DNA of 64,000 nucleotides, taken from assembly GCF_035917455.1 (NCBI RefSeq), contig NZ_CP109078.1, positions 7,362,001-7,426,000 of the forward strand, given 5' to 3'. Within the stretch, counting starts at the first letter, position 1. Each line of letters starts with the position of its first letter. The DNA is from Micromonospora sp. NBC_01796 (lineage in GTDB: Bacteria > Actinomycetota > Actinomycetes > Mycobacteriales > Micromonosporaceae). Shown here piece after piece: positions 1 to 64,000 of this stretch. A program made the position numbers and the translations under genes. The notes under the pieces were generated by a model. It ran no database searches and was not told the origin of the DNA. It saw only the letters and a program-made list of their open reading frames with translations.

Positions 1-53
1 CGTACGGCCTCCAGGGCGGCGTCTGCTCCGTCCTCCGCGACGTTGTCGCCCAA
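1..53 (-). CDS. 5' end of an unidentified gene (cut by window edge)
   Basis: On the minus strand a good ribosome binding site (GGGGAGG) lies five bases before a TTG codon at 53, and the frame stays open to the window edge, reading roughly LGDNVAEDGADAALEAV. It would be the next gene of the same leftward run as its neighbours. Only 17 codons are visible, so no function can be given and the start is a proposal. Confidence 0.35.
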   Translation of the reverse strand, partial: MGDNVAEDGADAALEAV

Positions 54-108
54 GTGAACCTCCCCTCGATGTCCCGGGTCCCCCAGTGCGTGACCGCCCT
101 GCTGTCAC

Positions 109-768
109 TTACGGACGGCTGACGTCTCTCGCGACGTACTCCCGCAGCCAACCGACTTCCTGGCCGGGTCCACCGGCCACGTTCCAGCGCAGGACGTCAA
201 CCTCGCCCTTGACGTCCAGGTGGTAATGACAGGAGTGGAAGGTGATTTCGACCCGTCCTGCGACCTGGCGCACCCTCGGCGGGCTCACCACCTCCGGGTC
301 CAGGAACGGAAACTCCGCCAGGATCTGGTCGACGCTGTGGACCAACCAACCGGCCTTCGTGAACGCGCTCGCGGCCTGGGCGGCGACCACGGGGCGGTCG
401 ATGTCGGGGCCGGAGTAGAACTCGGCGAGCAGTTCCGCGTAGGCGAGCGGGTCCAGGTCGTCGCCCAACCGGCCCCCCAACCCGCGCATGGTGGCCTGGT
501 CGTTGACGTGCAGCACCCCGCCGTCGCGCTGCAGGATCAGACCGAAGGTACGCGACGCGGCGTCCTCGACGGCATCGTCCAGGACCAGACGGAATGCCTG
601 GTCGACCCAGGGCTCCCGGGCAATGAGCCAGTCGGCGGGCTGGGCGTCGTACCAGCCCCGGTTGGTCTTGATGGCCACGCTGTCCGGCCAGTCCCGCCGG
701 TTGACGACATTCTCGTGCGGGGTCAGGATGTAGCGCTCCACGGCAGCGGTCAGCCGGTCCCCATCCAC
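109..768 (-). CDS. hypothetical protein in the type VII secretion gene run
   Basis: A 219-residue protein that I do not recognise. The frame is open further upstream, but the GTG at 768 has GGGAGG five bases before it, and starting there removes an arginine-rich stretch that does not look like protein. It has no signal peptide or membrane segment and is acidic, with scattered Trp and Phe; the C-terminal half (residues about 150-215) looks like a small beta-rich domain. It is the last complete gene of the leftward WXG100 run, so an immunity, chaperone or accessory role is possible but purely inferred. Confidence 0.6.
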   Translation of the reverse strand: MDGDRLTAAVERYILTPHENVVNRRDWPDSVAIKTNRGWYDAQPADWLIAREPWVDQAFRLVLDDAVEDAASRTFGLILQRDGGVLHVNDQATMRGLGGRLGDDLDPLAYAELLAEFYSGPDIDRPVVAAQAASAFTKAGWLVHSVDQILAEFPFLDPEVVSPPRVRQVAGRVEITFHSCHYHLDVKGEVDVLRWNVAGGPGQEVGWLREYVARDVSRP

Positions 769-853
769 CAGACACCTCCCTGTCACTGCGGCCACCTGAC
801 AATGGCGCTCATCGTCACACGCGTTCACCGACGATTCACCGGCGGACCGGGTC

Positions 854-1822
854 CTAGGATCGGCCCGTCGCACCGAGCCGGGCAGCCAGCTGGTCGAGCA
901 GGTCACGCACCAGGCCGCCGAGCGCCTCCGGCGGTGCGTCGGCGGAGTGACCTCCGACCAAGCCGTCGATCACCGGGCCGGGCGCGTCGCCGACAACCGG
1001 ACTCGGCCCGCACGCGACCGCGACCCATTCCCCGGACTCGACCCGGACTTCGATCGATCCCCGGCCCCGGAGCAGGTCCTCGACGGACAGTCGGCTGGTC
1101 AACGCGGCCGACTCGATGACCTCCCGCCCCACGTGCCCCGAGCCGACCCGCGGATGTAGCGCGGCGTCCAGGACGACACCGAGATCGTCGTCCCCGAGCG
1201 TACGGAGGACCGAGGCGACCGGCCCGGACCAACGCCACCGCCCGTCGTCAGCCACCATCGGGACAATCTGGAGCAGCGTGCCGGTGTCGAAGACGGCGAC
1301 CCGGCCACCGGTCGTGGGGCCGCCGGACACCAGCGGATCGCCGCTCGGCGCGGCGGCCGGCGTCAGGTCCGACCAGACCCGTTGGCCCGTCCCGTCGGCC
1401 GGGGTGTCGGGTGGGAACTCCCTGGTACCCCGCTGTGGCCGGAAGTCGGCGAGAATCCGCAGGTAGTCGCCGTAGGCCATCGACAGATCCAGGCCGGTCA
1501 GCCGATCGAAGATCGCCCGGCCGAGCTGCTCCTGCGGCCCCCGGAAGTCGAGCGACAACTCGAAGCCGTACGGCGCGTACGCCGTCACTTCCTCGTCGGA
1601 CCCGGCGCCGTCACCGAACCCGGCATCCGGGTCCCGGTCAACCGCGTCGAGGGTCAACTGCCCCCAACCGTCGACCCCGATCAGCGGCCGGGCGTCGACC
1701 GGGAACACGTAGCCCTCGCCGGAGTGGAAGTAACCGGTCAGGTCCAGGGTCTCGGCCACCCGGTGAGCCAGGCGCGGCCCGGGACCCGAATAGCTCAGGT
1801 AGATCTCGACGGTGTCGCCCAT
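854..1822 (-). CDS. hypothetical protein, ESX-like operon
   Basis: A 322-residue acidic protein without signal peptide or transmembrane segment. It starts with MGDTVEIYLSYSG at an ATG ten bases after the stop of the WXG gene upstream. The N-terminal 130 residues look like a mixed alpha/beta domain and the C-terminal 120 residues a second one, joined by a Pro/Gly/Thr-rich linker (about residues 135-175). I cannot assign a family. Its place between a WXG100-like gene and another hypothetical suggests a cytosolic accessory or immunity-like role in this locus, which is inference from position only. Confidence 0.65.
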   Translation of the reverse strand: MGDTVEIYLSYSGPGPRLAHRVAETLDLTGYFHSGEGYVFPVDARPLIGVDGWGQLTLDAVDRDPDAGFGDGAGSDEEVTAYAPYGFELSLDFRGPQEQLGRAIFDRLTGLDLSMAYGDYLRILADFRPQRGTREFPPDTPADGTGQRVWSDLTPAAAPSGDPLVSGGPTTGGRVAVFDTGTLLQIVPMVADDGRWRWSGPVASVLRTLGDDDLGVVLDAALHPRVGSGHVGREVIESAALTSRLSVEDLLRGRGSIEVRVESGEWVAVACGPSPVVGDAPGPVIDGLVGGHSADAPPEALGGLVRDLLDQLAARLGATGRS

Positions 1823-1832
1823 CAGCAGCCCA

Positions 1833-2186
1833 CTACACGTTCGTCTCGTCGATCCGGGTGGCGTTGTCGGTGTCGGTGCCCTGGTATTCCGTCATGGCGA
1901 GGATCGTGCCGTCGCCGACGCGGGACAGGCCCTCCCCCGCTCGCGACAGGCCGGTCTGCACCATGTCCGGCAACGGCTCCTCGGCGCCCGCGGGGACGGC
2001 GTAGTACGTCGTCTCGAAGGCGTTACCGTATTCGTCCGAACCCCACGGGCGCTCGGCGTGCACGGCGTTGATGTCGCCGAGTATCGCCTGGGTCTCGGTC
2101 TTGAAGGACTCGGCGATCGACCTGAGCACCGCGCCGGTGCCGGCCACCTCGTTGGGATCCCCGTCGACGTTAAGAAACGTACCCAT
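1833..2186 (-). CDS. WXG100-like type VII secretion target
   Basis: A 117-residue helical protein with the W-G-S turn (Trp48) flanked by helices, followed by DEYGNAF. This is the usual shape of actinobacterial WXG100 or ESAT-6-like substrates, which form helical hairpins exported through ESX systems. The start codon lies inside the end of the upstream YbaB-like gene (17-base overlap), so the two are translated together. The pairing of a YbaB-like protein with a WXG protein recurs in actinobacterial ESX-related gene sets (family knowledge). The motif is Ser rather than Gly at the third position, a common variation. Confidence 0.75.
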   Translation of the reverse strand: MGTFLNVDGDPNEVAGTGAVLRSIAESFKTETQAILGDINAVHAERPWGSDEYGNAFETTYYAVPAGAEEPLPDMVQTGLSRAGEGLSRVGDGTILAMTEYQGTDTDNATRIDETNV

Positions 2187-2592
2187 GCCCCTCCTCCTCC
2201 CGTTTGCGCATCGCCTGTGGCAGGTCGGCGTCGTGGTTGTCCAGCATCACGTCGAAGTCCGTCTTGGGGAGAAACCCGTCGGTTTTCGGCATCACCCGGT
2301 CCATGACCTCGCGGGTCTTCCGATTGGCTTCCTCGACGGCTGCGCGGACGGTGGAGAGGATCGACGCGGACAGTGCCTTGGAATTGGGGGTGCGGTAGAT
2401 CCGGGGATCGATCTCGAGCTCGATGAGCTGGCCACGCGGGCCGACCACGGCCTTGATCATGCGATCGTCGGACCATGCGGTTCCCGTGATCTCCATGACC
2501 TGCTGGCGGGTCTGCGTCGCGTCTTCGAGTGTGCGCTGAAGGCCGTCGATGACGCCGCGTATCGCCGACCACTGCGGACGTTCTCGTTCCAC
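2170..2592 (-). CDS. YbaB/EbfC-like protein
   Basis: A 140-residue protein. The GTG at 2592 was chosen because GGGGAGG precedes it, and the longer open frame is Arg-rich non-coding-like sequence. The middle (about residues 25-95) matches the YbaB/EbfC layout: an N-terminal helix rich in Gln/Arg, a strand with VVGPRGQLIELEIDP, then a long C-terminal helix. The family consists of small dimeric nucleoid-associated DNA-binding proteins, but paralogues located beside WXG100 genes in actinobacteria have no established role. The end overlaps the start of the next WXG gene by 17 bases. Confidence 0.7.
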   Translation of the reverse strand: MERERPQWSAIRGVIDGLQRTLEDATQTRQQVMEITGTAWSDDRMIKAVVGPRGQLIELEIDPRIYRTPNSKALSASILSTVRAAVEEANRKTREVMDRVMPKTDGFLPKTDFDVMLDNHDADLPQAMRKREEEGHGYVS

Positions 2593-2680
2593 GCGCGCAC
2601 CTCCCCGTATCGGTCGCACCGATTCCCTCCACCGACGACGACCTGTTTCGACAATAGATGACGTCCGCCCGATCCGGTGC

Positions 2681-3571
2681 TCAGCCGTCCCCGCCTCGCA
2701 GCAGGTCGGCGACACCACCGACCCGCTGCTGAGGAATCGGCGGCTCGGGCGCCCCGGTCTCGGTGGCCGGCGGTGCCGGTGGCGGGTTGCCGGTACGACG
2801 GTGGGCCAGCTCGGCCGCGTACGTCAGCAGTCCCCGGACCCGGTCGCCGCCCAGCGAGAAGGCGATCGGCGAGCCCGGGTTGACGGCGAGCCGGAAGTCC
2901 CCTTCGGGCCACTGCCGCACCACCGCCACCAGGTCGAGATCGACCGTCGCTAGGTCCAAGCCGTGTCCGGCAAAGAAATCGTGATACCGCTCCGAGCTGG
3001 TGAACACCGGAATCGTCGGTAGGCCGTCCACGTCCACGGCCTGGGTCGGCACGGTCACCCGCGCGATGACCAGCAGATCGAGCAGTACCTCACCGTCGAG
3101 GGCGGCGAGCGCGTCGCGCAGCAACCCTTCCAGTTCCGTGGCCGGGACGAAGGCGGCCAGCGCCGCCGCGTCCGGCACCAACGTCGGTACGTCCTCCGGC
3201 GCGACCAGGACGCCGATCGGGCTGACCGGGTTGACCGCCAGCCCCCAACCCGACGGCATGGTCCGGGCCAGCTCCGAGAGGCTGGTCGGGCGCCACCCGT
3301 CGGCGGTGACCGTACGGTGCAGTGCCTCGGGTGAGGTGAAGACCGGCAGGTAGGGAACCCCGTCGCGGTCCCGGGTCAGCAGGCGCTGCCGTACCCCGTC
3401 CGCCGGCCCACCGTCGTCGCGGAACCCGGGCAGGTACAGCGGCGCACCGGCGAGGATGCCCATCAGCTCGGGTATGTCGCCCGCGTCGGCGGCATCGCGT
3501 AACCGGCGTTCCACCTCGTTCGCCGGCGCCCAGGGGGCCGTCGGCCGGTCCATGCCGGGCTCCACTGTCAC
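2681..3571 (-). CDS. SseB-domain protein with two repeats
   Basis: A 296-residue cytosolic protein made of two related halves, about residues 25-130 and 140-255. Each contains a LP-VFTS segment and later an LAVNP-SPI segment, which is the signature of the SseB (type III secretion enhancer) N-terminal domain found widely in actinobacteria. It ends in a Pro-rich tail. It sits between the SUKH-like gene and the YbaB-like gene of the ESX-like run. The biochemical function of actinobacterial SseB proteins is not known to me; a secretion-accessory role is inferred from context. Confidence 0.75.
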   Translation of the reverse strand: MTVEPGMDRPTAPWAPANEVERRLRDAADAGDIPELMGILAGAPLYLPGFRDDGGPADGVRQRLLTRDRDGVPYLPVFTSPEALHRTVTADGWRPTSLSELARTMPSGWGLAVNPVSPIGVLVAPEDVPTLVPDAAALAAFVPATELEGLLRDALAALDGEVLLDLLVIARVTVPTQAVDVDGLPTIPVFTSSERYHDFFAGHGLDLATVDLDLVAVVRQWPEGDFRLAVNPGSPIAFSLGGDRVRGLLTYAAELAHRRTGNPPPAPPATETGAPEPPIPQQRVGGVADLLRGGDG

Positions 3572-3601
3572 CCAGTTCCCATCGTCATCGACTTTCCGTG
3601 G

Positions 3602-4678
3602 TCATCGGGCCTCGAACAGCGCAACCAACGTGTCACGCCCCGTTTCCACCGGCGGCTGCCACGGCGCCTTCATCCGCGATGGTAACCCCGCTCCGACCGG
3701 GTCGGCGCGGACCTCGATCACCTGATCGGCGTCAACCCAGGACTCGGCGATCGCGAGCAGGGCCCGGGACGGCTGGACGAGCCGCGCCCAGAAGTCGTCG
3801 ATGCTGTCGGCGCACCGCCGCAGGAGGTTCGCGCAGATGTATTCCGCGTCGTAGCCGTCACGGTCGCGCGGGTCGTCGTCGTCCAGGTACCAGACCGAGT
3901 CGAGGTCGCCGCCGGACACCCGGACCGCGAGCAGTCCGCCCTGCACGTACCCGATGGGTAGGAAGTCGACGGTCAACCGGTCACGCAGCCACTGCACCAG
4001 GTAGGACAGGTCCTGATGCCGGTCCTCGCGGGCGATGCCGAACAGCGGCTGGTCGGCGACGAAACCATGGCCGGGCAGCACCCCGGGGCCCGCCGGTCCG
4101 GCGCCGTTGGTCGCGGCCAGGAACCGCCGGTACGCCTCCGGCAGCGGCCAACCCAACGCCGTTTCCAACAGGGCGACCATCTCCTCGGGAACGGGCTCGG
4201 ACGCACCGGCGGCCACGGGCACCGGCCGCTCGTCGAGTCGTAGCCCGCGCCCGGCGACCGGTAACGTGCTCAGCCCGCCCCCGTGCCGGAACGAGCCGTG
4301 CAGTTCGATCGGCACCAGCGCGAGCTGCCGGGTCAGTGCGACGTGTGCCCAACACCAACCGACCGGGGTCGGTACGGTCCGATGCCGCTCCCGTGATATC
4401 ACCCAGAGCGGGTCGCCGTCAGGTTCCGCCGCCCAGCGGGCCATTGCCGCGTTCGCCGCGAGTACGTCCACCACCCGTACCTCGTCGCGGCTCAGCCCGG
4501 GCACGGGAGGCGGCAGTTCCACCACCGCCCGGGCGCAGAGCGCCCAGTCCGGGTAGCCGTACGGCGTGACCAGCACACCCTGCCGGTAACGGACTCGTAG
4601 GACCGGTGACCCGGGGTGGATGACACTCATCGCGAACCGGGCGCCCGGCGGCTGACTGCCCGAGTCGGTGTCGGTCAC
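3602..4678 (-). CDS. SUKH (SMI1/KNR4)-like protein
   Basis: A 358-residue protein. The frame is open upstream, but the GTG at 4678 overlaps the stop of the lipoprotein gene in a GTGA arrangement, so it is taken as the coupled start. The C-terminal half (about residues 155-330) has the SUKH pattern: a helix with LGWPLPEAYRRFLAATNG, a glycine-rich loop, and a later FLPIGYVQGG-L-AV strand followed by the VWYLDDDDP strand. SUKH proteins often act as immunity proteins or peptidoglycan-related scaffolds. Here an immunity or partner role for the large upstream ESX-type proteins is plausible but unproven. Confidence 0.7.
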   Translation of the reverse strand: MTDTDSGSQPPGARFAMSVIHPGSPVLRVRYRQGVLVTPYGYPDWALCARAVVELPPPVPGLSRDEVRVVDVLAANAAMARWAAEPDGDPLWVISRERHRTVPTPVGWCWAHVALTRQLALVPIELHGSFRHGGGLSTLPVAGRGLRLDERPVPVAAGASEPVPEEMVALLETALGWPLPEAYRRFLAATNGAGPAGPGVLPGHGFVADQPLFGIAREDRHQDLSYLVQWLRDRLTVDFLPIGYVQGGLLAVRVSGGDLDSVWYLDDDDPRDRDGYDAEYICANLLRRCADSIDDFWARLVQPSRALLAIAESWVDADQVIEVRADPVGAGLPSRMKAPWQPPVETGRDTLVALFEAR

Positions 4679-5283
4679 GGAGCCAGACGGGCGAACGTGC
4701 CGGCGGCGACGCGGGCGACCCGGTCGACGGCGTCCGCCGGTAGCCGATCCTGGTCGCGCACGACGCGCAGGCGGATCTGCAGCACGAGATTGCCGTGGTA
4801 GCTGAACAGCTCGACGCCCCGTTCGTCGCCGGTCCAGAACGCGCCCGCGCCGGCCGCGGGCACGTCCGTGGTCGAGGTCTTCGCCAACCGACGCGCGGTC
4901 TCGAAGTACTCCTTCGCCCAACGCCCGTCCTTGAGTAGCTCCGCGTCGACCGAGAGGGTCACGACCGAGGTGTCCGACGACCGGGACGTGTCGCAGAGCC
5001 GCGCGGTGGCGGCGAGCGGGGTCTCGGCCTTCGGATAGACCTCTGCCAGCGCTGCCAGGTCAGCCCGTTCACAGAGGTTACCGCTCGGCACGTAGACCGG
5101 CCCCTGGTCTGCGGGCGCGGCGGGCGCGGCCGTGGTCTGCGACGGCCTCGGCGGCAGGGTCAGCGCCCTGCCTGGCTCACTCTCGGTCGACGGATCCGCG
5201 TCCCCGCAACCACCGGCCGCGACCAGCACCGCCGCCGCCAGCGCAACCACCGTCGTCCAGGAGCGGACTCTCCGGGCGGTCAC
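4675..5283 (-). CDS. probable secreted lipoprotein (DUF3558-like)
   Basis: A 202-residue protein starting at a GTG that overlaps the stop of the PPE-like gene (GTGA). The N terminus has Arg residues, a hydrophobic core (TTVVALAAAVLVAAGG) and a Cys at about residue 26 in an acceptable lipobox, so lipid anchoring outside the membrane is predicted. A Thr/Ala/Pro-rich linker follows. The mature domain has two Cys (the NLCERAD and ARLCDTS segments) that could pair in a disulfide, as in DUF3558-type actinobacterial lipoproteins. Its position between PPE-like and SUKH genes suggests a cell-surface partner of the ESX-like products. Confidence 0.75.
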   Translation of the reverse strand: MTARRVRSWTTVVALAAAVLVAAGGCGDADPSTESEPGRALTLPPRPSQTTAAPAAPADQGPVYVPSGNLCERADLAALAEVYPKAETPLAATARLCDTSRSSDTSVVTLSVDAELLKDGRWAKEYFETARRLAKTSTTDVPAAGAGAFWTGDERGVELFSYHGNLVLQIRLRVVRDQDRLPADAVDRVARVAAGTFARLAP

Positions 5284-7310
5284 GTGCCGAGGGTCGGTTT
5301 GGGTTCCACGGACGCAGTGGTCGGCCGGACGCCGTCCAGCACGCCACCGCCCGGGGTCTCGACGGTCCACACGCCCTCCTGGTCAAGAATCTTGCGGATC
5401 TTGTCGATCTCGCGCTCCGCCGGGTCGACCGGCGGCTGCTCGGTCGACATCTTGCGCGACGTTATCTCACCGGACTGGCCGGAGAACGCGGCCCGCCGTT
5501 GGCCGCGCACCACACCCGAGCTCGGGTCGGACGGCTGCCGCTGGCCCGGGGTGGGACGGGTGGCTCGACCGACGACCGGGGTCGTGCGCGGCGGTGGCGG
5601 GGCCAGGGGATTGGCGGGGGCGTCCGACCCGGCGGAGGGAACCGGGGGAAGGACGGGCTCGGCTCCCTGCGGGCGTTTCGGCCGGGACCGGGCCAACACC
5701 GGTGGTGCCGCATCGGACCGACGCGCGGCGGCGCCGGGAACCTGCGGAGTCGGTGGCATCCCCGGTACGGCGGCGCCGCCGCGACGGGGACCGCCGGCCC
5801 GTACGCCGGGCGGTGGCGGTGTGGCACGCGGATTGCGCAGCACCGGGGAGGACGGCGCCGCCGGAGGGGCACCGAACTGGTTCGTGGGGTTCGGGCCGCC
5901 CGGAACGGCCGGGGTCGGCGCCTCAGGACCCCGCTTGTTCCCCTGCGGGTTGGCCGGCGAGGCCGGACCTCCCTCGGCTGGCCCACGCCCCCTGACCTGT
6001 GGCGGCGGTGGCTGGCCGGCGCGTGACTGCGGCATCGACGGCGGCAGACCCTCGCCGGAAACGGGTGTCGGGCCGCCGGATCCGCGCAGCACGCTCGACA
6101 CTCCGCCGCCGGGCAGGTTGCTCAGCAGGCCCCGACCGATGGCCGGCGGCAGACCGCCCGGCCGCAACGCCGGTGCACCAGCGGCTGTCGGGCCCGACGG
6201 CAGCGTCCGCGGGACGGCGGGCGGCACGGGCGCCACCACAGGCGGTGGCACGGGCAGACCGGCCACCGGCGCCGTCATGTTCGGGGCGGTGAGGTCCGGG
6301 CGGGTCACGTTCGGAGCGGTGAGATCCGGGACGACGTTCGGGGCCGTGATGTTCGGTCCGGTCAGTTTCGGCGGCGTCACCTGCGGCGGCGTCACGTCCG
6401 GACGGACGACCTTCGTCCCGGTGATGTTCGGGCCGGTGATGTTCGGATTCACGCGCGGCGGGTTGATGTTCGGCAGGCCCAACTCGCCCAGCTTGTGGCG
6501 GGCGATGAAGTCCGGGTTGAACCGAACAGCGTCGGTGGGTCCCTCGTAGACGGTGGCCCTGCCGCCGGCCAGGTCCTCGTTCATCACCGACCAGTAGTCC
6601 CGGGCCATCCCGTACTGGACCCGTTGCGCCTCCCAGTTCCAGCGGAGCTGGTTGTCGCGCATGAAGGTGACGTACTGGTCCGCGTACGGCGTGCCCGGGA
6701 TGAGGTCGTCCACCGAGTCGTACCCCTTGGACTGCAGCCACCGTGAGCTCATGTCCTCCATGCCCTGCTCGTACCGCTGCCAGAGCTGGGTCATCTCCGC
6801 CTGGCGGCTGACGATCACACCGGCGAGGGCGAGCGTGCCGAGCCAGTTGGTGACGGCCGCGTCCTCCCACGCGTCGAGGGACATCAGGGTCGCGCCCGGT
6901 CCACGGGCCAGAAAGGCGTCGGCGCCCTGGCCGGTCCAGCCGTTCTTGCCGTTGCTGCCGTCCTTGAGCTTCGTGGACGCGTGCAACACCCGGGTCCGCA
7001 GGTCGTCGAGGACCCGGCTGACCTCGTACCACTGGTCGGCCAGTTGGCGGACCACCGTGGCGTCCTGCGCCATGATCCTTTTGCGGATCTTCTCGATGCT
7101 GTCCGCGTAGAAGGCCTGCTTCTCCTCGTTCGAGGAGAGGACCCTGCCCTCCTCCGTGTCCCAGTTGCGTGTGGGCTCGATGTACTCGCCGCTGGCCGGG
7201 GGCGGGTAGTGCCGGATGTCCTCGCCCATCCGGCGGGCCATCTGCCGGTTGAGCTGCAGCTGCTCGTTCTGCGCCGACGTGTAGCCGAAGTACTCCTCTT
7301 CGCCCGCCAC
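5280..7310 (-). CDS. large PPE/WXG-like type VII substrate with repeat and Pro-rich tail
   Basis: A 676-residue protein. Residues about 60-260 are long amphipathic helices with a W-T-G turn (Trp125), as in WXG/PPE-type helical hairpin domains. Residues about 275-345 hold a tandem array of roughly five-residue units of the form PNIT, PDVT or PNVT. The rest is a very Pro/Gly/Ala/Arg-rich low-complexity tail that ends in a short charged helix (residues about 630-655) before a final loop. There is no N-terminal signal peptide, which fits export by a type VII system. It is translationally coupled by GTGA to the downstream lipoprotein gene. The exact substrate class is inferred. Confidence 0.75.
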   Translation of the reverse strand: MAGEEEYFGYTSAQNEQLQLNRQMARRMGEDIRHYPPPASGEYIEPTRNWDTEEGRVLSSNEEKQAFYADSIEKIRKRIMAQDATVVRQLADQWYEVSRVLDDLRTRVLHASTKLKDGSNGKNGWTGQGADAFLARGPGATLMSLDAWEDAAVTNWLGTLALAGVIVSRQAEMTQLWQRYEQGMEDMSSRWLQSKGYDSVDDLIPGTPYADQYVTFMRDNQLRWNWEAQRVQYGMARDYWSVMNEDLAGGRATVYEGPTDAVRFNPDFIARHKLGELGLPNINPPRVNPNITGPNITGTKVVRPDVTPPQVTPPKLTGPNITAPNVVPDLTAPNVTRPDLTAPNMTAPVAGLPVPPPVVAPVPPAVPRTLPSGPTAAGAPALRPGGLPPAIGRGLLSNLPGGGVSSVLRGSGGPTPVSGEGLPPSMPQSRAGQPPPPQVRGRGPAEGGPASPANPQGNKRGPEAPTPAVPGGPNPTNQFGAPPAAPSSPVLRNPRATPPPPGVRAGGPRRGGAAVPGMPPTPQVPGAAARRSDAAPPVLARSRPKRPQGAEPVLPPVPSAGSDAPANPLAPPPPRTTPVVGRATRPTPGQRQPSDPSSGVVRGQRRAAFSGQSGEITSRKMSTEQPPVDPAEREIDKIRKILDQEGVWTVETPGGGVLDGVRPTTASVEPKPTLGT

Positions 7311-7319
7311 GGTTCCTCC

Positions 7320-8315
7320 TCAGTACCCGGCGCCGTACTCGCGGACGGTGTGGTCCATGCCGTGGGAATCGAGCTGCTCGGAGACGTTTTCCACCGGTCC
7401 CTGCGTGCCGCCCTCGCGGTGCTGGTCCCGTTCGACAGTCGTCGTGGTGGGCTCCGATTCGCGCCGCTGGCCCTCGACCGTGCTGCTGCTCTCGTTGGTC
7501 ACCGTGATGCTGCCGTCGGGGTTGTTGGTCGTCGTCGTGGTCGACGTGCTGCCGTTCTGGTCGTTCCCGCGGCTGGTGGTGACGCTGTTCACCGGGGTGC
7601 CGCGTACGGCGTAGCTCTGCTCGGTGACGGTCGAGATGACCTGCCGGTCGGCCCCGTAGACGGTGGTCGTCAACACCTGCGACTCGCTCGTCCAGGCCGA
7701 GGTACCGGGTTCGGTCCGATACTGCACGACCCGGTAGGAGCCGTCCGAGTAGTAGTAATAGGTGAGGCCGGCCGCGACGGTCTGCGTGAAGCTGACGGGA
7801 ACACCGTCGCCCATCGACGCCATCGGCACCGGGCCGGCTTCGTCGGCCAGCCGCTGCTCGTACTCCGACCAGCTCTCGACCTTGCGGAAGCCGCGTGGCG
7901 GGTTCGCTCCCGGTTCGGAGAAGACAAAGCCGATGTCGGCGACGTTCGCCGCGTTCTCGCTGTCGGAGTTCTCGTACAGTTCGGCCACGACGGCCGCCGC
8001 CGAGCCGATGTTGCGGACTCCCTCGGTCACGTCGGCGCTGAAGTGTTGGAAGTCGCTGAGCCGGTGGTTCATGAAACGGGCCGCCTGCAGTCCCTCGGGG
8101 AACGCCTCGCCGTCGTCCGAGGTCGCCAACCCGGTCATGATCAGCATGTTCATCTGGGACATCGCCGTAGCGGCCGCCCCGCTGGCCTGCCCGGAGAGCG
8201 AACTCAGCTCCTCGAAGTAGCTGACCAGATCGGTGACCTCGACGTTGACCTTGTCACCGAACGACCTGTAGTCCGAAGGCGTCCCACCGACCTGGTCTTC
8301 CCTTGGAACCCCCAT
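7320..8315 (-). CDS. ESX-associated hypothetical protein with Thr/Ser-rich C-terminal half
   Basis: A 331-residue protein. The first 125 residues are helical and Ala/Ser/Met-rich, like an elongated WXG-type domain. A central beta-rich segment with a YYYYSDGSYR strand follows. Residues about 230-300 consist of Thr/Ser repeats (TSTTTTTNN, TVEGQRRESEP). No signal peptide is present. The gene lies ten bases upstream of the PPE-like gene and downstream of the two Esx-like genes, so it is likely co-secreted or a partner. I cannot name a family beyond that. Confidence 0.7.
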   Translation of the reverse strand: MGVPREDQVGGTPSDYRSFGDKVNVEVTDLVSYFEELSSLSGQASGAAATAMSQMNMLIMTGLATSDDGEAFPEGLQAARFMNHRLSDFQHFSADVTEGVRNIGSAAAVVAELYENSDSENAANVADIGFVFSEPGANPPRGFRKVESWSEYEQRLADEAGPVPMASMGDGVPVSFTQTVAAGLTYYYYSDGSYRVVQYRTEPGTSAWTSESQVLTTTVYGADRQVISTVTEQSYAVRGTPVNSVTTSRGNDQNGSTSTTTTTNNPDGSITVTNESSSTVEGQRRESEPTTTTVERDQHREGGTQGPVENVSEQLDSHGMDHTVREYGAGY

Positions 8316-8417
8316 CGTGCCTCCCCCGAGAACCGCGATGTGCCCGACCGCCCTACGTCACGACTGCGGGGGCACGGAACAGCGTATTACCCGTCGGCCA
8401 GCCGCCGCAGCCGACGA

Positions 8418-8449
8418 TCCCGGCGAGGAGGCGTACCACCTCGCCGGGA
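8418..8449 (-). repeat. hairpin between esx-like pair and downstream genes
   Basis: A perfect 11-base inverted repeat (arms 8418-8428 and 8439-8449, TCCCGGCGAGG) with a ten-base loop lies in the 168-base gap downstream of the EsxA-like gene. It is not followed by a T-run in the direction of transcription, so it is either an attenuator or an mRNA-stabilising processing stem rather than a clear intrinsic terminator. Confidence 0.6.
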
Positions 8450-8483
8450 CATCTCTTCGTGAGTCGTCCGGTCAGCGGGCGCC

Positions 8484-8768
8484 TCAGAAGTTGGCCGAGA
8501 TCCTGCTGTCCACCTCCTGCATGCGCTCGGCGGACGCGCCGAGCTTCATGCCGAGGCGGGCCAACGCCTCTTTGATTTCGGTGGCGCCCTGGTTCCACTG
8601 TGCCTGCGCCTGGTCGCACGCCTGGCCGGCGGAGCCCGACCAGTCGTTGGCGAAGAGTTGCTGGAAGGCGTTGTAGAGCTCCCCCAGCTCGACGTCCAGG
8701 TTGCCTTGGTAGGTGCCGATCGCGGTCGCCACATCGCCGATCGCGCCGAAGTTGTAGGTAATGCTCAT
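8484..8768 (-). CDS. WXG100 family (EsxA-like) protein
   Basis: A 94-residue protein with the classic W-S-G turn at Trp43-Gly45 between two long helices; the length matches the family's usual 95-100 residues. Such proteins are secreted as helical hairpin dimers by type VII systems and often pair with a second Esx protein from the adjacent gene, here the 119-residue gene just upstream. The C terminus (MQEVDSRISANF) lacks an obvious YxxxD/E signal, so that signal may be supplied by the partner. The start ATG has AAAGGTG upstream. Confidence 0.85.
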   Translation of the reverse strand: MSITYNFGAIGDVATAIGTYQGNLDVELGELYNAFQQLFANDWSGSAGQACDQAQAQWNQGATEIKEALARLGMKLGASAERMQEVDSRISANF

Positions 8769-8824
8769 TGGTGTGTCACCTTTCGACTGTTCTCGACCAC
8801 CAGTAGGGACCTCAGTCGCCGAGG

Positions 8825-9184
8825 TCAGCCGCGCAGCGCGCTGATGACGGCGCTGTTTCCGGTCCCCTCGGCGGCGGCCCGGATCTCCGTCGCCGCATCC
8901 TCGTCCTGAACCCCGAACTGCGTCGAGGCGTCGCTGATCTTGCCGGACAGGCCGTCCAGCGCGTTCAGGATCTTCGTCAGGCCTTCGTTGAGGTCACCCG
9001 AGACCAGTTGCAGTGCGTTGTTGGCCGAACCGGCCATGCCGGTACCACTCAGCGACGTGATGCGGTCGAGCAACTGCGCCATTCCCGTGGCAAGCCGCTC
9101 CCCGGTGTCCTGGCACCGCTGCGCCATCGCGTTGAGCTGGTCCTGCGTAGCGTGCACTTGGCCAACGCCTGGAGTATCCGTCAA
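8825..9184 (-). CDS. EsxB-like WXG100-superfamily protein lacking the Trp
   Basis: A 119-residue all-helical protein in first position of the run, 56 bases upstream of the EsxA-like gene. Start choice: TTG at 9184 with GGGGTGA about seven bases upstream. An ATG at 9247 in the same frame would add 21 residues that look non-coding. The expected W-x-G turn is replaced by G-M-A-G (about residues 49-52), so it is a divergent member. It most likely forms the heterodimer with the next gene product. The assignment rests on size, helical pattern and position. Confidence 0.7.
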   Translation of the reverse strand: MTDTPGVGQVHATQDQLNAMAQRCQDTGERLATGMAQLLDRITSLSGTGMAGSANNALQLVSGDLNEGLTKILNALDGLSGKISDASTQFGVQDEDAATEIRAAAEGTGNSAVISALRG

Positions 9185-9556
9185 GGTGGATTCACCCCGC
9201 TCCTCTGTAACGCCCCCCGCCCAGGGGAGCCTCCCCTTGGGTCGCATGAAAGCTCATGCGCCGTGTCTCGCGACCCGAAGGTAGCGCCATTCGTCCACTC
9301 AGGCCACCCGGATCTGCGCCGATGCCCAGATCCGTCGGGAAATGACACATCCGGGGTCGTGCATTGGACAGGCTGATCAGACGTACGGGTCACGCTCTCC
9401 CGGGAGTCGGGTCGTCCCCGGCTGCCGGTGGGTGGTGGTCCGCGCTGCGCCAGTTCCTGGTGGCCGGCGCCTCTCCGTCGAGGTGCCCGCCCACTGGGCC
9501 GCTCCGCTGTCGCATCGGGTCGCCCTCAACAGGGTGGAGCTGGCGTCCTGCGCAGC
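9185..9556. other. gene-free stretch upstream of the ESX-like run
   Basis: These 372 bases separate the first ESX-like gene from the methyltransferase gene, both on the minus strand. No convincing coding frame was found. It should hold the main promoter of the ESX-like run. The only clear structure is the CGCATGA / TCATGCG inverted repeat at 9243-9260, which could be an operator. Confidence 0.5.
9243..9260. promoter_or_regulatory. inverted repeat upstream of the esx-like genes
   Basis: A perfect dyad (CGCATGA, four-base AAGC centre, TCATGCG) lies 59 bases upstream of the proposed TTG start of the first gene of the ESX-like run. Size and symmetry fit a dimeric repressor site. No regulator gene is adjacent, so the binding protein is unknown. 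Confidence 0.4.
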
Positions 9557-10462
9557 TCAGGGACGCAGCGCGCGCAAGAACGCGATGGCCACCGTGCGTC
9601 GGGTGGGCGTGCCGAGCGCTGCCCGGGCGGTCATGTGCGCGTCGAGACGCTTGCGTTCCGCACCGGTCAGTGCCGTGGCAATCGCTTCGCCGTACGTGGG
9701 GACCAAGGGGTTGGGTGCCACCTGCTTGAGCGCTTCCCAGTCGACAATCGGCTCGCCAGGCACATCTACCTGGGCGCGATAGTCCAGCTCCACTGCCTCG
9801 AAGCCCGCCGCTACCGCCCACTCCACGAGGTCACGCTCGTCGAAGTCGATCATCGGCCGCTCGCCTTCCGCCGTGACGCTCCGGTAGACGTCGCGAACCT
9901 TGGCGAGCAGGTCGTCCACCGATGAGGCGCCCAGGCCGAACAGGTCGTCGGGACGGCGCTGACGCGCGAAGCGATTGATGGGCTCGAAGAGGGACACCCG
10001 CCCGCCCGGCCTCAGCACCCGGAAGAACTCCACGAACGCGGCCGCCTTGCGAGCGGAGTAGATGAGCACCGACCGGGTGGTGACGACATCCACGGACGCG
10101 TCCGGGATGCCGGTCAGGTCCTCGGCCGCCGCGAGAACGAAGCTGCACCGTTCGTCGCCGCCGGCAGTCCGCCGACACTCGTCGAGAAGATCCCGTGAGA
10201 CGTCGCTGAAGATGACGTGTCCCTGGGGGCCGAGCCGGTCGAGTGCGCCGAAGCCGATCAGTCCGGTTCCACAGCCAACATCAAGGACGACGTCCTCGGG
10301 CAGCAGACCTGCTCCGTCAAGGACGCCGTCGCGTACCACCGCGAGGTCCCGGTCGCTGCGGGCCCGCAGGGCCGCACTGTTGCCATCTCGTCTGGTCAGC
10401 AACCACTGCGCCCACTTGTCCTCCGCCACCAAGCCACCGTATCCGCCCGTATCCACCGCCAC
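9557..10462 (-). CDS. class I SAM-dependent methyltransferase
   Basis: A 301-residue protein with motif I (LDVGCGTG), the post-I acidic strand (VIFSDVS), and motifs for SAM binding around SVDVVTTRSVLIY and the FRVLRPGGRVSLFEP segment, as in UbiE/MenG-like small-molecule methyltransferases. The GTG at 10462 has an AAGGG about ten bases upstream; a second GTG two codons later is possible. The substrate cannot be read from the sequence. It stands alone, with gene-poor DNA upstream and the ESX-like run downstream on the same strand. Confidence 0.8.
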   Translation of the reverse strand: MAVDTGGYGGLVAEDKWAQWLLTRRDGNSAALRARSDRDLAVVRDGVLDGAGLLPEDVVLDVGCGTGLIGFGALDRLGPQGHVIFSDVSRDLLDECRRTAGGDERCSFVLAAAEDLTGIPDASVDVVTTRSVLIYSARKAAAFVEFFRVLRPGGRVSLFEPINRFARQRRPDDLFGLGASSVDDLLAKVRDVYRSVTAEGERPMIDFDERDLVEWAVAAGFEAVELDYRAQVDVPGEPIVDWEALKQVAPNPLVPTYGEAIATALTGAERKRLDAHMTARAALGTPTRRTVAIAFLRALRP

Positions 10463-10610
10463 GCATGTGAACCCTTGCCGGTCAGGACCATGAGCCTCCG
10501 ACGGCGCCGGCCCAGAGGTCCAGGCCCACGCACGGGTACGCGCCACCCGCCTCGGCCGCGAAACGACAACGAGGACCCGAGACGTACGGACGGACCGGCG
10601 CCGACCTCTC

Positions 10611-10648
10611 CAATTATCGAATTACCTGCTAATGCAATCCGATAATTG
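10611..10648. promoter_or_regulatory. nested inverted repeat in AT-rich island
   Basis: CAATTATCG at 10611-10619 is repeated inverted as CGATAATTG at 10640-10648, with ATTA-N5-TAAT nested inside at 10621-10633. The AT-rich composition is striking in this genome and fits an operator or promoter. It lies about 150 bases upstream of the methyltransferase start (minus strand). Confidence 0.4.
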
Positions 10649-10689
10649 ACCCAAGAGGAACCCGTCGACAAAACGGGACGAAACGCGCT

Positions 10690-10960
10690 GCACCATAATG
10701 ACAGTTATGGTGTGCTGCTCGATCGGACCAGACGGGCGCGTCGACAGTGGTACGTCCTCCGGACGCGCCCAGGCGCCGGGTGCGCTCACGGCGTTGGCGC
10801 GTACGTGGGGCGTCGGGTCGGTGACGGCGCCCCGCAGCAGTGCCTCGATCTGTCGGACGCCGCCAGCGGGTACGCGGTCGCGGAACGGGCCGAGACGGCC
10901 GGCCGAGGACGGACACCACGGCCCGACGAACGTACGGGCTGCCTGCGCGCAGACCTTGCC
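10690..10960 (-). pseudogene. possible decayed HEAT-repeat-like gene fragment
   Basis: On the minus strand, one frame reads GSPYVRRAVVSVLG. After a frame change the next reads FRDRVPAGGVRQIEALLRG followed by AVTDPTPHVRANAVSA. Together they resemble two HEAT-like repeats (VRRxAV..LG, PHVRANAV). No start or single open frame joins them. I therefore read it as a frameshifted remnant, but low-complexity chance similarity cannot be excluded. Confidence 0.3.
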
Positions 10961-11064
10961 TCATCGGCCAAGCGATCCCCGGCAATGGATGAGGTCTCAG
11001 GTGTGTTCGGCGCGTCGCCGTCGCGAGAGGAGTCTGTCCGTCCGCAGCGGACGACAAAAATTAA

Positions 11065-12768
<1,704 letters not shown>

Positions 12769-12781
12769 GCCCGCACGCATG

Positions 12782-13201
12782 TCAGGCGTCGTCGGCCGGG
12801 ATGTGGTGCACCTGGTCGGCGGGGATGGCCGACGGGGTCAGGTAGGGCTCGCTGGTGAGGTAGTAGGCGTCGTGTTGCAGGGCTGCCCACACCGCGTGGG
12901 CGCGGGCGAGGTCGCCCTTGACCAGGCGAACGAAGGCGGCCGCGTCGGCCGCCTCGCCGGATCCGAGGGGAAGGACCGCGACGCTCGGCAGGGCGGCCAG
13001 GACGCCGAGGCGGGCTCGGGCGGGTGCGTCATCAACCCGGGTGTACGCGTCAAGCAACGCCACCGCCGGCAGGCCCGCGTACGCGCCCTCGTCGGCGATG
13101 TCGACGAGCAGTTCGCCGACGTGGACGTGTCCACGGGCGTAGGACAGCATCGCGGAGGTGTCCAGTACGGCGCGGATCTCGATCTCGTCGTCGTACGGCA
13201 T
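12782..13201 (-). CDS. PIN-domain-like toxin of a toxin-antitoxin pair
   Basis: A 139-residue protein whose ATG overlaps the stop of the ribbon-helix-helix gene by one base (TGATG). The N-terminal VLDTSAML strand carries Asp14, the usual first metal ligand of PIN-domain RNases. Other acidic residues (Glu30, Asp97) are candidates for the rest of the site, but the match to canonical VapC is loose. PIN toxins cleave tRNA or mRNA and are silenced by the partner antitoxin. The gene is convergent with rox, 13 bases from its end. Confidence 0.75.
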   Translation of the reverse strand: MPYDDEIEIRAVLDTSAMLSYARGHVHVGELLVDIADEGAYAGLPAVALLDAYTRVDDAPARARLGVLAALPSVAVLPLGSGEAADAAAFVRLVKGDLARAHAVWAALQHDAYYLTSEPYLTPSAIPADQVHHIPADDA

Positions 13202-13488
13202 CAGGCGGGAGCGGTGTCGTCCGCCGGCCACGTTCCCGCGCGTACCATGTCGCGTCGTCGTTTGTTCTCGGCCCGCTGACCGGCGGTCAGCCGGGGCAGA
13301 GAACCCCGTACCCGGTTCCGGCCTTCCTCGGTGACCTCGATGCCGACCGCCCGGAGCATCTCGACGGTCGCGGCCGCCCGGTCCATCCGCGCGCGGAGCG
13401 CGTCTGCCACGGCGGCGGAGGCGTTCTCCTCACGATCGAGGTAGGCCGCGACGTCGTCCGGGAGACTCACCGTCACGCGCTTTGTCAT
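13201..13488 (-). CDS. ribbon-helix-helix (CopG-like) antitoxin
   Basis: A 95-residue protein that begins MTKRVTVSLPDDVAAYLD, a typical RHH strand-helix start, then a helix (NASAAVADALRARM) and a charged C-terminal tail that would bind the toxin. A larger open frame upstream is not coding-like. The mRNA seems to be nearly leaderless: a TATGAT box lies about eight bases before the ATG, and the GGGTATGA sequence is repeated twice there, as expected for an autoregulatory site. It is the first gene of a two-gene toxin-antitoxin operon. Confidence 0.78.
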   Translation of the reverse strand: MTKRVTVSLPDDVAAYLDREENASAAVADALRARMDRAAATVEMLRAVGIEVTEEGRNRVRGSLPRLTAGQRAENKRRRDMVRAGTWPADDTAPA

Positions 13489-13503
13489 ACCCGGATCATA
13501 CCC
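13485..13503 (-). promoter_or_regulatory. direct repeat at the antitoxin start, probable autoregulatory site
   Basis: Two copies of GGGTATGA (minus strand, 13503-13496 and 13492-13485) separated by three bases. The right copy contains the likely -10 TATGAT and the left copy overlaps the ATG. RHH antitoxins commonly bind such short repeats. Confidence 0.45.
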
Positions 13504-13586
13504 ACGGGGCCGGTCCCTCGGGCCGATCCACGCGACCAGGCCCGAACGTCGTAGATCTTCCGATTCCGGGCAATGACGATCCCGGG

Positions 13587-14276
13587 TCACCCCGACCGGA
13601 GGAGCACCTCGACAGCCTCGGCGACCGAGTCGACCACGAAGTCGGGCGCCGGGCCGACGAACGACCACGATTCGGGCCGACGTCGAGGCTGCAACCAGAT
13701 CGTCCGCATCCCGGCCGCATGACCACCCGCCACGTCATGGACCAGGTTGTCGCCGATCATCCATCCGCCCTGGTCGAGGCTGGTACCGCACCGGTCCGCG
13801 GCAAGCCGGAAGATCGCGGGATCGGGCTTTCGTACGCCGACCTCGTCGGAGACGCACCACCCGTCGACCAGGCTGTCGAGCCCGGTGTTGCGGATCTTCC
13901 CGAGCTGGTTGTCGGTCATGCCGTTGGTGACGATCCCGATCCGCCACCCGGCCCGGCGCAGGCGACGGAGGGCGTCGACGTCCCGTGCTTCGCAGGACGC
14001 CAGCTCGGGCATGCGTCGGCGGTACTGCGCCCACAGTCGCTCGGGTGCCTCGCCCAGGTCGAACGTCTCACTGACGGTGGCGAAGAAGCTGCCCATCGGC
14101 CCGGAGTGGTGCGCGTCGGCCATGAGGAGGAAGGTGAGCGCCTCGTCGTCGAGCCGGTGGGTGACGACAAACTCCTCGGCCCAGGCGTTGAACGCCGAGG
14201 CCCGGTCAACGAGGGTGTCGTCCAGGTCGAACAACGCGAGCTGTCGCACCCCGGCACGATAGCCGGACACCGACAT
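13587..14276 (-). CDS. HAD-superfamily hydrolase
   Basis: A 229-residue HAD subfamily IA-type phosphatase. Motif I is LFDLDDTLVD (nucleophile Asp and the +2 Asp), motif II is IVTNG, motif III is the Lys in GVRKPDPAIF, and motif IV is the acidic pair in MIGDNLVHDV. A helical cap lies between motif I and II. The ATG at 14276 is used; a GTG nine codons further in (14249) is an equally good alternative. Substrate is unknown; relatives dephosphorylate sugar phosphates or phosphoglycolate. Confidence 0.85.
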   Translation of the reverse strand: MSVSGYRAGVRQLALFDLDDTLVDRASAFNAWAEEFVVTHRLDDEALTFLLMADAHHSGPMGSFFATVSETFDLGEAPERLWAQYRRRMPELASCEARDVDALRRLRRAGWRIGIVTNGMTDNQLGKIRNTGLDSLVDGWCVSDEVGVRKPDPAIFRLAADRCGTSLDQGGWMIGDNLVHDVAGGHAAGMRTIWLQPRRRPESWSFVGPAPDFVVDSVAEAVEVLLRSG

Positions 14277-14386
14277 CGCCCGGTGCCGCAGCGGGCCGGT
14301 CGGTGTGTTCGTGGCCGGCGCGATCATGAGCCTGGCCCGGATGTCCGGGCACGAACGGGACACGCGCTCCGTGACCGGCCGCCGGT

Positions 14387-14413
14387 TATCCAGGCACTGT
14401 CGATCCCTGGATA
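14387..14413. promoter_or_regulatory. inverted repeat in the HAD/SDR divergent region
   Basis: TATCCAGG at 14387-14394 and CCTGGATA at 14406-14413 form a perfect 8-base dyad with an 11-base spacer, upstream of the SDR gene and followed by TTGACG at 14451-14456 as a possible -35. It looks like a repressor operator controlling one or both divergent genes. Confidence 0.45.
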
Positions 14414-14493
14414 GGCGCGCCATGGATCTCCCCCGTGGTCGGTGCGACCGTTGACGCAAGTCCGAGAAAGCAATCACTCACCAGGGAGTTGTC

Positions 14494-15426
14494 GTGAAAG
14501 ACGTGTCCGTACCCGACCTGAGCGGAAAGCTTGCCGTGGTGACCGGCGGCAGCGACGGCATCGGTCTCGGCCTGGCCGTACGCCTGGCCGGTGCGGGCGC
14601 CGAGGTGGTGCTGCCGGTCCGGAACCCGGCGAAGGGAGCGGCGGCGGTCGAGCGGATCCAGGCGGCTGTGCCGGGGGCAACGGTCTCCACCCGAGAACTC
14701 GACCTGGCCTCGCTGGACTCGGTCACGGCGCTCGCGGAGACCCTGAACCGCGAGGGCCGGCCGGTCAACATCCTGGTCAACAACGCCGGGTTGATGATGC
14801 CGGCGGTCCGGCACAGCACCGCCGAGGGGCTGGAGCTGCAGTTCGGTACGAACCACATCGGTCACGTCGCGCTCACCGGGCGGCTGCTGCCGTTGCTGCG
14901 CGCCGGCCGGGCGCGGGTCACCACGATGTCGAGCAGCGCCGCTCGCTCGGGCAGGATCGAGTGGGCGGACCTGCAGGCCGAGCAGGGGTATTCGGCGCTG
15001 CGCGCGTACGGGATGTCGAAGCTCGCGAACCTGATGTTCGGGCTGGAGTTGGACCGGCGCAGCAGGGCGGCGGGGTGGGGCATCGTCAGCAACGTCGCAC
15101 ATCCGGGCACCACCCTGACCAACCTGTACGCCTCCGGCCCGAACCTCGGCCGCAAACGTCCCTCACCCTACGAGTGGATCATGAGGCGGTTGGCGGGCCT
15201 GGGCGTCATGGTGCAGACCGTGGACGCCGGGCTGCTCCCCGCGCTGTACGCCGCCACCAGTCCACAGGCGCACGGCGGCCGCTTCTACGGGCCGGACGGA
15301 TTCGGCCAGTTCACCGGGGGACCGACCGAGTTGGCCGTCTACAAACCGGCCCGCGACGTCGCCGACGCGGCGCGACTCTGGGACGTCTCGGAGCGGCTGG
15401 CCGGGGTGCACTACGCGACGGTCTGA
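14494..15426 (+). CDS. short-chain dehydrogenase/reductase
   Basis: A 310-residue NADP(H)-dependent SDR: cofactor motif TGGSDGIG (residues 17-24), NNAG at 96-99, Ser at 146-148, and the catalytic Tyr172-x-x-x-Lys176 in YGMSKLAN. The length and the N-terminal layout fit the retinol-dehydrogenase/protochlorophyllide-reductase-like group often annotated as SDR family oxidoreductase. The GTG start is preceded by AGGGAG six bases upstream. Substrate unknown. It is preceded by an operator-like dyad. Confidence 0.88.
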
Positions 15427-15532
15427 CGGTGCCTGCGCATTAGGGCATCCCGACGTACACCTGCGGGCCCGGCTATCGGCGGACGCCGTGCCCCGGCGGT
15501 CACGGTGGGGTGAGCGGCGGTTGCGCCGTCGG

Positions 15533-16438
15533 TCAGACGTGTCGGTGTACGGCGTCGAGGCGGGCGAGTTCGTCCGGGGTGAGCCGCAGCGCGCCGGCGG
15601 CGACGTTGGCGACCAGGTGGTCCGGGTCGCCGGTGCCCGGAATGGCCAGCACGTGCGGCCCCCGGTGCAGTGTCCACGCCAGCCGGACCTGGGCCGCCGA
15701 CGCACCGTGCGCGTCCGCCACGGCCTGGACCTCGTCGTGGTCGGTGTGGCCGGCGCCCGCTTCCCGGCCGGCACCGGCGATCGCGAAGAACGGCACGAAC
15801 GCGACGCCCCGTTCACCGCAGGTACGCAGGAACTCGTCGGCGTCGGGCGGGGCGCCGATCCCGTACCGGTTCTGCACGCAGACGACCGGTGCGATGGCCT
15901 CGGCCTCGGCCAGGTGTTCGGGGCGGACGTTGGAGATGCCGAGGTGGCGGATCAGGCCCGCGTCGCGCAACTGCGCCAGCGCACCGAACCGTTCGGCGAT
16001 CGAGTCGGTGCCGTGAACCCGCAGGTTGACCACGTCGAGATGGTCCCGACCGAGCTGACGCAGGTTCTCCTCCACCTGCCCGCGCAGCTGTTCCGGACGC
16101 GCCAGCGGCAACCACTCCCCCGACGGGTCCCGTCCCGGTCCGACCTTCGTGGTGATGACCAGGTCGTCCGGGTACGGAGCCAGCGCGCGGTTGATCAGTT
16201 CGTTGGCGGAACGCAGCGCCGAGAAGTAGAACGCTGCGGTGTCGATGTGGTTCACGCCGAGTTCGACCGCGCGTCGCAGTACGCGTACCGCCCGATCTCG
16301 GTCGCTCGCGACGGCGTCGGTGGTGAGCGCCGCGCCGTTCTGGGTCAGGCGCATCGCACCGAAACCGATCCGGTTGACGGTGAGGTCACCGAGTTGCCAG
16401 GTACCCGCCGCCGCCGCGGTGATCTCCTCCGAAGTCAT
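15533..16438 (-). CDS. aldo/keto reductase
   Basis: A 301-residue NADPH-dependent AKR with the TIM-barrel pattern: GFGAMRLT near the N terminus, HIDTAAFY (Asp66, Tyr71), Lys98 in ITTKVG, GISN at about 178, and the C-terminal RLAWTLHRGPHVLAIPGTG segment that binds the cofactor phosphate. Similar proteins are oxidoreductases of unknown physiological substrate in actinobacteria. It is convergent with the SDR gene. Confidence 0.88.
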   Translation of the reverse strand: MTSEEITAAAAGTWQLGDLTVNRIGFGAMRLTQNGAALTTDAVASDRDRAVRVLRRAVELGVNHIDTAAFYFSALRSANELINRALAPYPDDLVITTKVGPGRDPSGEWLPLARPEQLRGQVEENLRQLGRDHLDVVNLRVHGTDSIAERFGALAQLRDAGLIRHLGISNVRPEHLAEAEAIAPVVCVQNRYGIGAPPDADEFLRTCGERGVAFVPFFAIAGAGREAGAGHTDHDEVQAVADAHGASAAQVRLAWTLHRGPHVLAIPGTGDPDHLVANVAAGALRLTPDELARLDAVHRHV

Positions 16439-16536
16439 GATCGAAGTTTGCCACCCGGATCCGGAGAGCGGCTACCACGGCAGGTGGGGTGCGCCGTTTC
16501 CCCGTACCGAACTCGAAGTCCTCCGGCGGGCCTGGC

Positions 16537-16569
16537 GTGACCGGCGCCCGGCACGGGTCTGCCGGTCAC
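16537..16569 (-). terminator. stem-loop after the glycosyltransferase gene
   Basis: GTGACCGGC at 16537-16545 and GCCGGTCAC at 16561-16569 form a perfect 9-base stem with a 15-base loop just past the stop of the minus-strand glycosyltransferase gene. There is no clear U-tract, so termination is likely but not certain. Confidence 0.5.
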
Positions 16570-16582
16570 GGATGCCGGTGCG

Positions 16583-17758
16583 TCAGCCGAGCAGGCTCTC
16601 GATGATGTCGGCGGCCCGGGTGGTGCCGCCCTCGGCCCGGGCGTCGGCGCGCAGCGCTGCGCTGCGCCGAGCGACATCCGGATCGGTGGTCAGGTCGAGC
16701 AGGGCGGTTCGCAGGGACTCGGCGGTGGCGTCGGCGGTGTCGATGCGCCGCGCCACACCGAGTTCGACCAGCCGGTCGGCGTTGGTGAACTGGTCGACCG
16801 CCTGCGGTACGGCGATCATCGGAGTGCCGGTGAACAGCCCCTCGCTGCTGCCGCCCATGCCGGCGTGGGTGACGAACGCGTCGGCCTGTTCGAGGATCGC
16901 CAGTTGTGGCACCCACGGGTGGATCTCGACGTTGTCGGGGATGTCGCCGAGTTCGGCCGGGTCGGTGTGTTTCCCGACCTGGAGCACCATGTGCCAGCCG
17001 GGCAGGTTGCCGTACGCGGCCAGGCATCGGCGGTAGAACTCCGGCTGCCGGGTGAAGGCCGTACCGAGCGAGATCAGCAGGATTTTCGCGGCGCCGGCCG
17101 GTCGGGTCCAGGTGCCCTGGTCGGTGCGCTGACCGAGGCAGGGGCCGACGAACGTGACGACGTCGGTGTCGACCCGGTCGGCGTACGGCTGCATCGCCCG
17201 GGGGATCAGTGCCAGGGCACGCGTCGGCCGGCCGCTGAACGTGTCGACGTCGGTGGTGGTGGCACCGTTGCCGGCGAGCCAGGCGGCGAACTTCGCCCGG
17301 TACGCGTCCGCGCCCGGCAGCGCCCACAGGTGTGCGCCGACCTCCTGCTCGTACCCGGCCCAGGCGACGTACGTCGGTGAGAGCTGCACGATGGGCCGCT
17401 GGTGTGCCTCGGCGATGGCGCGGGCGGCGAAGGTGCCGATGTCGTACAGGTACAGGTCGGCCGGGTCGTGGTCGTAGTGGGCGCGCAGTTGCGGGAGCGC
17501 CTGGATGGAGTCGTCGAGGAAGACTTCCATCGCGGCGATCGGGTCGTCGGGCCAGTCGTGGTCGCCGACCGGGAGGGTGGAGGTGTAGCGGACGAGTTCG
17601 GCGCCGGTGCCGGTGACCAGGTCCGCGACCGCGGGATCGTTGGCGTACGTGACCCGGTGGCCTCGGTCCACCAGCTCACGGATGATCTCGACGCTGGGCA
17701 GGGTGTGGCTGACGGCGGGGATGCCGACCATCGCGATGTGGGCACGGCGACGAGACAT
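16583..17758 (-). CDS. macrolide-type family 1 glycosyltransferase
   Basis: A 391-residue GT-B enzyme. The N-terminal domain begins with AHIAMVGIPAVSHTLPS (catalytic His as in MGT/OleD enzymes). The C-terminal donor domain carries THAGMGGSSEGL and the ALPQ-like IAVPQAVDQFTNADRL segment. This is the pattern of macrolide glycosyltransferases (MGT, OleD/OleI), which inactivate macrolides by adding a sugar from UDP-sugar, usually at the desosamine 2'-OH. Related enzymes also modify other natural products, so resistance is an inference. It is divergent from a PNPOx-like gene. Confidence 0.85.
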   Translation of the reverse strand: MSRRRAHIAMVGIPAVSHTLPSVEIIRELVDRGHRVTYANDPAVADLVTGTGAELVRYTSTLPVGDHDWPDDPIAAMEVFLDDSIQALPQLRAHYDHDPADLYLYDIGTFAARAIAEAHQRPIVQLSPTYVAWAGYEQEVGAHLWALPGADAYRAKFAAWLAGNGATTTDVDTFSGRPTRALALIPRAMQPYADRVDTDVVTFVGPCLGQRTDQGTWTRPAGAAKILLISLGTAFTRQPEFYRRCLAAYGNLPGWHMVLQVGKHTDPAELGDIPDNVEIHPWVPQLAILEQADAFVTHAGMGGSSEGLFTGTPMIAVPQAVDQFTNADRLVELGVARRIDTADATAESLRTALLDLTTDPDVARRSAALRADARAEGGTTRAADIIESLLG

Positions 17759-17869
17759 GGAGGGTTCCTCGTTTCAGGTCTACGACGGAGATGGGACACG
17801 ACTGGGCCGGTGCGCCGGGTCGCCGCGACGGCGGGGCCGTTGGCGGGACGCGCACTCGGGCGAGGACAT

Positions 17870-17888
17870 CGTCCTCGCGTCGGGTCAG
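17870..17888. repeat. short perfect inverted repeat
   Basis: GCGAGGAC, three bases, GTCCTCGC in the region between the divergent glycosyltransferase and PNPOx-like genes. It could be an operator or a small RNA hairpin; nothing decides between these. Confidence 0.35.
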
Positions 17889-17963
17889 CCGTAGAGCTGG
17901 GTTTGCATCCGCCGACCATATCCCCACAGCGGGTTGCTGTCGACCGCCGGGGTAGGGTCCGCC

Positions 17964-18506
17964 ATGATCACCAATTCCTGGTTGGCCGGCCCGCCACCGA
18001 CCGTCGAGCTGCCCCGCGAACGGCTGCGGGAACGGATCCTGAACCTGCTCTCGTCGCAGAACATGTGCGTGCTGGCCACCACTGGCCCGGACGGCCCGCT
18101 GGCCACCCCGGTCCGCTACTACCACCACGAGCTGACGTTGTACGTGACCGCCCAGGCCGGTACGCCGAAGCTGCGCAACATCGCCGCTGATCCGCGGGTG
18201 TCGGTGGGGGTGTTCGCCCCGCTGGTGGGTCAGGCGAGTTCGCGGGGTGCGCAGCTGTTCGGGACCGCCCGGGTGCTGCTGCCCGGCGACGACGGTTTCG
18301 ACGACGGGATGGCGGTGTACCGGTGGCAGTCCGACGCCGTCGAGCGCGGTCGTTCGGTGCTGCAGGCGCCCCGGGGTCCGCTGCTGCGGATCGAGGCGCG
18401 GCGGGTCGTCTACACCGAGCACTGGCTGCGTCGCGACGGGTTCGCCCCGCGTCAGTTCTGGTCCGCTTCCGCTGCGCCGACCACGACCGACGTCCGGGAG
18501 CGGTGA
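17964..18506 (+). CDS. pyridoxamine 5'-phosphate oxidase-like flavin/F420-binding protein
   Basis: A 180-residue split-barrel protein: the CVLATTGPDGPLATPVRYYHH segment and the following LYVTA strand, then KLRNIAADPRVSVGVF, are the standard PNPOx/FDOR layout. Such actinobacterial proteins bind FMN, F420 or heme-type cofactors and act as reductases or cofactor-binding proteins. The ATG at 17964 has GGGT five bases upstream; an earlier ATG at 17934 is less likely. Confidence 0.78.
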   Translation: MITNSWLAGPPPTVELPRERLRERILNLLSSQNMCVLATTGPDGPLATPVRYYHHELTLYVTAQAGTPKLRNIAADPRVSVGVFAPLVGQASSRGAQLFGTARVLLPGDDGFDDGMAVYRWQSDAVERGRSVLQAPRGPLLRIEARRVVYTEHWLRRDGFAPRQFWSASAAPTTTDVRER

Positions 18507-18527
18507 TCCGCCTAGACTTGCCCGGCG

Positions 18528-19658
18528 ATGAGCGAGCATGAGACCGCCGGGGATGCCCTGGCCGACACCCGCCCCTGTGCCCACTGTGGCCGGCCGGTCC
18601 CCCAGCGCACCGCCGCGGGTCGACCGTTCCGCTACTGCCGGGACAACGACGGCGCCTGCCAGCGGGCCTCCCGTAACAGCAGGATGCGCCACCGTAACGC
18701 GCCCGGGCTGGCCGGTCAGGTGGCCAGGACCTGGGAGGCGGTCGACCGGTTGGACCAGGTGGTGGAGACCCTGACCGAGGCGCTGCACGCCGAGTTGTCG
18801 CCGGTCGGGGTGGAACGCCAGTTGGCCCAGGCACGCGCGGACGCCGCGACCGAGGTCGCGGCGGCGCAGACCGAACGCGACGACGCCCGCCGGGAGGCGG
18901 AGGCGGCCACGGCGGCGTTGACGGTCGCGCAACAGGCGACGGCGACGGCGGTCGCGGACCGGGCCACCGCGGTCGACCGGGCCCGGCAGGCCGAGGAGTT
19001 GGCCGAGGCGGCCGGGCGGCGGGCGACCGGTGCGGCCACCGAACGCGACGAGGCGCAGCGGGCGGCGAGCGCCGCGCAGGCGCTGCGGGAGCAGGCGGAG
19101 TCCGACCGGGACACGGCCCGCGCCGACCTGCGGTCGCTGCGGACGCAGGCGGAGTCGGACCGGCGCTCGATCACCGATCTGACCCGTGAGCGGGACGCGG
19201 CCCGCGCCGACGCGGCCCGCGCCGAGGCTTCCGCTGCCGACGCGACGCGGGCGGCCGACGAGTTCCGGGTGGCGGCACAGCAGGCGCAGTCCCTGGCCGA
19301 CCGGGCCCGGGCGCAGGCGACGCAGGCAACGCGTGACGCCGCGCTGGCCGGGGAGCAGGCGCAGCGCGACGCCGCCGCGGCGGGGCAGGCGCGGGCGACC
19401 GCGGAGCGCGCCGAGCAGGACCGGGAACGCATGGGTGAGCAGGTCCGCACGGCCCGGGAGGCGACCGCGCAGGCGCAGGCGCGGATCGGGGACCTGGTCG
19501 CCCGGCTCGACGCCGCGCAGGCCGAACGGGACGCCGCGGCCGACCGGGTGGCCCGGTTGTCGGTACAGGTCAGCGACCTGGCCGCGGCGCTGGCGAGCCT
19601 GAGCAGCCGGGCGCTCGCGCCGGCACCCGCACCGCCGGCCCCGCTTCCCCCCACCTGA
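18528..19658 (+). CDS. long coiled-coil protein with N-terminal Cys cluster
   Basis: A 376-residue protein. The N terminus carries Cys17, Cys20, Cys37 and Cys44 (CAHC ... RYC ... ACQ), spaced like a small zinc ribbon. Residues about 65-350 are a nearly uninterrupted Ala/Arg/Glu/Gln-rich coiled coil, ending in a Pro/Ala tail. There is no membrane segment. I do not recognise a named family. The make-up suggests a scaffold or nucleic-acid-associated protein, but that is inference. The gene starts 19 bases after the PNPOx-like stop, so the two are probably co-transcribed. Confidence 0.75.
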   Translation: MSEHETAGDALADTRPCAHCGRPVPQRTAAGRPFRYCRDNDGACQRASRNSRMRHRNAPGLAGQVARTWEAVDRLDQVVETLTEALHAELSPVGVERQLAQARADAATEVAAAQTERDDARREAEAATAALTVAQQATATAVADRATAVDRARQAEELAEAAGRRATGAATERDEAQRAASAAQALREQAESDRDTARADLRSLRTQAESDRRSITDLTRERDAARADAARAEASAADATRAADEFRVAAQQAQSLADRARAQATQATRDAALAGEQAQRDAAAAGQARATAERAEQDRERMGEQVRTAREATAQAQARIGDLVARLDAAQAERDAAADRVARLSVQVSDLAAALASLSSRALAPAPAPPAPLPPT

Positions 19659-19793
19659 CCCAGACCGGAACCAAACGGCGAAACCGCACAAACAACCCAG
19701 AATCCATCGGGTACGGTGGTGGGCCGGATCACGGCTTGCGGTGTCCGGCTACGCTCGGAATGTTTGATCAGAAGTACGTTTGCCGAAGGTGTC

Positions 19794-19821
19794 GGGAATC
19801 GCCGACCCGGTACCCATCGTT
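19794..19821 (+). promoter_or_regulatory. SigR-type promoter of rbpA
   Basis: GGGAAT at 19794-19799 and GTT at 19819-19821 with a 19-base spacer match the SigR consensus (GGGAAT-N18/19-GTT) that drives thiol-stress genes in Streptomyces. The rbpA gene of Streptomyces coelicolor is a known SigR target. The start codon lies about 43 bases downstream. A second ECF-like pair (GGAAT at 19757 and GTT 16 bases further) lies just upstream. Confidence 0.7.
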
Positions 19822-19863
19822 ACACCGATAAGACCAGCACCACGACCGAGGGGAATGCCGATC

Positions 19864-20205
19864 ATGGGCGAGCGCATGCTGCGCGGAAGCCGTCTGGGAG
19901 CAGTCAGCTACGAGTCCGACCGGAACACGGAGCTCGCGCCGCGCCAGACCCGCGAGTACCTCTGCGCCAAGGGCCACCAGTTCGAGGTGCCCTTCGCCGT
20001 TGACGCCGAGGTTCCGATCACCTGGGAGTGCAAGTTCGACGGCAGCGTCGCGCGGCTGGTGGATGGCACCGAGCCCGAGCAGAAGAAGGCGAAGCCGCCG
20101 CGTACCCACTGGGACATGCTGCTGGAGCGCCGTTCGATCGCCGAGCTCGAGGACATCCTCGCCGAACGACTCGAAGAGGTACGGACCCGACGCGGTCGCG
20201 TCTGA
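19864..20205 (+). CDS. rbpA: RNA polymerase-binding protein RbpA
   Basis: A 113-residue protein with the full RbpA pattern: MGERMLRGSRLGAVSYESDR at the N terminus (core RNAP contact), the central domain, the basic linker (KKAKPPRTHWDMLLERRS) and the C-terminal helical sigma-interaction domain. It binds RNAP and group I/II sigma factors and stabilises the open complex; in Streptomyces it also lowers rifampicin sensitivity. Zinc-site residues Cys34, His38 and Cys56 are present, but the fourth position (59) is Asp. The ATG at 19864 was chosen for its position relative to GAGGGG and to family length. Confidence 0.93.
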   Translation: MGERMLRGSRLGAVSYESDRNTELAPRQTREYLCAKGHQFEVPFAVDAEVPITWECKFDGSVARLVDGTEPEQKKAKPPRTHWDMLLERRSIAELEDILAERLEEVRTRRGRV

Positions 20206-20229
20206 CCACCACCAGCACAACAACCACCA

Positions 20230-20262
20230 CCGCCCCACGGCTGTCGGCCGTGGGGCGGTTTT
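20230..20262 (+). terminator. intrinsic terminator of rbpA
   Basis: A 12-base perfect stem (CCGCCCCACGGC, 20230-20241, with 20247-20258), five-base loop, followed by TTTT. It sits 25 bases after the rbpA stop, facing the convergent fxsA gene. Confidence 0.9.
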
Positions 20263-20287
20263 GCGTACGCGGTGCGGGTTGCCGGGG

Positions 20288-20809
20288 TCAGTTCGGGCGG
20301 TGGTCGACGATCTCGCCCTCGATCGCCGGCCCGGCGGCGGTCGGCGGCCGTGGCTCGGCGGGCTGCGGTGTCGGCTGCGGCGCCCCACGACGGACCCGTA
20401 CCCGACGGGGTCCGAACAGGTCACCGGCGACCATCGCCGACACCCGGCGCTCCGTTGCCACCTGGACACCACGGCGGGCAAGCACGCGCACCGGCGGTAT
20501 CACCAGCAGCAGGCCGATGACCCCGCTGACCAGGCCCGGTATTGCCAGCAGCAGACCCGCACCGAGCCCGACGAGCCCGTCGACGACCTGCTTGCCCGGT
20601 GGGCTGCCGGCCTCGGCGGCGCTGCGGAAGCCACGCCAGGCCCGCATCCCCTCCCGGCGCAGCAGGACCAGGCCCAGCATCGAGGCGGCGAGCACGAGCA
20701 GAATCGCCCAACCGAACCCGATCGCGTGGCCGACCAGGACAAAAACCACGATCTCGATGACCACGGCGAGCAGTAGTGCCAACGGCACCAGTCTCAGCCC
20801 TCGGCGCAT
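20288..20809 (-). CDS. fxsA: FxsA family membrane protein
   Basis: A 173-residue protein with N-terminal hydrophobic segments (residues about 7-27 and 30-48), the conserved RREGMRAWRGFRSA loop, and further hydrophobic segments near 75-105. It ends in a Pro-rich cytoplasmic tail. This layout matches FxsA (suppressor of F-plasmid exclusion of phage T7 in E. coli), a small inner-membrane protein of unclear normal function. Actinobacterial copies usually have the extended hydrophilic tail. Confidence 0.85.
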   Translation of the reverse strand: MRRGLRLVPLALLLAVVIEIVVFVLVGHAIGFGWAILLVLAASMLGLVLLRREGMRAWRGFRSAAEAGSPPGKQVVDGLVGLGAGLLLAIPGLVSGVIGLLLVIPPVRVLARRGVQVATERRVSAMVAGDLFGPRRVRVRRGAPQPTPQPAEPRPPTAAGPAIEGEIVDHRPN

Positions 20810-20873
20810 GTCACCCCATCCGGATGATGAACGGCAGCGGAATCCCGCCCCTCAAGCATGACACGGGTCGGTT

Positions 20874-21683
20874 CTACGGCCACCGCGACGTACTGTCACC
20901 GAAAAGGGCACGTCGGCGCCCCAACCCGACCCGGCGTTCCTGCAGGCACCACAGCGTCACCCGCCACAGCGCCTCGGCGATGATCAGCGGGCTCATCTTG
21001 CTCGCCCCGTGCTCCCGCTCGGCGAAGGTGATCGGGACCTCCACGGTCCGCAATCCGGCCCGGTGCGCCCGCCAGGACAGTTCCACCTGGAACGAGTACC
21101 CCTGGGAGGCGACCGACTCGAAGTCCATCTTGTCCAACGCCGGCAGCCGGTAGATCCGGTACCCGCCGGTGGCGTCGGACATCGGCATACCCAACGCCAG
21201 CCGGGTGTACAGGTTCCCGCCCCGGGAGAGCAGTTGCCGGCGCCACGGCCAGTTGACCACCTCACCGCCGGAGGTCCACCGGGAACCGATGACGACGTCG
21301 GCGTCACGGGCCGCGTCGAGCAGCCGGGGCAGTTCCTCCGGGGCGTGGGAGCCGTCGGCGTCCATCTCCGCGACCGCGTCGTACCCGTGGTCGCGTGCCC
21401 AGCCGAACCCGGCCACGTACGCCGCCCCCAGGCCCTGTTTACCGGGCCGGTGCAGCACGTGGACGAACTCGTCCGCGGCCGCCAGTCGGTCGGCGACCGC
21501 CCCGGTCCCGTCCGGGCTGTTGTCGTCGGCGATCAGGACCTCCACCGACGGAACCGCCTGACGCAGCCGCTCGGTGATGACAACAACGTTGTCCGCCTCG
21601 TTGTACGTGGGAATGACGACCAGGACGCGTCCCACGCCCGGATATCCCGTCATGCGCTCGACCGCACCGGTTGTCTCACTCAC
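20874..21683 (-). CDS. ppm1: polyprenol-phosphate mannosyltransferase (Ppm1-type)
   Basis: A 269-residue GT2 glycosyltransferase: VVIPTYNEADN at residues 22-32, DDNSPDGT, the GLGAAYVAGFGWARDHGYDAVAEMDADGSH metal/nucleotide region, and the C-terminal TFAEREHGASKMS segment. It makes polyprenyl-phosphate-mannose from GDP-mannose at the inner face of the membrane, the donor for protein mannosylation and lipoglycans. There are no C-terminal membrane helices, so it is the soluble catalytic type. Its ATG overlaps the stop of the acyltransferase gene (ATGA). In Mycobacterium the two functions are carried on one polypeptide. Confidence 0.88.
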   Translation of the reverse strand: MSETTGAVERMTGYPGVGRVLVVIPTYNEADNVVVITERLRQAVPSVEVLIADDNSPDGTGAVADRLAAADEFVHVLHRPGKQGLGAAYVAGFGWARDHGYDAVAEMDADGSHAPEELPRLLDAARDADVVIGSRWTSGGEVVNWPWRRQLLSRGGNLYTRLALGMPMSDATGGYRIYRLPALDKMDFESVASQGYSFQVELSWRAHRAGLRTVEVPITFAEREHGASKMSPLIIAEALWRVTLWCLQERRVGLGRRRALFGDSTSRWP

Positions 21684-23392
21684 CGCTCCTCCGCATCTGC
21701 CGCGGTCGCGGGGTCGACATCACCCCCCGCCACCGACGGACCGTCTGCGGGGACCACCCGGCGCCGGCGGGTCACCACGGCCGTCACGAGCGCCGCGACG
21801 GCCAGACCCACCAGCACCACCTCGGGCCAGAAACCGACCCGGGTGGCGACCGTACGGGCGTCCCCGAGGTGCACTTCCCGGACCACCACCGCTGGGGTGT
21901 TGAACCCGGTCGCACCGGTTACCCGCCCATCGGCCCCGACGAACCCGGACACCCCGACCGTGGAGGCCATCAGCGCCTCACGGCCGTGCTCGACCGCCCG
22001 TAACTGCACCATCGCCATCTGCTGGCGGGCCTCGGCCACGTCGAACGTGGCGTTGTTCGTCTGCACCACCAGCAGCTGCGCCCCACCGGTGACGGTGTCC
22101 CGGACCACCTCGTCGTACGCGACCTCGAAGCAGATGACGTCGCCGAGGGTCACCCCACCGGTGGTGATGACACCGGGCCGGGTGCCGGCGACGAAATCCG
22201 ACCGGACCCGGTCGACCTCGGAGCTGACCTTGCGGGCGATGCTGCGCAGCGGGATGTACTCCGCGAACGGCACCGGATGCCGTTTGAAGTACATCTGGTC
22301 CAGATCCGGGCCGGTTCCCGGCAGCCACAGCAGTCCCGTGTTGCGGACCTGCCCCTGGCCGGGGCCGAGTAGTACCGCGCCGACCAGGATCGGCGCCTTG
22401 ATCGCGTCCGCCGCGGCGGTGATCTCGTTCGCCGCCGTCCGGTCGCGCAGCGGGTCGACGTCGCTGGCGTTCTCCGGCCAGACGACCAGGTCCGGTTGGG
22501 TCGCCGTACCGGCGGCAACCCGGGCGGCGAGGTCGATGGTGGCGTTCGCGTGGTTCTCCAGCACCGCCCGCCGCTGGGCGTTGAAGTCCAACCCGAGCCG
22601 GGGCACGTTGCCCTGGACGATCGCCACGGTGGCGGCACCGGAGCCGGCGCCGGAACCCAACGGCACCAGCAGCCCGACCAGGACCACCGCCACCGCCGCC
22701 ACGGCGGCACCGAGCGCCGGCAGACCGGCCCGTACTCGGCCGGAGTCGGAGGAGGGGTCCACGGCGGCGGGGCGACGCCACCCGGTGGCCGCCCACCAGC
22801 CGGCGGCGACCAGGAACCCGCCGGCGAGCGCGGTCACGAACGTCACCAGCGGTGCCCCGCCGAGGACCGCCCACCGCACCAGCGGCGAATCCGCCTGGCT
22901 GAACGCCAGCCGCCCCCACGGGAACCCACCGAACGGGGTCCGGTCCCGCAGCGCCTCCTGCGCCACCCACAGGACCCCGGTCACCGCCGGCCACGACCAG
23001 CGCCACCGGTCCACCACCGGGCTCACCAGGGCGGTGGCCAACCCCAGCAGAGCCAGGTAGCCGGCCTGCAACCCGGACAGCAGCAGCCACGGCAGGTAAC
23101 CGGTGTGCAGGTTCGTCCAGGCCAACATCGGCACAAACAGGGCCAAGCCGGTCAACGCGCCCAGTCCGACGCCGGCCCGTAACCGGCGCCGGTGCGTCGC
23201 GGCGGCGAGCAACGCCACCCCGACCGGCGCCAGCCACCACAGCCCGTACGGCGGGAAGGCGAGCAGCAGCGCCCCACCGCCCGCCAGGGCCGCCAGGACC
23301 GCGACCCACAACGGCAGCGGCCGGGGCCGTTCACCGGCCGACACCACCGGTTCGTGACCCGTCCCGAGCCGCGTGTCCGCCGAGTCCACCAT
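21680..23392 (-). CDS. lnt: apolipoprotein N-acyltransferase
   Basis: A 570-residue membrane enzyme: six to eight hydrophobic segments in the first 230 residues, then a nitrilase-like domain with the catalytic Glu (VVWPENAS), Lys (MYFKRHPVPFAEY) and Cys (VICFEVAYD), and a last C-terminal membrane helix. It N-acylates the lipid-modified Cys of lipoproteins outside the membrane. The ATG at 23392 is used because the open frame upstream is Arg/Gly-rich and contains a terminator. It is coupled to the downstream mannosyltransferase gene by ATGA. Confidence 0.88.
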   Translation of the reverse strand: MVDSADTRLGTGHEPVVSAGERPRPLPLWVAVLAALAGGGALLLAFPPYGLWWLAPVGVALLAAATHRRRLRAGVGLGALTGLALFVPMLAWTNLHTGYLPWLLLSGLQAGYLALLGLATALVSPVVDRWRWSWPAVTGVLWVAQEALRDRTPFGGFPWGRLAFSQADSPLVRWAVLGGAPLVTFVTALAGGFLVAAGWWAATGWRRPAAVDPSSDSGRVRAGLPALGAAVAAVAVVLVGLLVPLGSGAGSGAATVAIVQGNVPRLGLDFNAQRRAVLENHANATIDLAARVAAGTATQPDLVVWPENASDVDPLRDRTAANEITAAADAIKAPILVGAVLLGPGQGQVRNTGLLWLPGTGPDLDQMYFKRHPVPFAEYIPLRSIARKVSSEVDRVRSDFVAGTRPGVITTGGVTLGDVICFEVAYDEVVRDTVTGGAQLLVVQTNNATFDVAEARQQMAMVQLRAVEHGREALMASTVGVSGFVGADGRVTGATGFNTPAVVVREVHLGDARTVATRVGFWPEVVLVGLAVAALVTAVVTRRRRVVPADGPSVAGGDVDPATAADAEER

Positions 23393-23934
23393 CGCCACCT
23401 GCGCCTCACCACCAGTCCGGCCACCACCGCACCGATCGGCGGCGGATCTTCCCCGGCGAAGGCTACCGGCCCACCCCGTTCCCACCACCACGTCCGGCCC
23501 CGACAGCACCGGCCCGCCGGAAAACGGGTGCCGTCCGGGCAGACAAAATCGGGGCGCGGCCAATGGCCGCGCCCCGATGCTCCCAGGCCCTTCCCGGCCG
23601 GTGTGGCAGAGATGACCCGTCACGACCTTCGGACCGACCGGAGGAGGACTGGCTGTCCCCGTCAGGCCGTTGTCTACTGGCCGTGCACGTCATCCTGCCC
23701 TTACACCGGTAACCGCGGCCGGTTCGCGCCGCCCCGCCGACCCCCGCCCGCTGGACCTGGCCGCTGCGACATCGAAAACAGTCACTCGGCCAGCGGACGA
23801 AGGGACGAAGCGAACAACAGCCGCTTCCCGTGGTAGGACTCAAAGACGGTACGTGGTGGACCCCCGGCCCTGTCAACCGCCAGCGGCCAAGTCGGCCCGA
23901 TCAATTCGGCGTGTCGGACCCCGCGAGTCGCCGA
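23393..23934. other. gene-free stretch between lnt and the kam locus
   Basis: These 542 bases contain the strong hairpin at 23548-23578 and no coding frame that looks real on either strand. The part 23579-23934 lies between the end of the MutL-like gene and that terminator, so it would be a 3' untranslated region of about 360 bases; I looked for a tRNA-like fold there and saw none. Confidence 0.5.
23548..23578 (-). terminator. intrinsic terminator, end of the leftward kam transcript
   Basis: A 14-base perfect stem (ATCGGGGCGCGGCC) with a three-base loop, followed on the minus strand by TTTTGTCT. No other minus-strand gene lies between it and the MutL-like gene at 23935, so it probably ends the lysine-aminomutase operon; it also insulates the lnt promoter. 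Confidence 0.85.
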
Positions 23935-25275
23935 TCAATCCCCGACGAGCAGATACCGGCGCAACAGGGCGACCGCCGTAACCGGATGTTCCGCAGCCAA
24001 CAACCCCGCGGCGGCCAGCACATACTGATCATCAACGACCGGTGTCGCCGCCCTCGGCAACGCCCACCCACCGCCGTGGTCGGCCAACACCGCATCGAGG
24101 ACCGCCACCGCCTCCTGCGCCCCGGCGTGGCGAAGGACACCCCCCGAACCGATGATCAACCGGACGTCCCGCAGATCACGGCCCCCGCCATCGCCGACCG
24201 AAGCGCCCCGCGCATGCCGCCGCAACGCCACCGTCGCCGCCAACCCGGCGATCCGCCGGTCGACCGCCCGCGCCCCCGCATCAACCGCCAGGAACCCCGG
24301 ATCCGCCGCCCGGTCGGCGGCCGCGGCCGTCAACAACTCCACCTCACCCGCGACCAGCATCCGCTCCGCCTGCGCCGCCGCCACCACCCCCGGCGCGCTC
24401 CACCGCATCCCCAGGTCACCCTCGACCGTCCGGGCCCGCCACAACGTCCCTGCGGCCGCCCGCGCCGGCCCCTTCGCCCGCTCGTCCGGCGTCAGCACCG
24501 AATACACGTCCGTGGTCGCACCACCGACGTCGACGACCACCAGGTCACCGGAGAGCTGGTCGGCGAGCACCTCCACCCCGGTCAGGACAGCCTCCGGGGT
24601 CGCCGCCCGAACCAACCCGGCGAACCGGGTACCACGCGACAGCCGCTTCCCACCGATCACATGCCGCAGGAACACGTCCCGGATCGCCGCCCGCGCCGAC
24701 AACGGCGCCAACACCCCGATCCGCGGCAACACGTTCCCGGCCACCGTCACCGGCACCCCCCGGTCGGCCAACACCCCGGCGACCTCCGAACGGACCTCCA
24801 CGTTCCCGGCCACCACCACCGGCACCCGCCACCGGGCCGCCGCCAACCGGGCCGCGTTGTGCAACAGCACCTCACCATCACCGCCGTCGGTCCCCCCGAC
24901 CAGCAGCACCACGTCCGGTCGCGCCGCCCGCAGACCGGTCACACCCGCCCGGTCCAACCGGCCCGCGCCGACGTGCACCACCCGCGCCCCGGCCGACAGC
25001 CCGACCTGCTGCCCCGCCCGCGCCGTCACCAACTCCTCGTAACCGACCACCGCCAGGCGCAACCCGCCACCGGCCGACGAGCACACGTACCACGGCATCG
25101 CCGCGGCATCCGGGCCCGCCGCCTGCGTGACCGCGGCATCCAGGCCGCGCAGCACATCGGAACCGACCGTCGTCGGTCGAGCCGCCGACGCCACCAACGC
25201 CCCGGTGGCCAACTCCACCACCGCTACCTTCGTGAACGTCGAACCGACGTCGGCGCAGACCGCATACCCGCTCAC
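23935..25275 (-). CDS. MutL/GlmL-like aminomutase reactivating ATPase
   Basis: A 446-residue ASKHA-fold protein: phosphate-1 motif ADVGSTFTKVAV at residues 8-19, phosphate-2 motif VVVDVGGATTDVYS at 246-259, a PDVVLLVGGTDGGD loop at 120-133, and the adenosine motif IIGSGGVLRH near 375. This is the MutL/GlmL family, found beside B12-dependent mutases, which removes damaged cobalamin and reactivates them. In lysine fermenters the kam locus carries a similar gene. The GTG overlaps the stop of the hotdog gene (GTGA). It most likely serves KamDE. Confidence 0.8.
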   Translation of the reverse strand: MSGYAVCADVGSTFTKVAVVELATGALVASAARPTTVGSDVLRGLDAAVTQAAGPDAAAMPWYVCSSAGGGLRLAVVGYEELVTARAGQQVGLSAGARVVHVGAGRLDRAGVTGLRAARPDVVLLVGGTDGGDGEVLLHNAARLAAARWRVPVVVAGNVEVRSEVAGVLADRGVPVTVAGNVLPRIGVLAPLSARAAIRDVFLRHVIGGKRLSRGTRFAGLVRAATPEAVLTGVEVLADQLSGDLVVVDVGGATTDVYSVLTPDERAKGPARAAAGTLWRARTVEGDLGMRWSAPGVVAAAQAERMLVAGEVELLTAAAADRAADPGFLAVDAGARAVDRRIAGLAATVALRRHARGASVGDGGGRDLRDVRLIIGSGGVLRHAGAQEAVAVLDAVLADHGGGWALPRAATPVVDDQYVLAAAGLLAAEHPVTAVALLRRYLLVGD

Positions 25276-25703
25276 AGCAGCCGCGGCACCGCGCCCGGCG
25301 CCCCACCCGGTGGTGGTGCCGGCACCACCACCGTCCCGGTCGCCGTCACCGCCACCAACGGCGGATCCAACACCTCCGCCGCCGAAGCCCCCCGCTCCGG
25401 CCTCCCCCGACACACCACCCGGCACTCGAAGTCGATCGTCCGGCTCCGGGTACCGACCCGGGTCACCGTCGCCACCACCTCCAGCACGTCACCGGCCCGC
25501 ACCGGCGCCCGGAACTGCACCTCGCCGTACGAGGCGAACAACCCCTCGTCCCCGTCGGTACGGATACACACCTCCGTCGCCACGTCCCCGAACAACCCCA
25601 ACGCGTACGCCCCGTCGACCAGATCCCCCGCATAGTGCGCGTGCCCGTACGGCACATACCGCCGGTGGACCACCGTCAACCCGACCCGCTCGTCACCCAT
25701 CAC
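25272..25703 (-). CDS. hotdog-fold protein, probable 3-aminobutyryl-CoA ammonia lyase
   Basis: A 143-residue single hotdog-domain protein: the HAHYAGDLVDGAYALGLFGDVATEV segment forms the helix wrapped by strands, followed by GEVQFRAPVRAGDVLEV. Kal, the last specific enzyme of lysine fermentation (3-aminobutyryl-CoA to crotonyl-CoA plus ammonia), is a hotdog protein of about this size and is encoded within kam loci. The context therefore supports Kal, but an ordinary acyl-CoA thioesterase cannot be ruled out from sequence. The GTG overlaps the stop of kamE. An ATG follows directly as second codon. Confidence 0.65.
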   Translation of the reverse strand: MMGDERVGLTVVHRRYVPYGHAHYAGDLVDGAYALGLFGDVATEVCIRTDGDEGLFASYGEVQFRAPVRAGDVLEVVATVTRVGTRSRTIDFECRVVCRGRPERGASAAEVLDPPLVAVTATGTVVVPAPPPGGAPGAVPRLL

Positions 25704-26470
25704 CGCGTCCCCTTCGCCGCACCGACCCGGGCCTCCCGGTTGACCACCAACTCGTGCACCAGATAACTGGCCACCTCCCGAGGCGTCGTCCCCCGACCGA
25801 AGATCCGATCCACACCCAGTTCACCGGTCATCAACTCGTCGAACCGGGGCCCACCGACGATCAGCAACGGCCGCCGACCCGCCGGCATCGCCTCCCGGAA
25901 CGCCGCCGACATCTCCCGGGTGTTGTGCAGATGCGCATCCCGCTGCGTCACCACCTGCGACACCAGCACCGCGTCCGCCTTCTCCACCCGGGCCGCCTCG
26001 ACCAACTCCGGCACGCTCACCTGCGCGCCCAGGTTCGTCACCTTCAACTCCCGGTAGTACTCCAGACCCTTCTCACCCGCCACACCCTTCACGTTCAGGA
26101 TCGCGTCGATCCCGACCGTGTGCGCATCCGACCCGATACACGCCCCCACCACCGACAACTTGCGCCGCAGCCGGGACTTCACCAACGCGTTGACGTCCTT
26201 CGCCGACAACAACGGGAAATCCCGCTCCACCACCCGTACGGCATCGGTGTCGACCAGGTGGCCCACCCGCCCGTAGACGACGAAGAAGGTGAACCCGTCA
26301 CCCATCTGCTTCGCGTGCACCAGCATCGCCGGCTCCAGGCCCATCTTCCCGGCCAACTGCAACGCCGCACCCTCGGCCCGCTTGTCGTGCGCGAGCGGCA
26401 ACGTGAACGACACCTGCACCATGCCGTCACCGGTCGTGTCCCCGTACGGCCGCACCACCGACCCGGTCAC
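25700..26470 (-). CDS. kamE: lysine 5,6-aminomutase beta subunit
   Basis: A 256-residue protein. The cobalamin-binding motif D-A-H-T-V-G is at residues 115-120, with His117 the lower axial cobalt ligand. Lys128, eleven residues later (DAILNVKG), matches the spacing of the PLP-binding lysine of the known enzyme (His133/Lys144 in Clostridium sticklandii). The C terminus has the LLIVGGPR Rossmann-type strand of B12 domains. With KamD it moves the epsilon-amino group of beta-lysine or D-lysine to carbon 5 by radical chemistry. Its GTG overlaps the kamD stop. Confidence 0.9.
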   Translation of the reverse strand: MTGSVVRPYGDTTGDGMVQVSFTLPLAHDKRAEGAALQLAGKMGLEPAMLVHAKQMGDGFTFFVVYGRVGHLVDTDAVRVVERDFPLLSAKDVNALVKSRLRRKLSVVGACIGSDAHTVGIDAILNVKGVAGEKGLEYYRELKVTNLGAQVSVPELVEAARVEKADAVLVSQVVTQRDAHLHNTREMSAAFREAMPAGRRPLLIVGGPRFDELMTGELGVDRIFGRGTTPREVASYLVHELVVNREARVGAAKGTR

Positions 26471-28074
26471 GCCGCCACCCCCCGCCCGGCCGCCGCCACC
26501 TGATCGCGCTCCAGCAACTCCGTCGCCGGGTTGTAGTAACCCTCCGCGTGCGCCGCCACCCCGGACAGGCCCTTACCCCGATCCGCCGGACGCTTCATGA
26601 TCCCGAACGTGCCCTCCGCGATCGCGTTCAACAACGTGTCGTCGGCGATCCGGGACAACAACCCCACCGCCTCGTCCAACACCCGCGACGCCCGCTGCTG
26701 GATGAACCCACCCGGCGCCGGCACGAAATCCTCGTGCAACCCACCGGCCGCACCCAACACGTACCGCACGTTCTGCAGGGCGATGTCCCGATCGGACAAC
26801 CACGGCGTCACCACCGCCTCGGTCATCATCCCGACCAGCAGAATCCCCTGCCCGGTCATCGCCCCCGCCAGGTTGAAGAACCCGTCCAACAGGTTCCCCC
26901 GGAACACGTCCCCGGTCATGTGCTTCGTCGGCGGCATCCACTTCAACGGCGCCTCCGGGAACAACTCCCGGGCCAGCAACGCATGCGCCAACTCCAACCG
27001 GAACGACTCCGGCACATCCGGATTGATCTCGAACGCGTGCCCCAGCCCCAACTGCCAGTCCGCCAACCCCGCCTCGTGCGCGAAGAACTCGTTCAGCAAC
27101 TGCGACACCGTCACCGTGTGCGCCTCGTCCACGGCATCCGCAGTGGTCAGGTAGTTGTCCTCACCGGTGTTGATGATGATCCCCGCCCGGGCGTGGACCT
27201 GCCGCGAAAACCGCTGGTCGACGAACGTACGGATCGGGTTGATGTCACGGAACAGGATCCCGTACATCGAATCGTTCAACATCATGTCCAGCCGCTCCAG
27301 GCCGGCCAACGCCGCCATCTCCGGCATGCACAACCCCGACGCGTAATTCGTCAACCGCACATACCGGCCCAGCTCCCGCGACGACTCGTCCAACGCCGCC
27401 CGCATCAACCGGAAATTCTCCTGCGTCGCGTACGTCCCCGCGAAACCCTCCCGGGTCGCCCCCTCCGGCACATAATCCAACAGGGACTGACCCGTCGACC
27501 GGATCACCGCGATCACATCCGCACCCGCCCGCGCCGCCGCCTGCGCCTGCGGAATGTCCTCGTAGATATCCCCCGTCGCCACGATCAGGTAGATCCACGG
27601 CCGCCGCACCGGATCCCCGTACCGCCGCACCAGCCGCTCCCGCTCGGCCCGCCGCCGGTCGACCAACCGCAACCCCGCACCCGTCGCCCGCCGCGCCGCC
27701 GACCGCGCCGCCGTCGCCGCCCTACCCGACGGCACCGCGAAACCCACCGACCCGGCCGCCGCCTTCTGCGCCAACAACGTCAACGCAGGCCCCACCTCAC
27801 CACCGGCCAGACCCTCCCGCGCCAACGCGTCGAACACCGGCAACGACACCCCGTGCGCCAACCCGACCTCGTCGACCACCGCATCGACCAACCGGTTCAC
27901 CCACGGAATCCCGTCCGGATCCGCCCCCGTCACCCCGGCCAGCCGCAACACGGCCCGCTCCACCGACACCGTCGTATGACCACGGGCCAGATCCACCACC
28001 GGCTGCCCGGCCCGGCGCGCCAACTCCCGCGCCCGGGCCACCACCGCCGCGTCCAACGCGAGCTTGCTCGTCAC
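26467..28074 (-). CDS. kamD: lysine 5,6-aminomutase alpha subunit
   Basis: A 535-residue TIM-barrel subunit, close to the usual ~516. Typical stretches include YLIVATGDIYEDIPQAQAAARAGADVIAVIRSTGQSLLDYVPEG, MLNDSMYGILFRDIN, IIINTGEDNYLTTADAV and KWMPPTKHMTGD, all in the order of the known D-lysine 5,6-aminomutase alpha subunit that holds adenosylcobalamin and PLP with KamE. The GTG at 28074 has AAGGGA six bases upstream; the much longer upstream frame is an antisense shadow of the amidohydrolase gene. Confidence 0.9.
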   Translation of the reverse strand: MTSKLALDAAVVARARELARRAGQPVVDLARGHTTVSVERAVLRLAGVTGADPDGIPWVNRLVDAVVDEVGLAHGVSLPVFDALAREGLAGGEVGPALTLLAQKAAAGSVGFAVPSGRAATAARSAARRATGAGLRLVDRRRAERERLVRRYGDPVRRPWIYLIVATGDIYEDIPQAQAAARAGADVIAVIRSTGQSLLDYVPEGATREGFAGTYATQENFRLMRAALDESSRELGRYVRLTNYASGLCMPEMAALAGLERLDMMLNDSMYGILFRDINPIRTFVDQRFSRQVHARAGIIINTGEDNYLTTADAVDEAHTVTVSQLLNEFFAHEAGLADWQLGLGHAFEINPDVPESFRLELAHALLARELFPEAPLKWMPPTKHMTGDVFRGNLLDGFFNLAGAMTGQGILLVGMMTEAVVTPWLSDRDIALQNVRYVLGAAGGLHEDFVPAPGGFIQQRASRVLDEAVGLLSRIADDTLLNAIAEGTFGIMKRPADRGKGLSGVAAHAEGYYNPATELLERDQVAAAGRGVAA

Positions 28075-28106
28075 GACGTTCCCTTCTCGAAACCCGCCGG
28101 GGCCGC

Positions 28107-29675
28107 TCAGTCGAGCGCCTCGTAGATCACCTGACCGCGCCGCACCGTACGCCGACACACCGGCAACGGCGTCGGATCCTCCGGCCCCCGCAACTCCACA
28201 TCCGAGGCCACCAGCACCGGCAACCCCCGCTCCACCCCCGCCGGCGCCGACCACACCGCGAACGTCGCCGGCGCACCCGGCGCCAACACACCCTCGTCGT
28301 CCCGGAACACCGCCCGCCACCCACCACGGGTGTGCGCCGCGAACGCCGCCCGCGCACTCATCCGCTGCGCCGGATTGAAATGCGCCACCGCCGCCCGCAC
28401 CGAACCCCACGGATCCAACGGCGTCACCGGCGAATCCGACCCGAACGCCAACGTCACACCCACCCCGTGCATCGCACCCATCGGATTCGACTCCAACGAC
28501 CGCGCCACCCCCAGACGCTGCGCGTACATCCGATCCTCGCCACCCCACAACCGGTCGAACGCCGGCTGCATGCTCGCCACGATCCCGTACTCGACAAAAC
28601 CGGCGATCAACCGCTTGCTCATGATCTCCGCGTGCTCCACCCGGTGCCGGGCCGCCCGCAGCCGATCCACCCCCAACGTCCCCGCCGCCAGCGCGAACCC
28701 GTCCAGCACCGTCCCGATCGCCGCGTCCCCGATCGCGTGGAACCCACCCTGCATCCCGTGCCGCGCACAATCCAACAGATGGTCACGGACCTGCTCCGCC
28801 GACACGTACCCGTGCCCGCACGCACCCTCGTCACCATCGAGGTACGCCGACGACAGATGCGCCGTACGCGAACCCAACGCCCCGTCGGCGAACAGGTCCC
28901 CACCGGCACCCACCGCACCCAACTCCCGCGCCCGCGCCGCCCCCATCAACTCACCCCAGTAGCCGAACACCTCCGGCCCACCGTCACCGGACAACGCCAA
29001 CACACCCGCGAAATCCACCTCATCGGAGATGTCCGGACCACCGCACTCGTGCACCGCCGCGATCCCCAACGACGCCGCCCGCGCCAACGCCACCCGCTGC
29101 GCCGCCACCCGCTGCTCCCGGGTCACCGACCCGAACGCCAACGCCCGCACCACATGGTGCGCGTCGCGCCGCAACCAACCCGACGCGTCGTACCCGGCCG
29201 CCGACACCACCTCCGGCGCCGCCGCCAGCAACGCCGACGAACACAACGCCGAATGGATCGACGCCTGCGACAGGTACACCCGCCGCCCACCCGCCGCCCG
29301 GTCCAACTCCGCCGCCGACGGCGGCCGCTGATCCGACCAGTACGACTCGTCCCAACCGTGCCCCAACACCACCGCGTCCGCCGGCAGAGCCGCCGCGAAC
29401 GCCGCCACCGCCGCGCTCACCTCCGCCCCCGACCGGGCCGACGACAGATCCAGCCCGGACAACGCCAGCCCGGTGTCGGTCGCGTGCACGTGCGAATCCA
29501 CGAACGCCGGCGTCACCAGCGCACCCGCGAGATCCACCACCACATCGGCGGGCGGCGCGTCCGCGTCCGCGCCAATCCAGGCAATCCGGTCGTCCCGGAC
29601 CAACAACGCGGTCGCCGTCGGATCACCGGGGCAGTAGAGGTGGCCACCGCGGTACAGAGTCGAGGGGGAAGTCAT
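28107..29675 (-). CDS. YtcJ-like metal-dependent amidohydrolase
   Basis: A 522-residue amidohydrolase-superfamily protein: the VTPAFVDSHVHATDTG strand-1 metal motif (HVH), the LFADGALGSRTAHLS region, GFHAIGDAA, RHRVEHAE, and the late Asp in FGSDSPVTPLDP. This order is that of the YtcJ/exoenzyme-regulatory type (amidohydrolase family 3). It sits between kdd (four bases upstream) and kamD (32 bases downstream), clearly in the same operon, but it has no role in the textbook lysine fermentation pathway. It may hydrolyse a cyclic lactam or amide formed from a pathway amine. Confidence 0.8.
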   Translation of the reverse strand: MTSPSTLYRGGHLYCPGDPTATALLVRDDRIAWIGADADAPPADVVVDLAGALVTPAFVDSHVHATDTGLALSGLDLSSARSGAEVSAAVAAFAAALPADAVVLGHGWDESYWSDQRPPSAAELDRAAGGRRVYLSQASIHSALCSSALLAAAPEVVSAAGYDASGWLRRDAHHVVRALAFGSVTREQRVAAQRVALARAASLGIAAVHECGGPDISDEVDFAGVLALSGDGGPEVFGYWGELMGAARARELGAVGAGGDLFADGALGSRTAHLSSAYLDGDEGACGHGYVSAEQVRDHLLDCARHGMQGGFHAIGDAAIGTVLDGFALAAGTLGVDRLRAARHRVEHAEIMSKRLIAGFVEYGIVASMQPAFDRLWGGEDRMYAQRLGVARSLESNPMGAMHGVGVTLAFGSDSPVTPLDPWGSVRAAVAHFNPAQRMSARAAFAAHTRGGWRAVFRDDEGVLAPGAPATFAVWSAPAGVERGLPVLVASDVELRGPEDPTPLPVCRRTVRRGQVIYEALD

Positions 29676-29679
29676 GTGA

Positions 29680-30711
29680 TCAGTCTGCCGCGATCCGGGC
29701 CTCGAACAACGCACGCACCCCGGGCTCGGACCGCACCAGCTCCAACGCCAACTCGGCGTGCCCCGGCACGTACCCGTTCCCGACCAGCATCGTCACGTCC
29801 GCGGCCAACCCCTCCGCACCCAACGCCGCCGCCGCGAAACTCGTCGCCATCGAGAAGAAGATCACCGTACCGCCGTCCGCGGTCGCCAGGATCGCCCCGT
29901 GCTCGCACCCCGGCACGTCCACGCAGACCACTGTCACGTCCGCCGGACCACCCAACGCCCCGGACACCGCCGCCGCCAACGCCACCGGATCACGGGCGTC
30001 GGCCAACGCGACCTCCGTGGCCAGCCCGGCCGCGAGGAGCCGGTCCCGCTCCGCCGACACCGGCACCACCCCCACCGTACGACCGGCACCCGCCCGCCGC
30101 GCGGCGGCCAACGCCAACGCCCCGCTCTTACCGCCCCCGCCCAGCACCGCCACCGACGGGGACGCGTACCCCGACACCACCCGGGCGGTCAGCGCCGGGG
30201 CCCCGCACACGTCCAGGACCGCCAGACTCAACCGCGGATCGAGGTCGTCCGGCAGCACCGCGACCACCGACCGGGCGAACAACACCGCGAACCCGGCGCA
30301 CGGCACCTGCTCGCCGAGCCCGTCCCAGCCGGCCAGAGCGTCGGTGACGACCAGCGGGGTCAGCGTCAGCGACACCAGGGTCGCCACCCGATCGCCCGGC
30401 ACCACCTTCAGCGGCGAGGACGGCCCGACCTCGTCCACCACCCCGATCAGCATGCCGCCCGAGCCTGTGACCGGATTATGCATCTTCCCCCGAGATGTGA
30501 TGATCTCCAGGACCTCGGCCCGCACCGCCGCCCCGTCGCCACCGTGCTTCTCCGACAACTGCCGGAAACTCGCCGCGTCCAGGTTCAGCCGCTCCACGCG
30601 GATCCGCACCTCGTCCGCGCCGACCGGACCACCCGGATCGAGCCGCCACGCCGCCTGAGGCAACACGCCGACCGGTTCGAGCACACGGTGCAGCCCCACG
30701 GGTGAGGTCAT
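29680..30711 (-). CDS. kdd: L-erythro-3,5-diaminohexanoate dehydrogenase
   Basis: A 343-residue NAD(P)-dependent enzyme with a GroES-like N-terminal part and a Rossmann fold at residues 186-198 (SVAVLGGGGKSGAL). It oxidatively deaminates 3,5-diaminohexanoate to 3-keto-5-aminohexanoate. Support: the RLNLDAASFRQL and SRGKMHNPVTGSGGMLIG segments that I associate with Kdd, and the position next to kamD/kamE. No zinc ligand cluster of the alcohol dehydrogenase kind is present. The ATG is preceded by GGAAGGGG. It is the first gene of the leftward operon, divergent from kamA. Confidence 0.85.
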   Translation of the reverse strand: MTSPVGLHRVLEPVGVLPQAAWRLDPGGPVGADEVRIRVERLNLDAASFRQLSEKHGGDGAAVRAEVLEIITSRGKMHNPVTGSGGMLIGVVDEVGPSSPLKVVPGDRVATLVSLTLTPLVVTDALAGWDGLGEQVPCAGFAVLFARSVVAVLPDDLDPRLSLAVLDVCGAPALTARVVSGYASPSVAVLGGGGKSGALALAAARRAGAGRTVGVVPVSAERDRLLAAGLATEVALADARDPVALAAAVSGALGGPADVTVVCVDVPGCEHGAILATADGGTVIFFSMATSFAAAALGAEGLAADVTMLVGNGYVPGHAELALELVRSEPGVRALFEARIAAD

Positions 30712-30849
30712 CGAAGCGCCCCTTCCAAAGTCAGTCACGTTGCCAACAGATCGCGTTGCGGGAAAACTTACGGCAGAATAATTCCTGCACAGGATATTTT
30801 CCAGTAGCCTTCGGACCGTCACCGGTACCGCGCAGCCCGAGGAGGGTCC
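30712..30849. promoter_or_regulatory. divergent AT-rich promoter region, kdd / kamA
   Basis: A 138-base region between two divergent lysine-pathway genes. It contains GGAAAA (30761-30766) inverted as TTTTCC (30797-30802) around an AT-rich core, and two GTTGC copies at about 30739 and 30755. The arrangement fits a shared operator and back-to-back promoters, so both halves of the pathway are likely switched together. Confidence 0.5.
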
Positions 30850-32265
30850 GTGACGCAGACACACCCAGTTGAGGCCATCCCGGAGCCGCGGCCGACCGAC
30901 ACCACCACACCACTCGCCGGCCAACCGTACGAATACCGCCGCCGACCGCTGGTCGAACCCGACTGGACCCGGTTCCCCGGCTGGCGCCACGTCACCCGCG
31001 AACAGTGGGAATCGGCCCAGTGGCAACGCACCAACTGCGTCAAGAACGCCAAACAGCTCCGCGCCGTACTCGGCGACCTCGTCGACGACAGCTTCTACAC
31101 CGACCTCGCCGCCGACCAGGCCGCGCTGGCCACCATGTCGATGCTGGTCCCACCACAGATGATCAACACGATGGTGCCGGACGCGCCGATGACCACGGAG
31201 GCGTTCCTCGCCGACCCGGTCCGCCGCTACATGATCCCGGTCGCCTCGGACCGGCGCACCGACTGGCCGTCACACCCGTACGCGACCCGCGACTCGCTCC
31301 ACGAACACGACATGTGGGTCGCCGAGGGCCTCACCCACCGCTACCCCACCAAGGTCCTCGCCGAACTGCTCTCCACCTGCCCCCAGTACTGCGGGCACTG
31401 CACCCGGATGGACCTCGTCGGCAACTCCACCCCCACCGTCGACAAGCTCAAACTCAGCCTCAAGCCGGTCGACCGCTACGACGGCCACATCAACTACCTC
31501 CGCGCCCACCCGGGCGTACGCGACGTGGTCGTCTCGGGCGGCGACGTCGCCAACGTCCCCTGGCGCAACCTCGAGTCGTACCTGATGCGCCTGCTCGAAA
31601 TCGAGACCATCCGCGACATCCGGCTCGCCACCAAGGCCCTGATGGGACTCCCCCAGCACTGGCTGCAGCCCGACGTCGTCGAAGGCCTCGAACGCGTCGC
31701 CCGCACCGCCGCCCGCCGGGGCGTCAACCTGGCCATCCACACCCACGTCAACCATGCCCAGTCACTCACCCCACTGGTCGCCCGAGCCGCGCAGACCGCA
31801 CTCGAGGTCGGCGTACGCGACGTACGCAACCAGGGCGTACTGATGCGCGGCGTGAACGCCACCGCACCGGACCTGCTCGACCTCTGCTTCGCGCTCCAGG
31901 GCGAGGCCGGCATCCTGCCGTACTACTTCTACATGTGCGACATGATCCCCAACGCCGAGCACTGGCGGGTGCCGGTCTGGCACGCCCAGCAACTCCAGCA
32001 CGACATGATGGGCTACCTGCCGGGTTACGCCACCCCACGGATCGTCTGCGACGTGCCGTTCGTCGGCAAGCGCTGGGTGCACATGCTCACCGAGTACGAC
32101 CGCGAGCGCGGCATCTCCTACTGGACCAAGAACTACCGCACCTCCATCGAATCGGCCGACCTGGCCGCGGTCGGCCGGCGATACGCCTACTACGACCCGA
32201 TCGACACCTTGCCGGAGTCCGGGCAGGCCTGGTGGGCGACCCACGAGCCGAGCACCCTGACCTGA
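30850..32265 (+). CDS. kamA: lysine 2,3-aminomutase (KamA family radical SAM)
   Basis: A 471-residue radical SAM enzyme: the CxxxCxxC cluster motif is Cys177, Cys181, Cys184 (CPQYCGHC), followed by the VVVSGGD SAM-binding strand at about 226-232. Asp364 (YMCDM) and Asp401 (VCDVP) match the two aspartates that read the lysine substrate amino group, and Lys407 is placed like the PLP lysine, although the loop reads PFVGK instead of the usual PGGGGK. It converts L-lysine to L-beta-lysine. The GTG start has GAGGAGG five bases upstream. Confidence 0.88.
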   Translation: MTQTHPVEAIPEPRPTDTTTPLAGQPYEYRRRPLVEPDWTRFPGWRHVTREQWESAQWQRTNCVKNAKQLRAVLGDLVDDSFYTDLAADQAALATMSMLVPPQMINTMVPDAPMTTEAFLADPVRRYMIPVASDRRTDWPSHPYATRDSLHEHDMWVAEGLTHRYPTKVLAELLSTCPQYCGHCTRMDLVGNSTPTVDKLKLSLKPVDRYDGHINYLRAHPGVRDVVVSGGDVANVPWRNLESYLMRLLEIETIRDIRLATKALMGLPQHWLQPDVVEGLERVARTAARRGVNLAIHTHVNHAQSLTPLVARAAQTALEVGVRDVRNQGVLMRGVNATAPDLLDLCFALQGEAGILPYYFYMCDMIPNAEHWRVPVWHAQQLQHDMMGYLPGYATPRIVCDVPFVGKRWVHMLTEYDRERGISYWTKNYRTSIESADLAAVGRRYAYYDPIDTLPESGQAWWATHEPSTLT

Positions 32266-32280
32266 TCTGTCCCGTACGAC

Positions 32281-32316
32281 CAGTGGGGCCACCGGTGAAC
32301 ACCGGTGGCCCCACTG
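32281..32316. terminator. bidirectional terminator between kamA and csbD-like gene
   Basis: A 17-base perfect stem (arms 32281-32297 and 32300-32316) with a two-base loop lies between the convergent kamA and csbD-like genes. Without a strong U-tract it is a very stable hairpin that can stop both transcripts. Confidence 0.75.
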
Positions 32317-32328
32317 CCGTCCACACGC

Positions 32329-32523
32329 TTACTTGTTGAAGGCGTCCTTCATGTTCTTGCCGGCGTCCTTGGCGTTCTCGCCGGCCTGCTTGGCCTTGGA
32401 ACCGGCCTGCTGCCGGGACCCCTCGGCGCGCATCTGCTCGTTGTCGGTCGCGTCGCCGTACTTCTCCTTGGCGGCGCCCGTCATCTGTTCGGCCTTCTGC
32501 TTGGCCTTATCGGTGAGGCTCAT
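32329..32523 (-). CDS. CsbD family small stress protein
   Basis: A 64-residue Lys/Ala/Gln-rich helical protein (MSLTDKAKQKAEQMTGAAKEKYGD, then EGSRQQAGSKAKQAGENAKD), which is the CsbD repeat pattern. Members are induced by general stress sigma factors in many bacteria; their molecular role is not known. The gene starts with ATG after GAGGAG. It is convergent with kamA. Confidence 0.88.
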   Translation of the reverse strand: MSLTDKAKQKAEQMTGAAKEKYGDATDNEQMRAEGSRQQAGSKAKQAGENAKDAGKNMKDAFNK

Positions 32524-32630
32524 TTCGACTCCTCGTGACTAGTCCGGTTTCCGGCCTTCTTGTGAGTCCCCGGTCCCGGGTCGGTGAAAACCTTGGTGGC
32601 TTCGGTGGGTGGGTGCACAACCCGTAGAGC

Positions 32631-32651
32631 ATCCTAGGAAGCTAGTACTAG
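32631..32651. promoter_or_regulatory. cluster of CTAG palindromes in a divergent promoter region
   Basis: TCCTAGGA at 32632-32639 and CTAGTACTAG at 32642-32651 put three CTAG tetramers in 20 bases, between the csbD-like gene and the phosphatase gene. CTAG is normally rare in such genomes, so a protein-binding site is plausible. Confidence 0.35.
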
Positions 32652-32672
32652 GGGGCGTGCTTAACTAACCGG

Positions 32673-33248
32673 GTGGCAGAGATCGTTCTCATCCGGCACG
32701 GCGAAACCGAGTGGAGTGCCGCACACCGGCACACCTCGTACACCGATCTGGCCCTCAACCCCGCCGGGGAGCGCCAGGCCCGCGCGGTTCGCGACCAGCT
32801 CGCTGGTCGGCGCTTCGCCGCGGTCATCTCCAGCCCCCGCACCCGGGCGCTGCGCACGGCCGAGTTGGCGGGCCTGACCGTCACCACGGTCGACGACAAC
32901 CTCGCCGAATGGAACTACGGCGACTACGAGGGACGCACCACCAAGGAGATCCAACAGGAACGGCCGGGTTGGAACCTCTGGACCGACGGTTGTCCGGACG
33001 GTGAGTCCCCCGAGCAGGTCGGGGGACGGCTCGACCGGATCCTGAACCGGGCCACCGAACTGCTCGCCGACGGTGACGTCGCCCTGGTCGCGCACGGGCA
33101 CAGCCTCCGGGTCGCCGGCGCCCGCTGGATCGGGCTACCCGCCAGCGGCGGCGGCCTGCTCCGGCTGGACACGGCCACCGTCTCCGCGCTCGGCTACGAG
33201 CACGATCGCCGGGTGATCCTGCGCTGGAACACCGGCGGTGCCGCCTGA
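32673..33248 (+). CDS. histidine phosphatase (phosphoglycerate-mutase-like)
   Basis: A 191-residue protein with the catalytic RHGE motif (VLIRHGETEWS; phospho-His9), the SSPRTRALRTA segment with two Arg, and the second catalytic His in VAHGHSLR. The GTG start follows a short AT-rich leader. Small branch members are acid phosphatases or phosphosugar/nucleotide phosphatases; the substrate is not readable. Confidence 0.88.
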   Translation: MAEIVLIRHGETEWSAAHRHTSYTDLALNPAGERQARAVRDQLAGRRFAAVISSPRTRALRTAELAGLTVTTVDDNLAEWNYGDYEGRTTKEIQQERPGWNLWTDGCPDGESPEQVGGRLDRILNRATELLADGDVALVAHGHSLRVAGARWIGLPASGGGLLRLDTATVSALGYEHDRRVILRWNTGGAA

Positions 33249-33255
33249 CCGCCGG

Positions 33256-33711
33256 TCACTGCGGGGTGCGACTGACCCTCGGCGGCCGGCTCTCGTACGG
33301 GGTGGAGAGCACCACCGTGGTCCGGGTGGTCACGTTCGCCGAGGTACGGATCTCCTGCAGCACCCGCTCCAGGTCGACCGGACCGGCGACCCGCACCAGC
33401 AGCAGGTAGAAGTCCTCCCCCGCCACCGAGTAGCACGACTCGATCTCCGGCAGGTGGGCCAGCCGCTCGGGCGCGTCGTCCGGCTGCGACGGGTCGAACG
33501 GCCGGACCGCCACGAAGGCCGTCAGCGGCAACTCCAACGCGTCGAACGACACCTTCGCGGTGTAACCGGTGATGACACCCCGCTGCTCCAGCCGGCGTAC
33601 CCGCTGGTGCACCGCGGACACCGACAGCCCCACCTTCTCGGCCAGGTCGGTGTACGACAAACGGCCGTCGGCGGTCAGCGCGGCGATGATGGCACGGTCG
33701 ACTTCCTCCAC
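33256..33711 (-). CDS. Lrp/AsnC family transcriptional regulator
   Basis: A 151-residue protein: N-terminal winged HTH (VDRAIIAALTADGRLSYTDLAEKVGLSVSAVHQRVRRLEQRGVI, about residues 4-48) and a C-terminal RAM ligand-binding domain (about 65-140). Such octameric regulators sense amino acids. It was started at the GTG at 33711, because the longer frame upstream is Arg/Gly/Pro-rich. It is convergent with the phosphatase gene. The nearby lysine locus makes it a candidate, but not the closest, regulator of amino-acid degradation. Confidence 0.87.
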   Translation of the reverse strand: MEEVDRAIIAALTADGRLSYTDLAEKVGLSVSAVHQRVRRLEQRGVITGYTAKVSFDALELPLTAFVAVRPFDPSQPDDAPERLAHLPEIESCYSVAGEDFYLLLVRVAGPVDLERVLQEIRTSANVTTRTTVVLSTPYESRPPRVSRTPQ

Positions 33712-33878
33712 GGCGAAGAACCTACCGGCAAAGCCCCTCGTCCGGCGAAGTCGATCCCGGGGACGCGCCGCCGCACCACCGGACGCGGTCGCCGCGCCAT
33801 GCCGGTCACCGGCCGGCGTCGGGGCCGACCGCCCGCCGGGCCGTGGCGCGGGGACGGGCCACCCGCCCCCGCTCCCAC

Positions 33879-34934
33879 TCACCGGTCCGGCTCCGCGACG
33901 ATCAGTCCGGACGGTGGTGGCAGCGGCAGGTGGGTGACGAACCGCCAGCCGCTCACCTCGAGCCACCGGGCCACGTCCGCCACCTCGTACGTGTCGCCAC
34001 CGCTGATCATGAGGAACTCCCCCGCCCCGAGCCGGGTCGCCGGATGCGGCGCCACCGGGTCGCGCCACCAGTCGACCAGCAGCAGCCGCCCCTGCGGCGC
34101 CAACGCCGCGCGCAGCCGGGTCAGCAACTCGACGTTGCGCTCCGGGGAGAACAGGTGCAGGAAGTTCGCCACGATCACCGCGTCGTGCCCCTCCGGCAGC
34201 GGGTCGACGAACACGTCGGCACCGCGTAGCTCCATCCGGTCCGCCAGGGGGTCACCGGAGACCTCCGCGCGGGCCACCTCCACCACCTCGGGCAGGTCGA
34301 GCAGGGTCGCGGTCAACTGCGGGAAGGCACGCAGGATCGGTCTGGCGAAGGTCCCGATCCCACCACCGACGTCGAGCACCCGCCGGTGCGGGCCGAAGTC
34401 GTACGCCGCGGCGACGTCCGCGGCCGTCTCCGCCGTCACCAGGGCCACCGCCGACTCGTACGCCTGGGTCTGCGCCCCGTCGAGTTCGGCGCGTACGCCC
34501 TGGCGGGTCCGGAAGGCGGTGGATGCCCTGGTCCAGGTGGGATAGCTGACCGTGTCCCAGTAACGAAGCATCGCCCGCAGGTCCAGCGGCCCACGGCCGG
34601 CGAGGAACGCCTCGGCGTCGGGCGCGTTGCGGTAGTGCCGCCCGTCGTGTTCGAGCAGGCCCGCCGCCACCATCAGGTCGGCCAGGGCACGGGCGCTGCG
34701 CTCCGGCAGTTCGCACCGCTCGGCAATCGTGCGGGCGGACGCGCCCTCAGCGGGGACTGCGGCGAAGAGGCCGACCTCGGCGGCGACGAAGAGCGCCTTC
34801 GCCGTCATGAAGCCGGACGCGACCCCGGTGATGCGTACCGGGTCCGGTGGTGGTGTCGCGGCCGAACCGTCCGATCCGGACGGGCTGGGCTGCGGCGGTG
34901 GGGTGAAGACACGACGTACCGGCTGATCGACCAC
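33879..34934 (-). CDS. O-methyltransferase-type SAM methyltransferase
   Basis: A 351-residue protein with an N-terminal winged-helix dimerisation domain (residues about 35-110) and a SAM domain with LDVGGGIGTF at 187-196, DLPEVVEVA, and the VIVANFLHLFSPE segment. This is the TcmN/CrtF/acetylserotonin O-methyltransferase layout used in polyketide and carotenoid tailoring. The expected acid/base His is in the NFLHLF motif. The GTG start has GGGGGA four bases upstream. It is isolated, so substrate unknown. Confidence 0.85.
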   Translation of the reverse strand: MVDQPVRRVFTPPPQPSPSGSDGSAATPPPDPVRITGVASGFMTAKALFVAAEVGLFAAVPAEGASARTIAERCELPERSARALADLMVAAGLLEHDGRHYRNAPDAEAFLAGRGPLDLRAMLRYWDTVSYPTWTRASTAFRTRQGVRAELDGAQTQAYESAVALVTAETAADVAAAYDFGPHRRVLDVGGGIGTFARPILRAFPQLTATLLDLPEVVEVARAEVSGDPLADRMELRGADVFVDPLPEGHDAVIVANFLHLFSPERNVELLTRLRAALAPQGRLLLVDWWRDPVAPHPATRLGAGEFLMISGGDTYEVADVARWLEVSGWRFVTHLPLPPPSGLIVAEPDR

Positions 34935-35107
34935 TGAATCCCCCGAAGATCGTCAGACATCTATCTCAAGAGGCAATCGTACGACCACGAGCGGCGATGC
35001 GGCGCCCGTCGTCCCGCCCGAGAGAGGCTGAGGCACGCGCAGCTCAGGTCCGCTGCTCGTCGATCGGTGTCCGCCGGGTGTGCCCGTTCAGTGCGCTGTT
35101 CGAGACG

Positions 35108-35494
35108 TCAGTCGTGTCCGGTGACCCCGTTGCGGCACGATCGGCCGGTGAGCAGGTTGGTGCTGGCTCCTGCGATGACGGAGTCGAGCCGGTCACGGGC
35201 GCTGACCTGACGGGCGATCTGGCGCTCGATGCGGTCCCGTTCCGCCGACAGGCGGTCAAGCAGTTCCGGTGTGGCATTGCCGTCCACGACGCACGGCATG
35301 AGCTCCACGATCGCTCTGCTCGTCAGTCCGGCTGCGTACAGCTGCTGAATCAGCTCGACACGGTCGAGGGCGCTCTCCGGGTAGTGGCGTTGGCCGCCGG
35401 GGCTGCGCTCCGCGGTGAGCAGTTCCTGTTCCTCGTAGTAGCGCAGAGCTCGGACGCTGACCCCTGTCCTGCTGGCGAGTTCACCGATGCGCAT
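35108..35494 (-). CDS. MerR family transcriptional regulator
   Basis: A 128-residue protein: MRIGELASRTGVSVRALRYYEEQELL is the MerR winged HTH, followed by the dimerisation helix and a C-terminal part with Cys residues (ELMPCVVDG; GRSCRNG) that is too short for a large ligand domain. It is divergent from an alpha/beta-hydrolase gene, and a MerR-type spaced promoter with a perfect dyad lies between them, so it likely controls that gene and itself. Confidence 0.88.
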   Translation of the reverse strand: MRIGELASRTGVSVRALRYYEEQELLTAERSPGGQRHYPESALDRVELIQQLYAAGLTSRAIVELMPCVVDGNATPELLDRLSAERDRIERQIARQVSARDRLDSVIAGASTNLLTGRSCRNGVTGHD

Positions 35495-35525
35495 CGCACC
35501 CCCTTGTCATACGGGTCACACCGAC

Positions 35526-35557
35526 TTGTCTCTGACGTCAGCGTCAGGTTTTAGCGT
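35526..35557 (+). promoter_or_regulatory. MerR-type promoter of the alpha/beta-hydrolase gene
   Basis: TTGTCT (35526-35531) and TAGCGT (35552-35557) as -35/-10 are separated by 20 bases, the overlong spacing typical of MerR-activated promoters. The spacer holds the perfect dyad CTGACG-TCAG-CGTCAG style repeat at 35532-35547, the expected MerR dimer site. Confidence 0.7.
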
Positions 35558-35632
35558 AACCCGTGAGGCAGATCCGGCCCATCTCGCAGCCGAACAGCTC
35601 GTCAACCTCCCAGTCAGGAAGAAGCGCCAGTC

Positions 35633-36580
35633 ATGACCATCACGTCAGACACGGTGACGACGGGCGTCGTCGCCACGGCTCCCGCCCCGGTCGTATCCGT
35701 CAAGCCGATCGTGTTGCCGGCGCCGGGTCGTGGCGCGGACCTGCGCGTACGCGTGTCCGCGCCGGTGACCGGACGTGACCTGCCGATCGTCCTGCTCGCC
35801 CACGGCTTCGGCTCGTCGCTGGACGGCTACGGCCCGCTCGCGGACCACTGGGCCGCGCACGGGTTCGCGGTGATCCAACCCACCCATCTCGACTCGAAGA
35901 CGCTGGGCGTGCCCGCCGACGATCACCGCAGGCCGCGGTTGTGGCGTTTCCGCGTCGAGGACATGAAGCGGGTCCTCGACAACCTCGACGTGCTCGAGGC
36001 GGCCGTTCCCGGCCTGAGCGGACGCCTCGACCCGAGCCGGATCGCCGCCGCCGGGCACTCCTTCGGCGGCCAGACGGCAGGCATCCTGCTGGGGCTGCGC
36101 GTTCGCGACCCGCAGACCGGGCAGTCGGAGGACCTGTCCGACCCGCGCGTCAAGGCGGGCGTGCTGCTGGCCACGGCCGGCAGGGGTGGCGACGACCTGA
36201 CACCCTTCGCAGCCGAGAACCTGCCGTGGCTCAGGCACCCGGACTTCGGGCACATGACCACCCCGGCCCTCGTGATCGCGGGGGACCGGGACATCCTCCC
36301 GCTGACCGTCCGGGGCGCGGACTGGACGACCGATCCGTACGTTCTGGCTCCCCCCGGCAAGAGCCTGCTCACCCTGTTCGGAGCCGAACACTTCCTCGGC
36401 GGGATCTCCGGGTACCAGGCTGCGGAGACCACCGACGAGAACCCCGAGCGTGTTGCCCTGATCCAGCAGGTCACCGTGGCCTACCTGCGCCACAGCCTCG
36501 GCGTCGACAGCTCCGGCTGGGCGGCGACCCGGAAGGTCTTCGCCAACCCCCACCCCCTGGGGCATCTGGAATCCACGTGA
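35633..36580 (+). CDS. alpha/beta hydrolase (PAF-acetylhydrolase/chlorophyllase-like)
   Basis: A 315-residue cytosolic serine hydrolase: the LAHGFGSSLDGY oxyanion segment at about 56-67, nucleophile Ser143 in AAGHSFGGQT, an acid candidate in VIAGDRDILP near 225, and His in GAEHFLGG. It has no signal peptide. Similar proteins are esterases of unknown natural substrate. A MerR gene and MerR-type promoter immediately upstream suggest it is induced by a small molecule that it may degrade. Confidence 0.85.
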   Translation: MTITSDTVTTGVVATAPAPVVSVKPIVLPAPGRGADLRVRVSAPVTGRDLPIVLLAHGFGSSLDGYGPLADHWAAHGFAVIQPTHLDSKTLGVPADDHRRPRLWRFRVEDMKRVLDNLDVLEAAVPGLSGRLDPSRIAAAGHSFGGQTAGILLGLRVRDPQTGQSEDLSDPRVKAGVLLATAGRGGDDLTPFAAENLPWLRHPDFGHMTTPALVIAGDRDILPLTVRGADWTTDPYVLAPPGKSLLTLFGAEHFLGGISGYQAAETTDENPERVALIQQVTVAYLRHSLGVDSSGWAATRKVFANPHPLGHLEST

Positions 36581-36588
36581 GGACAGTG

Positions 36589-38244
36589 TCAGGCGACGCC
36601 GACGAGTGCCCGGGCGTGGCGGGCGTCGTCGGCGTCGAGGGCCAGCTTCGCCAACCGCTCGCAGTCGGCGAAGGTGTGTTCGGCCAGTGCCGCCCGTACC
36701 CACGGCAGGGCGGGTCCGGACATGGAGAGGCTGGTGACGCCGAGCCCGGCCAGGACGGGGGCGAGCAGGGGGTCGGCGGCCGCCTCCCCGCAGACCCCGA
36801 CCGGTTTGCCCGCTGCCCGTCCGGCGGTCGCGACAACCGCGATGAGCTGTAGCAGCGCGGGCTGCCACGGGTCGAGCAGTTCGGCCAGGTCGCCGCACTG
36901 CCGGTCGGCGGCGAACGTGTACTGGCTCAGGTCGTTGGTGCCGATGCTGAGGAAGTCGACAACGTCGAGGAGCTGACCGGCGCGTAGCGCCGCGGCCGGC
37001 ACCTCGATCATCACCCCGGCCTTCGGCAGGCCGGCGGCGTGTACCGCCTCGGCGAAACCGGCCGCCTCGGCGCGGGTGGCGACCATCGGGGCCATCACCC
37101 ACACGTCCGCGCCCGTGTCGGCCGCCGCGCGGGCGATCGCCTCGAGCTGCGTACGCAGGACCGCCGGTTGTCGCCGGGCCACCCGCAACCCGCGGACCCC
37201 GAGCGCCGGGTTCGGCTCCTCCGCCTGACGCAGGAACGGCAACGGCTTGTCCGCGCCGGCGTCGAGGGTACGGATCACCACCCGGCGTCCGTCCATCCGG
37301 TCGAACACCTCCCGGTACGCCGCCGCCTGCTCGTCCGAACCGGGTTCGCGGGTCCGGTCGAGGAAGAGCAGTTCGGTCCGGAACAGGCCGACGCCCTCCG
37401 CGTCGTCGACGGGCGGCACCTCCCGCGCGGCCCCGACGTTGGCCAGCAGGGCAATCGGGTGCCCGTCGGAGGTACGCCCCGGACCGGAGACGGCTGCCGT
37501 GCCGGCCGTGGCCGTCGCGACGGACAGGCGGGCTGCCAGGGCGGCGTCGTCGAGACCGGCCTCGACCAGACCGGTGGTGCCGTCCACCAGCACCACGGTT
37601 CCGTCGTCCAGGTCCCCGAGCCCGGTGACGCCGACGACCGCGGGCAGCCCCAGTGCGCGGGCGAGGATCGCGGTGTGGCTGGTCGGGCCGCCGACCTCGG
37701 TGACGAGTGCGACGACCTGCTCCGGGTCCAGGTCGACCGTGTCGGCCGGGGCGAGGTCGCGGGCGGCGAGCACGTACCGGTGACCGGGTGCGGGCACCCC
37801 CGGCATCGGCAGTCCCAGGCACACCGCGACCGCCCGGTCGCGCAGGTCGTCGAGGTCGGCGACCCGTTCGGCGAGGTAACCCCCGGCCGCCTCGAATGCC
37901 GCCCGGTGGGTGGCGAAGGCGGCGTCGATGGCGTGCGGCGCGTCCCGACCGGCGGCCACCTCCTCGCGTACGCCGTCGGCCAGGACCGGGTCGTCGGCCA
38001 TCATCGCCTGGGCCCGGAGCACGTCGGCGACGGTCTGCTCGCGGGCCCGGTCGGCGCGCCGGCCGAGTTCGGCGACCACCTCGGCGAGCGCGGCGATCGC
38101 CCGATCTGCCTCTCCCGCCGGATCGTCCACCGGGGCCGGTGCGGGCAGGGTGGGCACCGCACCGACCCGGAGCAACGGGCCACCGGCCACACCCCGGCTG
38201 ACCCCGATGCCGCGCAGCGGCTGCGGAGCCGACGACTCAGGCAT
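36589..38244 (-). CDS. ptsI: PTS Enzyme I
   Basis: A 551-residue phosphoenolpyruvate-protein phosphotransferase: the active His190 lies in TEVGGPTSHTAILAR, the PEP-binding TIM-barrel motifs are FRTELLFLDR, MIEVPAAAL and SIGTNDLSQYTFAADR, and the catalytic Cys is in VGVCGEAAADP. Length and spacing equal the family norm. It transfers phosphate from PEP to HPr. The ATG overlaps the end of ptsH by eight bases, so the two are translated together as last genes of the leftward PTS run. Confidence 0.95.
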   Translation of the reverse strand: MPESSAPQPLRGIGVSRGVAGGPLLRVGAVPTLPAPAPVDDPAGEADRAIAALAEVVAELGRRADRAREQTVADVLRAQAMMADDPVLADGVREEVAAGRDAPHAIDAAFATHRAAFEAAGGYLAERVADLDDLRDRAVAVCLGLPMPGVPAPGHRYVLAARDLAPADTVDLDPEQVVALVTEVGGPTSHTAILARALGLPAVVGVTGLGDLDDGTVVLVDGTTGLVEAGLDDAALAARLSVATATAGTAAVSGPGRTSDGHPIALLANVGAAREVPPVDDAEGVGLFRTELLFLDRTREPGSDEQAAAYREVFDRMDGRRVVIRTLDAGADKPLPFLRQAEEPNPALGVRGLRVARRQPAVLRTQLEAIARAAADTGADVWVMAPMVATRAEAAGFAEAVHAAGLPKAGVMIEVPAAALRAGQLLDVVDFLSIGTNDLSQYTFAADRQCGDLAELLDPWQPALLQLIAVVATAGRAAGKPVGVCGEAAADPLLAPVLAGLGVTSLSMSGPALPWVRAALAEHTFADCERLAKLALDADDARHARALVGVA

Positions 38245-38521
38245 CGGCGGCCTCTTCGGCGTCGAGGTCCCGGACCAGCAGGTCGGCGAGGGTGTCCAGG
38301 GCGGCCTCGGCCCCCTCCCCCTCGGCCTCGATGACCACCTCGGTGCCGCGTTTGGCGCCGAGGGAGAGCACCGAGAGCATGCTGTTGGCCGGTACCGGCC
38401 GCTTGTCACCGACCCGGATCGTGACCCGGACCGGCTGTGCCGCGGCGGCGGCGACGAACAGCGCCGCCGGGCGGGCGTGCAGACCGCTGGCGGATCCAAC
38501 GGCGACGGTACGCGTGGGCAT
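38237..38521 (-). CDS. ptsH: phosphocarrier protein HPr
   Basis: A 94-residue HPr: GLHARPAALFV carries the phosphorylated His15, and NSMLSVLSLGAKRG carries Ser47 at the regulatory-serine position. It passes phosphate from Enzyme I to the IIA gene product encoded upstream. It begins MPTRTVAVGS. Strongly coupled with ptsI by an eight-base overlap. Confidence 0.95.
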   Translation of the reverse strand: MPTRTVAVGSASGLHARPAALFVAAAAAQPVRVTIRVGDKRPVPANSMLSVLSLGAKRGTEVVIEAEGEGAEAALDTLADLLVRDLDAEEAADA

Positions 38522-38557
38522 GGGTGGCCCTCCCTCTTCAGCTCGGCCCGCTACAGC

Positions 38558-39598
38558 TCAGGGCTCGATGGTGACCTTGATGGCCTCGCCACGGGCGACG
38601 ATGCCGAACGCGTCGATCGCCCGGTCCAGCGGGAGCCGATGGGTGATCAGGTCGGCGACCGGCACCGCCCCGGTGGCGATCAGCCGCAGTGCCTCGGCGT
38701 TGTGGGCCGGGCTGGAACCGTTGGCGCCGACGATGGTCAGCTCCCGGTAGTGCACCAGGTTGGAGTCGCAGGCGATGATCGGGTTGTCCTTCGGCAGGCC
38801 GCCGAAGAAGCTGATCCGACCCTGCCGGGCGGCCATCTGGATCGCCTGCTCCTGGGCGGCGCCCGAGGCGGCGGCGGTGATGATGACGTCGGCGCCCCGG
38901 CCGTCGGTGAGTTTCAGGATCTCGTCCACCGGGTCGACCTCCGCGCCGCAGATCGCCGCGTCCGGGGCGACCAGGTCGGCGGCCAGGTCCAGCCGGGCCC
39001 GGTTGAGGTCGACCAGGAACACCCGGGCGGCACCGCGGGCGCGGGCCAACCGTACGTGCAGGCAGCCGATCGGGCCGGAGCCGATGACCACCACGTCGTC
39101 GCCGGTGCCGACGCGGGCGAGTTCCTGTCCGTTGAGGACGCAGGCGAGTGGCTCGGCGACCGACGCCTCGGCGAAGTCCACCCCGTCCGGGATCCGGTTG
39201 AGCCCGTCGACCGCGAGCACCTTGGCCGGCACGACCAGGTACTGGGCGAACCCGCCCTCGTAGTGGTAGCCCATCGACTCCTGGTTCGGGCAGACGGTCA
39301 TCCGGCCCCGCCGGCACTCGGCGCACTGCCCACACGGGATCGCCGCGATGACCTGGACCCGGTCGCCGGGGGCCCAGCCGGTGACGTCCGCCCCGGTCTC
39401 GACCACCTCACCGGCGATCTCGTGCCCCATCACCCGTGGCGGGTGGATGTGGTGGTGCCCGAACTTGGAGATCTTGACGTCGGTGCCGCAGGTGGAACAG
39501 TTGCGTACCCGGATCTTGACGTCGCCGGGGCCCGGGGTGGGCTCCGGTACGTCCTCGATCCGTACGTCACCGGGGGCGTGGAAACGAACGACCTTCAT
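38558..39598 (-). CDS. zinc-dependent medium-chain dehydrogenase (hexitol-phosphate type)
   Basis: A 346-residue MDR: catalytic zinc ligands Cys37 (CSTCGTD) and His59-Glu60 (MGHEIAG), structural zinc Cys89, Cys92, Cys95 and Cys103, and the NAD motif GSGPIG near 173. It is placed between the IIA gene (ATGA overlap) and ptsH, so it probably oxidises the phosphorylated hexitol produced by the PTS. The usual MtlD is a different (long-chain) family, so this would be a substitute, similar in type to galactitol-1-phosphate or sorbitol dehydrogenase. Confidence 0.82.
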   Translation of the reverse strand: MKVVRFHAPGDVRIEDVPEPTPGPGDVKIRVRNCSTCGTDVKISKFGHHHIHPPRVMGHEIAGEVVETGADVTGWAPGDRVQVIAAIPCGQCAECRRGRMTVCPNQESMGYHYEGGFAQYLVVPAKVLAVDGLNRIPDGVDFAEASVAEPLACVLNGQELARVGTGDDVVVIGSGPIGCLHVRLARARGAARVFLVDLNRARLDLAADLVAPDAAICGAEVDPVDEILKLTDGRGADVIITAAASGAAQEQAIQMAARQGRISFFGGLPKDNPIIACDSNLVHYRELTIVGANGSSPAHNAEALRLIATGAVPVADLITHRLPLDRAIDAFGIVARGEAIKVTIEP

Positions 39599-40053
39599 GA
39601 GTTGCTGTCCTCCCGTGCCGCCGCGAACAGGCGCAGCACGTCGTCGGGTTGGGAGGCCTCGCGCAGTTCGCGGGCCTGGTCGGGGTCGAGCAGGATGTCG
39701 GCGAGGCGGGCCAGGATCTCGACGTGCCCGTCGCCTCGGGCGGCGATCGCCACGCAGACGGTGACCGGCTGGCCGTCCCAGTCCACCGGGTCGGGGAACC
39801 GGAGCACGGCCAGCGCGTCGCGGTGGACGAGGTCCTTGCCGGCGAGGGTGCCGTGCGGGATGGCGACCCCCTCGCCGATGTAGGTGGGGACGGAGCGTTC
39901 GCGGGCGAGCATGGTCTCCACGTACGCGGGGTCGGCCGCGCCGATGTCGACCAGGACCTGCCCGCAGCGGCGGATCGCGTCGTCGCGGTCGACCGCGCTC
40001 TCGTGCAGGCGCAGGGCCGCGGGGTCGAGGAGCTCGGCCAGGTTGTCAGCCAC
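39595..40053 (-). CDS. PTS mannitol/fructose-type IIA protein
   Basis: A 152-residue EIIA of the mannitol-fructose class; active His67 is in GEGVAIPHGTL and a second conserved helix follows. It accepts phosphate from HPr and passes it to the IIB protein. GTG start, overlapping the end of the IIB gene by eight bases. Cytosolic, no membrane segment. Confidence 0.92.
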   Translation of the reverse strand: MADNLAELLDPAALRLHESAVDRDDAIRRCGQVLVDIGAADPAYVETMLARERSVPTYIGEGVAIPHGTLAGKDLVHRDALAVLRFPDPVDWDGQPVTVCVAIAARGDGHVEILARLADILLDPDQARELREASQPDDVLRLFAAAREDSNS

Positions 40054-40354
40054 TGATCTCGTCGCCCTTCTCGATCGCCTTGACCACCTTGGTCACGGCC
40101 GGGTCGCCGATGAACACCTGGAACGGCACGACGATCTTGTCCGGGGCGCTGGCCCGGGCCCGGGCGGCCAGCCCGCTGTGGGTGACCACCACGTCGGCGT
40201 CGGCCGGGATGGAGTTGACCGGCGTGTGTTCGACCGTGACCTCGAACTTCTTCAGCTGCTTGCGGAGCTGGCTGGCGAGCATCACGCTGCTGCCCATGCC
40301 GGCGTCGCAGGCCACCACGATCTTGCGGACGTCCTTGCCGTTGATGCTGCCCAT
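40046..40354 (-). CDS. PTS mannitol-type IIB protein
   Basis: A 102-residue IIB: phosphorylated Cys16 in VVACDAGMGSSVM, followed by the helix and strand pattern of the mannitol IIB domain (VVVTHSGLAARAR, VPFQVFIGDP). The ATG at 40354 has GAGAGGGG about eight bases upstream; a GTG three codons earlier has no room for a binding site. In many organisms it is fused to IIC as MtlA; here it is separate. Confidence 0.9.
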   Translation of the reverse strand: MGSINGKDVRKIVVACDAGMGSSVMLASQLRKQLKKFEVTVEHTPVNSIPADADVVVTHSGLAARARASAPDKIVVPFQVFIGDPAVTKVVKAIEKGDEISG

Positions 40355-40390
40355 GGCGGGCACCCCTCTCGTTCGTACGGTGGTGGTGGG

Positions 40391-41560
40391 TCAGCCTTCG
40401 GCGTTCGCCGTACGGGTCCCGGCCGGGCTGCCGTCGGTGGCCGGCTGTCGTGGTTCGGGCAGTTGGCCCTCGGCGGCGGCCTCGTCGACTTCCTCCGCCG
40501 CTTCCTGGTCACTCTTGAGCCGGCCGAAGCCGAGCAGTGCGGAGGCGACCAGGAAGGAGACGGCGGCGGCGAGCACAACGCCGAGGAAGACGCCGAACCA
40601 GCCGCCCTTGGGGGTGACCGCCGCGTAGGCGAAGATGCTGCCCGGTGACGGGGTGGCGACCAGACCGGCTCCGGTGATCATGAAGGTCCCGACGCCGGTC
40701 GCACCGCCGGCGATGGCGGCGAGGATCAGCCGCGGCTTCATCAGCACGTACGGGAAGTAGATCTCGTGGATCCCGCCGAGGAACTGGATGATCATGGCGG
40801 CCGGCACGCTCGGCCGCAGGCTGCGGGGTCCGAAGAGCAGGAACGCCGTGAGCAGGCCGATACCGGGGCCGGGGTTCGACTCGATCATGAACAGGATGGA
40901 CTTGCCGGTCTCCTGGGCCTCGGCCACCGCAAGGGGGCTGAGCACGCCGTGGTTGATGGCGTTGTTGAGGAAGAGCACCTTGGCCGGCTCGACCAGGACC
41001 GAGGCGAGCGGCAGGAGGTTGTTGCTGATCAGCCAGTCGACGGCGTCACCGGCCCAGGTGGTGAGCTGCTCGACCACCGGGCCGATCACCCAGACCCCGA
41101 TCAGCGCGAGGCCGCCGCCGATGATGCCGGCGGAGAAGTTGTCGACCAGCATCTCGAAACCGGGACGGATCCGGTCCTGCACCAGCCCGTCGAAGAGCTT
41201 GAGCACGTACGCGGCGAGCGGACCGATGATCATCGCGCCGAGGAACATCGGCACGTCAGCGCCGACGACAACACCCATCGTGGCGACCGCGCCGACCACC
41301 GCGCCCCGCTGACCGTGCACGAGCCGGCCGCCGGTGTATCCGATCAGGACCGGCAGCAGCACCCCGATCATCGGGTCGACGAGCTGGGCCAGGTGCTCGT
41401 TGGGCAGCCACCCGGTGGGGATGAACAGTGCCGTGATCAGACCCCACGCGATGAACGCGCCGATGTTGGGCATGACCATGCCGGCCAGATGGCCACCGAT
41501 CCGTTGGACCTGGGCCTTGAACCCCGCTCCCTGGACCTCGGGGGTGTATGAGACGGCCAT
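40391..41560 (-). CDS. PTS mannitol-type IIC permease
   Basis: A 389-residue integral membrane transporter with eight or so hydrophobic segments. Landmarks of MtlA-type IIC are present: GRLVHGQRGAVVGAVATMGVVVGADVPMFLGAMIIGP, VLFLNNAINHGVLSPL, ESNPGPGIGLL and FLGGIHEIYFPYVLM. It moves the sugar alcohol (or sugar) across the membrane while it is phosphorylated by the separate IIB. It ends in an acidic, Pro-rich tail. It starts the IIC-IIB-IIA run on the minus strand. Confidence 0.92.
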   Translation of the reverse strand: MAVSYTPEVQGAGFKAQVQRIGGHLAGMVMPNIGAFIAWGLITALFIPTGWLPNEHLAQLVDPMIGVLLPVLIGYTGGRLVHGQRGAVVGAVATMGVVVGADVPMFLGAMIIGPLAAYVLKLFDGLVQDRIRPGFEMLVDNFSAGIIGGGLALIGVWVIGPVVEQLTTWAGDAVDWLISNNLLPLASVLVEPAKVLFLNNAINHGVLSPLAVAEAQETGKSILFMIESNPGPGIGLLTAFLLFGPRSLRPSVPAAMIIQFLGGIHEIYFPYVLMKPRLILAAIAGGATGVGTFMITGAGLVATPSPGSIFAYAAVTPKGGWFGVFLGVVLAAAVSFLVASALLGFGRLKSDQEAAEEVDEAAAEGQLPEPRQPATDGSPAGTRTANAEG

Positions 41561-41591
41561 GAGGGGACTCCTTCGCAGAGGATGGCTCGCG

Positions 41592-41603
41592 CCTGCGCGC
41601 AGG
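41592..41603. repeat. palindrome upstream of the PTS permease gene
   Basis: CCTGCGCGCAGG is a perfect 12-base palindrome in the 130-base gap between fruK and the IIC gene, with a further CCGGA/TCCGG dyad at 41631-41643. Either could be a site for the DeoR-type regulator or an intercistronic RNA structure. Confidence 0.35.
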
Positions 41604-41690
41604 TGGATTCGTCTGTCATCCCGGAGGTTCCGGGTCTGTCGCCGTACCCCGTGGTCTTTGCCTCGGGTGGTGACTGCGCCGCCATGGCCG

Positions 41691-42635
41691 TCATCCCCCC
41701 GCGATCAGCGGCCGGACCGGGTCCGGCCGGGCATGCAGCCGTACGGTGTGCCGGTTCAGGTCGTCCGGGCCGGGCATCCGGCTACCGGGCAGGCTGACCG
41801 CCGCCGCCCCCCAGGCCAGCCCCTCGGCCAGCGCCTCCGGTCCGTGCGCCCCGGCGGCGAGGAAGCCGGCCAGCAGCGCGTCGCCGGCGCCGACGGTGCT
41901 GCGCGGGAACTCGACCGGCGACTCGCCGGTGAACACCCCGTTGTCGTCGACCAGGACCGCGCCGTCGGCACCGAGGCTCGCCAGCACCGCGCCGGCCCCC
42001 CAGCCGCGCAACCGCTCGGCGGCGTCGACCACGTCGCCGAGCGAACGCAGCGGCGTGCCGACCGCCTCGGCCAACTCCTCCCGGTTCGGCTTGACCAGGG
42101 CGGCGCCGGCCTGCGCCGCGGCCCGTAGCGCCGGCCCGCTGGTGTCGACGGCGAGCCGTACCCCGGCGGCGACCAGCCGGGCGCAGAGCTCACCGAAAGC
42201 CCGTGCCGGCAGGCCGGGCGGCACGCTGCCGCAGGCCACCACCCAGCGCGCGGTGTCGGCCGCGGCCAGCACCGCCTCGGTCACCGCGGCGAACTCGTCC
42301 GCGGCGAGCACCGGCCCGGACTCGTTGATCTTCGTCACGGTGCCGTCCGGCTCCGCGAGCGTGATGTTGGACCGGGTACGCCCCGCGATCGGCACCGCGA
42401 CCAGGTCGACCCCCTCGGCCCGCAGCAGCGAGACGAGCTGGGCGCCCTCCTCCCCGCCACAGGGCACCACGGCCCGTGACGCCACCCCGTTCGCCAGCAG
42501 GGCTCGGGAGACGTTGACCCCCTTGCCACCGGGATCGAGGTGCGCGGATGCGGCCCGGATCACCTCGCCGCGGACCAGGGCGCCGATCTCCATCGCCCGG
42601 TCGAGGCTGGGGTTGAGGGTGACCGTGACGATCAT
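41691..42635 (-). CDS. fruK: 1-phosphofructokinase (PfkB family)
   Basis: A 314-residue ribokinase-fold kinase: GGKGVNVSRALLANG at residues 36-50 and the anion-hole motif with catalytic Asp252 in STVGAGDALLAGF, plus VKPNREEL. It converts fructose-1-phosphate to fructose-1,6-bisphosphate. Its ATG overlaps the stop of the DeoR regulator gene (ATGA). Its presence indicates that the PTS delivers fructose-1-phosphate or a tagatose-type phosphate, not only mannitol-1-phosphate. Confidence 0.9.
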   Translation of the reverse strand: MIVTVTLNPSLDRAMEIGALVRGEVIRAASAHLDPGGKGVNVSRALLANGVASRAVVPCGGEEGAQLVSLLRAEGVDLVAVPIAGRTRSNITLAEPDGTVTKINESGPVLAADEFAAVTEAVLAAADTARWVVACGSVPPGLPARAFGELCARLVAAGVRLAVDTSGPALRAAAQAGAALVKPNREELAEAVGTPLRSLGDVVDAAERLRGWGAGAVLASLGADGAVLVDDNGVFTGESPVEFPRSTVGAGDALLAGFLAAGAHGPEALAEGLAWGAAAVSLPGSRMPGPDDLNRHTVRLHARPDPVRPLIAGG

Positions 42636-43393
42636 GCCCGGACCACCCGTACGCCCACGGCCTCGACGTCGTCGGCCAGTTCCTCGTCGAGTCTGCTGTC
42701 GGTGATCAGCAGGTCCAGGTCGGCGAGTGTGCCGAACCGGGCCAGGTAGTCGTTGCCGATCTTCGTGTGGTCGGCGAGCAGCACCACCCGGCGGGCCGCG
42801 GCGATCATGGCCCGCTTCACCGCCGCCTCCGCCGGGTCCGGAGTGGTCATCCCCCGCTCGGCCGAACAGCCGTTGGTGCCCATGAAGGCCACGTCGACGT
42901 ACATCTCGGCGAGCGGGCGCAGCGCCCAGTCGTCCACCGTGGCCAGCGTCTTGCCCCGAACCCGGCCGCCGAGCAGCAACACACTGAGGTTGCTCCGGGT
43001 GCCGAGGGTCGCGGCGAGCACCGGCGAGTTGACCACCACCGTCAGCTCGCGGTCGGTGGGGAGCAACTGGGCCAGCCGGGCGGTGGTGGTGCCGGCGTCG
43101 AGGATGATCGCCCCCTCCTCCGGCACCTCGGCCAGGGCGGCCTTGGCGATCCGTTCCTTCTCCGCGATCAGTACGGCGTCCCGGGCGGCGAGCGCGGGTT
43201 CGAACCCGATCCGTTCCACCGGGATCGCCCCGCCGTGCACCCGGCGGAGCATGCCGGCCCGCTCCAGCACGGTGAGGTCCCGGCGGATCGTCTCGGCCGT
43301 CACGTTCATGCCCTCGGCCAGCGCCATCACGTCCACGCGCCCGTCCGCCCTGGCGGTACGCAGGATCTCCTGCTGGCGTTCCTCGGCGTACAT
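42632..43393 (-). CDS. DeoR family sugar-phosphate-responsive repressor
   Basis: A 253-residue protein: N-terminal DeoR HTH (MYAEERQQEILRTARADGRVDVMALAEGMNVTAETIRRDLTVL) and a C-terminal sugar-phosphate isomerase-like sensor (DAGTTTARLAQLL, LLGGRVR, FMGTNGCSAERGMTTPDPAEAAVKR). It is first in the rightmost part of the PTS run and translationally coupled to fruK, as FruR is in other actinobacteria. It probably releases DNA upon binding a fructose phosphate. Confidence 0.92.
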   Translation of the reverse strand: MYAEERQQEILRTARADGRVDVMALAEGMNVTAETIRRDLTVLERAGMLRRVHGGAIPVERIGFEPALAARDAVLIAEKERIAKAALAEVPEEGAIILDAGTTTARLAQLLPTDRELTVVVNSPVLAATLGTRSNLSVLLLGGRVRGKTLATVDDWALRPLAEMYVDVAFMGTNGCSAERGMTTPDPAEAAVKRAMIAAARRVVLLADHTKIGNDYLARFGTLADLDLLITDSRLDEELADDVEAVGVRVVRA

Positions 43394-43692
43394 GTCTGTT
43401 CACCCGCTTGCTCGTTTTGGCTTTGCTTTTGTTTACGCCCGTTTCTGTGGGCAGTCAACACATGGTCGTAACTTTCTTGTCATCTCCGTGACTCGATCCA
43501 GGGTGATCCAGGACATATCGACCAACGAGTAGGTGGATCCGACCTGCGGAAGACCGGCTCCGGCGGCCGACCGGGCAGCGTCGGGCGGGGTTGCCGTACA
43601 GATCTTTGGTTGTGTGGTTTTGCCGCCGAGGTGGCGTACGCCAAGGGCCCGCCGTCGTGGACGGCGGGCCCCGGGCGTACCTGCGACAGTGG
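43394..43692. promoter_or_regulatory. control region of the PTS run
   Basis: Just upstream of the DeoR gene (minus strand) an A-rich stretch at about 43407-43435 reads AAACAAAAGC, AAAGCC, AAAACGAGCAAGC, i.e. tandem copies of an AAAC/AAAG-type sequence of the kind bound by DeoR family repressors. The remaining 200 bases show no coding frame. The terminator of the next gene lies at 43645-43671. Confidence 0.5.
43645..43671 (-). terminator. strong terminator hairpin after the methyltransferase gene
   Basis: GGGCCCGCCGTC at 43645-43656 and GACGGCGGGCCC at 43660-43671 form a 12-base perfect stem with a three-base loop, 21 bases after the stop of the minus-strand methyltransferase gene. Confidence 0.8.
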
Positions 43693-44490
43693 CTACCGGT
43701 GGCGGGCCACCGCGAGGAAGTGGCTGCTGGCGCCGAGCAGGGTCGGCTCCTCCTCGACCCGCCGCAGCATGTCCAGCATCAACTCCGTCCGGTCGGGATC
43801 GGCCAGGATCCCGGCCAGTCGGGGGCCGGTCTGCCAGAGCGGGCCTTCGACCGCGACCACCCGCTCGACCGCCAGGCCCGAGCCCGTCACCTCGCCGGCG
43901 ACCTCCGCCGGATCGTGGAAGTACGCGCTGGTGAAGAAGCTCTTCTCCGGATCGACGTTGCGGTGCACCCCATCGACGAGGACACCCTCGACCAACGCCC
44001 GGAACGACGGATCGTCGTAGTAGCCGTGCACGAAACCGTCGAACATCGACGCCCACCGGCAGATCATCGCCGCCACCACCACACCACCCGGCCGGACCAC
44101 CCGCCTGGCCTCCCGCCACGCCGAGACCCGCTGCTCCCGTTCGAGCAGGTGATAGAGCGGCCCGAGCAGCAACACCGCGTCGACGCTGGCATCGGGCACG
44201 GGCAACTCCCGCGCGTCCCCGACCTCGGCGGTCACACCGGGACGGGACGCCGCCGCGACGACGTGCTCCGGCACGGGATCCACGACGTGCACCCGGTAAC
44301 CCGCCTCGGCCAACGGCCCGGCGTACACCCCGGTCGCGCCACCGACGTCCAGCACCTCCGCCGGCGCCCCCGGCAGCACCCGGGTCAGCACGTCCCAGGT
44401 ACGCAGGTACTCCAGCCGGCCCTGCCCGTCGGCGAGCCGGTCCCGTTCGCCGCCACGCCGGTAGTAGTCCATCACCTCTGATCGGAGCAT
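43693..44490 (-). CDS. class I SAM-dependent methyltransferase
   Basis: A 265-residue protein: EVLDVGGATGVYAGPL is motif I, followed by HVVDPVPEHV, DASVDAVLLLGPLYHLL and RRVVRPGGVVVAA, typical of Methyltransf_11 proteins. The ATG at 44490 (MLRSEVMDYYRRGGE) is preferred; a TTG 12 codons earlier is possible. Substrate not known. Standing alone between the PTS control region and the AI-2E-type permease gene. Confidence 0.82.
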   Translation of the reverse strand: MLRSEVMDYYRRGGERDRLADGQGRLEYLRTWDVLTRVLPGAPAEVLDVGGATGVYAGPLAEAGYRVHVVDPVPEHVVAAASRPGVTAEVGDARELPVPDASVDAVLLLGPLYHLLEREQRVSAWREARRVVRPGGVVVAAMICRWASMFDGFVHGYYDDPSFRALVEGVLVDGVHRNVDPEKSFFTSAYFHDPAEVAGEVTGSGLAVERVVAVEGPLWQTGPRLAGILADPDRTELMLDMLRRVEEEPTLLGASSHFLAVARHR

Positions 44491-44569
44491 GGCACCGATC
44501 GTGGAATCCGTGACGACGATCGGCAAGCCATTAACCCCGTGGCCGAAGCCTCCCCGGTCCGACCTCGGA

Positions 44570-45691
44570 TCAGGTCGGCTCCGCCACGGGCACCGACCCG
44601 TCGGGATCCGGTTCAGCGGTCTCCGGCTCCGGGTCGCTGAGCTGCTCCCGTACGTAGTTCCACACCACCGAGATCAGGGCGGCGACCGGCACCGCGAGCA
44701 GGCTTCCCACGATCCCCGCGAGGCTGCCGCCCAGCGTCACCGCCAGCAGGACCACCGCCGCGTGCAGGCCCAGGCCACGGCTCTGGATGATGGGTTGGAA
44801 CACGTTCCCCTCGAGCTGCTGGACCGCGATGATGATGGCCAGCACGATCAGCGCGTCCGTCGGACCGTTCGACACCAGCGCGATGAGGACCGCAACAAAG
44901 CCCGCGAACAGGGCGCCGACGATCGGCACGAACGCCGACACGAAGGTCAGCACCGCCAACGGCAGCACCAGCGGCACGCCCACGATCCACAGGCCGAGGC
45001 CGATGAAGACCGCGTCCAGCAGCCCGACGAACGCCTGGGACCGTACGAACGCGCCCAGTGCGTCCCACGACCGCTCGGCCACCACCGGGACGTCGGTGGC
45101 GAGCCGGCCGGGCAACTGCCGGGTCAGCCAGGGCAGGAACCTCGGACCGTCCTTGAGGAAGAAGAACATCAGGAAGATCGCCAGGACGGTGGTGACCACT
45201 CCGTTGACCAGGGTGCCCACTCCGGAGAGGGTGACGGTGATGATGCTGCCGACGCTGTCCTGGACGCGGGCGATCGCGGCGTCGAACGCCTGGGTGACCT
45301 GGTCGTCGCCGATGTTCAGCGGCGGGCCGGCCGCCCACTCCCGCACCTGCTGGATGCCGTCCTCCACACCGCTGACCAGGTCACCGGACTGCGACGCCAC
45401 CGGCACCGCGATCAGCACCACGGTCCCCGCGGCGACCAGCAGGAACAGCACGGTCACCGCCGACGCGGCCAGGGCGGGACGCCACCCGTGCCGCCGCAGG
45501 AAACGGGCCATCGGCCAGGTCAGGGTCGTGAGGAGCAGGGCGACCACCAGCGGCCAGACCACCGACCAGGTGCGACCCAGCACCCACAACGCCACCCACG
45601 TCATCACCAGGACCAGCAGAATCTCCACCGAGATGCGCGCCGACGTACGCAGCGCCGCTCGGGTCTTCGTGGAACTGACTGTGGCAGGCAT
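44570..45691 (-). CDS. AI-2E family permease-like membrane protein
   Basis: A 373-residue protein with N-terminal paired hydrophobic segments (residues about 20-60, 70-98), a loop domain, then the conserved GVGTLVNGVVTTVLAIFLMFFFLKDGP helix and three to four further membrane segments, including VPLVLPLAVLTFVSAFVPIVGALFAG and QQLEGNVFQPIIQSR. This is the pattern of the AI-2E transporter family (PF01594). Members export small molecules or act as sodium/lithium antiporters; the substrate here is unknown. Confidence 0.88.
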   Translation of the reverse strand: MPATVSSTKTRAALRTSARISVEILLVLVMTWVALWVLGRTWSVVWPLVVALLLTTLTWPMARFLRRHGWRPALAASAVTVLFLLVAAGTVVLIAVPVASQSGDLVSGVEDGIQQVREWAAGPPLNIGDDQVTQAFDAAIARVQDSVGSIITVTLSGVGTLVNGVVTTVLAIFLMFFFLKDGPRFLPWLTRQLPGRLATDVPVVAERSWDALGAFVRSQAFVGLLDAVFIGLGLWIVGVPLVLPLAVLTFVSAFVPIVGALFAGFVAVLIALVSNGPTDALIVLAIIIAVQQLEGNVFQPIIQSRGLGLHAAVVLLAVTLGGSLAGIVGSLLAVPVAALISVVWNYVREQLSDPEPETAEPDPDGSVPVAEPT

Positions 45692-45780
45692 GGGATCACC
45701 TTAGGGATGTACCCACCGGTCCCGCATCACCGGAGGACGCGTACGGCTCACCGGAACAGTCCCCCACCCGGCCGGTGCGG

Positions 45781-47001
45781 TCAGCGGGGCAGGGCGGCGC
45801 GGCGGGCGTCGAGGAAGCGGCGTTCGGCGTTGTTGTCGGTCAGGGCGGCGGCACGCCGGTAGGCCGCCTCGGCCTGCCCGGTACGTCCGAGACGGCGGAG
45901 CAGGTCGGCGCGTACGGCGTGGAAGACATGGTGGCGGTCGAGGCCGGTCAGGGCGTCGACCAGCGGCAGGGCGACGGCCGGCCCCCGCACCTCGGCCAAC
46001 GCCACCGCGCGGTGCAGCGCGACGACCGGGCCGGGCGTCAGCGCCGTCAGGTGGTCGTACAGCGCGAGGATCTGCACCCAGTCGGTGTCCATGGCCACCG
46101 TGGCGTCGCTGTGCACCGCGTTGATCGCGGCCTGCACCTGGTAGGGGCCGGGCCGGGCGCGACGCAGGCACCGCCTGACCAGCTCCTGACCCTCCGCGAT
46201 CAGCGCCCGGTCCCAGAGCGCCCGGTCCTGGTCGGCGAGCCGGACGAGGTCGCCGCCAGGCCCGGTGCGCGCCGATCGCCGCGACTCGATCAGCAACATC
46301 AGCGCGAGCAGGCCGAGCACCTCCGGCTCGTCGGGCATCAGCGCCGCGAGCATGCGGCCGAGGCGAACCGCCTCTGCGCTCAGGCCGTCGCGGGCGAGGT
46401 CGTCGCCGGAACTCGCGGTGTAGCCCTCGCTGAAAACCAGGTAGACGACGGCGAGGACCGCACCGAGACGCTCGGGAAGATCGGCGTCGCGGGGCACCCG
46501 GTACGGAATGCCGGCGTCACGAATCTTGCCCTTGGCCCGGACGAGCCGCTGGGCCATCGTCGACTCGGGCACCAGGAACGCCCGCGCGATCTCGGCGGTG
46601 GTGAGGCCACCGAGCAGCCGGAGGGTGAGCGCGACGCGGGCGGTGGGCGCGAGCGCCGGGTGGCAGCAGGTGAAGATCAGGCGGAGCCGGTCGTCGTGCA
46701 CGGGACCCTCCCGTCCAGGATCGGGTGCCTCGCCGGGCGCCCACAGCAACTGCGCCTCGGCGTGCCGGTCGGCCCGCGTCGACTCACGGCGCAGCCGGTC
46801 GATCGCCCGGTTCCGGGCGGTCGTGATGATCCATCCGGCCGGTCCGGGTGGGACCCCGTCGACCGGCCAACGCTGCACGGCCGTGGCGAACGCGTCCTGG
46901 ACCGCCTCCTCGGCGATGTCGATGTCGCCGAAGACCCGGACCAGGACCGCGACCGCGCGGCCGTACTCGGTGCGAAAGATCCGCTCGATCTCGTCGCTCA
47001 T
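45781..47001 (-). CDS. ECF sigma factor with long C-terminal domain (DUF6596 type)
   Basis: A 406-residue protein. Residues about 5-70 are sigma region 2 ([37 protein letters not shown]), residues about 105-165 are region 4 ([36 protein letters not shown]), and the rest is a helical domain with TPR-like character ending [30 protein letters not shown]. Such ECF factors form an operon with a YCII protein, as here (ATGA overlap). The role of the pair in the cell is not established to my knowledge. Confidence 0.9.
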
Positions 47002-47336
47002 GCGACGGGCCGCACCTCCACCGGCAGGGTCGAGGCGCGGGCCAGCCTGGCACCCCACGCCAGGGCGGCGTCGAGGTCGGGCGCGTTGATGATCGTGAAA
47101 CCGCCGAGATGCTCCTTGCCCTCGGTGAACGGACCGTCGGTGAGCAGTGCCTCCCCGTCGCGGTCGCGGACAACCGTCGCGGTGCTCGCCGGGTGGAGCC
47201 CGACGGAGAAGACCCAGACGCCGGCGGCCCGCATCTCCTCGTCCAGGGCACCGAGGTCGGCCATGATCGGGGCGAGGAACTCGGGCGACGGCGGTTCGCC
47301 GTCGGGCTGGTAGAGGCTGAGAAGGTACTGACGCAT
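46998..47336 (-). CDS. YCII-related protein
   Basis: A 112-residue ferredoxin-like fold protein of the YCII/PhnB-like DGPF family: [33 protein letters not shown] is the diagnostic stretch. It overlaps the sigma-factor start by four bases. In other actinobacteria the same pairing recurs and the YCII protein may modulate the sigma factor; that is family-level knowledge, not shown here. Confidence 0.9.
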
Positions 47337-47353
47337 CTGAACCTGGTCCTCTC

Positions 47354-47938
47354 TCAGGCGGTCGGCCGGTAACTGGCGATGATCACGCCGGTTGTCGTCG
47401 GCACGGCCTCGACCAGCTCCATCGTGCCGTAGGCGCCCTCGCCGAACAGCTTCGTCCCGATGCCGAGGGTGAGCGGGTGGATGGACAGTGTGTAGACGTC
47501 GACCAGGCCGGCCCCGGCGAGTGACCGCACCAGCTCACCGCTGCCGAGCACCACGAGGTCGCCTGCCACGTCCCGTTTCAGCCCGGCCACGGCGTCCACC
47601 GCCTCCCCCACCAACAGCGACGAGTTCTGCCAGAGCAGCGGCCCGGACAGGGTGCGGGAGGCGACGTACTTGGGTTTGCGGTTGAGCACCTCGGTGTACG
47701 GGTTGCCGTCGGTCCGGTTCGACCAGAAGCCGTGGAACTGTTCGTAGGTGCGGCGGCCGAACAGCATCCCGCCGTCCCTACCCATGCCCCTGCCCATCGT
47801 CTCGGCCATCACCCGGTCGGCGTACGGACGCGCCCAGCCGCCGTACGGGAAGTCCGCCCGCAGGTCCTCCTCGGCGCCGCCCGGCGCCTGCATGACCCCG
47901 TCGAGCGTCACGTTCTCCACCACCACAACCCTGCCCAT
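47354..47938 (-). CDS. dihydrofolate reductase-like (RibD C-terminal) protein
   Basis: A 194-residue DHFR-fold protein: [21 protein letters not shown] at the N terminus, [33 protein letters not shown] and [28 protein letters not shown]. This is the yyaP/yoaG-type family of reductase-like proteins widespread in actinobacteria. The ATG has GAGGAGG six bases upstream. It precedes the YCII-sigma pair by 18 bases, so all three form one operon. Confidence 0.87.
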
Positions 47939-48188
47939 GCCGGCCTCCTCGCCGATGCGGCCGGCCCGTCGCCGACCTCTCGACAACTACACGAAGGCAC
48001 AGCCCTCAAATCGACAACGCACGGAGGAGAATGTCGACTCTCTCTTCGGCGCCCTTCGCGTCTCTCGTCCGCGGGCGCGGAAAGTGTCGACTTCGCGCAG
48101 AGACGCTGTCGCGGCCGATGATCGCTCGACCGGACGGCAGGCTAGCGTGTGCGGTGTCCACAGCCCTCCGACGATCGGCAGCCCCCGC

Positions 48189-48659
48189 ATGAGCCAGCTC
48201 GAAGACATTGCAGACCGGGACGGCTGGCGCTGCTGGGTCTGTGACGAACCGGTCGACCGGGCCACGTCGGTGAACGACCCGCGCGGCCCGAGTGTCGACA
48301 GCAGGACGACCAACCAACGGGCGGCGGCCAAGAAGGCCGGTACGGACTTCGCCGGTGGGGAGCGCCTGGCCCACCGGGGCTGCAACACGAAAAAGGGCGC
48401 GGTCACTCCGGTGATTCCCTGGCCGGCGGAGATCGTCCTGATGGAGCCGGCGGTGCTGCTCACGGTTGCCGACCGGCTGGACCGCAAGGGCGGCCGGGAG
48501 ATCGTGGTCCGGTGCGCGGACCGAGCCGATGCCGAGCAGACGGCGGACTGGTTGGTGGACCGCTTCTCCCGACTCGCCCCCGCACTTCCCGTCACGGCGA
48601 GCATCGAGCCCGGCGGTGGCCAGTTCGTGGTGGCGCTGACCGCGGCCCGACGCCGCTGA
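48189..48659 (+). CDS. small HNH-type protein
   Basis: A 156-residue protein. DGWRCWVCDEPVD gives a CxxC (Cys15, Cys18), and ERLAHRGCNTKKG gives the His62-x-x-Cys65-Asn66 pattern of HNH endonucleases; together they would bind zinc and form a beta-beta-alpha-Me site. The C-terminal half (ILMEPAVLL..VVRCADRADAEQTADWLV) is a separate small domain. It may be a nuclease or an inactive relative. The ATG at 48189 starts well after the long upstream open frame; upstream DNA has two TGTCGACT copies. Confidence 0.7.
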   Translation: MSQLEDIADRDGWRCWVCDEPVDRATSVNDPRGPSVDSRTTNQRAAAKKAGTDFAGGERLAHRGCNTKKGAVTPVIPWPAEIVLMEPAVLLTVADRLDRKGGREIVVRCADRADAEQTADWLVDRFSRLAPALPVTASIEPGGGQFVVALTAARRR

Positions 48660-48701
48660 CCCGCGCTGACCCGCCCGGTTCCGGAGATCCCGGGCCGGGT
48701 C

Positions 48702-49412
48702 TCAGACCAGCAGGGAAGGTCTCAACTCCCCGCCCAGATTGATCCCGCCGACGACCCTGGTGCCGGTGGGGTCGTACACGTCGATGGTGTTGTTGCGTCG
48801 CATCAGTTCCCGGACCGGCGGCGGCAGCGGAGGTGGGTCGTCCATCGCGCCCCGGAGATCCCGGGCGGTGTAGATCAGCCCGTTGGCCAGGGCGGCGCCG
48901 TCGACGTCCACCTGGACCCGGCCGTACTCCCAGCCGGCGGCGGTGAGGTCGAACACCTCGAACACGTGGGCCAGCAACGGGTACGGGTCGGTCACCCGTA
49001 CGATCCGGGAGGCCTGCGCGCCGACGACGGTGACGGCCGCGGCCACCTGCACGTACGGGTGCAGGCCGCCGGGTAGGGCGAACAGTGGCCAGCGCAACTC
49101 CGGCCCGGCGGCCTGCCACAGCGGTCGGTAGTTCCGTCGGTCGACCACGAGGCGGTAACCACGCCGCCGGTTGAGGTCGGCTGCCTGGGCGTGGAGTTCC
49201 GCGTGGGCCTCGTCGGCGAAATCGCGCATGATCCGGGCCGCCACCGACAACCCGTCGTCACCGTCGAGCAACCGCGCCACCGCGTCGGCCTGCTCGGGAA
49301 ACCGGACGTCCGCCCGGGCGCCGAACCGCCGGACATCGTGGAGCAGTGCCTCCTGCCGGGTCGGATCCTGCTGGACCTTCTTCCTGCCCAGCAAAGACCG
49401 GAACCACCCCAT
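48702..49412 (-). CDS. hypothetical cytosolic protein
   Basis: A 236-residue protein with a basic N terminus (MGWFRSLLGRKKVQQ) and no membrane segment. The central part RRGYRLVVDRRNYRPLWQAAG and the C-terminal TAAGWEYGRVQVDVDGAALANGLIYTARDL look like one alpha/beta domain. I do not recognise a family. It is convergent with the HNH gene and divergent from the ole operon. It is probably real given codon use and a start preceded by GGCGACAT. Confidence 0.65.
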   Translation of the reverse strand: MGWFRSLLGRKKVQQDPTRQEALLHDVRRFGARADVRFPEQADAVARLLDGDDGLSVAARIMRDFADEAHAELHAQAADLNRRRGYRLVVDRRNYRPLWQAAGPELRWPLFALPGGLHPYVQVAAAVTVVGAQASRIVRVTDPYPLLAHVFEVFDLTAAGWEYGRVQVDVDGAALANGLIYTARDLRGAMDDPPPLPPPVRELMRRNNTIDVYDPTGTRVVGGINLGGELRPSLLV

Positions 49413-49840
49413 GTCGCCTCGTTTCAGCCGCCGCCTAGGAACCGGGCCATGCTAGCCCGCATCCTCCGCCCGGTTCTCTGGCGGATGTCCCTTTTCCGGT
49501 GCTCGACAGCTCGGCCCGTACCGACATCTCCGTTGCCCGAGGCACAACGCCTAACCATCCTAGGAACCTGACCCACTGGTCGGATACGTCGACGGGTAGC
49601 CGCGATCCACGACCACGTCGACAATCCGACCGACGCTCGTGGAGACGGCACGGGAAACCGGTGGTAGGGAGTCGATTTCAGCTACTCATGGTCGCCAAAC
49701 AAACACCCAAAGTCGACGCGAGCCGCGCGTGACGCCGGTACGCGGGGTGATGTTCACCGCCAAGACAATTGATCATTGGTGAACGGAGGCCGGAGTGGAT
49801 AACTTCGAGCCCCGAGGTACGGGCTACGGACGGAGGCTGG
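49413..49840. other. regulatory stretch upstream of the olefin operon
   Basis: 428 bases with no convincing gene. GTTCACC (49752-49758) is inverted as GGTGAAC (49778-49784) around an AT-rich core with TTGATCA in it, about 60 bases before the oleA start. This is the best candidate for the operon's operator/promoter. Confidence 0.5.
49752..49784. promoter_or_regulatory. 33-base dyad upstream of oleA
   Basis: Perfect 7-base arms GTTCACC/GGTGAAC separated by 19 bases, with the inner CAAT-TGATC-ATTG dyad. Symmetry and position suit a TetR/GntR-size dimeric regulator. Confidence 0.45.
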
Positions 49841-50863
49841 ATGACCGACGGCAATGCTGAGTATCGCTACACGAACACGGCGGTACTGTCAGTGGCGGCC
49901 TTGGAGGCGCCGGTCATCGTGACCTCTGACCAAATCGACGACGAACTGGGCGACACCCTTCAACGGTTACGCATGCGCCGGGGAATGCTCCAGCGGATCG
50001 CCGGCATCCGGGAACGACGGTGGTGGCCGGAGGGCTTCTCCTTTGCCGACGGAGCGGCGATGGCCGGAGCGAAGGCACTCTCGGAAGCCGGCGTCGACGC
50101 CCGCGACGTCGGCCTGATGATCAACACGTCGGTGTCCCGGGCACATCTCGAGCCATCGACGGCAGTCGCCATCCATCACACGCTGGAACTACCCCACTCG
50201 GCGTTGAACTTCGACATCGCGAACGCGTGCCTCGGGTTCGTCAACGGGATCCAGGTCGCCGCCAACATGATCGACGCCGGGCAGATCCGGTACGCGCTGA
50301 TCGTCGCGGGAGAGAGCTCCCGGCAGGCCCAACAGGCGACCATCGACCGGCTGCGCCGCCCCGACGCCACCCGCGAGGAGGTCCGGGAGCAGTTCGCCAC
50401 GTTGACCCTCGGTTCGGGCGCTGCGGCGATGGTCCTGGGACCGGCGGACACGCACCCGGCCGGGCACCGGCTGGTCGGTGGTGTGGGCCGGGCCGCGACC
50501 CAGCACCACGAGCTGTGCGTCGGGGACAACACCATGATGAGTACGGACGCGAAGGGTCTGCTCGACGCCGGCCTGGGACTGGCCGAGGCGACCTGGGCGC
50601 ACGTCGGACCGTGGGACTGGCAGAACATGGACCTGTACGTGATGCACCAGGTCTCGGCCGCCCACACGCGCGGAGTCGTCAACCGGCTCGGCCTCGACCC
50701 GCGCCGGGTCCCGACGACGTTCCCCCTGTTGGGCAACGTCGGACCGGCATCGCTGCCGTTGACCCTCGCGCACCACGCCGACTCACTCAGCTCCGGCGAC
50801 CGGGTGCTGTGCATGGGAGTCGGCTCCGGCCTGAACACCTGCGCCCTGGAAATCGTGTGGTGA
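49841..50863 (+). CDS. oleA: OleA, thiolase-fold acyl-CoA condensing enzyme
   Basis: A 340-residue KAS III-like enzyme. Catalytic Cys130 (NACLGF), His269 (MHQVS) and Asn299 (GNVGPAS) fit the thiolase/KAS III set, and Glu103 in the HLEPS segment corresponds to the OleA-specific glutamate from the partner subunit. It condenses two fatty acyl-CoAs head to head into a beta-keto acid, the first step to long-chain olefins. The ATG at 49841 has GGAGG four bases before it. GTGA coupling to oleBC follows. Confidence 0.9.
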   Translation: MTDGNAEYRYTNTAVLSVAALEAPVIVTSDQIDDELGDTLQRLRMRRGMLQRIAGIRERRWWPEGFSFADGAAMAGAKALSEAGVDARDVGLMINTSVSRAHLEPSTAVAIHHTLELPHSALNFDIANACLGFVNGIQVAANMIDAGQIRYALIVAGESSRQAQQATIDRLRRPDATREEVREQFATLTLGSGAAAMVLGPADTHPAGHRLVGGVGRAATQHHELCVGDNTMMSTDAKGLLDAGLGLAEATWAHVGPWDWQNMDLYVMHQVSAAHTRGVVNRLGLDPRRVPTTFPLLGNVGPASLPLTLAHHADSLSSGDRVLCMGVGSGLNTCALEIVW

Positions 50864-53433
50864 ACGGCCATCAAGGGCTGCCGCCGGTTGTCCTGCCCGG
50901 TCTGGACCCCGCCTGGTCCCGGTCGGTCACCGCAGTGGACAGCCAGGGCGTGGAGCGGACCTGGCACGTCCTGGACACCGGCGCAGCGGACCCCGACGAC
51001 ACCCGGTACGTCGGCACCCTGCTGTGCGTGCACGGCAACCCGACCTGGTCGTACCTGTGGCGGCATATGCTGGCCCGGTTCAGCCGGCCCGACGCCCCGC
51101 CGTGGCGGGTGGTCGCGGTCGACCACCTCGACATGGGGTTCTCGGAACGCACCGGCACGGTACGCCGGCTCGCCCAACGGATCGACGACCTCGGTACGGT
51201 CACCGACGCGTTGGGCCTCACCGGACCGGTCGTCACGGTCGGCCACGACTGGGGCGGATCCATCTCCCTGGGCTGGGCCCTGCGCCACCGCGACCAGCTC
51301 CGCGGGGTGGTGCTCACCAACACGGCCGTCCACCAACCGAGCGGATCACCCGCACCGTCGCTGATCCGGCTGGCCGGACTGCCCGGCATCCTGCCGACGG
51401 TCACCGTGTGGACTCCCACGTTCCTGCAGGCCACTCTCGCACTGGCGAATCCGTGGCTGCCGACCCCGGTCCGGGACGGCTACCTCGCCCCGTACCGGAC
51501 GCCGGGGCGGCGATCGGCGATCGGCGATTTTGTGGCGGACATCCCGCTGCGCCCCGAACATCCGAGCTGGTCGGCGTTGCAGGAGGTCGCGCAGCACCTG
51601 GACGGGCTCGCGGACGTACCGGCACTGCTGCTGTGGGGGCCACGGGACCCGGTCTTCGGTGCCGCACACCTGCGGGACCTGCGCACCCGACTGCCGCACG
51701 CGCAACTGCACCGGTTCGAAGGAGCGGGTCACCTGCTCGCCGAGGACGCCGACGTCGCCGGTGCGGTCGCGCAGTGGGTGGCCGACCTGGACCGGTCGAC
51801 CCCGGCCCCGACCGCCACGCCCGAAGCCGTACCGCCGTGGCGTCCGCTCTGGGCGACGCTGGCCGAGCGCGCCGACGACCGGTCCGTCGCGCTGGTCGAG
51901 ATGGCCCGGAACGGCCGGCAGGTCAGCTGGTCGCTGCTGTGGCGGCGGATCCGGGAGATCGCGGCGGGACTGTCCGCCTCCGGAGTACGCCGGGGCGACC
52001 GGGTGGCGCTGCTCGTACCGCCCGGCGCGGACCTGACCGCAGCCGTCTACGCGTGCCTGCGCATCGGCGCGGTGATCGTGGTGGCCGACCCGGGGCTCGG
52101 ACTGGCCGGCATGAACCGGGCACTGCGGGGTGCCGCCCCCGCGCACATCATCGCCGTCGGTCAGGGACTGGCCGTCGCCCGCGCGTTGCGTTGGCCGGGA
52201 CGACGGTTCGGGGCCGGACCGGGTGCCGCCGCACTCGGCGCGTTGACCCTGGGCCGGCTCGCCCGTCTCGGTGCGGGTGGCCGGGAACTGCCCGCCGCGC
52301 CCGAACCGGACGACGACGCGGCGGTCCTGTTCACCTCCGGCTCGACCGGGCCGGCGAAGGGCGCGGTCTACACCCACCGTCAGCTCGCCGCGATGCGCGA
52401 CGCACTGTCCGACCTCGGTATCGACGCCGAAACCGGGATCGTGGCGGCGTTCGCGCCGTTCGCACTGTTCGGACCGGCCCTCGGTGCCGCCTCGGCGATC
52501 CCGGACATGCGGGTGACCGCTCCCCGTACGTTGACCGCCACCGCCCTTGCCGAGGCAACGGCCGCGGTCGACGCCTCGGCGGTGTTCGCCTCACCGGCGG
52601 CGCTACGCAACGTGGTCGACACCGGGAACGCGTTGGACGCCCGGCATCGTGCCGCACTGGAGGGGGTCACGCTGCTGCTCAGTGCGGGCGCACCGGTGCC
52701 CGCCGTACTGCTCGCCCGGGCGCGGGCGCTGATGCCGAAGGCGCAGCCGCACACCCCGTACGGGATGACCGAGGTCCTCCCGGTCACGGACATCACCCTC
52801 GACGAGATCGTCGACGCCGGACCGGGTGACGGCGTCTGCGTCGGCCGGCCACTGCCCGGCGTGCAGGTGGCGATCGCCGCCCTGGACCCGACCGGCACAC
52901 CCGCCGAGCAGCCCGGCGACGTGCCCGGGGTGACCGGCGAGATCATGGTCCGCGCCGCGCATGCCAAGGACCGGTACGACGTTCTGTGGTTCACCGAACG
53001 GGCCAGCTCGCGCAACCCGGGTTGGCACCGGACCGGCGACGTCGGCTATGTGGACCCGGACGGCCGGCTGTGGGTACAGGGCCGGCTGACCCATGTGTTG
53101 ATCACGTCGGAGGGCGTCCTCACCCCGGTCGGGATCGAGCAACAGGTGGAGTCGTTGCCGCAGATCGCCCGGGCCGCCGTGGTCGGCGTCGGGCCGCGCG
53201 GTGCGGCGCAGGTCGTGGTCATCGCCGAGACCCTGCCCCCGGTACGCCGGGCCGGGCTGGCCGGCCGGGAACTGACCGACGCGGTACGAGCGGTGGTCGC
53301 ACCCACGGTCGCGGCCGTACTCGTCGTCCCGAACCTGCCCACGGACATCCGGCACAACTCGAAGATCGACCGTTCCCGACTGCGCCGATGGGCGGAACGG
53401 GTACTCGCCGGCGGGAGGTTCAGCGGACTGTGA
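50860..53433 (+). CDS. oleBC: OleBC fusion: beta-lactone decarboxylase + beta-lactone synthetase
   Basis: An 857-residue two-domain protein. Residues about 1-310 are an alpha/beta hydrolase of the haloalkane-dehalogenase type with HGNPTWSYLWR and nucleophile Asp130 (GHDWGG), i.e. OleB, which decarboxylates the beta-lactone to a cis-olefin. Residues about 330-857 are an adenylate-forming enzyme with LFTSGSTGPAKG at about 489-500 and TGDVGYVDPDGRLWVQGR, i.e. OleC, which turns the beta-hydroxy acid into the beta-lactone. Fused OleBC is known from actinobacteria such as Micrococcus. GTG overlaps oleA stop. Confidence 0.92.
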   Translation: MNGHQGLPPVVLPGLDPAWSRSVTAVDSQGVERTWHVLDTGAADPDDTRYVGTLLCVHGNPTWSYLWRHMLARFSRPDAPPWRVVAVDHLDMGFSERTGTVRRLAQRIDDLGTVTDALGLTGPVVTVGHDWGGSISLGWALRHRDQLRGVVLTNTAVHQPSGSPAPSLIRLAGLPGILPTVTVWTPTFLQATLALANPWLPTPVRDGYLAPYRTPGRRSAIGDFVADIPLRPEHPSWSALQEVAQHLDGLADVPALLLWGPRDPVFGAAHLRDLRTRLPHAQLHRFEGAGHLLAEDADVAGAVAQWVADLDRSTPAPTATPEAVPPWRPLWATLAERADDRSVALVEMARNGRQVSWSLLWRRIREIAAGLSASGVRRGDRVALLVPPGADLTAAVYACLRIGAVIVVADPGLGLAGMNRALRGAAPAHIIAVGQGLAVARALRWPGRRFGAGPGAAALGALTLGRLARLGAGGRELPAAPEPDDDAAVLFTSGSTGPAKGAVYTHRQLAAMRDALSDLGIDAETGIVAAFAPFALFGPALGAASAIPDMRVTAPRTLTATALAEATAAVDASAVFASPAALRNVVDTGNALDARHRAALEGVTLLLSAGAPVPAVLLARARALMPKAQPHTPYGMTEVLPVTDITLDEIVDAGPGDGVCVGRPLPGVQVAIAALDPTGTPAEQPGDVPGVTGEIMVRAAHAKDRYDVLWFTERASSRNPGWHRTGDVGYVDPDGRLWVQGRLTHVLITSEGVLTPVGIEQQVESLPQIARAAVVGVGPRGAAQVVVIAETLPPVRRAGLAGRELTDAVRAVVAPTVAAVLVVPNLPTDIRHNSKIDRSRLRRWAERVLAGGRFSGL

Positions 53434-54413
53434 AGGTCCTCGTCACCGGCGCCAGCGGCATGCTCGGCGGTGCCGTCGCCACCGCCCTGGTGCTGCGCGG
53501 CGACCGAGTCCGCGTCCTGCAGCGCCGGCCCAGCGGCCTGACCGGGGTCGACGAGCAGCGCGGCGACATCACCGATCCGGCGGCCGTACGCGCGGCCGTC
53601 GACGGCGTGGACGCGGTGGTCCACCTGGCCGCGAAGGTGTCGATGACCGGCGCATGGCCACAGTTCCAGGAGATCAACATCGGCGGCACGACCACCCTGC
53701 TCGACGCCGCCCGGGCCGCCGGCGTGACGCGGTTCGTGCAGGTCTCCTCGCCGTCGGTCGCCCACCACGGGACCGACCTGGTGGGCGTCGGTGCCGACCG
53801 GGCCGATCCGGACCGGGCCAGGGGGAACTACGCCCGCAGCAAAGCCTCGGCCGAGCTGCTCGCCCTGGCCGCCGACGCCACCGACTTCGCCGTCGTGGCG
53901 GTCCGCCCGCACCTGGTCTGGGGACCGGGTGACACCCAGTTGGTGGCCAGGATCGTCGAACGGGCGCGGTCCGGCCGGCTGGCCCTGGTCGGCCGGGGCA
54001 CCGCCCTGATCGACACGACGTACGTCAGCAACGCCGCCGAGGCCATGGTCGCCGCGCTCGACCGGGCTCCCGACGACGCCGTACACGGGCGGGCTTTTGT
54101 GGTGACCAACGGTGAGCCGCGCACGGTGGCCGAGCTGGTCGACCGGATCTGCGTCGCCGCCGGGGCGACACCACCGAGGCTCCGGGTGCCGGTGGCCGCG
54201 GCGAAGATCGGTGGCGCCGCGGTGGAGCGGGTCTGGTCGGCGCTGCGGCGGACCGAGGAACCGCCGATGACCCGGTTCCTGGCCGAGCAGTTGTCCACGG
54301 CGCACTGGTTCGACCAACGCCGCACCAGGGCGGCACTTCGCTGGTCACCGCAGGTCACCCTGGAGGAGGGATTCGCCCGGCTGGCCGCGGCGTACGGGCG
54401 CGACCCCCGGTAA
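53430..54413 (+). CDS. oleD: OleD, NADPH-dependent 2-alkyl-3-ketoacid reductase
   Basis: A 327-residue extended SDR: cofactor motif VTGASGMLG (residues 5-13), VSSPSVAH, and Tyr134-x-x-x-Lys138 (YARSK) as the catalytic pair. It reduces the beta-keto acid made by OleA to a beta-hydroxy acid for OleC. The name is distinct from the oleandomycin glycosyltransferase that shares the symbol. GTG overlaps the oleBC stop (GTGA), which follows GGGAGG. Last gene of the operon. Confidence 0.9.
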   Translation: MKVLVTGASGMLGGAVATALVLRGDRVRVLQRRPSGLTGVDEQRGDITDPAAVRAAVDGVDAVVHLAAKVSMTGAWPQFQEINIGGTTTLLDAARAAGVTRFVQVSSPSVAHHGTDLVGVGADRADPDRARGNYARSKASAELLALAADATDFAVVAVRPHLVWGPGDTQLVARIVERARSGRLALVGRGTALIDTTYVSNAAEAMVAALDRAPDDAVHGRAFVVTNGEPRTVAELVDRICVAAGATPPRLRVPVAAAKIGGAAVERVWSALRRTEEPPMTRFLAEQLSTAHWFDQRRTRAALRWSPQVTLEEGFARLAAAYGRDPR

Positions 54414-54451
54414 CTCCGGCAAACCGCCACGGTGTCCTCCACCGTGGACGG

Positions 54452-54781
54452 TCAGGATCCGTGGACGGGCGTCCCGAGGTCGCGTACCTCGATCACACGC
54501 GTGGTCGGCGCGGCCTCGCCGAGACCGGCGCGACAGGTGAGCCGATCCGGGTCGACCATGAAGGACTCGTATCCGGCTCGGGACCGGAACCGGATCACGT
54601 GCACCTCGGTTGCCGAATCCGTACCGCGCAGGCGGCGCTCGACCACACCACCGTGCCGGTCCAGCAGTCCCAGCACCGCGTCCTCGTACCGCTGTCCGGC
54701 TTCGGCGTGCCCGGGCGCCATCTCGACGACGGCGACCAGGATCAGCCCGGCGGACGGACTCTTCTCGCTCGGCAGGGTCAC
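54452..54781 (-). CDS. small dimeric alpha/beta-barrel (DUF1330-like) protein
   Basis: A 109-residue protein if started at the GTG at 54781. Its layout (LILVAVVEMAPGHAEAGQRYEDAVLGLLDRHGG, then ERRLRG, then EVHVIRFRSRAGYESFMVDP) is a ferredoxin-like dimeric barrel as in DUF1330 or antibiotic-monooxygenase-like proteins. Longer starts are possible but have no better ribosome site. Divergent from the SARP-type regulator gene and convergent with oleD. Confidence 0.65.
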   Translation of the reverse strand: MTLPSEKSPSAGLILVAVVEMAPGHAEAGQRYEDAVLGLLDRHGGVVERRLRGTDSATEVHVIRFRSRAGYESFMVDPDRLTCRAGLGEAAPTTRVIEVRDLGTPVHGS

Positions 54782-55017
54782 AGCCGGCAGTATTCCGTAC
54801 GTCCTACCGGCGGGGGTGGCTAGCGCGGGTCGCTCAGCCGCGGCTATGTCGATCACGTGGTCGGTCGACCCCAGGACGCGGCGGCGATCGCGGTGTCCAA
54901 CAGGACGATCGGGATGACCCTGGACCACGAACCGGGGAACCGGCAGAATCGGCGCCGGCAGATATCACGCCGGGCGGCGAGAGCTGCGGGACTCATCGAC
55001 GCAGGAGTGATTTCGGT

Positions 55018-58000
55018 ATGGACGCTTCCGTGTCCCCGGTACGAATCGGCGAGCTGGTCCAGCGTCACCGCCGCAGCGCCGGGCTCACCCAGGACGCGCT
55101 CGCGGCACGCAGCGGTGTCAGCATCCGGGCCCTGCGCGACATCGAGCATGACCGCGTACGGCAGCCACACGCCGACTCCCTCCAGCGCCTGGTCGTGGCA
55201 CTCGACCTGTCCGCCGCCGACCGGGACGAGCTCCTGTCCGCGGCCCGGGTCGAGAGCCGGCCCGGCGGTGACCAGCTCCGGGTCGACGTGCTGGGCCCGC
55301 TCACGGTCAGCCGTGGCGGCCGTGCGGTCGCCTTCGCCACCTCGGCCCAGCGCGGGCTGCTCGGGCTGCTGGCGTTGCGGCTCAACCGGTCGGTCACCCG
55401 CGACGAGATCGTCGAGATGCTCTGGGGCGCGCAGCCGCCCAAGACGGCGGTCACCCAGATCCACATGGCGGTCGGGCAGCTTCGTACCATGCTGGAACCG
55501 GCCCGTGCCCAGCGGACGCCCGGTGGGGTGATCCAGCTCGAGCACGCCGGCTACCTGCTGCGCCTCGACGACGAGCAGGTCGACCTCGCCAGGTTCGCCG
55601 CCATGCTCACCCGGGCCCGGTCCCTGCGGGACCGGCGTCCCGCCGAGGCGCTGGACCTGCTCGAACAGGCACTGCGCTGGTGGCGTGGCCCGGTACTGGC
55701 CGATGCCAACCCACGGCTGCGCGACCATCCGGTGGCCGCCGAGGCGGGCCAGCAGCGCCTGGTCGCGGCCCTGCTCCTGGCCGACGTGGCCATCGAACTG
55801 CGTCGCTACGAACGGGCCGTGACGGCGCTTCGCCACCTCGCGCAGGACGAGCCCTACCACGAGGGAGTGCACGCCCGGCTCATGCTGTCGCTCGCCGGAG
55901 GCGGTGAGCGGGCCGCGGCACTGCGCCTGTTCGCCGAGGTCCGCGACCGCCTGATCGAGGAACTCGGCGTGGAGCCGGCGCAGGAGATGCAGGCCGCGCA
56001 CCTGCGGGTCCTGCGCAACGAGCTGCCCGAACAGGAGGGTTCGGACGCCGGGGGCGACCTGCCGGACCCAGCCGGCGGCCAGCGACGCGAGCCGTGGGTG
56101 GTGGTTCCCTCGCTGCTGCCCCCGGACATCGCCGACTTCACCGGCCGAGAGGAGCCGGTCGACGAGGTGCGGAGGCTGCTGACCGGCGGCTCGCCGGCCC
56201 TCCTGATCGCCGCGATCGCCGGCATGGGCGGGATCGGCAAGACCGCACTCGCCGTCCACGTGGCACACCTGGTCTCCGGCGCCTACCCCGACGGCCAGCT
56301 GTACGTGAACCTGCGCGGCTCGGAGCCGCGCCCGCCGGAACCCGGCGAGGTCCTTGCCCGGTTCCTGCGCTCGCTGGGCGTCGACAACCGGGCGGTGCCC
56401 GACGACGTGGTGGAGCGTGCCGCCCTGTACCGCAGCCGGCTGGCCGACCGTCGGGTGCTGGTCGTACTGGACAACGCGGCCTCCGAGGAGCAGGTCCGGC
56501 CACTGCTGCCCGGCGCGGCCACCTGCGCGGTACTGGTCACCAGCCGAGCGCGACTGACCGGTGTCGAGGGCGCGCGCTGGATCGACCTGGACGTGTTCGA
56601 CCCGGACAACGCCCTGCGCCTGCTGGGCCGGATCGCGGGCGAGCAACGGGTCGGGGCGGAGCACGACGACGCGGCCGAGATCCTGCGGCTGTGCGGCGGC
56701 CTGCCCCTGGCCGTACGGGTCGCCGGTGCCCGGCTCACCGCCCGGCCGGGGTGGCGGCTGGCCCACTTCGCGACGCTGCTCGCCGACGAGCGGCGCCGGC
56801 TCGACCGGCTGGCCACCGGCGACCTGGAGGTCCGGGCGTCCCTGGCGTTGAGCTACCAGGGGCTGCCCGAGACGGCTGCGCGGCTGTTCCGGATGCTCGG
56901 TCTGTTCACCACCCAGGACTTTCCGCACTGGCTGGCGGCCAGCCTGCTGGGCATCTCCCTCGACGACGCCACCGAGCACGTCGACGCGCTGGTCGACGCC
57001 CAACTCCTGGCGATGGCGGCGCCCGACCAGATCGGGCAGATCCGCTACCGCTACCACGACCTGGTACGGCTCTACGCGCGGGAACGCGCCGAGGCGGAGG
57101 ACGGGGCGGACGGCTGCGCGGCGGTGCTGGCACGCGGCCTCGGCGCATGGCTGGCGTTCGCCGAACGGATGGCCGCCGACGTGCCCGGTCCCTGCTACGC
57201 GCCGATCCACGGGTCGGCGCCCCGTACGCCGATCGGGTTCGTCACCGACGGGTCGATGCCCCGGTTCGACGCGTTGGACTGGTTCGACGCCGAACAGTTG
57301 GCGTTGCGGGCCTCGATCCGGCAGGCGTGCGACCTCGGCCTGGACGAGCTCGCCTTCGGCCTGGCCGGGTGCCTGGAGAAGTACTTCGACATCCGCGCCA
57401 TGTACGTCGAATGGCAGGTCACCAACGAACTGGTGATCGAGACCTGCCGGCGCAACGGCAACCTGCTCGGCGAGGCGGTCATGCTGCGCGGCCTCGTCGA
57501 CGTACGCACCTGGAACGGTGGGCAACAGGCCGGGGAGGCGATGGCGGTACTGCGCTCGGAAGGTGCCCGGCTGCTGGAGATGTTCACGGAGTTGGGCGAA
57601 CGGCGGGGTATGGCGGACGCCGCCGTCGTCTGCTCGTGGGGGCTGACCGCGCAGGGCGCCGTCGAAGAGGCGGTCGCGATGGGGGAACGGTCGCTGCACC
57701 TCGCCGAGGAAACCGGGCACGTCGGCGGCCAGGCCCGCGCGCACGTGGCGCTCGCGCTCGCGTACGGCGAGCGTGCCCGGCTGGACCGGTCGCTCGCCCA
57801 CCTCAACACGGCGTTGGGGTTGGCCCGTGCCCTGGGCACCCCGCGCTACGAGTCGACCGTGCTGCAGTTCCTCGGCATCGCCTACCGGGAGGCGGGTGAC
57901 CTCGACTCCAGCCGCCGGGCCCTCGCCGAGTCGCTCGTGATCTCCGGCCGCTACCGCGACCACTACGCCGAGGTCCTGACGATGCTGGCACTGGCCCGGG

Positions 58001-58362
58001 TGCACCTGCTCAGCGGTGACCCGAGGGCCCGGGACGCCGCCGCGACGTCCCTCGCGGTGGGGCGGGAGTACACGATGACCCACCACGTCGCGGAAGCGCT
58101 CCAGGTGCTCGGCGAGATCGAGCTGGCCGAGGGTCGGCCGGTCAAGGCGGTCGAGCACCTGGAGGAGTCGGTACGACTGTGGCGGACCCGTGGTTGGCCG
58201 TCGTTCCTCGCCGCCGCCCTGGCGATCATCGGCAGGGCGTACCGGGAGACCGACCGGCCCGCCGCCCGCCGTGCCTGGGCCGAGTCGCTCGACCTCTACA
58301 CCGGCCTGGGGGATCACCTCCGGGTCGGCGAGCTGACCACCCTGATCGAGGACCTGGACTAG
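55018..58362 (+). CDS. XRE-SARP-STAND regulator (HTH, BTAD, NB-ARC, TPR)
   Basis: A 1114-residue multidomain activator. Residues about 6-64 are a lambda-repressor-like HTH (RIGELVQRHRRSAGLTQDALAARSGVSIRALRDIE). Residues about 80-165 are the OmpR-type winged helix and about 170-315 the BTAD domain of SARP regulators. Residues about 345-640 are an NB-ARC NTPase with Walker A GMGGIGKTALA near 402-412, and the last 350 residues are TPR-like repeats. SARPs activate antibiotic clusters by binding direct repeats near promoters. The extra N-terminal XRE domain is unusual. ATG at 55018 follows AGGAG. Confidence 0.9.
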   Translation: MDASVSPVRIGELVQRHRRSAGLTQDALAARSGVSIRALRDIEHDRVRQPHADSLQRLVVALDLSAADRDELLSAARVESRPGGDQLRVDVLGPLTVSRGGRAVAFATSAQRGLLGLLALRLNRSVTRDEIVEMLWGAQPPKTAVTQIHMAVGQLRTMLEPARAQRTPGGVIQLEHAGYLLRLDDEQVDLARFAAMLTRARSLRDRRPAEALDLLEQALRWWRGPVLADANPRLRDHPVAAEAGQQRLVAALLLADVAIELRRYERAVTALRHLAQDEPYHEGVHARLMLSLAGGGERAAALRLFAEVRDRLIEELGVEPAQEMQAAHLRVLRNELPEQEGSDAGGDLPDPAGGQRREPWVVVPSLLPPDIADFTGREEPVDEVRRLLTGGSPALLIAAIAGMGGIGKTALAVHVAHLVSGAYPDGQLYVNLRGSEPRPPEPGEVLARFLRSLGVDNRAVPDDVVERAALYRSRLADRRVLVVLDNAASEEQVRPLLPGAATCAVLVTSRARLTGVEGARWIDLDVFDPDNALRLLGRIAGEQRVGAEHDDAAEILRLCGGLPLAVRVAGARLTARPGWRLAHFATLLADERRRLDRLATGDLEVRASLALSYQGLPETAARLFRMLGLFTTQDFPHWLAASLLGISLDDATEHVDALVDAQLLAMAAPDQIGQIRYRYHDLVRLYARERAEAEDGADGCAAVLARGLGAWLAFAERMAADVPGPCYAPIHGSAPRTPIGFVTDGSMPRFDALDWFDAEQLALRASIRQACDLGLDELAFGLAGCLEKYFDIRAMYVEWQVTNELVIETCRRNGNLLGEAVMLRGLVDVRTWNGGQQAGEAMAVLRSEGARLLEMFTELGERRGMADAAVVCSWGLTAQGAVEEAVAMGERSLHLAEETGHVGGQARAHVALALAYGERARLDRSLAHLNTALGLARALGTPRYESTVLQFLGIAYREAGDLDSSRRALAESLVISGRYRDHYAEVLTMLALARVHLLSGDPRARDAAATSLAVGREYTMTHHVAEALQVLGEIELAEGRPVKAVEHLEESVRLWRTRGWPSFLAAALAIIGRAYRETDRPAARRAWAESLDLYTGLGDHLRVGELTTLIEDLD

Positions 58363-58386
58363 CAGCGGCCCGGCGAGCCGGTCGGT

Positions 58387-60507
58387 TCAGTGGATCCGGC
58401 GTCCCCGCGCGTCGGGCACCCCGGACTTCCGGAAGAAGTAGGTGTTGACCTGGTCCCGCCACTCCGTGGCGCTACGCAACTGCTCGTCGAGGCGCTCGCC
58501 CACCCGGCGGTGCACGGCCGGGTCGATCACCCCGTCGAGCAGCCGCCACCGCTGGCGCATCGCCTCCACCTCCTCGACGCCGGCGAAGTGGGTGTCGTAG
58601 ATGTGCTGGATGACGGTGGTTCCGCCGTGCAGGACGTGCCCGTAGGGCACGTGGTGGAAGAAGAGCAGCAGTTCGTCGGGGCACTGCTCGCGTGACTCGT
58701 ACACCGCGTTCCAGGGCGGTGGGTACTGGCCGGTGAAGCCCGTCCCCGTCGCGCGGGTACGGTCCACGCCGACGCCGTCCCGGTCGGCGAAATGGTAGGT
58801 ACCCCACGGGGTGTACTCGTACCCGTCCACGTCGGGGCCGTAGTGGTGCCCGGGCCGCACCATGAAGCCGACCCCGAGTGGCGCGGTGTAACGCTCGTAG
58901 GTGCGCCACGAGTCGTCCATCACCGCGTGCAGTGTCTGCCGTACCAGGTCCGGGTCGCCCGTCGTCGACGGTGGGAAGGTCAGCTCGATCCACTCGTCGA
59001 GGACGGCCAGCGGGTCCAGCCGGGGATCCCAGGCGAGCCGGCCGAAGGCGTACAGGTTGGCCTGCGCCAGGGGATGTCCGGTCCAGAACGGGTCGTCGCC
59101 CACGTTCGAGACCGCGACCAGTCCGCCTCCCGCTGCCGACCCGCCCGCGGCGACGTCGGCGACCGTCCGTCCCCCCTGCTCCCCCGGCTTCCCCGGCTCC
59201 CCTGGCGTGAACCGCAACACCTCGCTCCACCACGGACCGAGGTAGCAGACGTGCCGCTGCTGGCCGGTGTATTCCTGGGTCGCCTGTAGCTCCACCGCCA
59301 GCCGGGTCGCCGGCATGGCCGCGATCACCGGTGAGACCGGCTCGCGCACCTGGAAGTCCACCGGGCCGAACTTCACCTGGAGAATCACGTTGTCCCGGAA
59401 CCGCCCGTCGAGCGGGGCGAAGTGGTCGTACGCGGCTCGGGCCCGGTCGGTTGCCCGGTCCCGCCAGTCCTGCCGATGGTTGTAGACGAACGCCCGCCAG
59501 TGCACCACTCCCCCGTGCGGGGCGAGCGCCTCCGCGAGCAGGTTCGCGCCCTCGGCGTGATCGCGACCGTACGTGAACGGGCCGGGCTGCCCCTCGGAGT
59601 CGGCCTTCACCACGTAACCGCCGAAGTCGGGGATGCGCTCGTACACCTTCGTGGTGGTGGTCGCCCACCAGACGCGTACCCGCTCGTCCGACGGGTCGGC
59701 GGTCGGCAGGCCGCCGAGGACCACCGGGGCGGCGAAGGTGACCGACAGGTGCACCCGGATGCCGTACGGACGCATGATCTCCGCGATCGCGGCCACGTCA
59801 CCGAGCCGCTCGGTCAGCAGCTCCGCCTCGGTGGCGTGGACGTTGACGTTGTTCACCGAGATGGCGTTGATCCCGCAGGCGGCGAGCAGCCGGGCGTACT
59901 CCCGGACCCGGCTCGGGTCGCGGCGGGCGGCGCCGTCGTGCCAGAAGATCGAGCCGCCGGCGTACCCCCGCTCGACCTGCCCCATCACCGGATGCACGGA
60001 CACGTTGTCCCAGTGGTCGAGCATCCGCAGACGCATCGCGGGCCGGTGCCGTTGCGGGACCGGGAGGGCGTCGAAGGCCGCCGCGCCGAGCCGGACCAGG
60101 TGGAACAGCCCGTACAGCAGGCCGGCCGGGGCGTCGGCCAGCGCCACCGTCACCCCAGCGTCGCGGGCCAGCAGGAACCCCTCGTCACCGAGGGCGGCGT
60201 CCGGCCCGGCCCGGTCCGCCGCCACGACCCGTGCCGCCGGTGCGGGCAGGGGCTCGCCGCCACGCAGCGCGAGCACCAGGTCGGCGGCCTCGTCGACACC
60301 GGCGTTCGCCGGGTCACGTGGCGTGGACGGGTTGCCGCCCGTGCGCCGCGCCCGGCCGCCGTGCCCGGCACAAGCGGCGGCGACCTCGGCGAACACGGTG
60401 TCGACGAGCAGACCGTCCCCGTGCACCAGGACGCGGCGGGAGCCGAGCGCACCGAACGCCTCCGGGGGCAGCCAGGCGGCGTGCACCGCCTGCTGGCCGG
60501 TGGTCAC
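58387..60507 (-). CDS. GH67 alpha-glucuronidase
   Basis: A 706-residue cytosolic enzyme (no signal peptide), the usual size for the family. Landmarks: [98 protein letters not shown] and [20 protein letters not shown], all typical of GH67. It removes 4-O-methyl-glucuronic acid from the non-reducing end of xylo-oligosaccharides. The GTG overlaps the stop of the GH42 gene (GTGA), so it is the last gene of a leftward operon. It faces the SARP regulator gene. Confidence 0.92.
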
Positions 60508-62537
60508 CGGTCCTCCCGCAGGACGACAACCCCGAGCCGTGGCAGCCGGAGCGGGCGGCCGGCCTCGACCCGGTCACCGGTGATCAGATCGACGCCACCG
60601 GTACGGGCGGTCAGCTCGACCGGCTCGTCCCGGTGGTTGAGCAGGAACAGCAGCCGGATCCCGTCGGGGGTGACCCGCACAGCCGACTCCAGGTCCGGCA
60701 CCTCCGGGTACGGGCCGAGCAGGTCGTGCCGTACCAGCACCTGCCGGACCACCCAGGCGACCCCCGCCTGGTCCAGCCCGGCGGCAATGTACCAACCGTG
60801 ACCGAGGCCGAAGGAGTTCCGGGTGACCGCCGGAGTGCCGGCGTAGAAGTCGGCCCGGTACCTGCCGACCACCTCCGCCCCCTGCGGGATCACCAACTCG
60901 AACAGCAGCCTCGACTCGACGTCGAGCGGGCCGGCGCCGGTGTCGAGTCGTACCGGGTTGACCACCTCCGGATCCCGGGCGTCCCACTCGTCGACGCGGA
61001 CTCCCATCAGTGGGCCCAGCGGACCGGGCACGTCCATCAGGAAGGCGTTGTCGTGCTCGTCCACCCGGCCCGACAGGTACGTGGTCAGCACCGATCCGCC
61101 GCGCGCGGCCACCGCCTCCAGGCGTTTCGCCAGGTCACCCTTGAGCATGTGCAGGGCGGGCGCCACGACGACGTCGTAGCGGGACAGGTCCGCCGTCACC
61201 GCGACCACGTCCAGGTCGACGCCCGCGTCCCAGAGCGCCCGGTGGTACGCCTGGACGACCTGCTGGTAGCGGACCAGCCGGGACGGGCCGTCGGAGATCT
61301 CCAACGCCCACCAGCTGTCCCAGTCGAAGAGCAGCGCGACCCGGGCCGGGGTCCGCGCGCCCAGCGCCACCGAGCCGAGCCGGTCCAGTTCGACGCCCAG
61401 CTCCGCGACCTCGCGGAACACCCGGGTGTCGGAGCGGCCGGCATGGCCGATGACCGCGCCGTGGTACTTCTCGCAGGCCCCCCGGGAGGCCCGCAGTTGG
61501 AAGAAGAGCACGGCGTCGGCGCCGTGCGCCACCGCCTGCCAGCTCCACAGCCGCATCAGTCCGGGCCGCTTCAGCGGGTTGACGTCCCGGGACGCGGTCA
61601 CGCTCGGGGTCTGCTCCATCAGCCAGAACGGTTGGCCGTCCTTGAGACCGCGCATCAGGTCGTGGGTGAGCGCCATCCGGGCGGCCGAGCGGTCGTCCGG
61701 CGGGTAGTTGTCCCAGGAGGCGAAGTCCAGGTGCGGCGCCCAGCGGTGGTAGTCGAGAGGCCGGTACATGCCCATGAAGTTGGTGGTGACCGGCACGTCG
61801 GGGCTGGACTCCCGGATCGCCGCCCGCTCGTCGAGGAAGTTGCCCAGCATGGCGTCCGACATGAACCGCTGGTAGTCCAGGGTGATGCCCTGGAAGGCGG
61901 TGTGGTCGGGACCGCGCCAGTGTTCGGTCAACGCCGACGGCGGCTCGATCTCGTCCCAGTCGGTGAAGGTGTGCGACCAGAAGGTCGTGTACCAGGCGGT
62001 GTTGAGGGCGTCGAGGCTGCCGTACCGGCGTCGTAGCCAGTCGCGGAAACCGGCGGCGCACCGCTCGCAGTAGCAGGCGCCGCCGTACTCGTTGCCGATG
62101 TGCCAGGCGACAACCGCCGGGTTTCCCGCGTACCGCCGGGCGACCCGGCGGGCCAGTTCGGTGGAGAACCTGCGGAACACCGGGGAGCTGGGGCAGGAGT
62201 TGTGCCGCTGCCCGTACCGGTGCCGGCGGCCCTCGAAGTCGGTCCGGGTCACCTCCGGGTACGCCCGCGCCAGCCACGCCGGATGCGCGCCGGTCCCGGT
62301 CGCCAGGCAGATCCGGCGTCCCTGTGCGCCGGCCCGCTCGACGATCCGGTCCAGCGGAGAGAAGTCGTAGACGTCCTCGGCGGGTTGGGTGAGGGCCCAG
62401 TCGAACACGCCCAGCGTCACGGTGTCGATCCGGGCGGCGTCGAAGAGCCGGTAGTCCTCCTTCCACACGTCCTCGGGCCACTGCTCGGGGTTGTAGTCGC
62501 CGCCGAACGCGACCTTCGAGGTGACGGGCAGGGTCAT
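60504..62537 (-). CDS. GH42 beta-galactosidase
   Basis: A 677-residue enzyme: acid/base Glu150 in WHIGNEYG, nucleophile Glu309 in WLMEQTPS, and a zinc cluster Cys115, Cys155, Cys157, Cys160 as in the Thermus A4 enzyme. The three-domain GH42 length is as expected. No signal peptide, so it acts on imported galactosides or arabinosides. The ATG overlaps the stop of the YesL-like gene (ATGA); the longer frame upstream is a shadow. Substrates of GH42 enzymes vary (galactan, arabino-oligosaccharides). Confidence 0.93.
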
Positions 62538-63223
62538 GCGGTGAACTCCTTCCGGATGCCGCGGATCATCGGTTCGCCGACCCGCAGGAACGCCAGGACG
62601 AGGACCGCGCCGAGCAGCGCGAGGACCGCCTCCGAGAAGACCGCGGTGAGCCCTGCCGCCGCGGCCAGCAGGGCAAGGTTGCCGAACGTGACGCTCGGCG
62701 TTCGCACGAGGAAGTACAGGGCCAGCCGGAGCACGTCGCGGGTGCGGAAGGTGAACAGGGAGGCGACCAGCAGGGCGTTGGCCCCGACGAGGGCCACCCC
62801 GACCCCGACGAGCACCAGCAGCACCCCCCACCAGGCCGGGACGGCGGCCGCGGTGAGGTTCGCGAGGTTCATCGCGATGATGGCCAGCCAGAGCACCGTC
62901 GGGACCCAGAACCGGAGCACGCCCGGGAGGTTGTTCCGGTAGGCCCGCCAGAACCTGCCGGCGGGGCGCAGGTCGGTCAGGTCGGGGCGCTGGTGACGCA
63001 GCGTGTACAGGGCGGCGGAGACCGCTGGGCCGACCGGGAGCAGGCAGGTCGCGACCAGCGGCAGGTTGCTGGCGTCGCGGTCGAGCAGGACCAGCGGGAC
63101 CAGGCCCGGCAGGGTGGTGACCAGGACCAGCAGTTCGACGGCCAGCAGGGTGTAGACGAACGCGGCGGCCCGGGAGAGGGGCCCCTCCCCGACCTGTCGC
63201 CCGGCCCGCGCGGTGTCGCTCAC
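62534..63223 (-). CDS. YesL-like (DUF624) membrane protein
   Basis: A 229-residue protein with five to six hydrophobic segments (about 20-48, 58-75, 105-130, 135-158, 170-195, 195-215) and a conserved-looking RFWRAYRNNLPGVLRFWVPTV loop. DUF624 proteins accompany carbohydrate ABC transporter and polysaccharide-degrading genes in Bacillus and actinobacteria. Function unknown, probably a membrane accessory to sugar uptake. GTG/ATG-type start follows GGAGG of the intergenic space. Confidence 0.85.
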   Translation of the reverse strand: MSDTARAGRQVGEGPLSRAAAFVYTLLAVELLVLVTTLPGLVPLVLLDRDASNLPLVATCLLPVGPAVSAALYTLRHQRPDLTDLRPAGRFWRAYRNNLPGVLRFWVPTVLWLAIIAMNLANLTAAAVPAWWGVLLVLVGVGVALVGANALLVASLFTFRTRDVLRLALYFLVRTPSVTFGNLALLAAAAGLTAVFSEAVLALLGAVLVLAFLRVGEPMIRGIRKEFTA

Positions 63224-63282
63224 GGTTGTTCCTTCCTCCCGGCCCGGCCGGGCCCGGTGGTGGACCCGACCGGACCGCGCGG

Positions 63283-64000
63283 TCAGCCGTTTTCCTTCTG
63301 GTAGCGCTCGTAGGCCTTGTTGACCAGCGTGATGTACTGCTCCGAGTTCTTCGCCTTCAGCTCACCCACATAGGCGTCCCACTCGGTGAGGGGCCGCTGC
63401 CCGAGGATGAAACGCAACCCGTTCTGGGTGACGAAGTCCTTCAGCGGCGTCTCCCACAGCGACACCTGCTCACGCTCTTCGTCGGTGAACGGGTACGGCG
63501 GCGGCACCACCACCGGCTTGCGCGCGTTCATCACCTTCTGGAACTCCTGCTCCTCCGGGGAGAAGAAGGACTGGACCAGTTCGGGGTTGCCGCCGTACGT
63601 GAACACCCCGTTGTAGAACCCGAACTCCTTCTGCAGGTGCTTGCTCCCCTGGGGGTTGAGCCCGAGTACGTTGACGTCGGCGGTGAGGATGCGCTTACCG
63701 GAGGCGTCCTTGGTGTACGTGGTCCCCTCGACGCCCCACTTGGCGAACTCCTGGCCGGCGTCGGAATACCACAGCCAGTCGACGAACTGCATCATGGCCA
63801 CGAAGTTCTTGCTCTCCTTGGCCTTCGTGGAGATCATGATGCCGTTCTCCAGGCGGGAGGTGGGGTTGATCTCCCCGGCCGGGCCCACCAACAGCGGAAT
63901 CTTGACCAGCTTCGCGTTCGGCTGGGTCTTGGCCAGGTCCGGCCGGTTCTCGTTGACCAGGGTCTGCGCGTTGGCGCCGATGACAAACGACTTGCCGTTG
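63283..64000 (-). CDS. ABC transporter sugar-binding protein (C-terminal part)
   Basis: The frame runs from 63283 to the window edge without a start, giving about 239 residues of the C-terminal part of an extracellular solute-binding protein. The visible FVIGANAQTLVNE, FVAMMQFVDWLWYSDAGQEFAKWGVEG, and the final WDAYVGELKAKNSEQYITLVNKAYERYQKENG fit large YtcQ/LipO-type binding proteins that feed oligosaccharide ABC importers. The product lies outside the membrane, so its substrate should match the GH42/GH67 enzymes downstream. The transporter permease genes would lie beyond the right edge. Confidence 0.85.
   Translation of the reverse strand, partial: NGKSFVIGANAQTLVNENRPDLAKTQPNAKLVKIPLLVGPAGEINPTSRLENGIMISTKAKESKNFVAMMQFVDWLWYSDAGQEFAKWGVEGTTYTKDASGKRILTADVNVLGLNPQGSKHLQKEFGFYNGVFTYGGNPELVQSFFSPEEQEFQKVMNARKPVVVPPPYPFTDEEREQVSLWETPLKDFVTQNGLRFILGQRPLTEWDAYVGELKAKNSEQYITLVNKAYERYQKENG

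Follow-up and report, generated by a model that had tools for sequence, protein, structure and literature searches.

A divergent locus in the actinobacterium Micromonospora sp. NBC_01796, together with a single unlinked gene for the 3-keto-5-aminohexanoate cleavage enzyme (Kce), very probably encodes a complete lysine catabolic pathway, which we propose from gene content and comparative sequence analysis. It is a variant of a known pathway rather than new biochemistry, and its host organisms are generally known as aerobes. The window, that is the whole 64,000-nucleotide stretch analysed, covers genome positions 7362001-7426000.

In the proposed pathway, KamA would convert lysine to L-beta-lysine, and KamDE, using B12 and PLP, would convert this to 3,5-diaminohexanoate, with the MutL ATPase probably keeping KamDE active. 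Kdd would oxidise 3,5-diaminohexanoate to 5-amino-3-oxohexanoate, which Kce would combine with acetyl-CoA to yield acetoacetate and 3-aminobutyryl-CoA; removal of ammonia by Kal would give crotonyl-CoA. In this genome, acetoacetate may be activated by acetoacetyl-CoA synthetase and crotonyl-CoA may be oxidised rather than reduced to butyrate, so that the route would end in acetyl-CoA. Gene presence, families, conserved residues, co-occurrence and the exclusion of lysine 6-aminotransferase are observed; every catalytic step we infer.

The kam locus and its relatives

The initial annotation described a divergent locus with KamA, KamD, KamE, Kdd, a Kal-like protein and a reactivase-like ATPase. 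These genes lie where it placed them, with slightly different starts, and the profile matches agree (Table 1). Its reading as a lysine aminomutase pathway gains support from KamD, KamE, Kdd and Kal, all four of which score above the NCBIfam cut-offs for lysine fermentation enzymes. The amidohydrolase had no NCBIfam match at E 1e-20.

Table 1. Genes and predicted elements of the kam locus (positions within the window).
Feature	Position	Strand	Evidence
mutL-type ATPase, proposed reactivase of B12 aminomutase	23935..25275	-	PF13941 445.1 bits; GTG start overlaps kal stop
kal, 3-aminobutyryl-CoA ammonia lyase	25272..25703	-	NF052388 193.5 bits (cut-off 160)
kamE, lysine 5,6-aminomutase KamDE component	25700..26470	-	NF052385 343.4 bits (cut-off 280); solved relative 8t0v_C, 206.8 bits
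kamD, lysine 5,6-aminomutase KamDE component	26467..28074	-	NF052384 677.8 bits (cut-off 600); solved relative 8t0v_A, 530.1 bits; start by inspection
Amidohydro_3 hydrolase	28107..29714	-	PF07969 258.4 bits
kdd, L-erythro-3,5-diaminohexanoate dehydrogenase	29680..30711	-	NF052381 252.2 bits (cut-off 200); ATG start by inspection
Conserved 42-bp imperfect dyad, kdd/kamA intergenic, proposed operator	30761..30802	.	Alignment, 87 upstream regions
kamA, diverged KamA-family radical SAM protein, proposed lysine 2,3-aminomutase	30850..32265	+	Best solved match 2a5h, 139.9 bits
Histidine phosphatase superfamily gene, syntenic neighbour	32673..33248	+	PF00300 167.8 bits
Lrp/AsnC-family regulator, proposed regulator of kam locus	33256..33798	-	PF13404 60.3 + PF01037 43.9 bits

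KamA, the single KamA-family match in the genome, is a diverged member. It retains family membership and the aligned residues and does not reach equivalog level, scoring below both lysine 2,3-aminomutase model cut-offs (TIGR03820, 149.3 versus 525.4 bits; TIGR00238, 173 versus 199.2 bits). The loop leading to the lysine presumed to bind PLP has one residue fewer than in 2a5h, and HMMER aligns Arg408 at this position.

For comparison we used 80 named kamDE loci in relatives. The kal gene was found in 79 of them, the amidohydrolase gene in 64, the Lrp/AsnC-family regulator in 54, the MutL ATPase in 52 and the histidine phosphatase gene in 33; several of the 16 loci in which the amidohydrolase was not found lie on short contigs. 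The gene order is repeated across Micromonosporaceae, Kribbella and Nocardioides, and this recurrence indicates that the arrangement is more than chance. MutL is no universal part of the locus: no such gene was seen in the loci of Kribbella, Nocardioides and Kineosporia, nor in L032, L033, L034 and L036, the last of which comes from the window's own family. In loci lacking it, other genes occupy the MutL position or lnt comes after kal.

A probable displaced cleavage enzyme

The initial annotation noted that Kce and CoA-transferase genes were absent from the window, and this holds: all BKACE (the Kce family) and CoA_trans matches of the genome fall outside it. Of the two explanations it offered, a kce gene elsewhere is the one that the rest of the genome bears out. 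The sole BKACE match lies at 3532112-3532921, 3.86 Mb from the kam locus, and is best explained as Kce, a prediction drawn from clade, residues, linkage and co-occurrence. The protein belongs to the BKACE fold family (PF05853, 315.8 bits) and its closest solved match is Kce 2y7d (E 6.5e-61). Its best NCBIfam model is also that of Kce (NF052387), but at 281.9 bits it stays under the cut-off of 382, as do the kam-linked Kce proteins of three relatives (255.4-292.5 bits).

The search of relatives covered 61 genomes; 40 of them, among which are all 39 that carry KamD, have a member of this clade (at least 60% identity), while the next best BKACE reaches 39%. Eight positions that we take to form the active site of Kce, Glu14 among them, are identical in 40/40 clade members. 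The Glu14 equivalent is Glu throughout the clade and in none of the six outgroup rows, where other BKACEs have Val (five) or a gap (one). In three relatives of three genera (G012, G014 and G015) the gene adjoins kamA; more usually an asparaginase-II gene follows it downstream (43 of 52 loci). The ygfZ gene is often present in this conserved cluster.

These features bear on the alternative that the clade at 3.53 Mb cleaves another beta-keto acid, linked to asparaginase II and ygfZ, and that a separate enzyme cleaves 5-amino-3-oxohexanoate. The Kce score under the equivalog cut-off, the conserved clustering with asparaginase II and the lack of the kam 42-bp element at kce would all fit such a role. 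Against it, members of the same single clade adjoin kamA in three genera, co-occurrence with KamD is nearly perfect, the Glu14 equivalent is conserved and the genome holds no second BKACE. We therefore regard this alternative as very unlikely and retain the assignment as Kce.

At up to three mismatches, a single genomic site matches the 42-bp element, between kdd and kamA, through which the AsnC protein may control the locus by putative binding. Sequences used to train the element model scored a median of 50.6, with a lowest row of -0.1; best scores in eight scanned Kce stretches (L017, L149, L150, L155, L163, L164, L165 and L167) were at most -0.2. Co-regulation of kce through this element is thus rejected. 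The initial annotation had held that a regulon shared by kce and the kam genes, together with normal growth on lysine, would point to the standard pathway; the first of these, as worded, was not what we found, the element being confined to kdd/kamA.

Co-occurrence and the fate of the products

To place the locus in its class, we used a sample of 197 genomes, which are related rather than independent, so that p-values for co-occurrence are descriptive. KamD was found in 52 genomes and Kce in 51, with both in 50. KamD and the KamA clade occur together in 49; in one genome consisting of a single contig (G223), KamD and Kce are present and no KamA-clade match was found. L-lysine 6-aminotransferase (TIGR03251), like KamD a lysine catabolic entry in this class, was found in 49 genomes, none of them shared with KamD against 12.9 expected, and is absent from the Micromonospora sp. 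NBC_01796 genome at E <= 1e-100. Such mutual exclusion is expected of alternative lysine routes.

The initial annotation also considered that the intermediates might leave for a natural product or for a route using the amidohydrolase. On that view, a natural product or a solute would be built from beta-lysine or 3,5-diaminohexanoate made by the locus, leaving side products to Kal and the amidohydrolase. The KamA clade does occur without KamD in six of the 197 genomes, in one of which a GNAT gene abuts kamA, so other fates of beta-lysine are possible. For the present locus this fate is highly improbable and we reject it: kce and kal track kamDE (50 of 52 KamD genomes and 79 of 80 loci, respectively), 16 of 80 loci yielded no amidohydrolase, and a biosynthetic cluster peculiar to one strain would not be expected to keep its gene order from Micromonosporaceae to Kribbella and Nocardioides, as this locus does.

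The genome's only two CoA_trans matches form a pair at 7770942-7772410, one subunit of which has glutaconate CoA-transferase as its nearest relative rather than an acetoacetate or succinyl type; a CoA-transferase activating acetoacetate is accordingly rejected for this genome. The same pair speaks, if weakly, against a fermentation proper that would end in butyrate when oxygen is short, such as anaerobes carry out; from this comparison we consider it very unlikely, even though the core enzymes are the same. An acetoacetyl-CoA synthetase is encoded at 1763890-1765869 (797.9 bits, cut-off 520.9). This enzyme occurs in 96 of the 145 genomes without KamD but in only 13 of the 52 with it, and we therefore downgraded it from a fixed member of the pathway.

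A proposed variant lysine route in aerobic Actinomycetota

Compared with canonical lysine fermentation of anaerobes (kamA, kamD, kamE, kdd, kce, kal), the core enzymes are common to both; here KamD, KamE, Kdd and Kal pass their equivalog cut-offs, and KamA and Kce do not. The kce gene is unclustered in our genome, whereas it is clustered in G012, G014 and G015, and acetoacetyl-CoA synthetase was found in place of an acetoacetate-type CoA-transferase. Cloacamonas is reported to have a variant lysine fermentation in which Kat replaces Kal (PMC3149608). That variant resembles the present locus in being the same pathway with one change; here Kal is present, and the change is the position of kce, not a replaced step.

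Beyond this strain, we consider it fairly likely that a widespread lysine route of aerobic Actinomycetota exists, in which the aminomutase pathway replaces lysine 6-aminotransferase and Kce has long been apart, with asparaginase II and often ygfZ. No description of an aminomutase lysine route in aerobic Actinomycetota was found in titles and abstract openings of the open-licence literature.

The apparent hole in the pathway would be filled by a gene that neighbourhood-based annotation would miss, a caution against reading a different product into every locus that lacks a gene. The missing lysine 6-aminotransferase in genomes with KamD would also gain an explanation. The radical SAM enzyme KamA and the B12-dependent KamDE are generally regarded as oxygen-sensitive; if our reading is true, two radical enzymes carry lysine catabolism in air-grown bacteria of a group central to antibiotic discovery.

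The kam locus and its proposed regulator

Pfam and NCBIfam scans covered ten proteins from the locus and its flanks. Scores of KamD, KamE, Kdd and Kal exceeded the curated equivalog thresholds for enzymes of lysine fermentation, which bears out the lysine aminomutase locus proposed in the initial annotation, and the ATPase belongs to the MutL/GlmL family. The genome is a single contig of 8,562,983 bases, with the window at 7362001-7426000.

Features of the kam locus and of related genes in the same genome
Feature	Frame	Coordinates	Remarks
Lnt and GT2 glycosyltransferase	window	20874-23623	after the kam genes
mutL-type ATPase	window	start 25275	GTG, overlaps kal stop; start revised by inspection
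kamD	window	start near 28074	start revised by inspection
Amidohydro_3 hydrolase	window	28107-29714	between kamD and kdd; family match, without specific assignment
kdd	window	start 30711	start revised by inspection
Imperfect dyad, 42 bp	window	30761-30802	candidate element
Other inverted repeat	window	30812-30850	
Acetoacetyl-CoA synthetase	genome	1763890-1765869	TIGR01217
BKACE (putative Kce)	genome	3532112-3532921	PF05853
ygfZ - kce - asparaginase II	stretch L017 (3.53 Mb)	8398-11444	conserved cluster
CoA_trans pair	genome	7770942-7772410	only pair in the genome

The best named relatives of KamD (best 80 of at least 560 loci) are mostly from Micromonosporaceae and about 82-90% identical, with Kribbella, Nocardioides, Phycicoccus and Kineosporia also among those kept. 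In these 80 loci MutL homologues occur in 52 and the Amidohydro_3 gene is common to 64, both counts being lowered by short contigs; neither protein is essential to the pathway in every lineage. The Lnt and GT2 genes are found at 63 and 56 of the same 80 loci, a lasting synteny without evident functional link.

KamA is the only KamA-family match in the genome, and its sole solved match is lysine 2,3-aminomutase 2a5h. In the alignment to 2a5h, KamA keeps the radical SAM cysteines as well as residues equivalent to Arg134, Asp293 and Asp330, all of them invariant across nine orthologues. The PLP lysine would be Lys407, which lies in a loop shortened by one residue, a placement that is tentative because HMMER sets Arg408, not Lys407, against Lys337 of 2a5h. 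The assignment of the KamA substrate rests on context.

Across 87 loci, the upstream regions align over the 42-bp dyad. Identity to the window is 69% within the block versus 47% elsewhere across 86 rows, both values being inflated by close relatives, and 52% versus 35% in the 18 rows that come from Kribbella, Nocardioides and genera like them. The repeat search, at the settings used, did not report the dyad, only the other inverted repeat. The pattern has one site in the genome at ≤3 mismatches (reversed control, 0), and the training set of its scoring model includes the window. An Lrp/AsnC regulator gene adjoins the locus, as in 54 of the best 80 of at least 560 named loci, and its product may bind this candidate element.

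A probable displaced cleavage enzyme

The suggestion that the missing Kce lies elsewhere is supported: a genome-wide search recovered a single BKACE protein, encoded about 3.86 Mb from kamD. Among NCBIfam models it scores highest with Kce, at 281.9 bits where the cut-off is 382, followed by 3-oxoadipate:acetyl-CoA acetyltransferase (214.7); of the solved structures, Kce 2y7d matches it best (E 6.5e-61). Among 61 genomes searched as relatives, own genome included, 39 have a KamD match (that of G055 is partial and below cut-off) and 50 have some BKACE. A protein at least 60% identical to the BKACE studied here is present in 40, separated by a clean gap from the next best at 39%, and all 39 KamD genomes fall within these 40; the extra one, G004, is a draft of 810 contigs. 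In a tree of 46 BKACEs, which includes two outgroup rows with very long branches, the 40 form a single clade (support 98/93) with the three kam-linked BKACEs nested within it. The position of Glu14, which presumably contacts the substrate amino group, is Glu in 40/40 clade members and Val (five) or a gap (one) in the six others.

The Kce gene directly adjoins kamA in 3 of 18 native kam loci fetched (genomes G012, G014 and G015). By coordinates, the same three are the only ones of the 39 KamD relatives, some of the others being drafts, with both genes on one contig within 5 kb; no Kce gene was found in the best 80 of at least 560 named loci, within flanks of up to 10 kb, several of them shorter. 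Its usual home is a cluster separate from the kam genes. Of 52 Kce loci, 43 have asparaginase II downstream on the same strand (gap -3 to 4360 bases) and 24 carry a YgfZ/GcvT-like gene upstream, both lower bounds because many flanks reach no further than about 1.5 kb. The own genome carries this conserved cluster as well.

Regarding the cleavage products, the acetoacetyl-CoA synthetase scores 797.9 bits against a cut-off of 520.9. The one CoA_trans subunit compared is nearest to glutaconate CoA-transferase (1poi_B, 141.6 bits), with at most 38.1 bits to acetoacetate and succinyl types. On this basis the synthetase probably activates acetoacetate in this genome. Such activation is not general among KamD genomes: the synthetase occurs in 13/52 of them versus 96/145 others in a 197-genome class sample. 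Crotonyl-CoA would, we assume, be oxidised by ordinary beta-oxidation.

Co-occurrence across the class

In the 197 genomes, KamD is present in 52, among them a few fragments; the Kce profile finds a match in 51 (E ≤ 1e-60), and the KamA clade is represented in 55. KamD and Kce occur together in 50 (Fisher p 3.5e-43; p-values here are descriptive only because the genomes are related). The exceptions are G082 and G207, 80% and 68% complete, with KamD only, and G127, in 380 contigs, with Kce only. KamD and KamA coincide in 49; G073, G176 and G223 have KamD without KamA, and G114, G121, G127, G169, G183 and G213 the reverse. G223, a genome in one contig, argues against the genes forming a strict unit.

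L-lysine 6-aminotransferase (TIGR03251, E ≤ 1e-100) occurs in 49 of the 197 genomes, shares none with KamD (12.9 expected, Fisher p 2e-8) and one, G114, with KamA. This exclusion is not merely between families, because family f28 contains genera with KamD as well as genera with the aminotransferase.

Departing loci and the known pathway

Several loci depart from the pattern. Stretch L019 of a same-genus genome (G001) holds at 7895-10214 a second KamDE pair that has diverged from that of the window (about 45% identity) and whose KamD scores highest among the relatives (763.6 bits); it lies near cytochrome P450 and FkbM methyltransferase genes. The 18 kb of L019 contain no Kdd, Kal or Kce homologue, and the pair perhaps reflects a natural-product use of the mutase. 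In L214, L215 and L216 (G121, G183 and G213), with the KamA clade and no KamD, the kdd-kamDE-kal block is missing between AsnC/KamA and the Lnt/GT2 neighbours. Close to kamA, L214 has a GNAT gene, and it also carries genes for enoyl-CoA hydratase and AMP-ligase; L216 has an Amidohydro_3 gene. Beta-lysine may meet another fate there, perhaps acetylation. L219 (G223) retains kamDE-kal, with kamA and kdd not found in its 20 kb; G223 carries kce at another place but nothing in the genome that matches the KamA clade, and its pathway may be shortened or decaying. L221 (G139, 2592000-2611000) holds a second KamD-like match, a distant one (146.3 bits) adjoined by a MutL homologue (36%), which is perhaps an ornithine aminomutase.

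Perret et al., 2011 (PMC3149608) treat the gene set shared in lysine fermentation, what Kal does, and the variant with Kat. No description of a lysine aminomutase pathway in actinobacteria was found among the titles and abstract openings listed from the open-licence literature. Compared with the anaerobic pathway, the system described here shows no clustered kce, no acetoacetate-type CoA-transferase and no equivalog-level KamA or Kce; as these are some of the defining features of that pathway, we class it as a variant of that pathway. Every catalytic assignment is predicted from sequence. So read, the genes make up a coherent putative lysine aminomutase pathway whose kce is displaced, one that appears widespread in the class as an alternative to L-lysine 6-aminotransferase.
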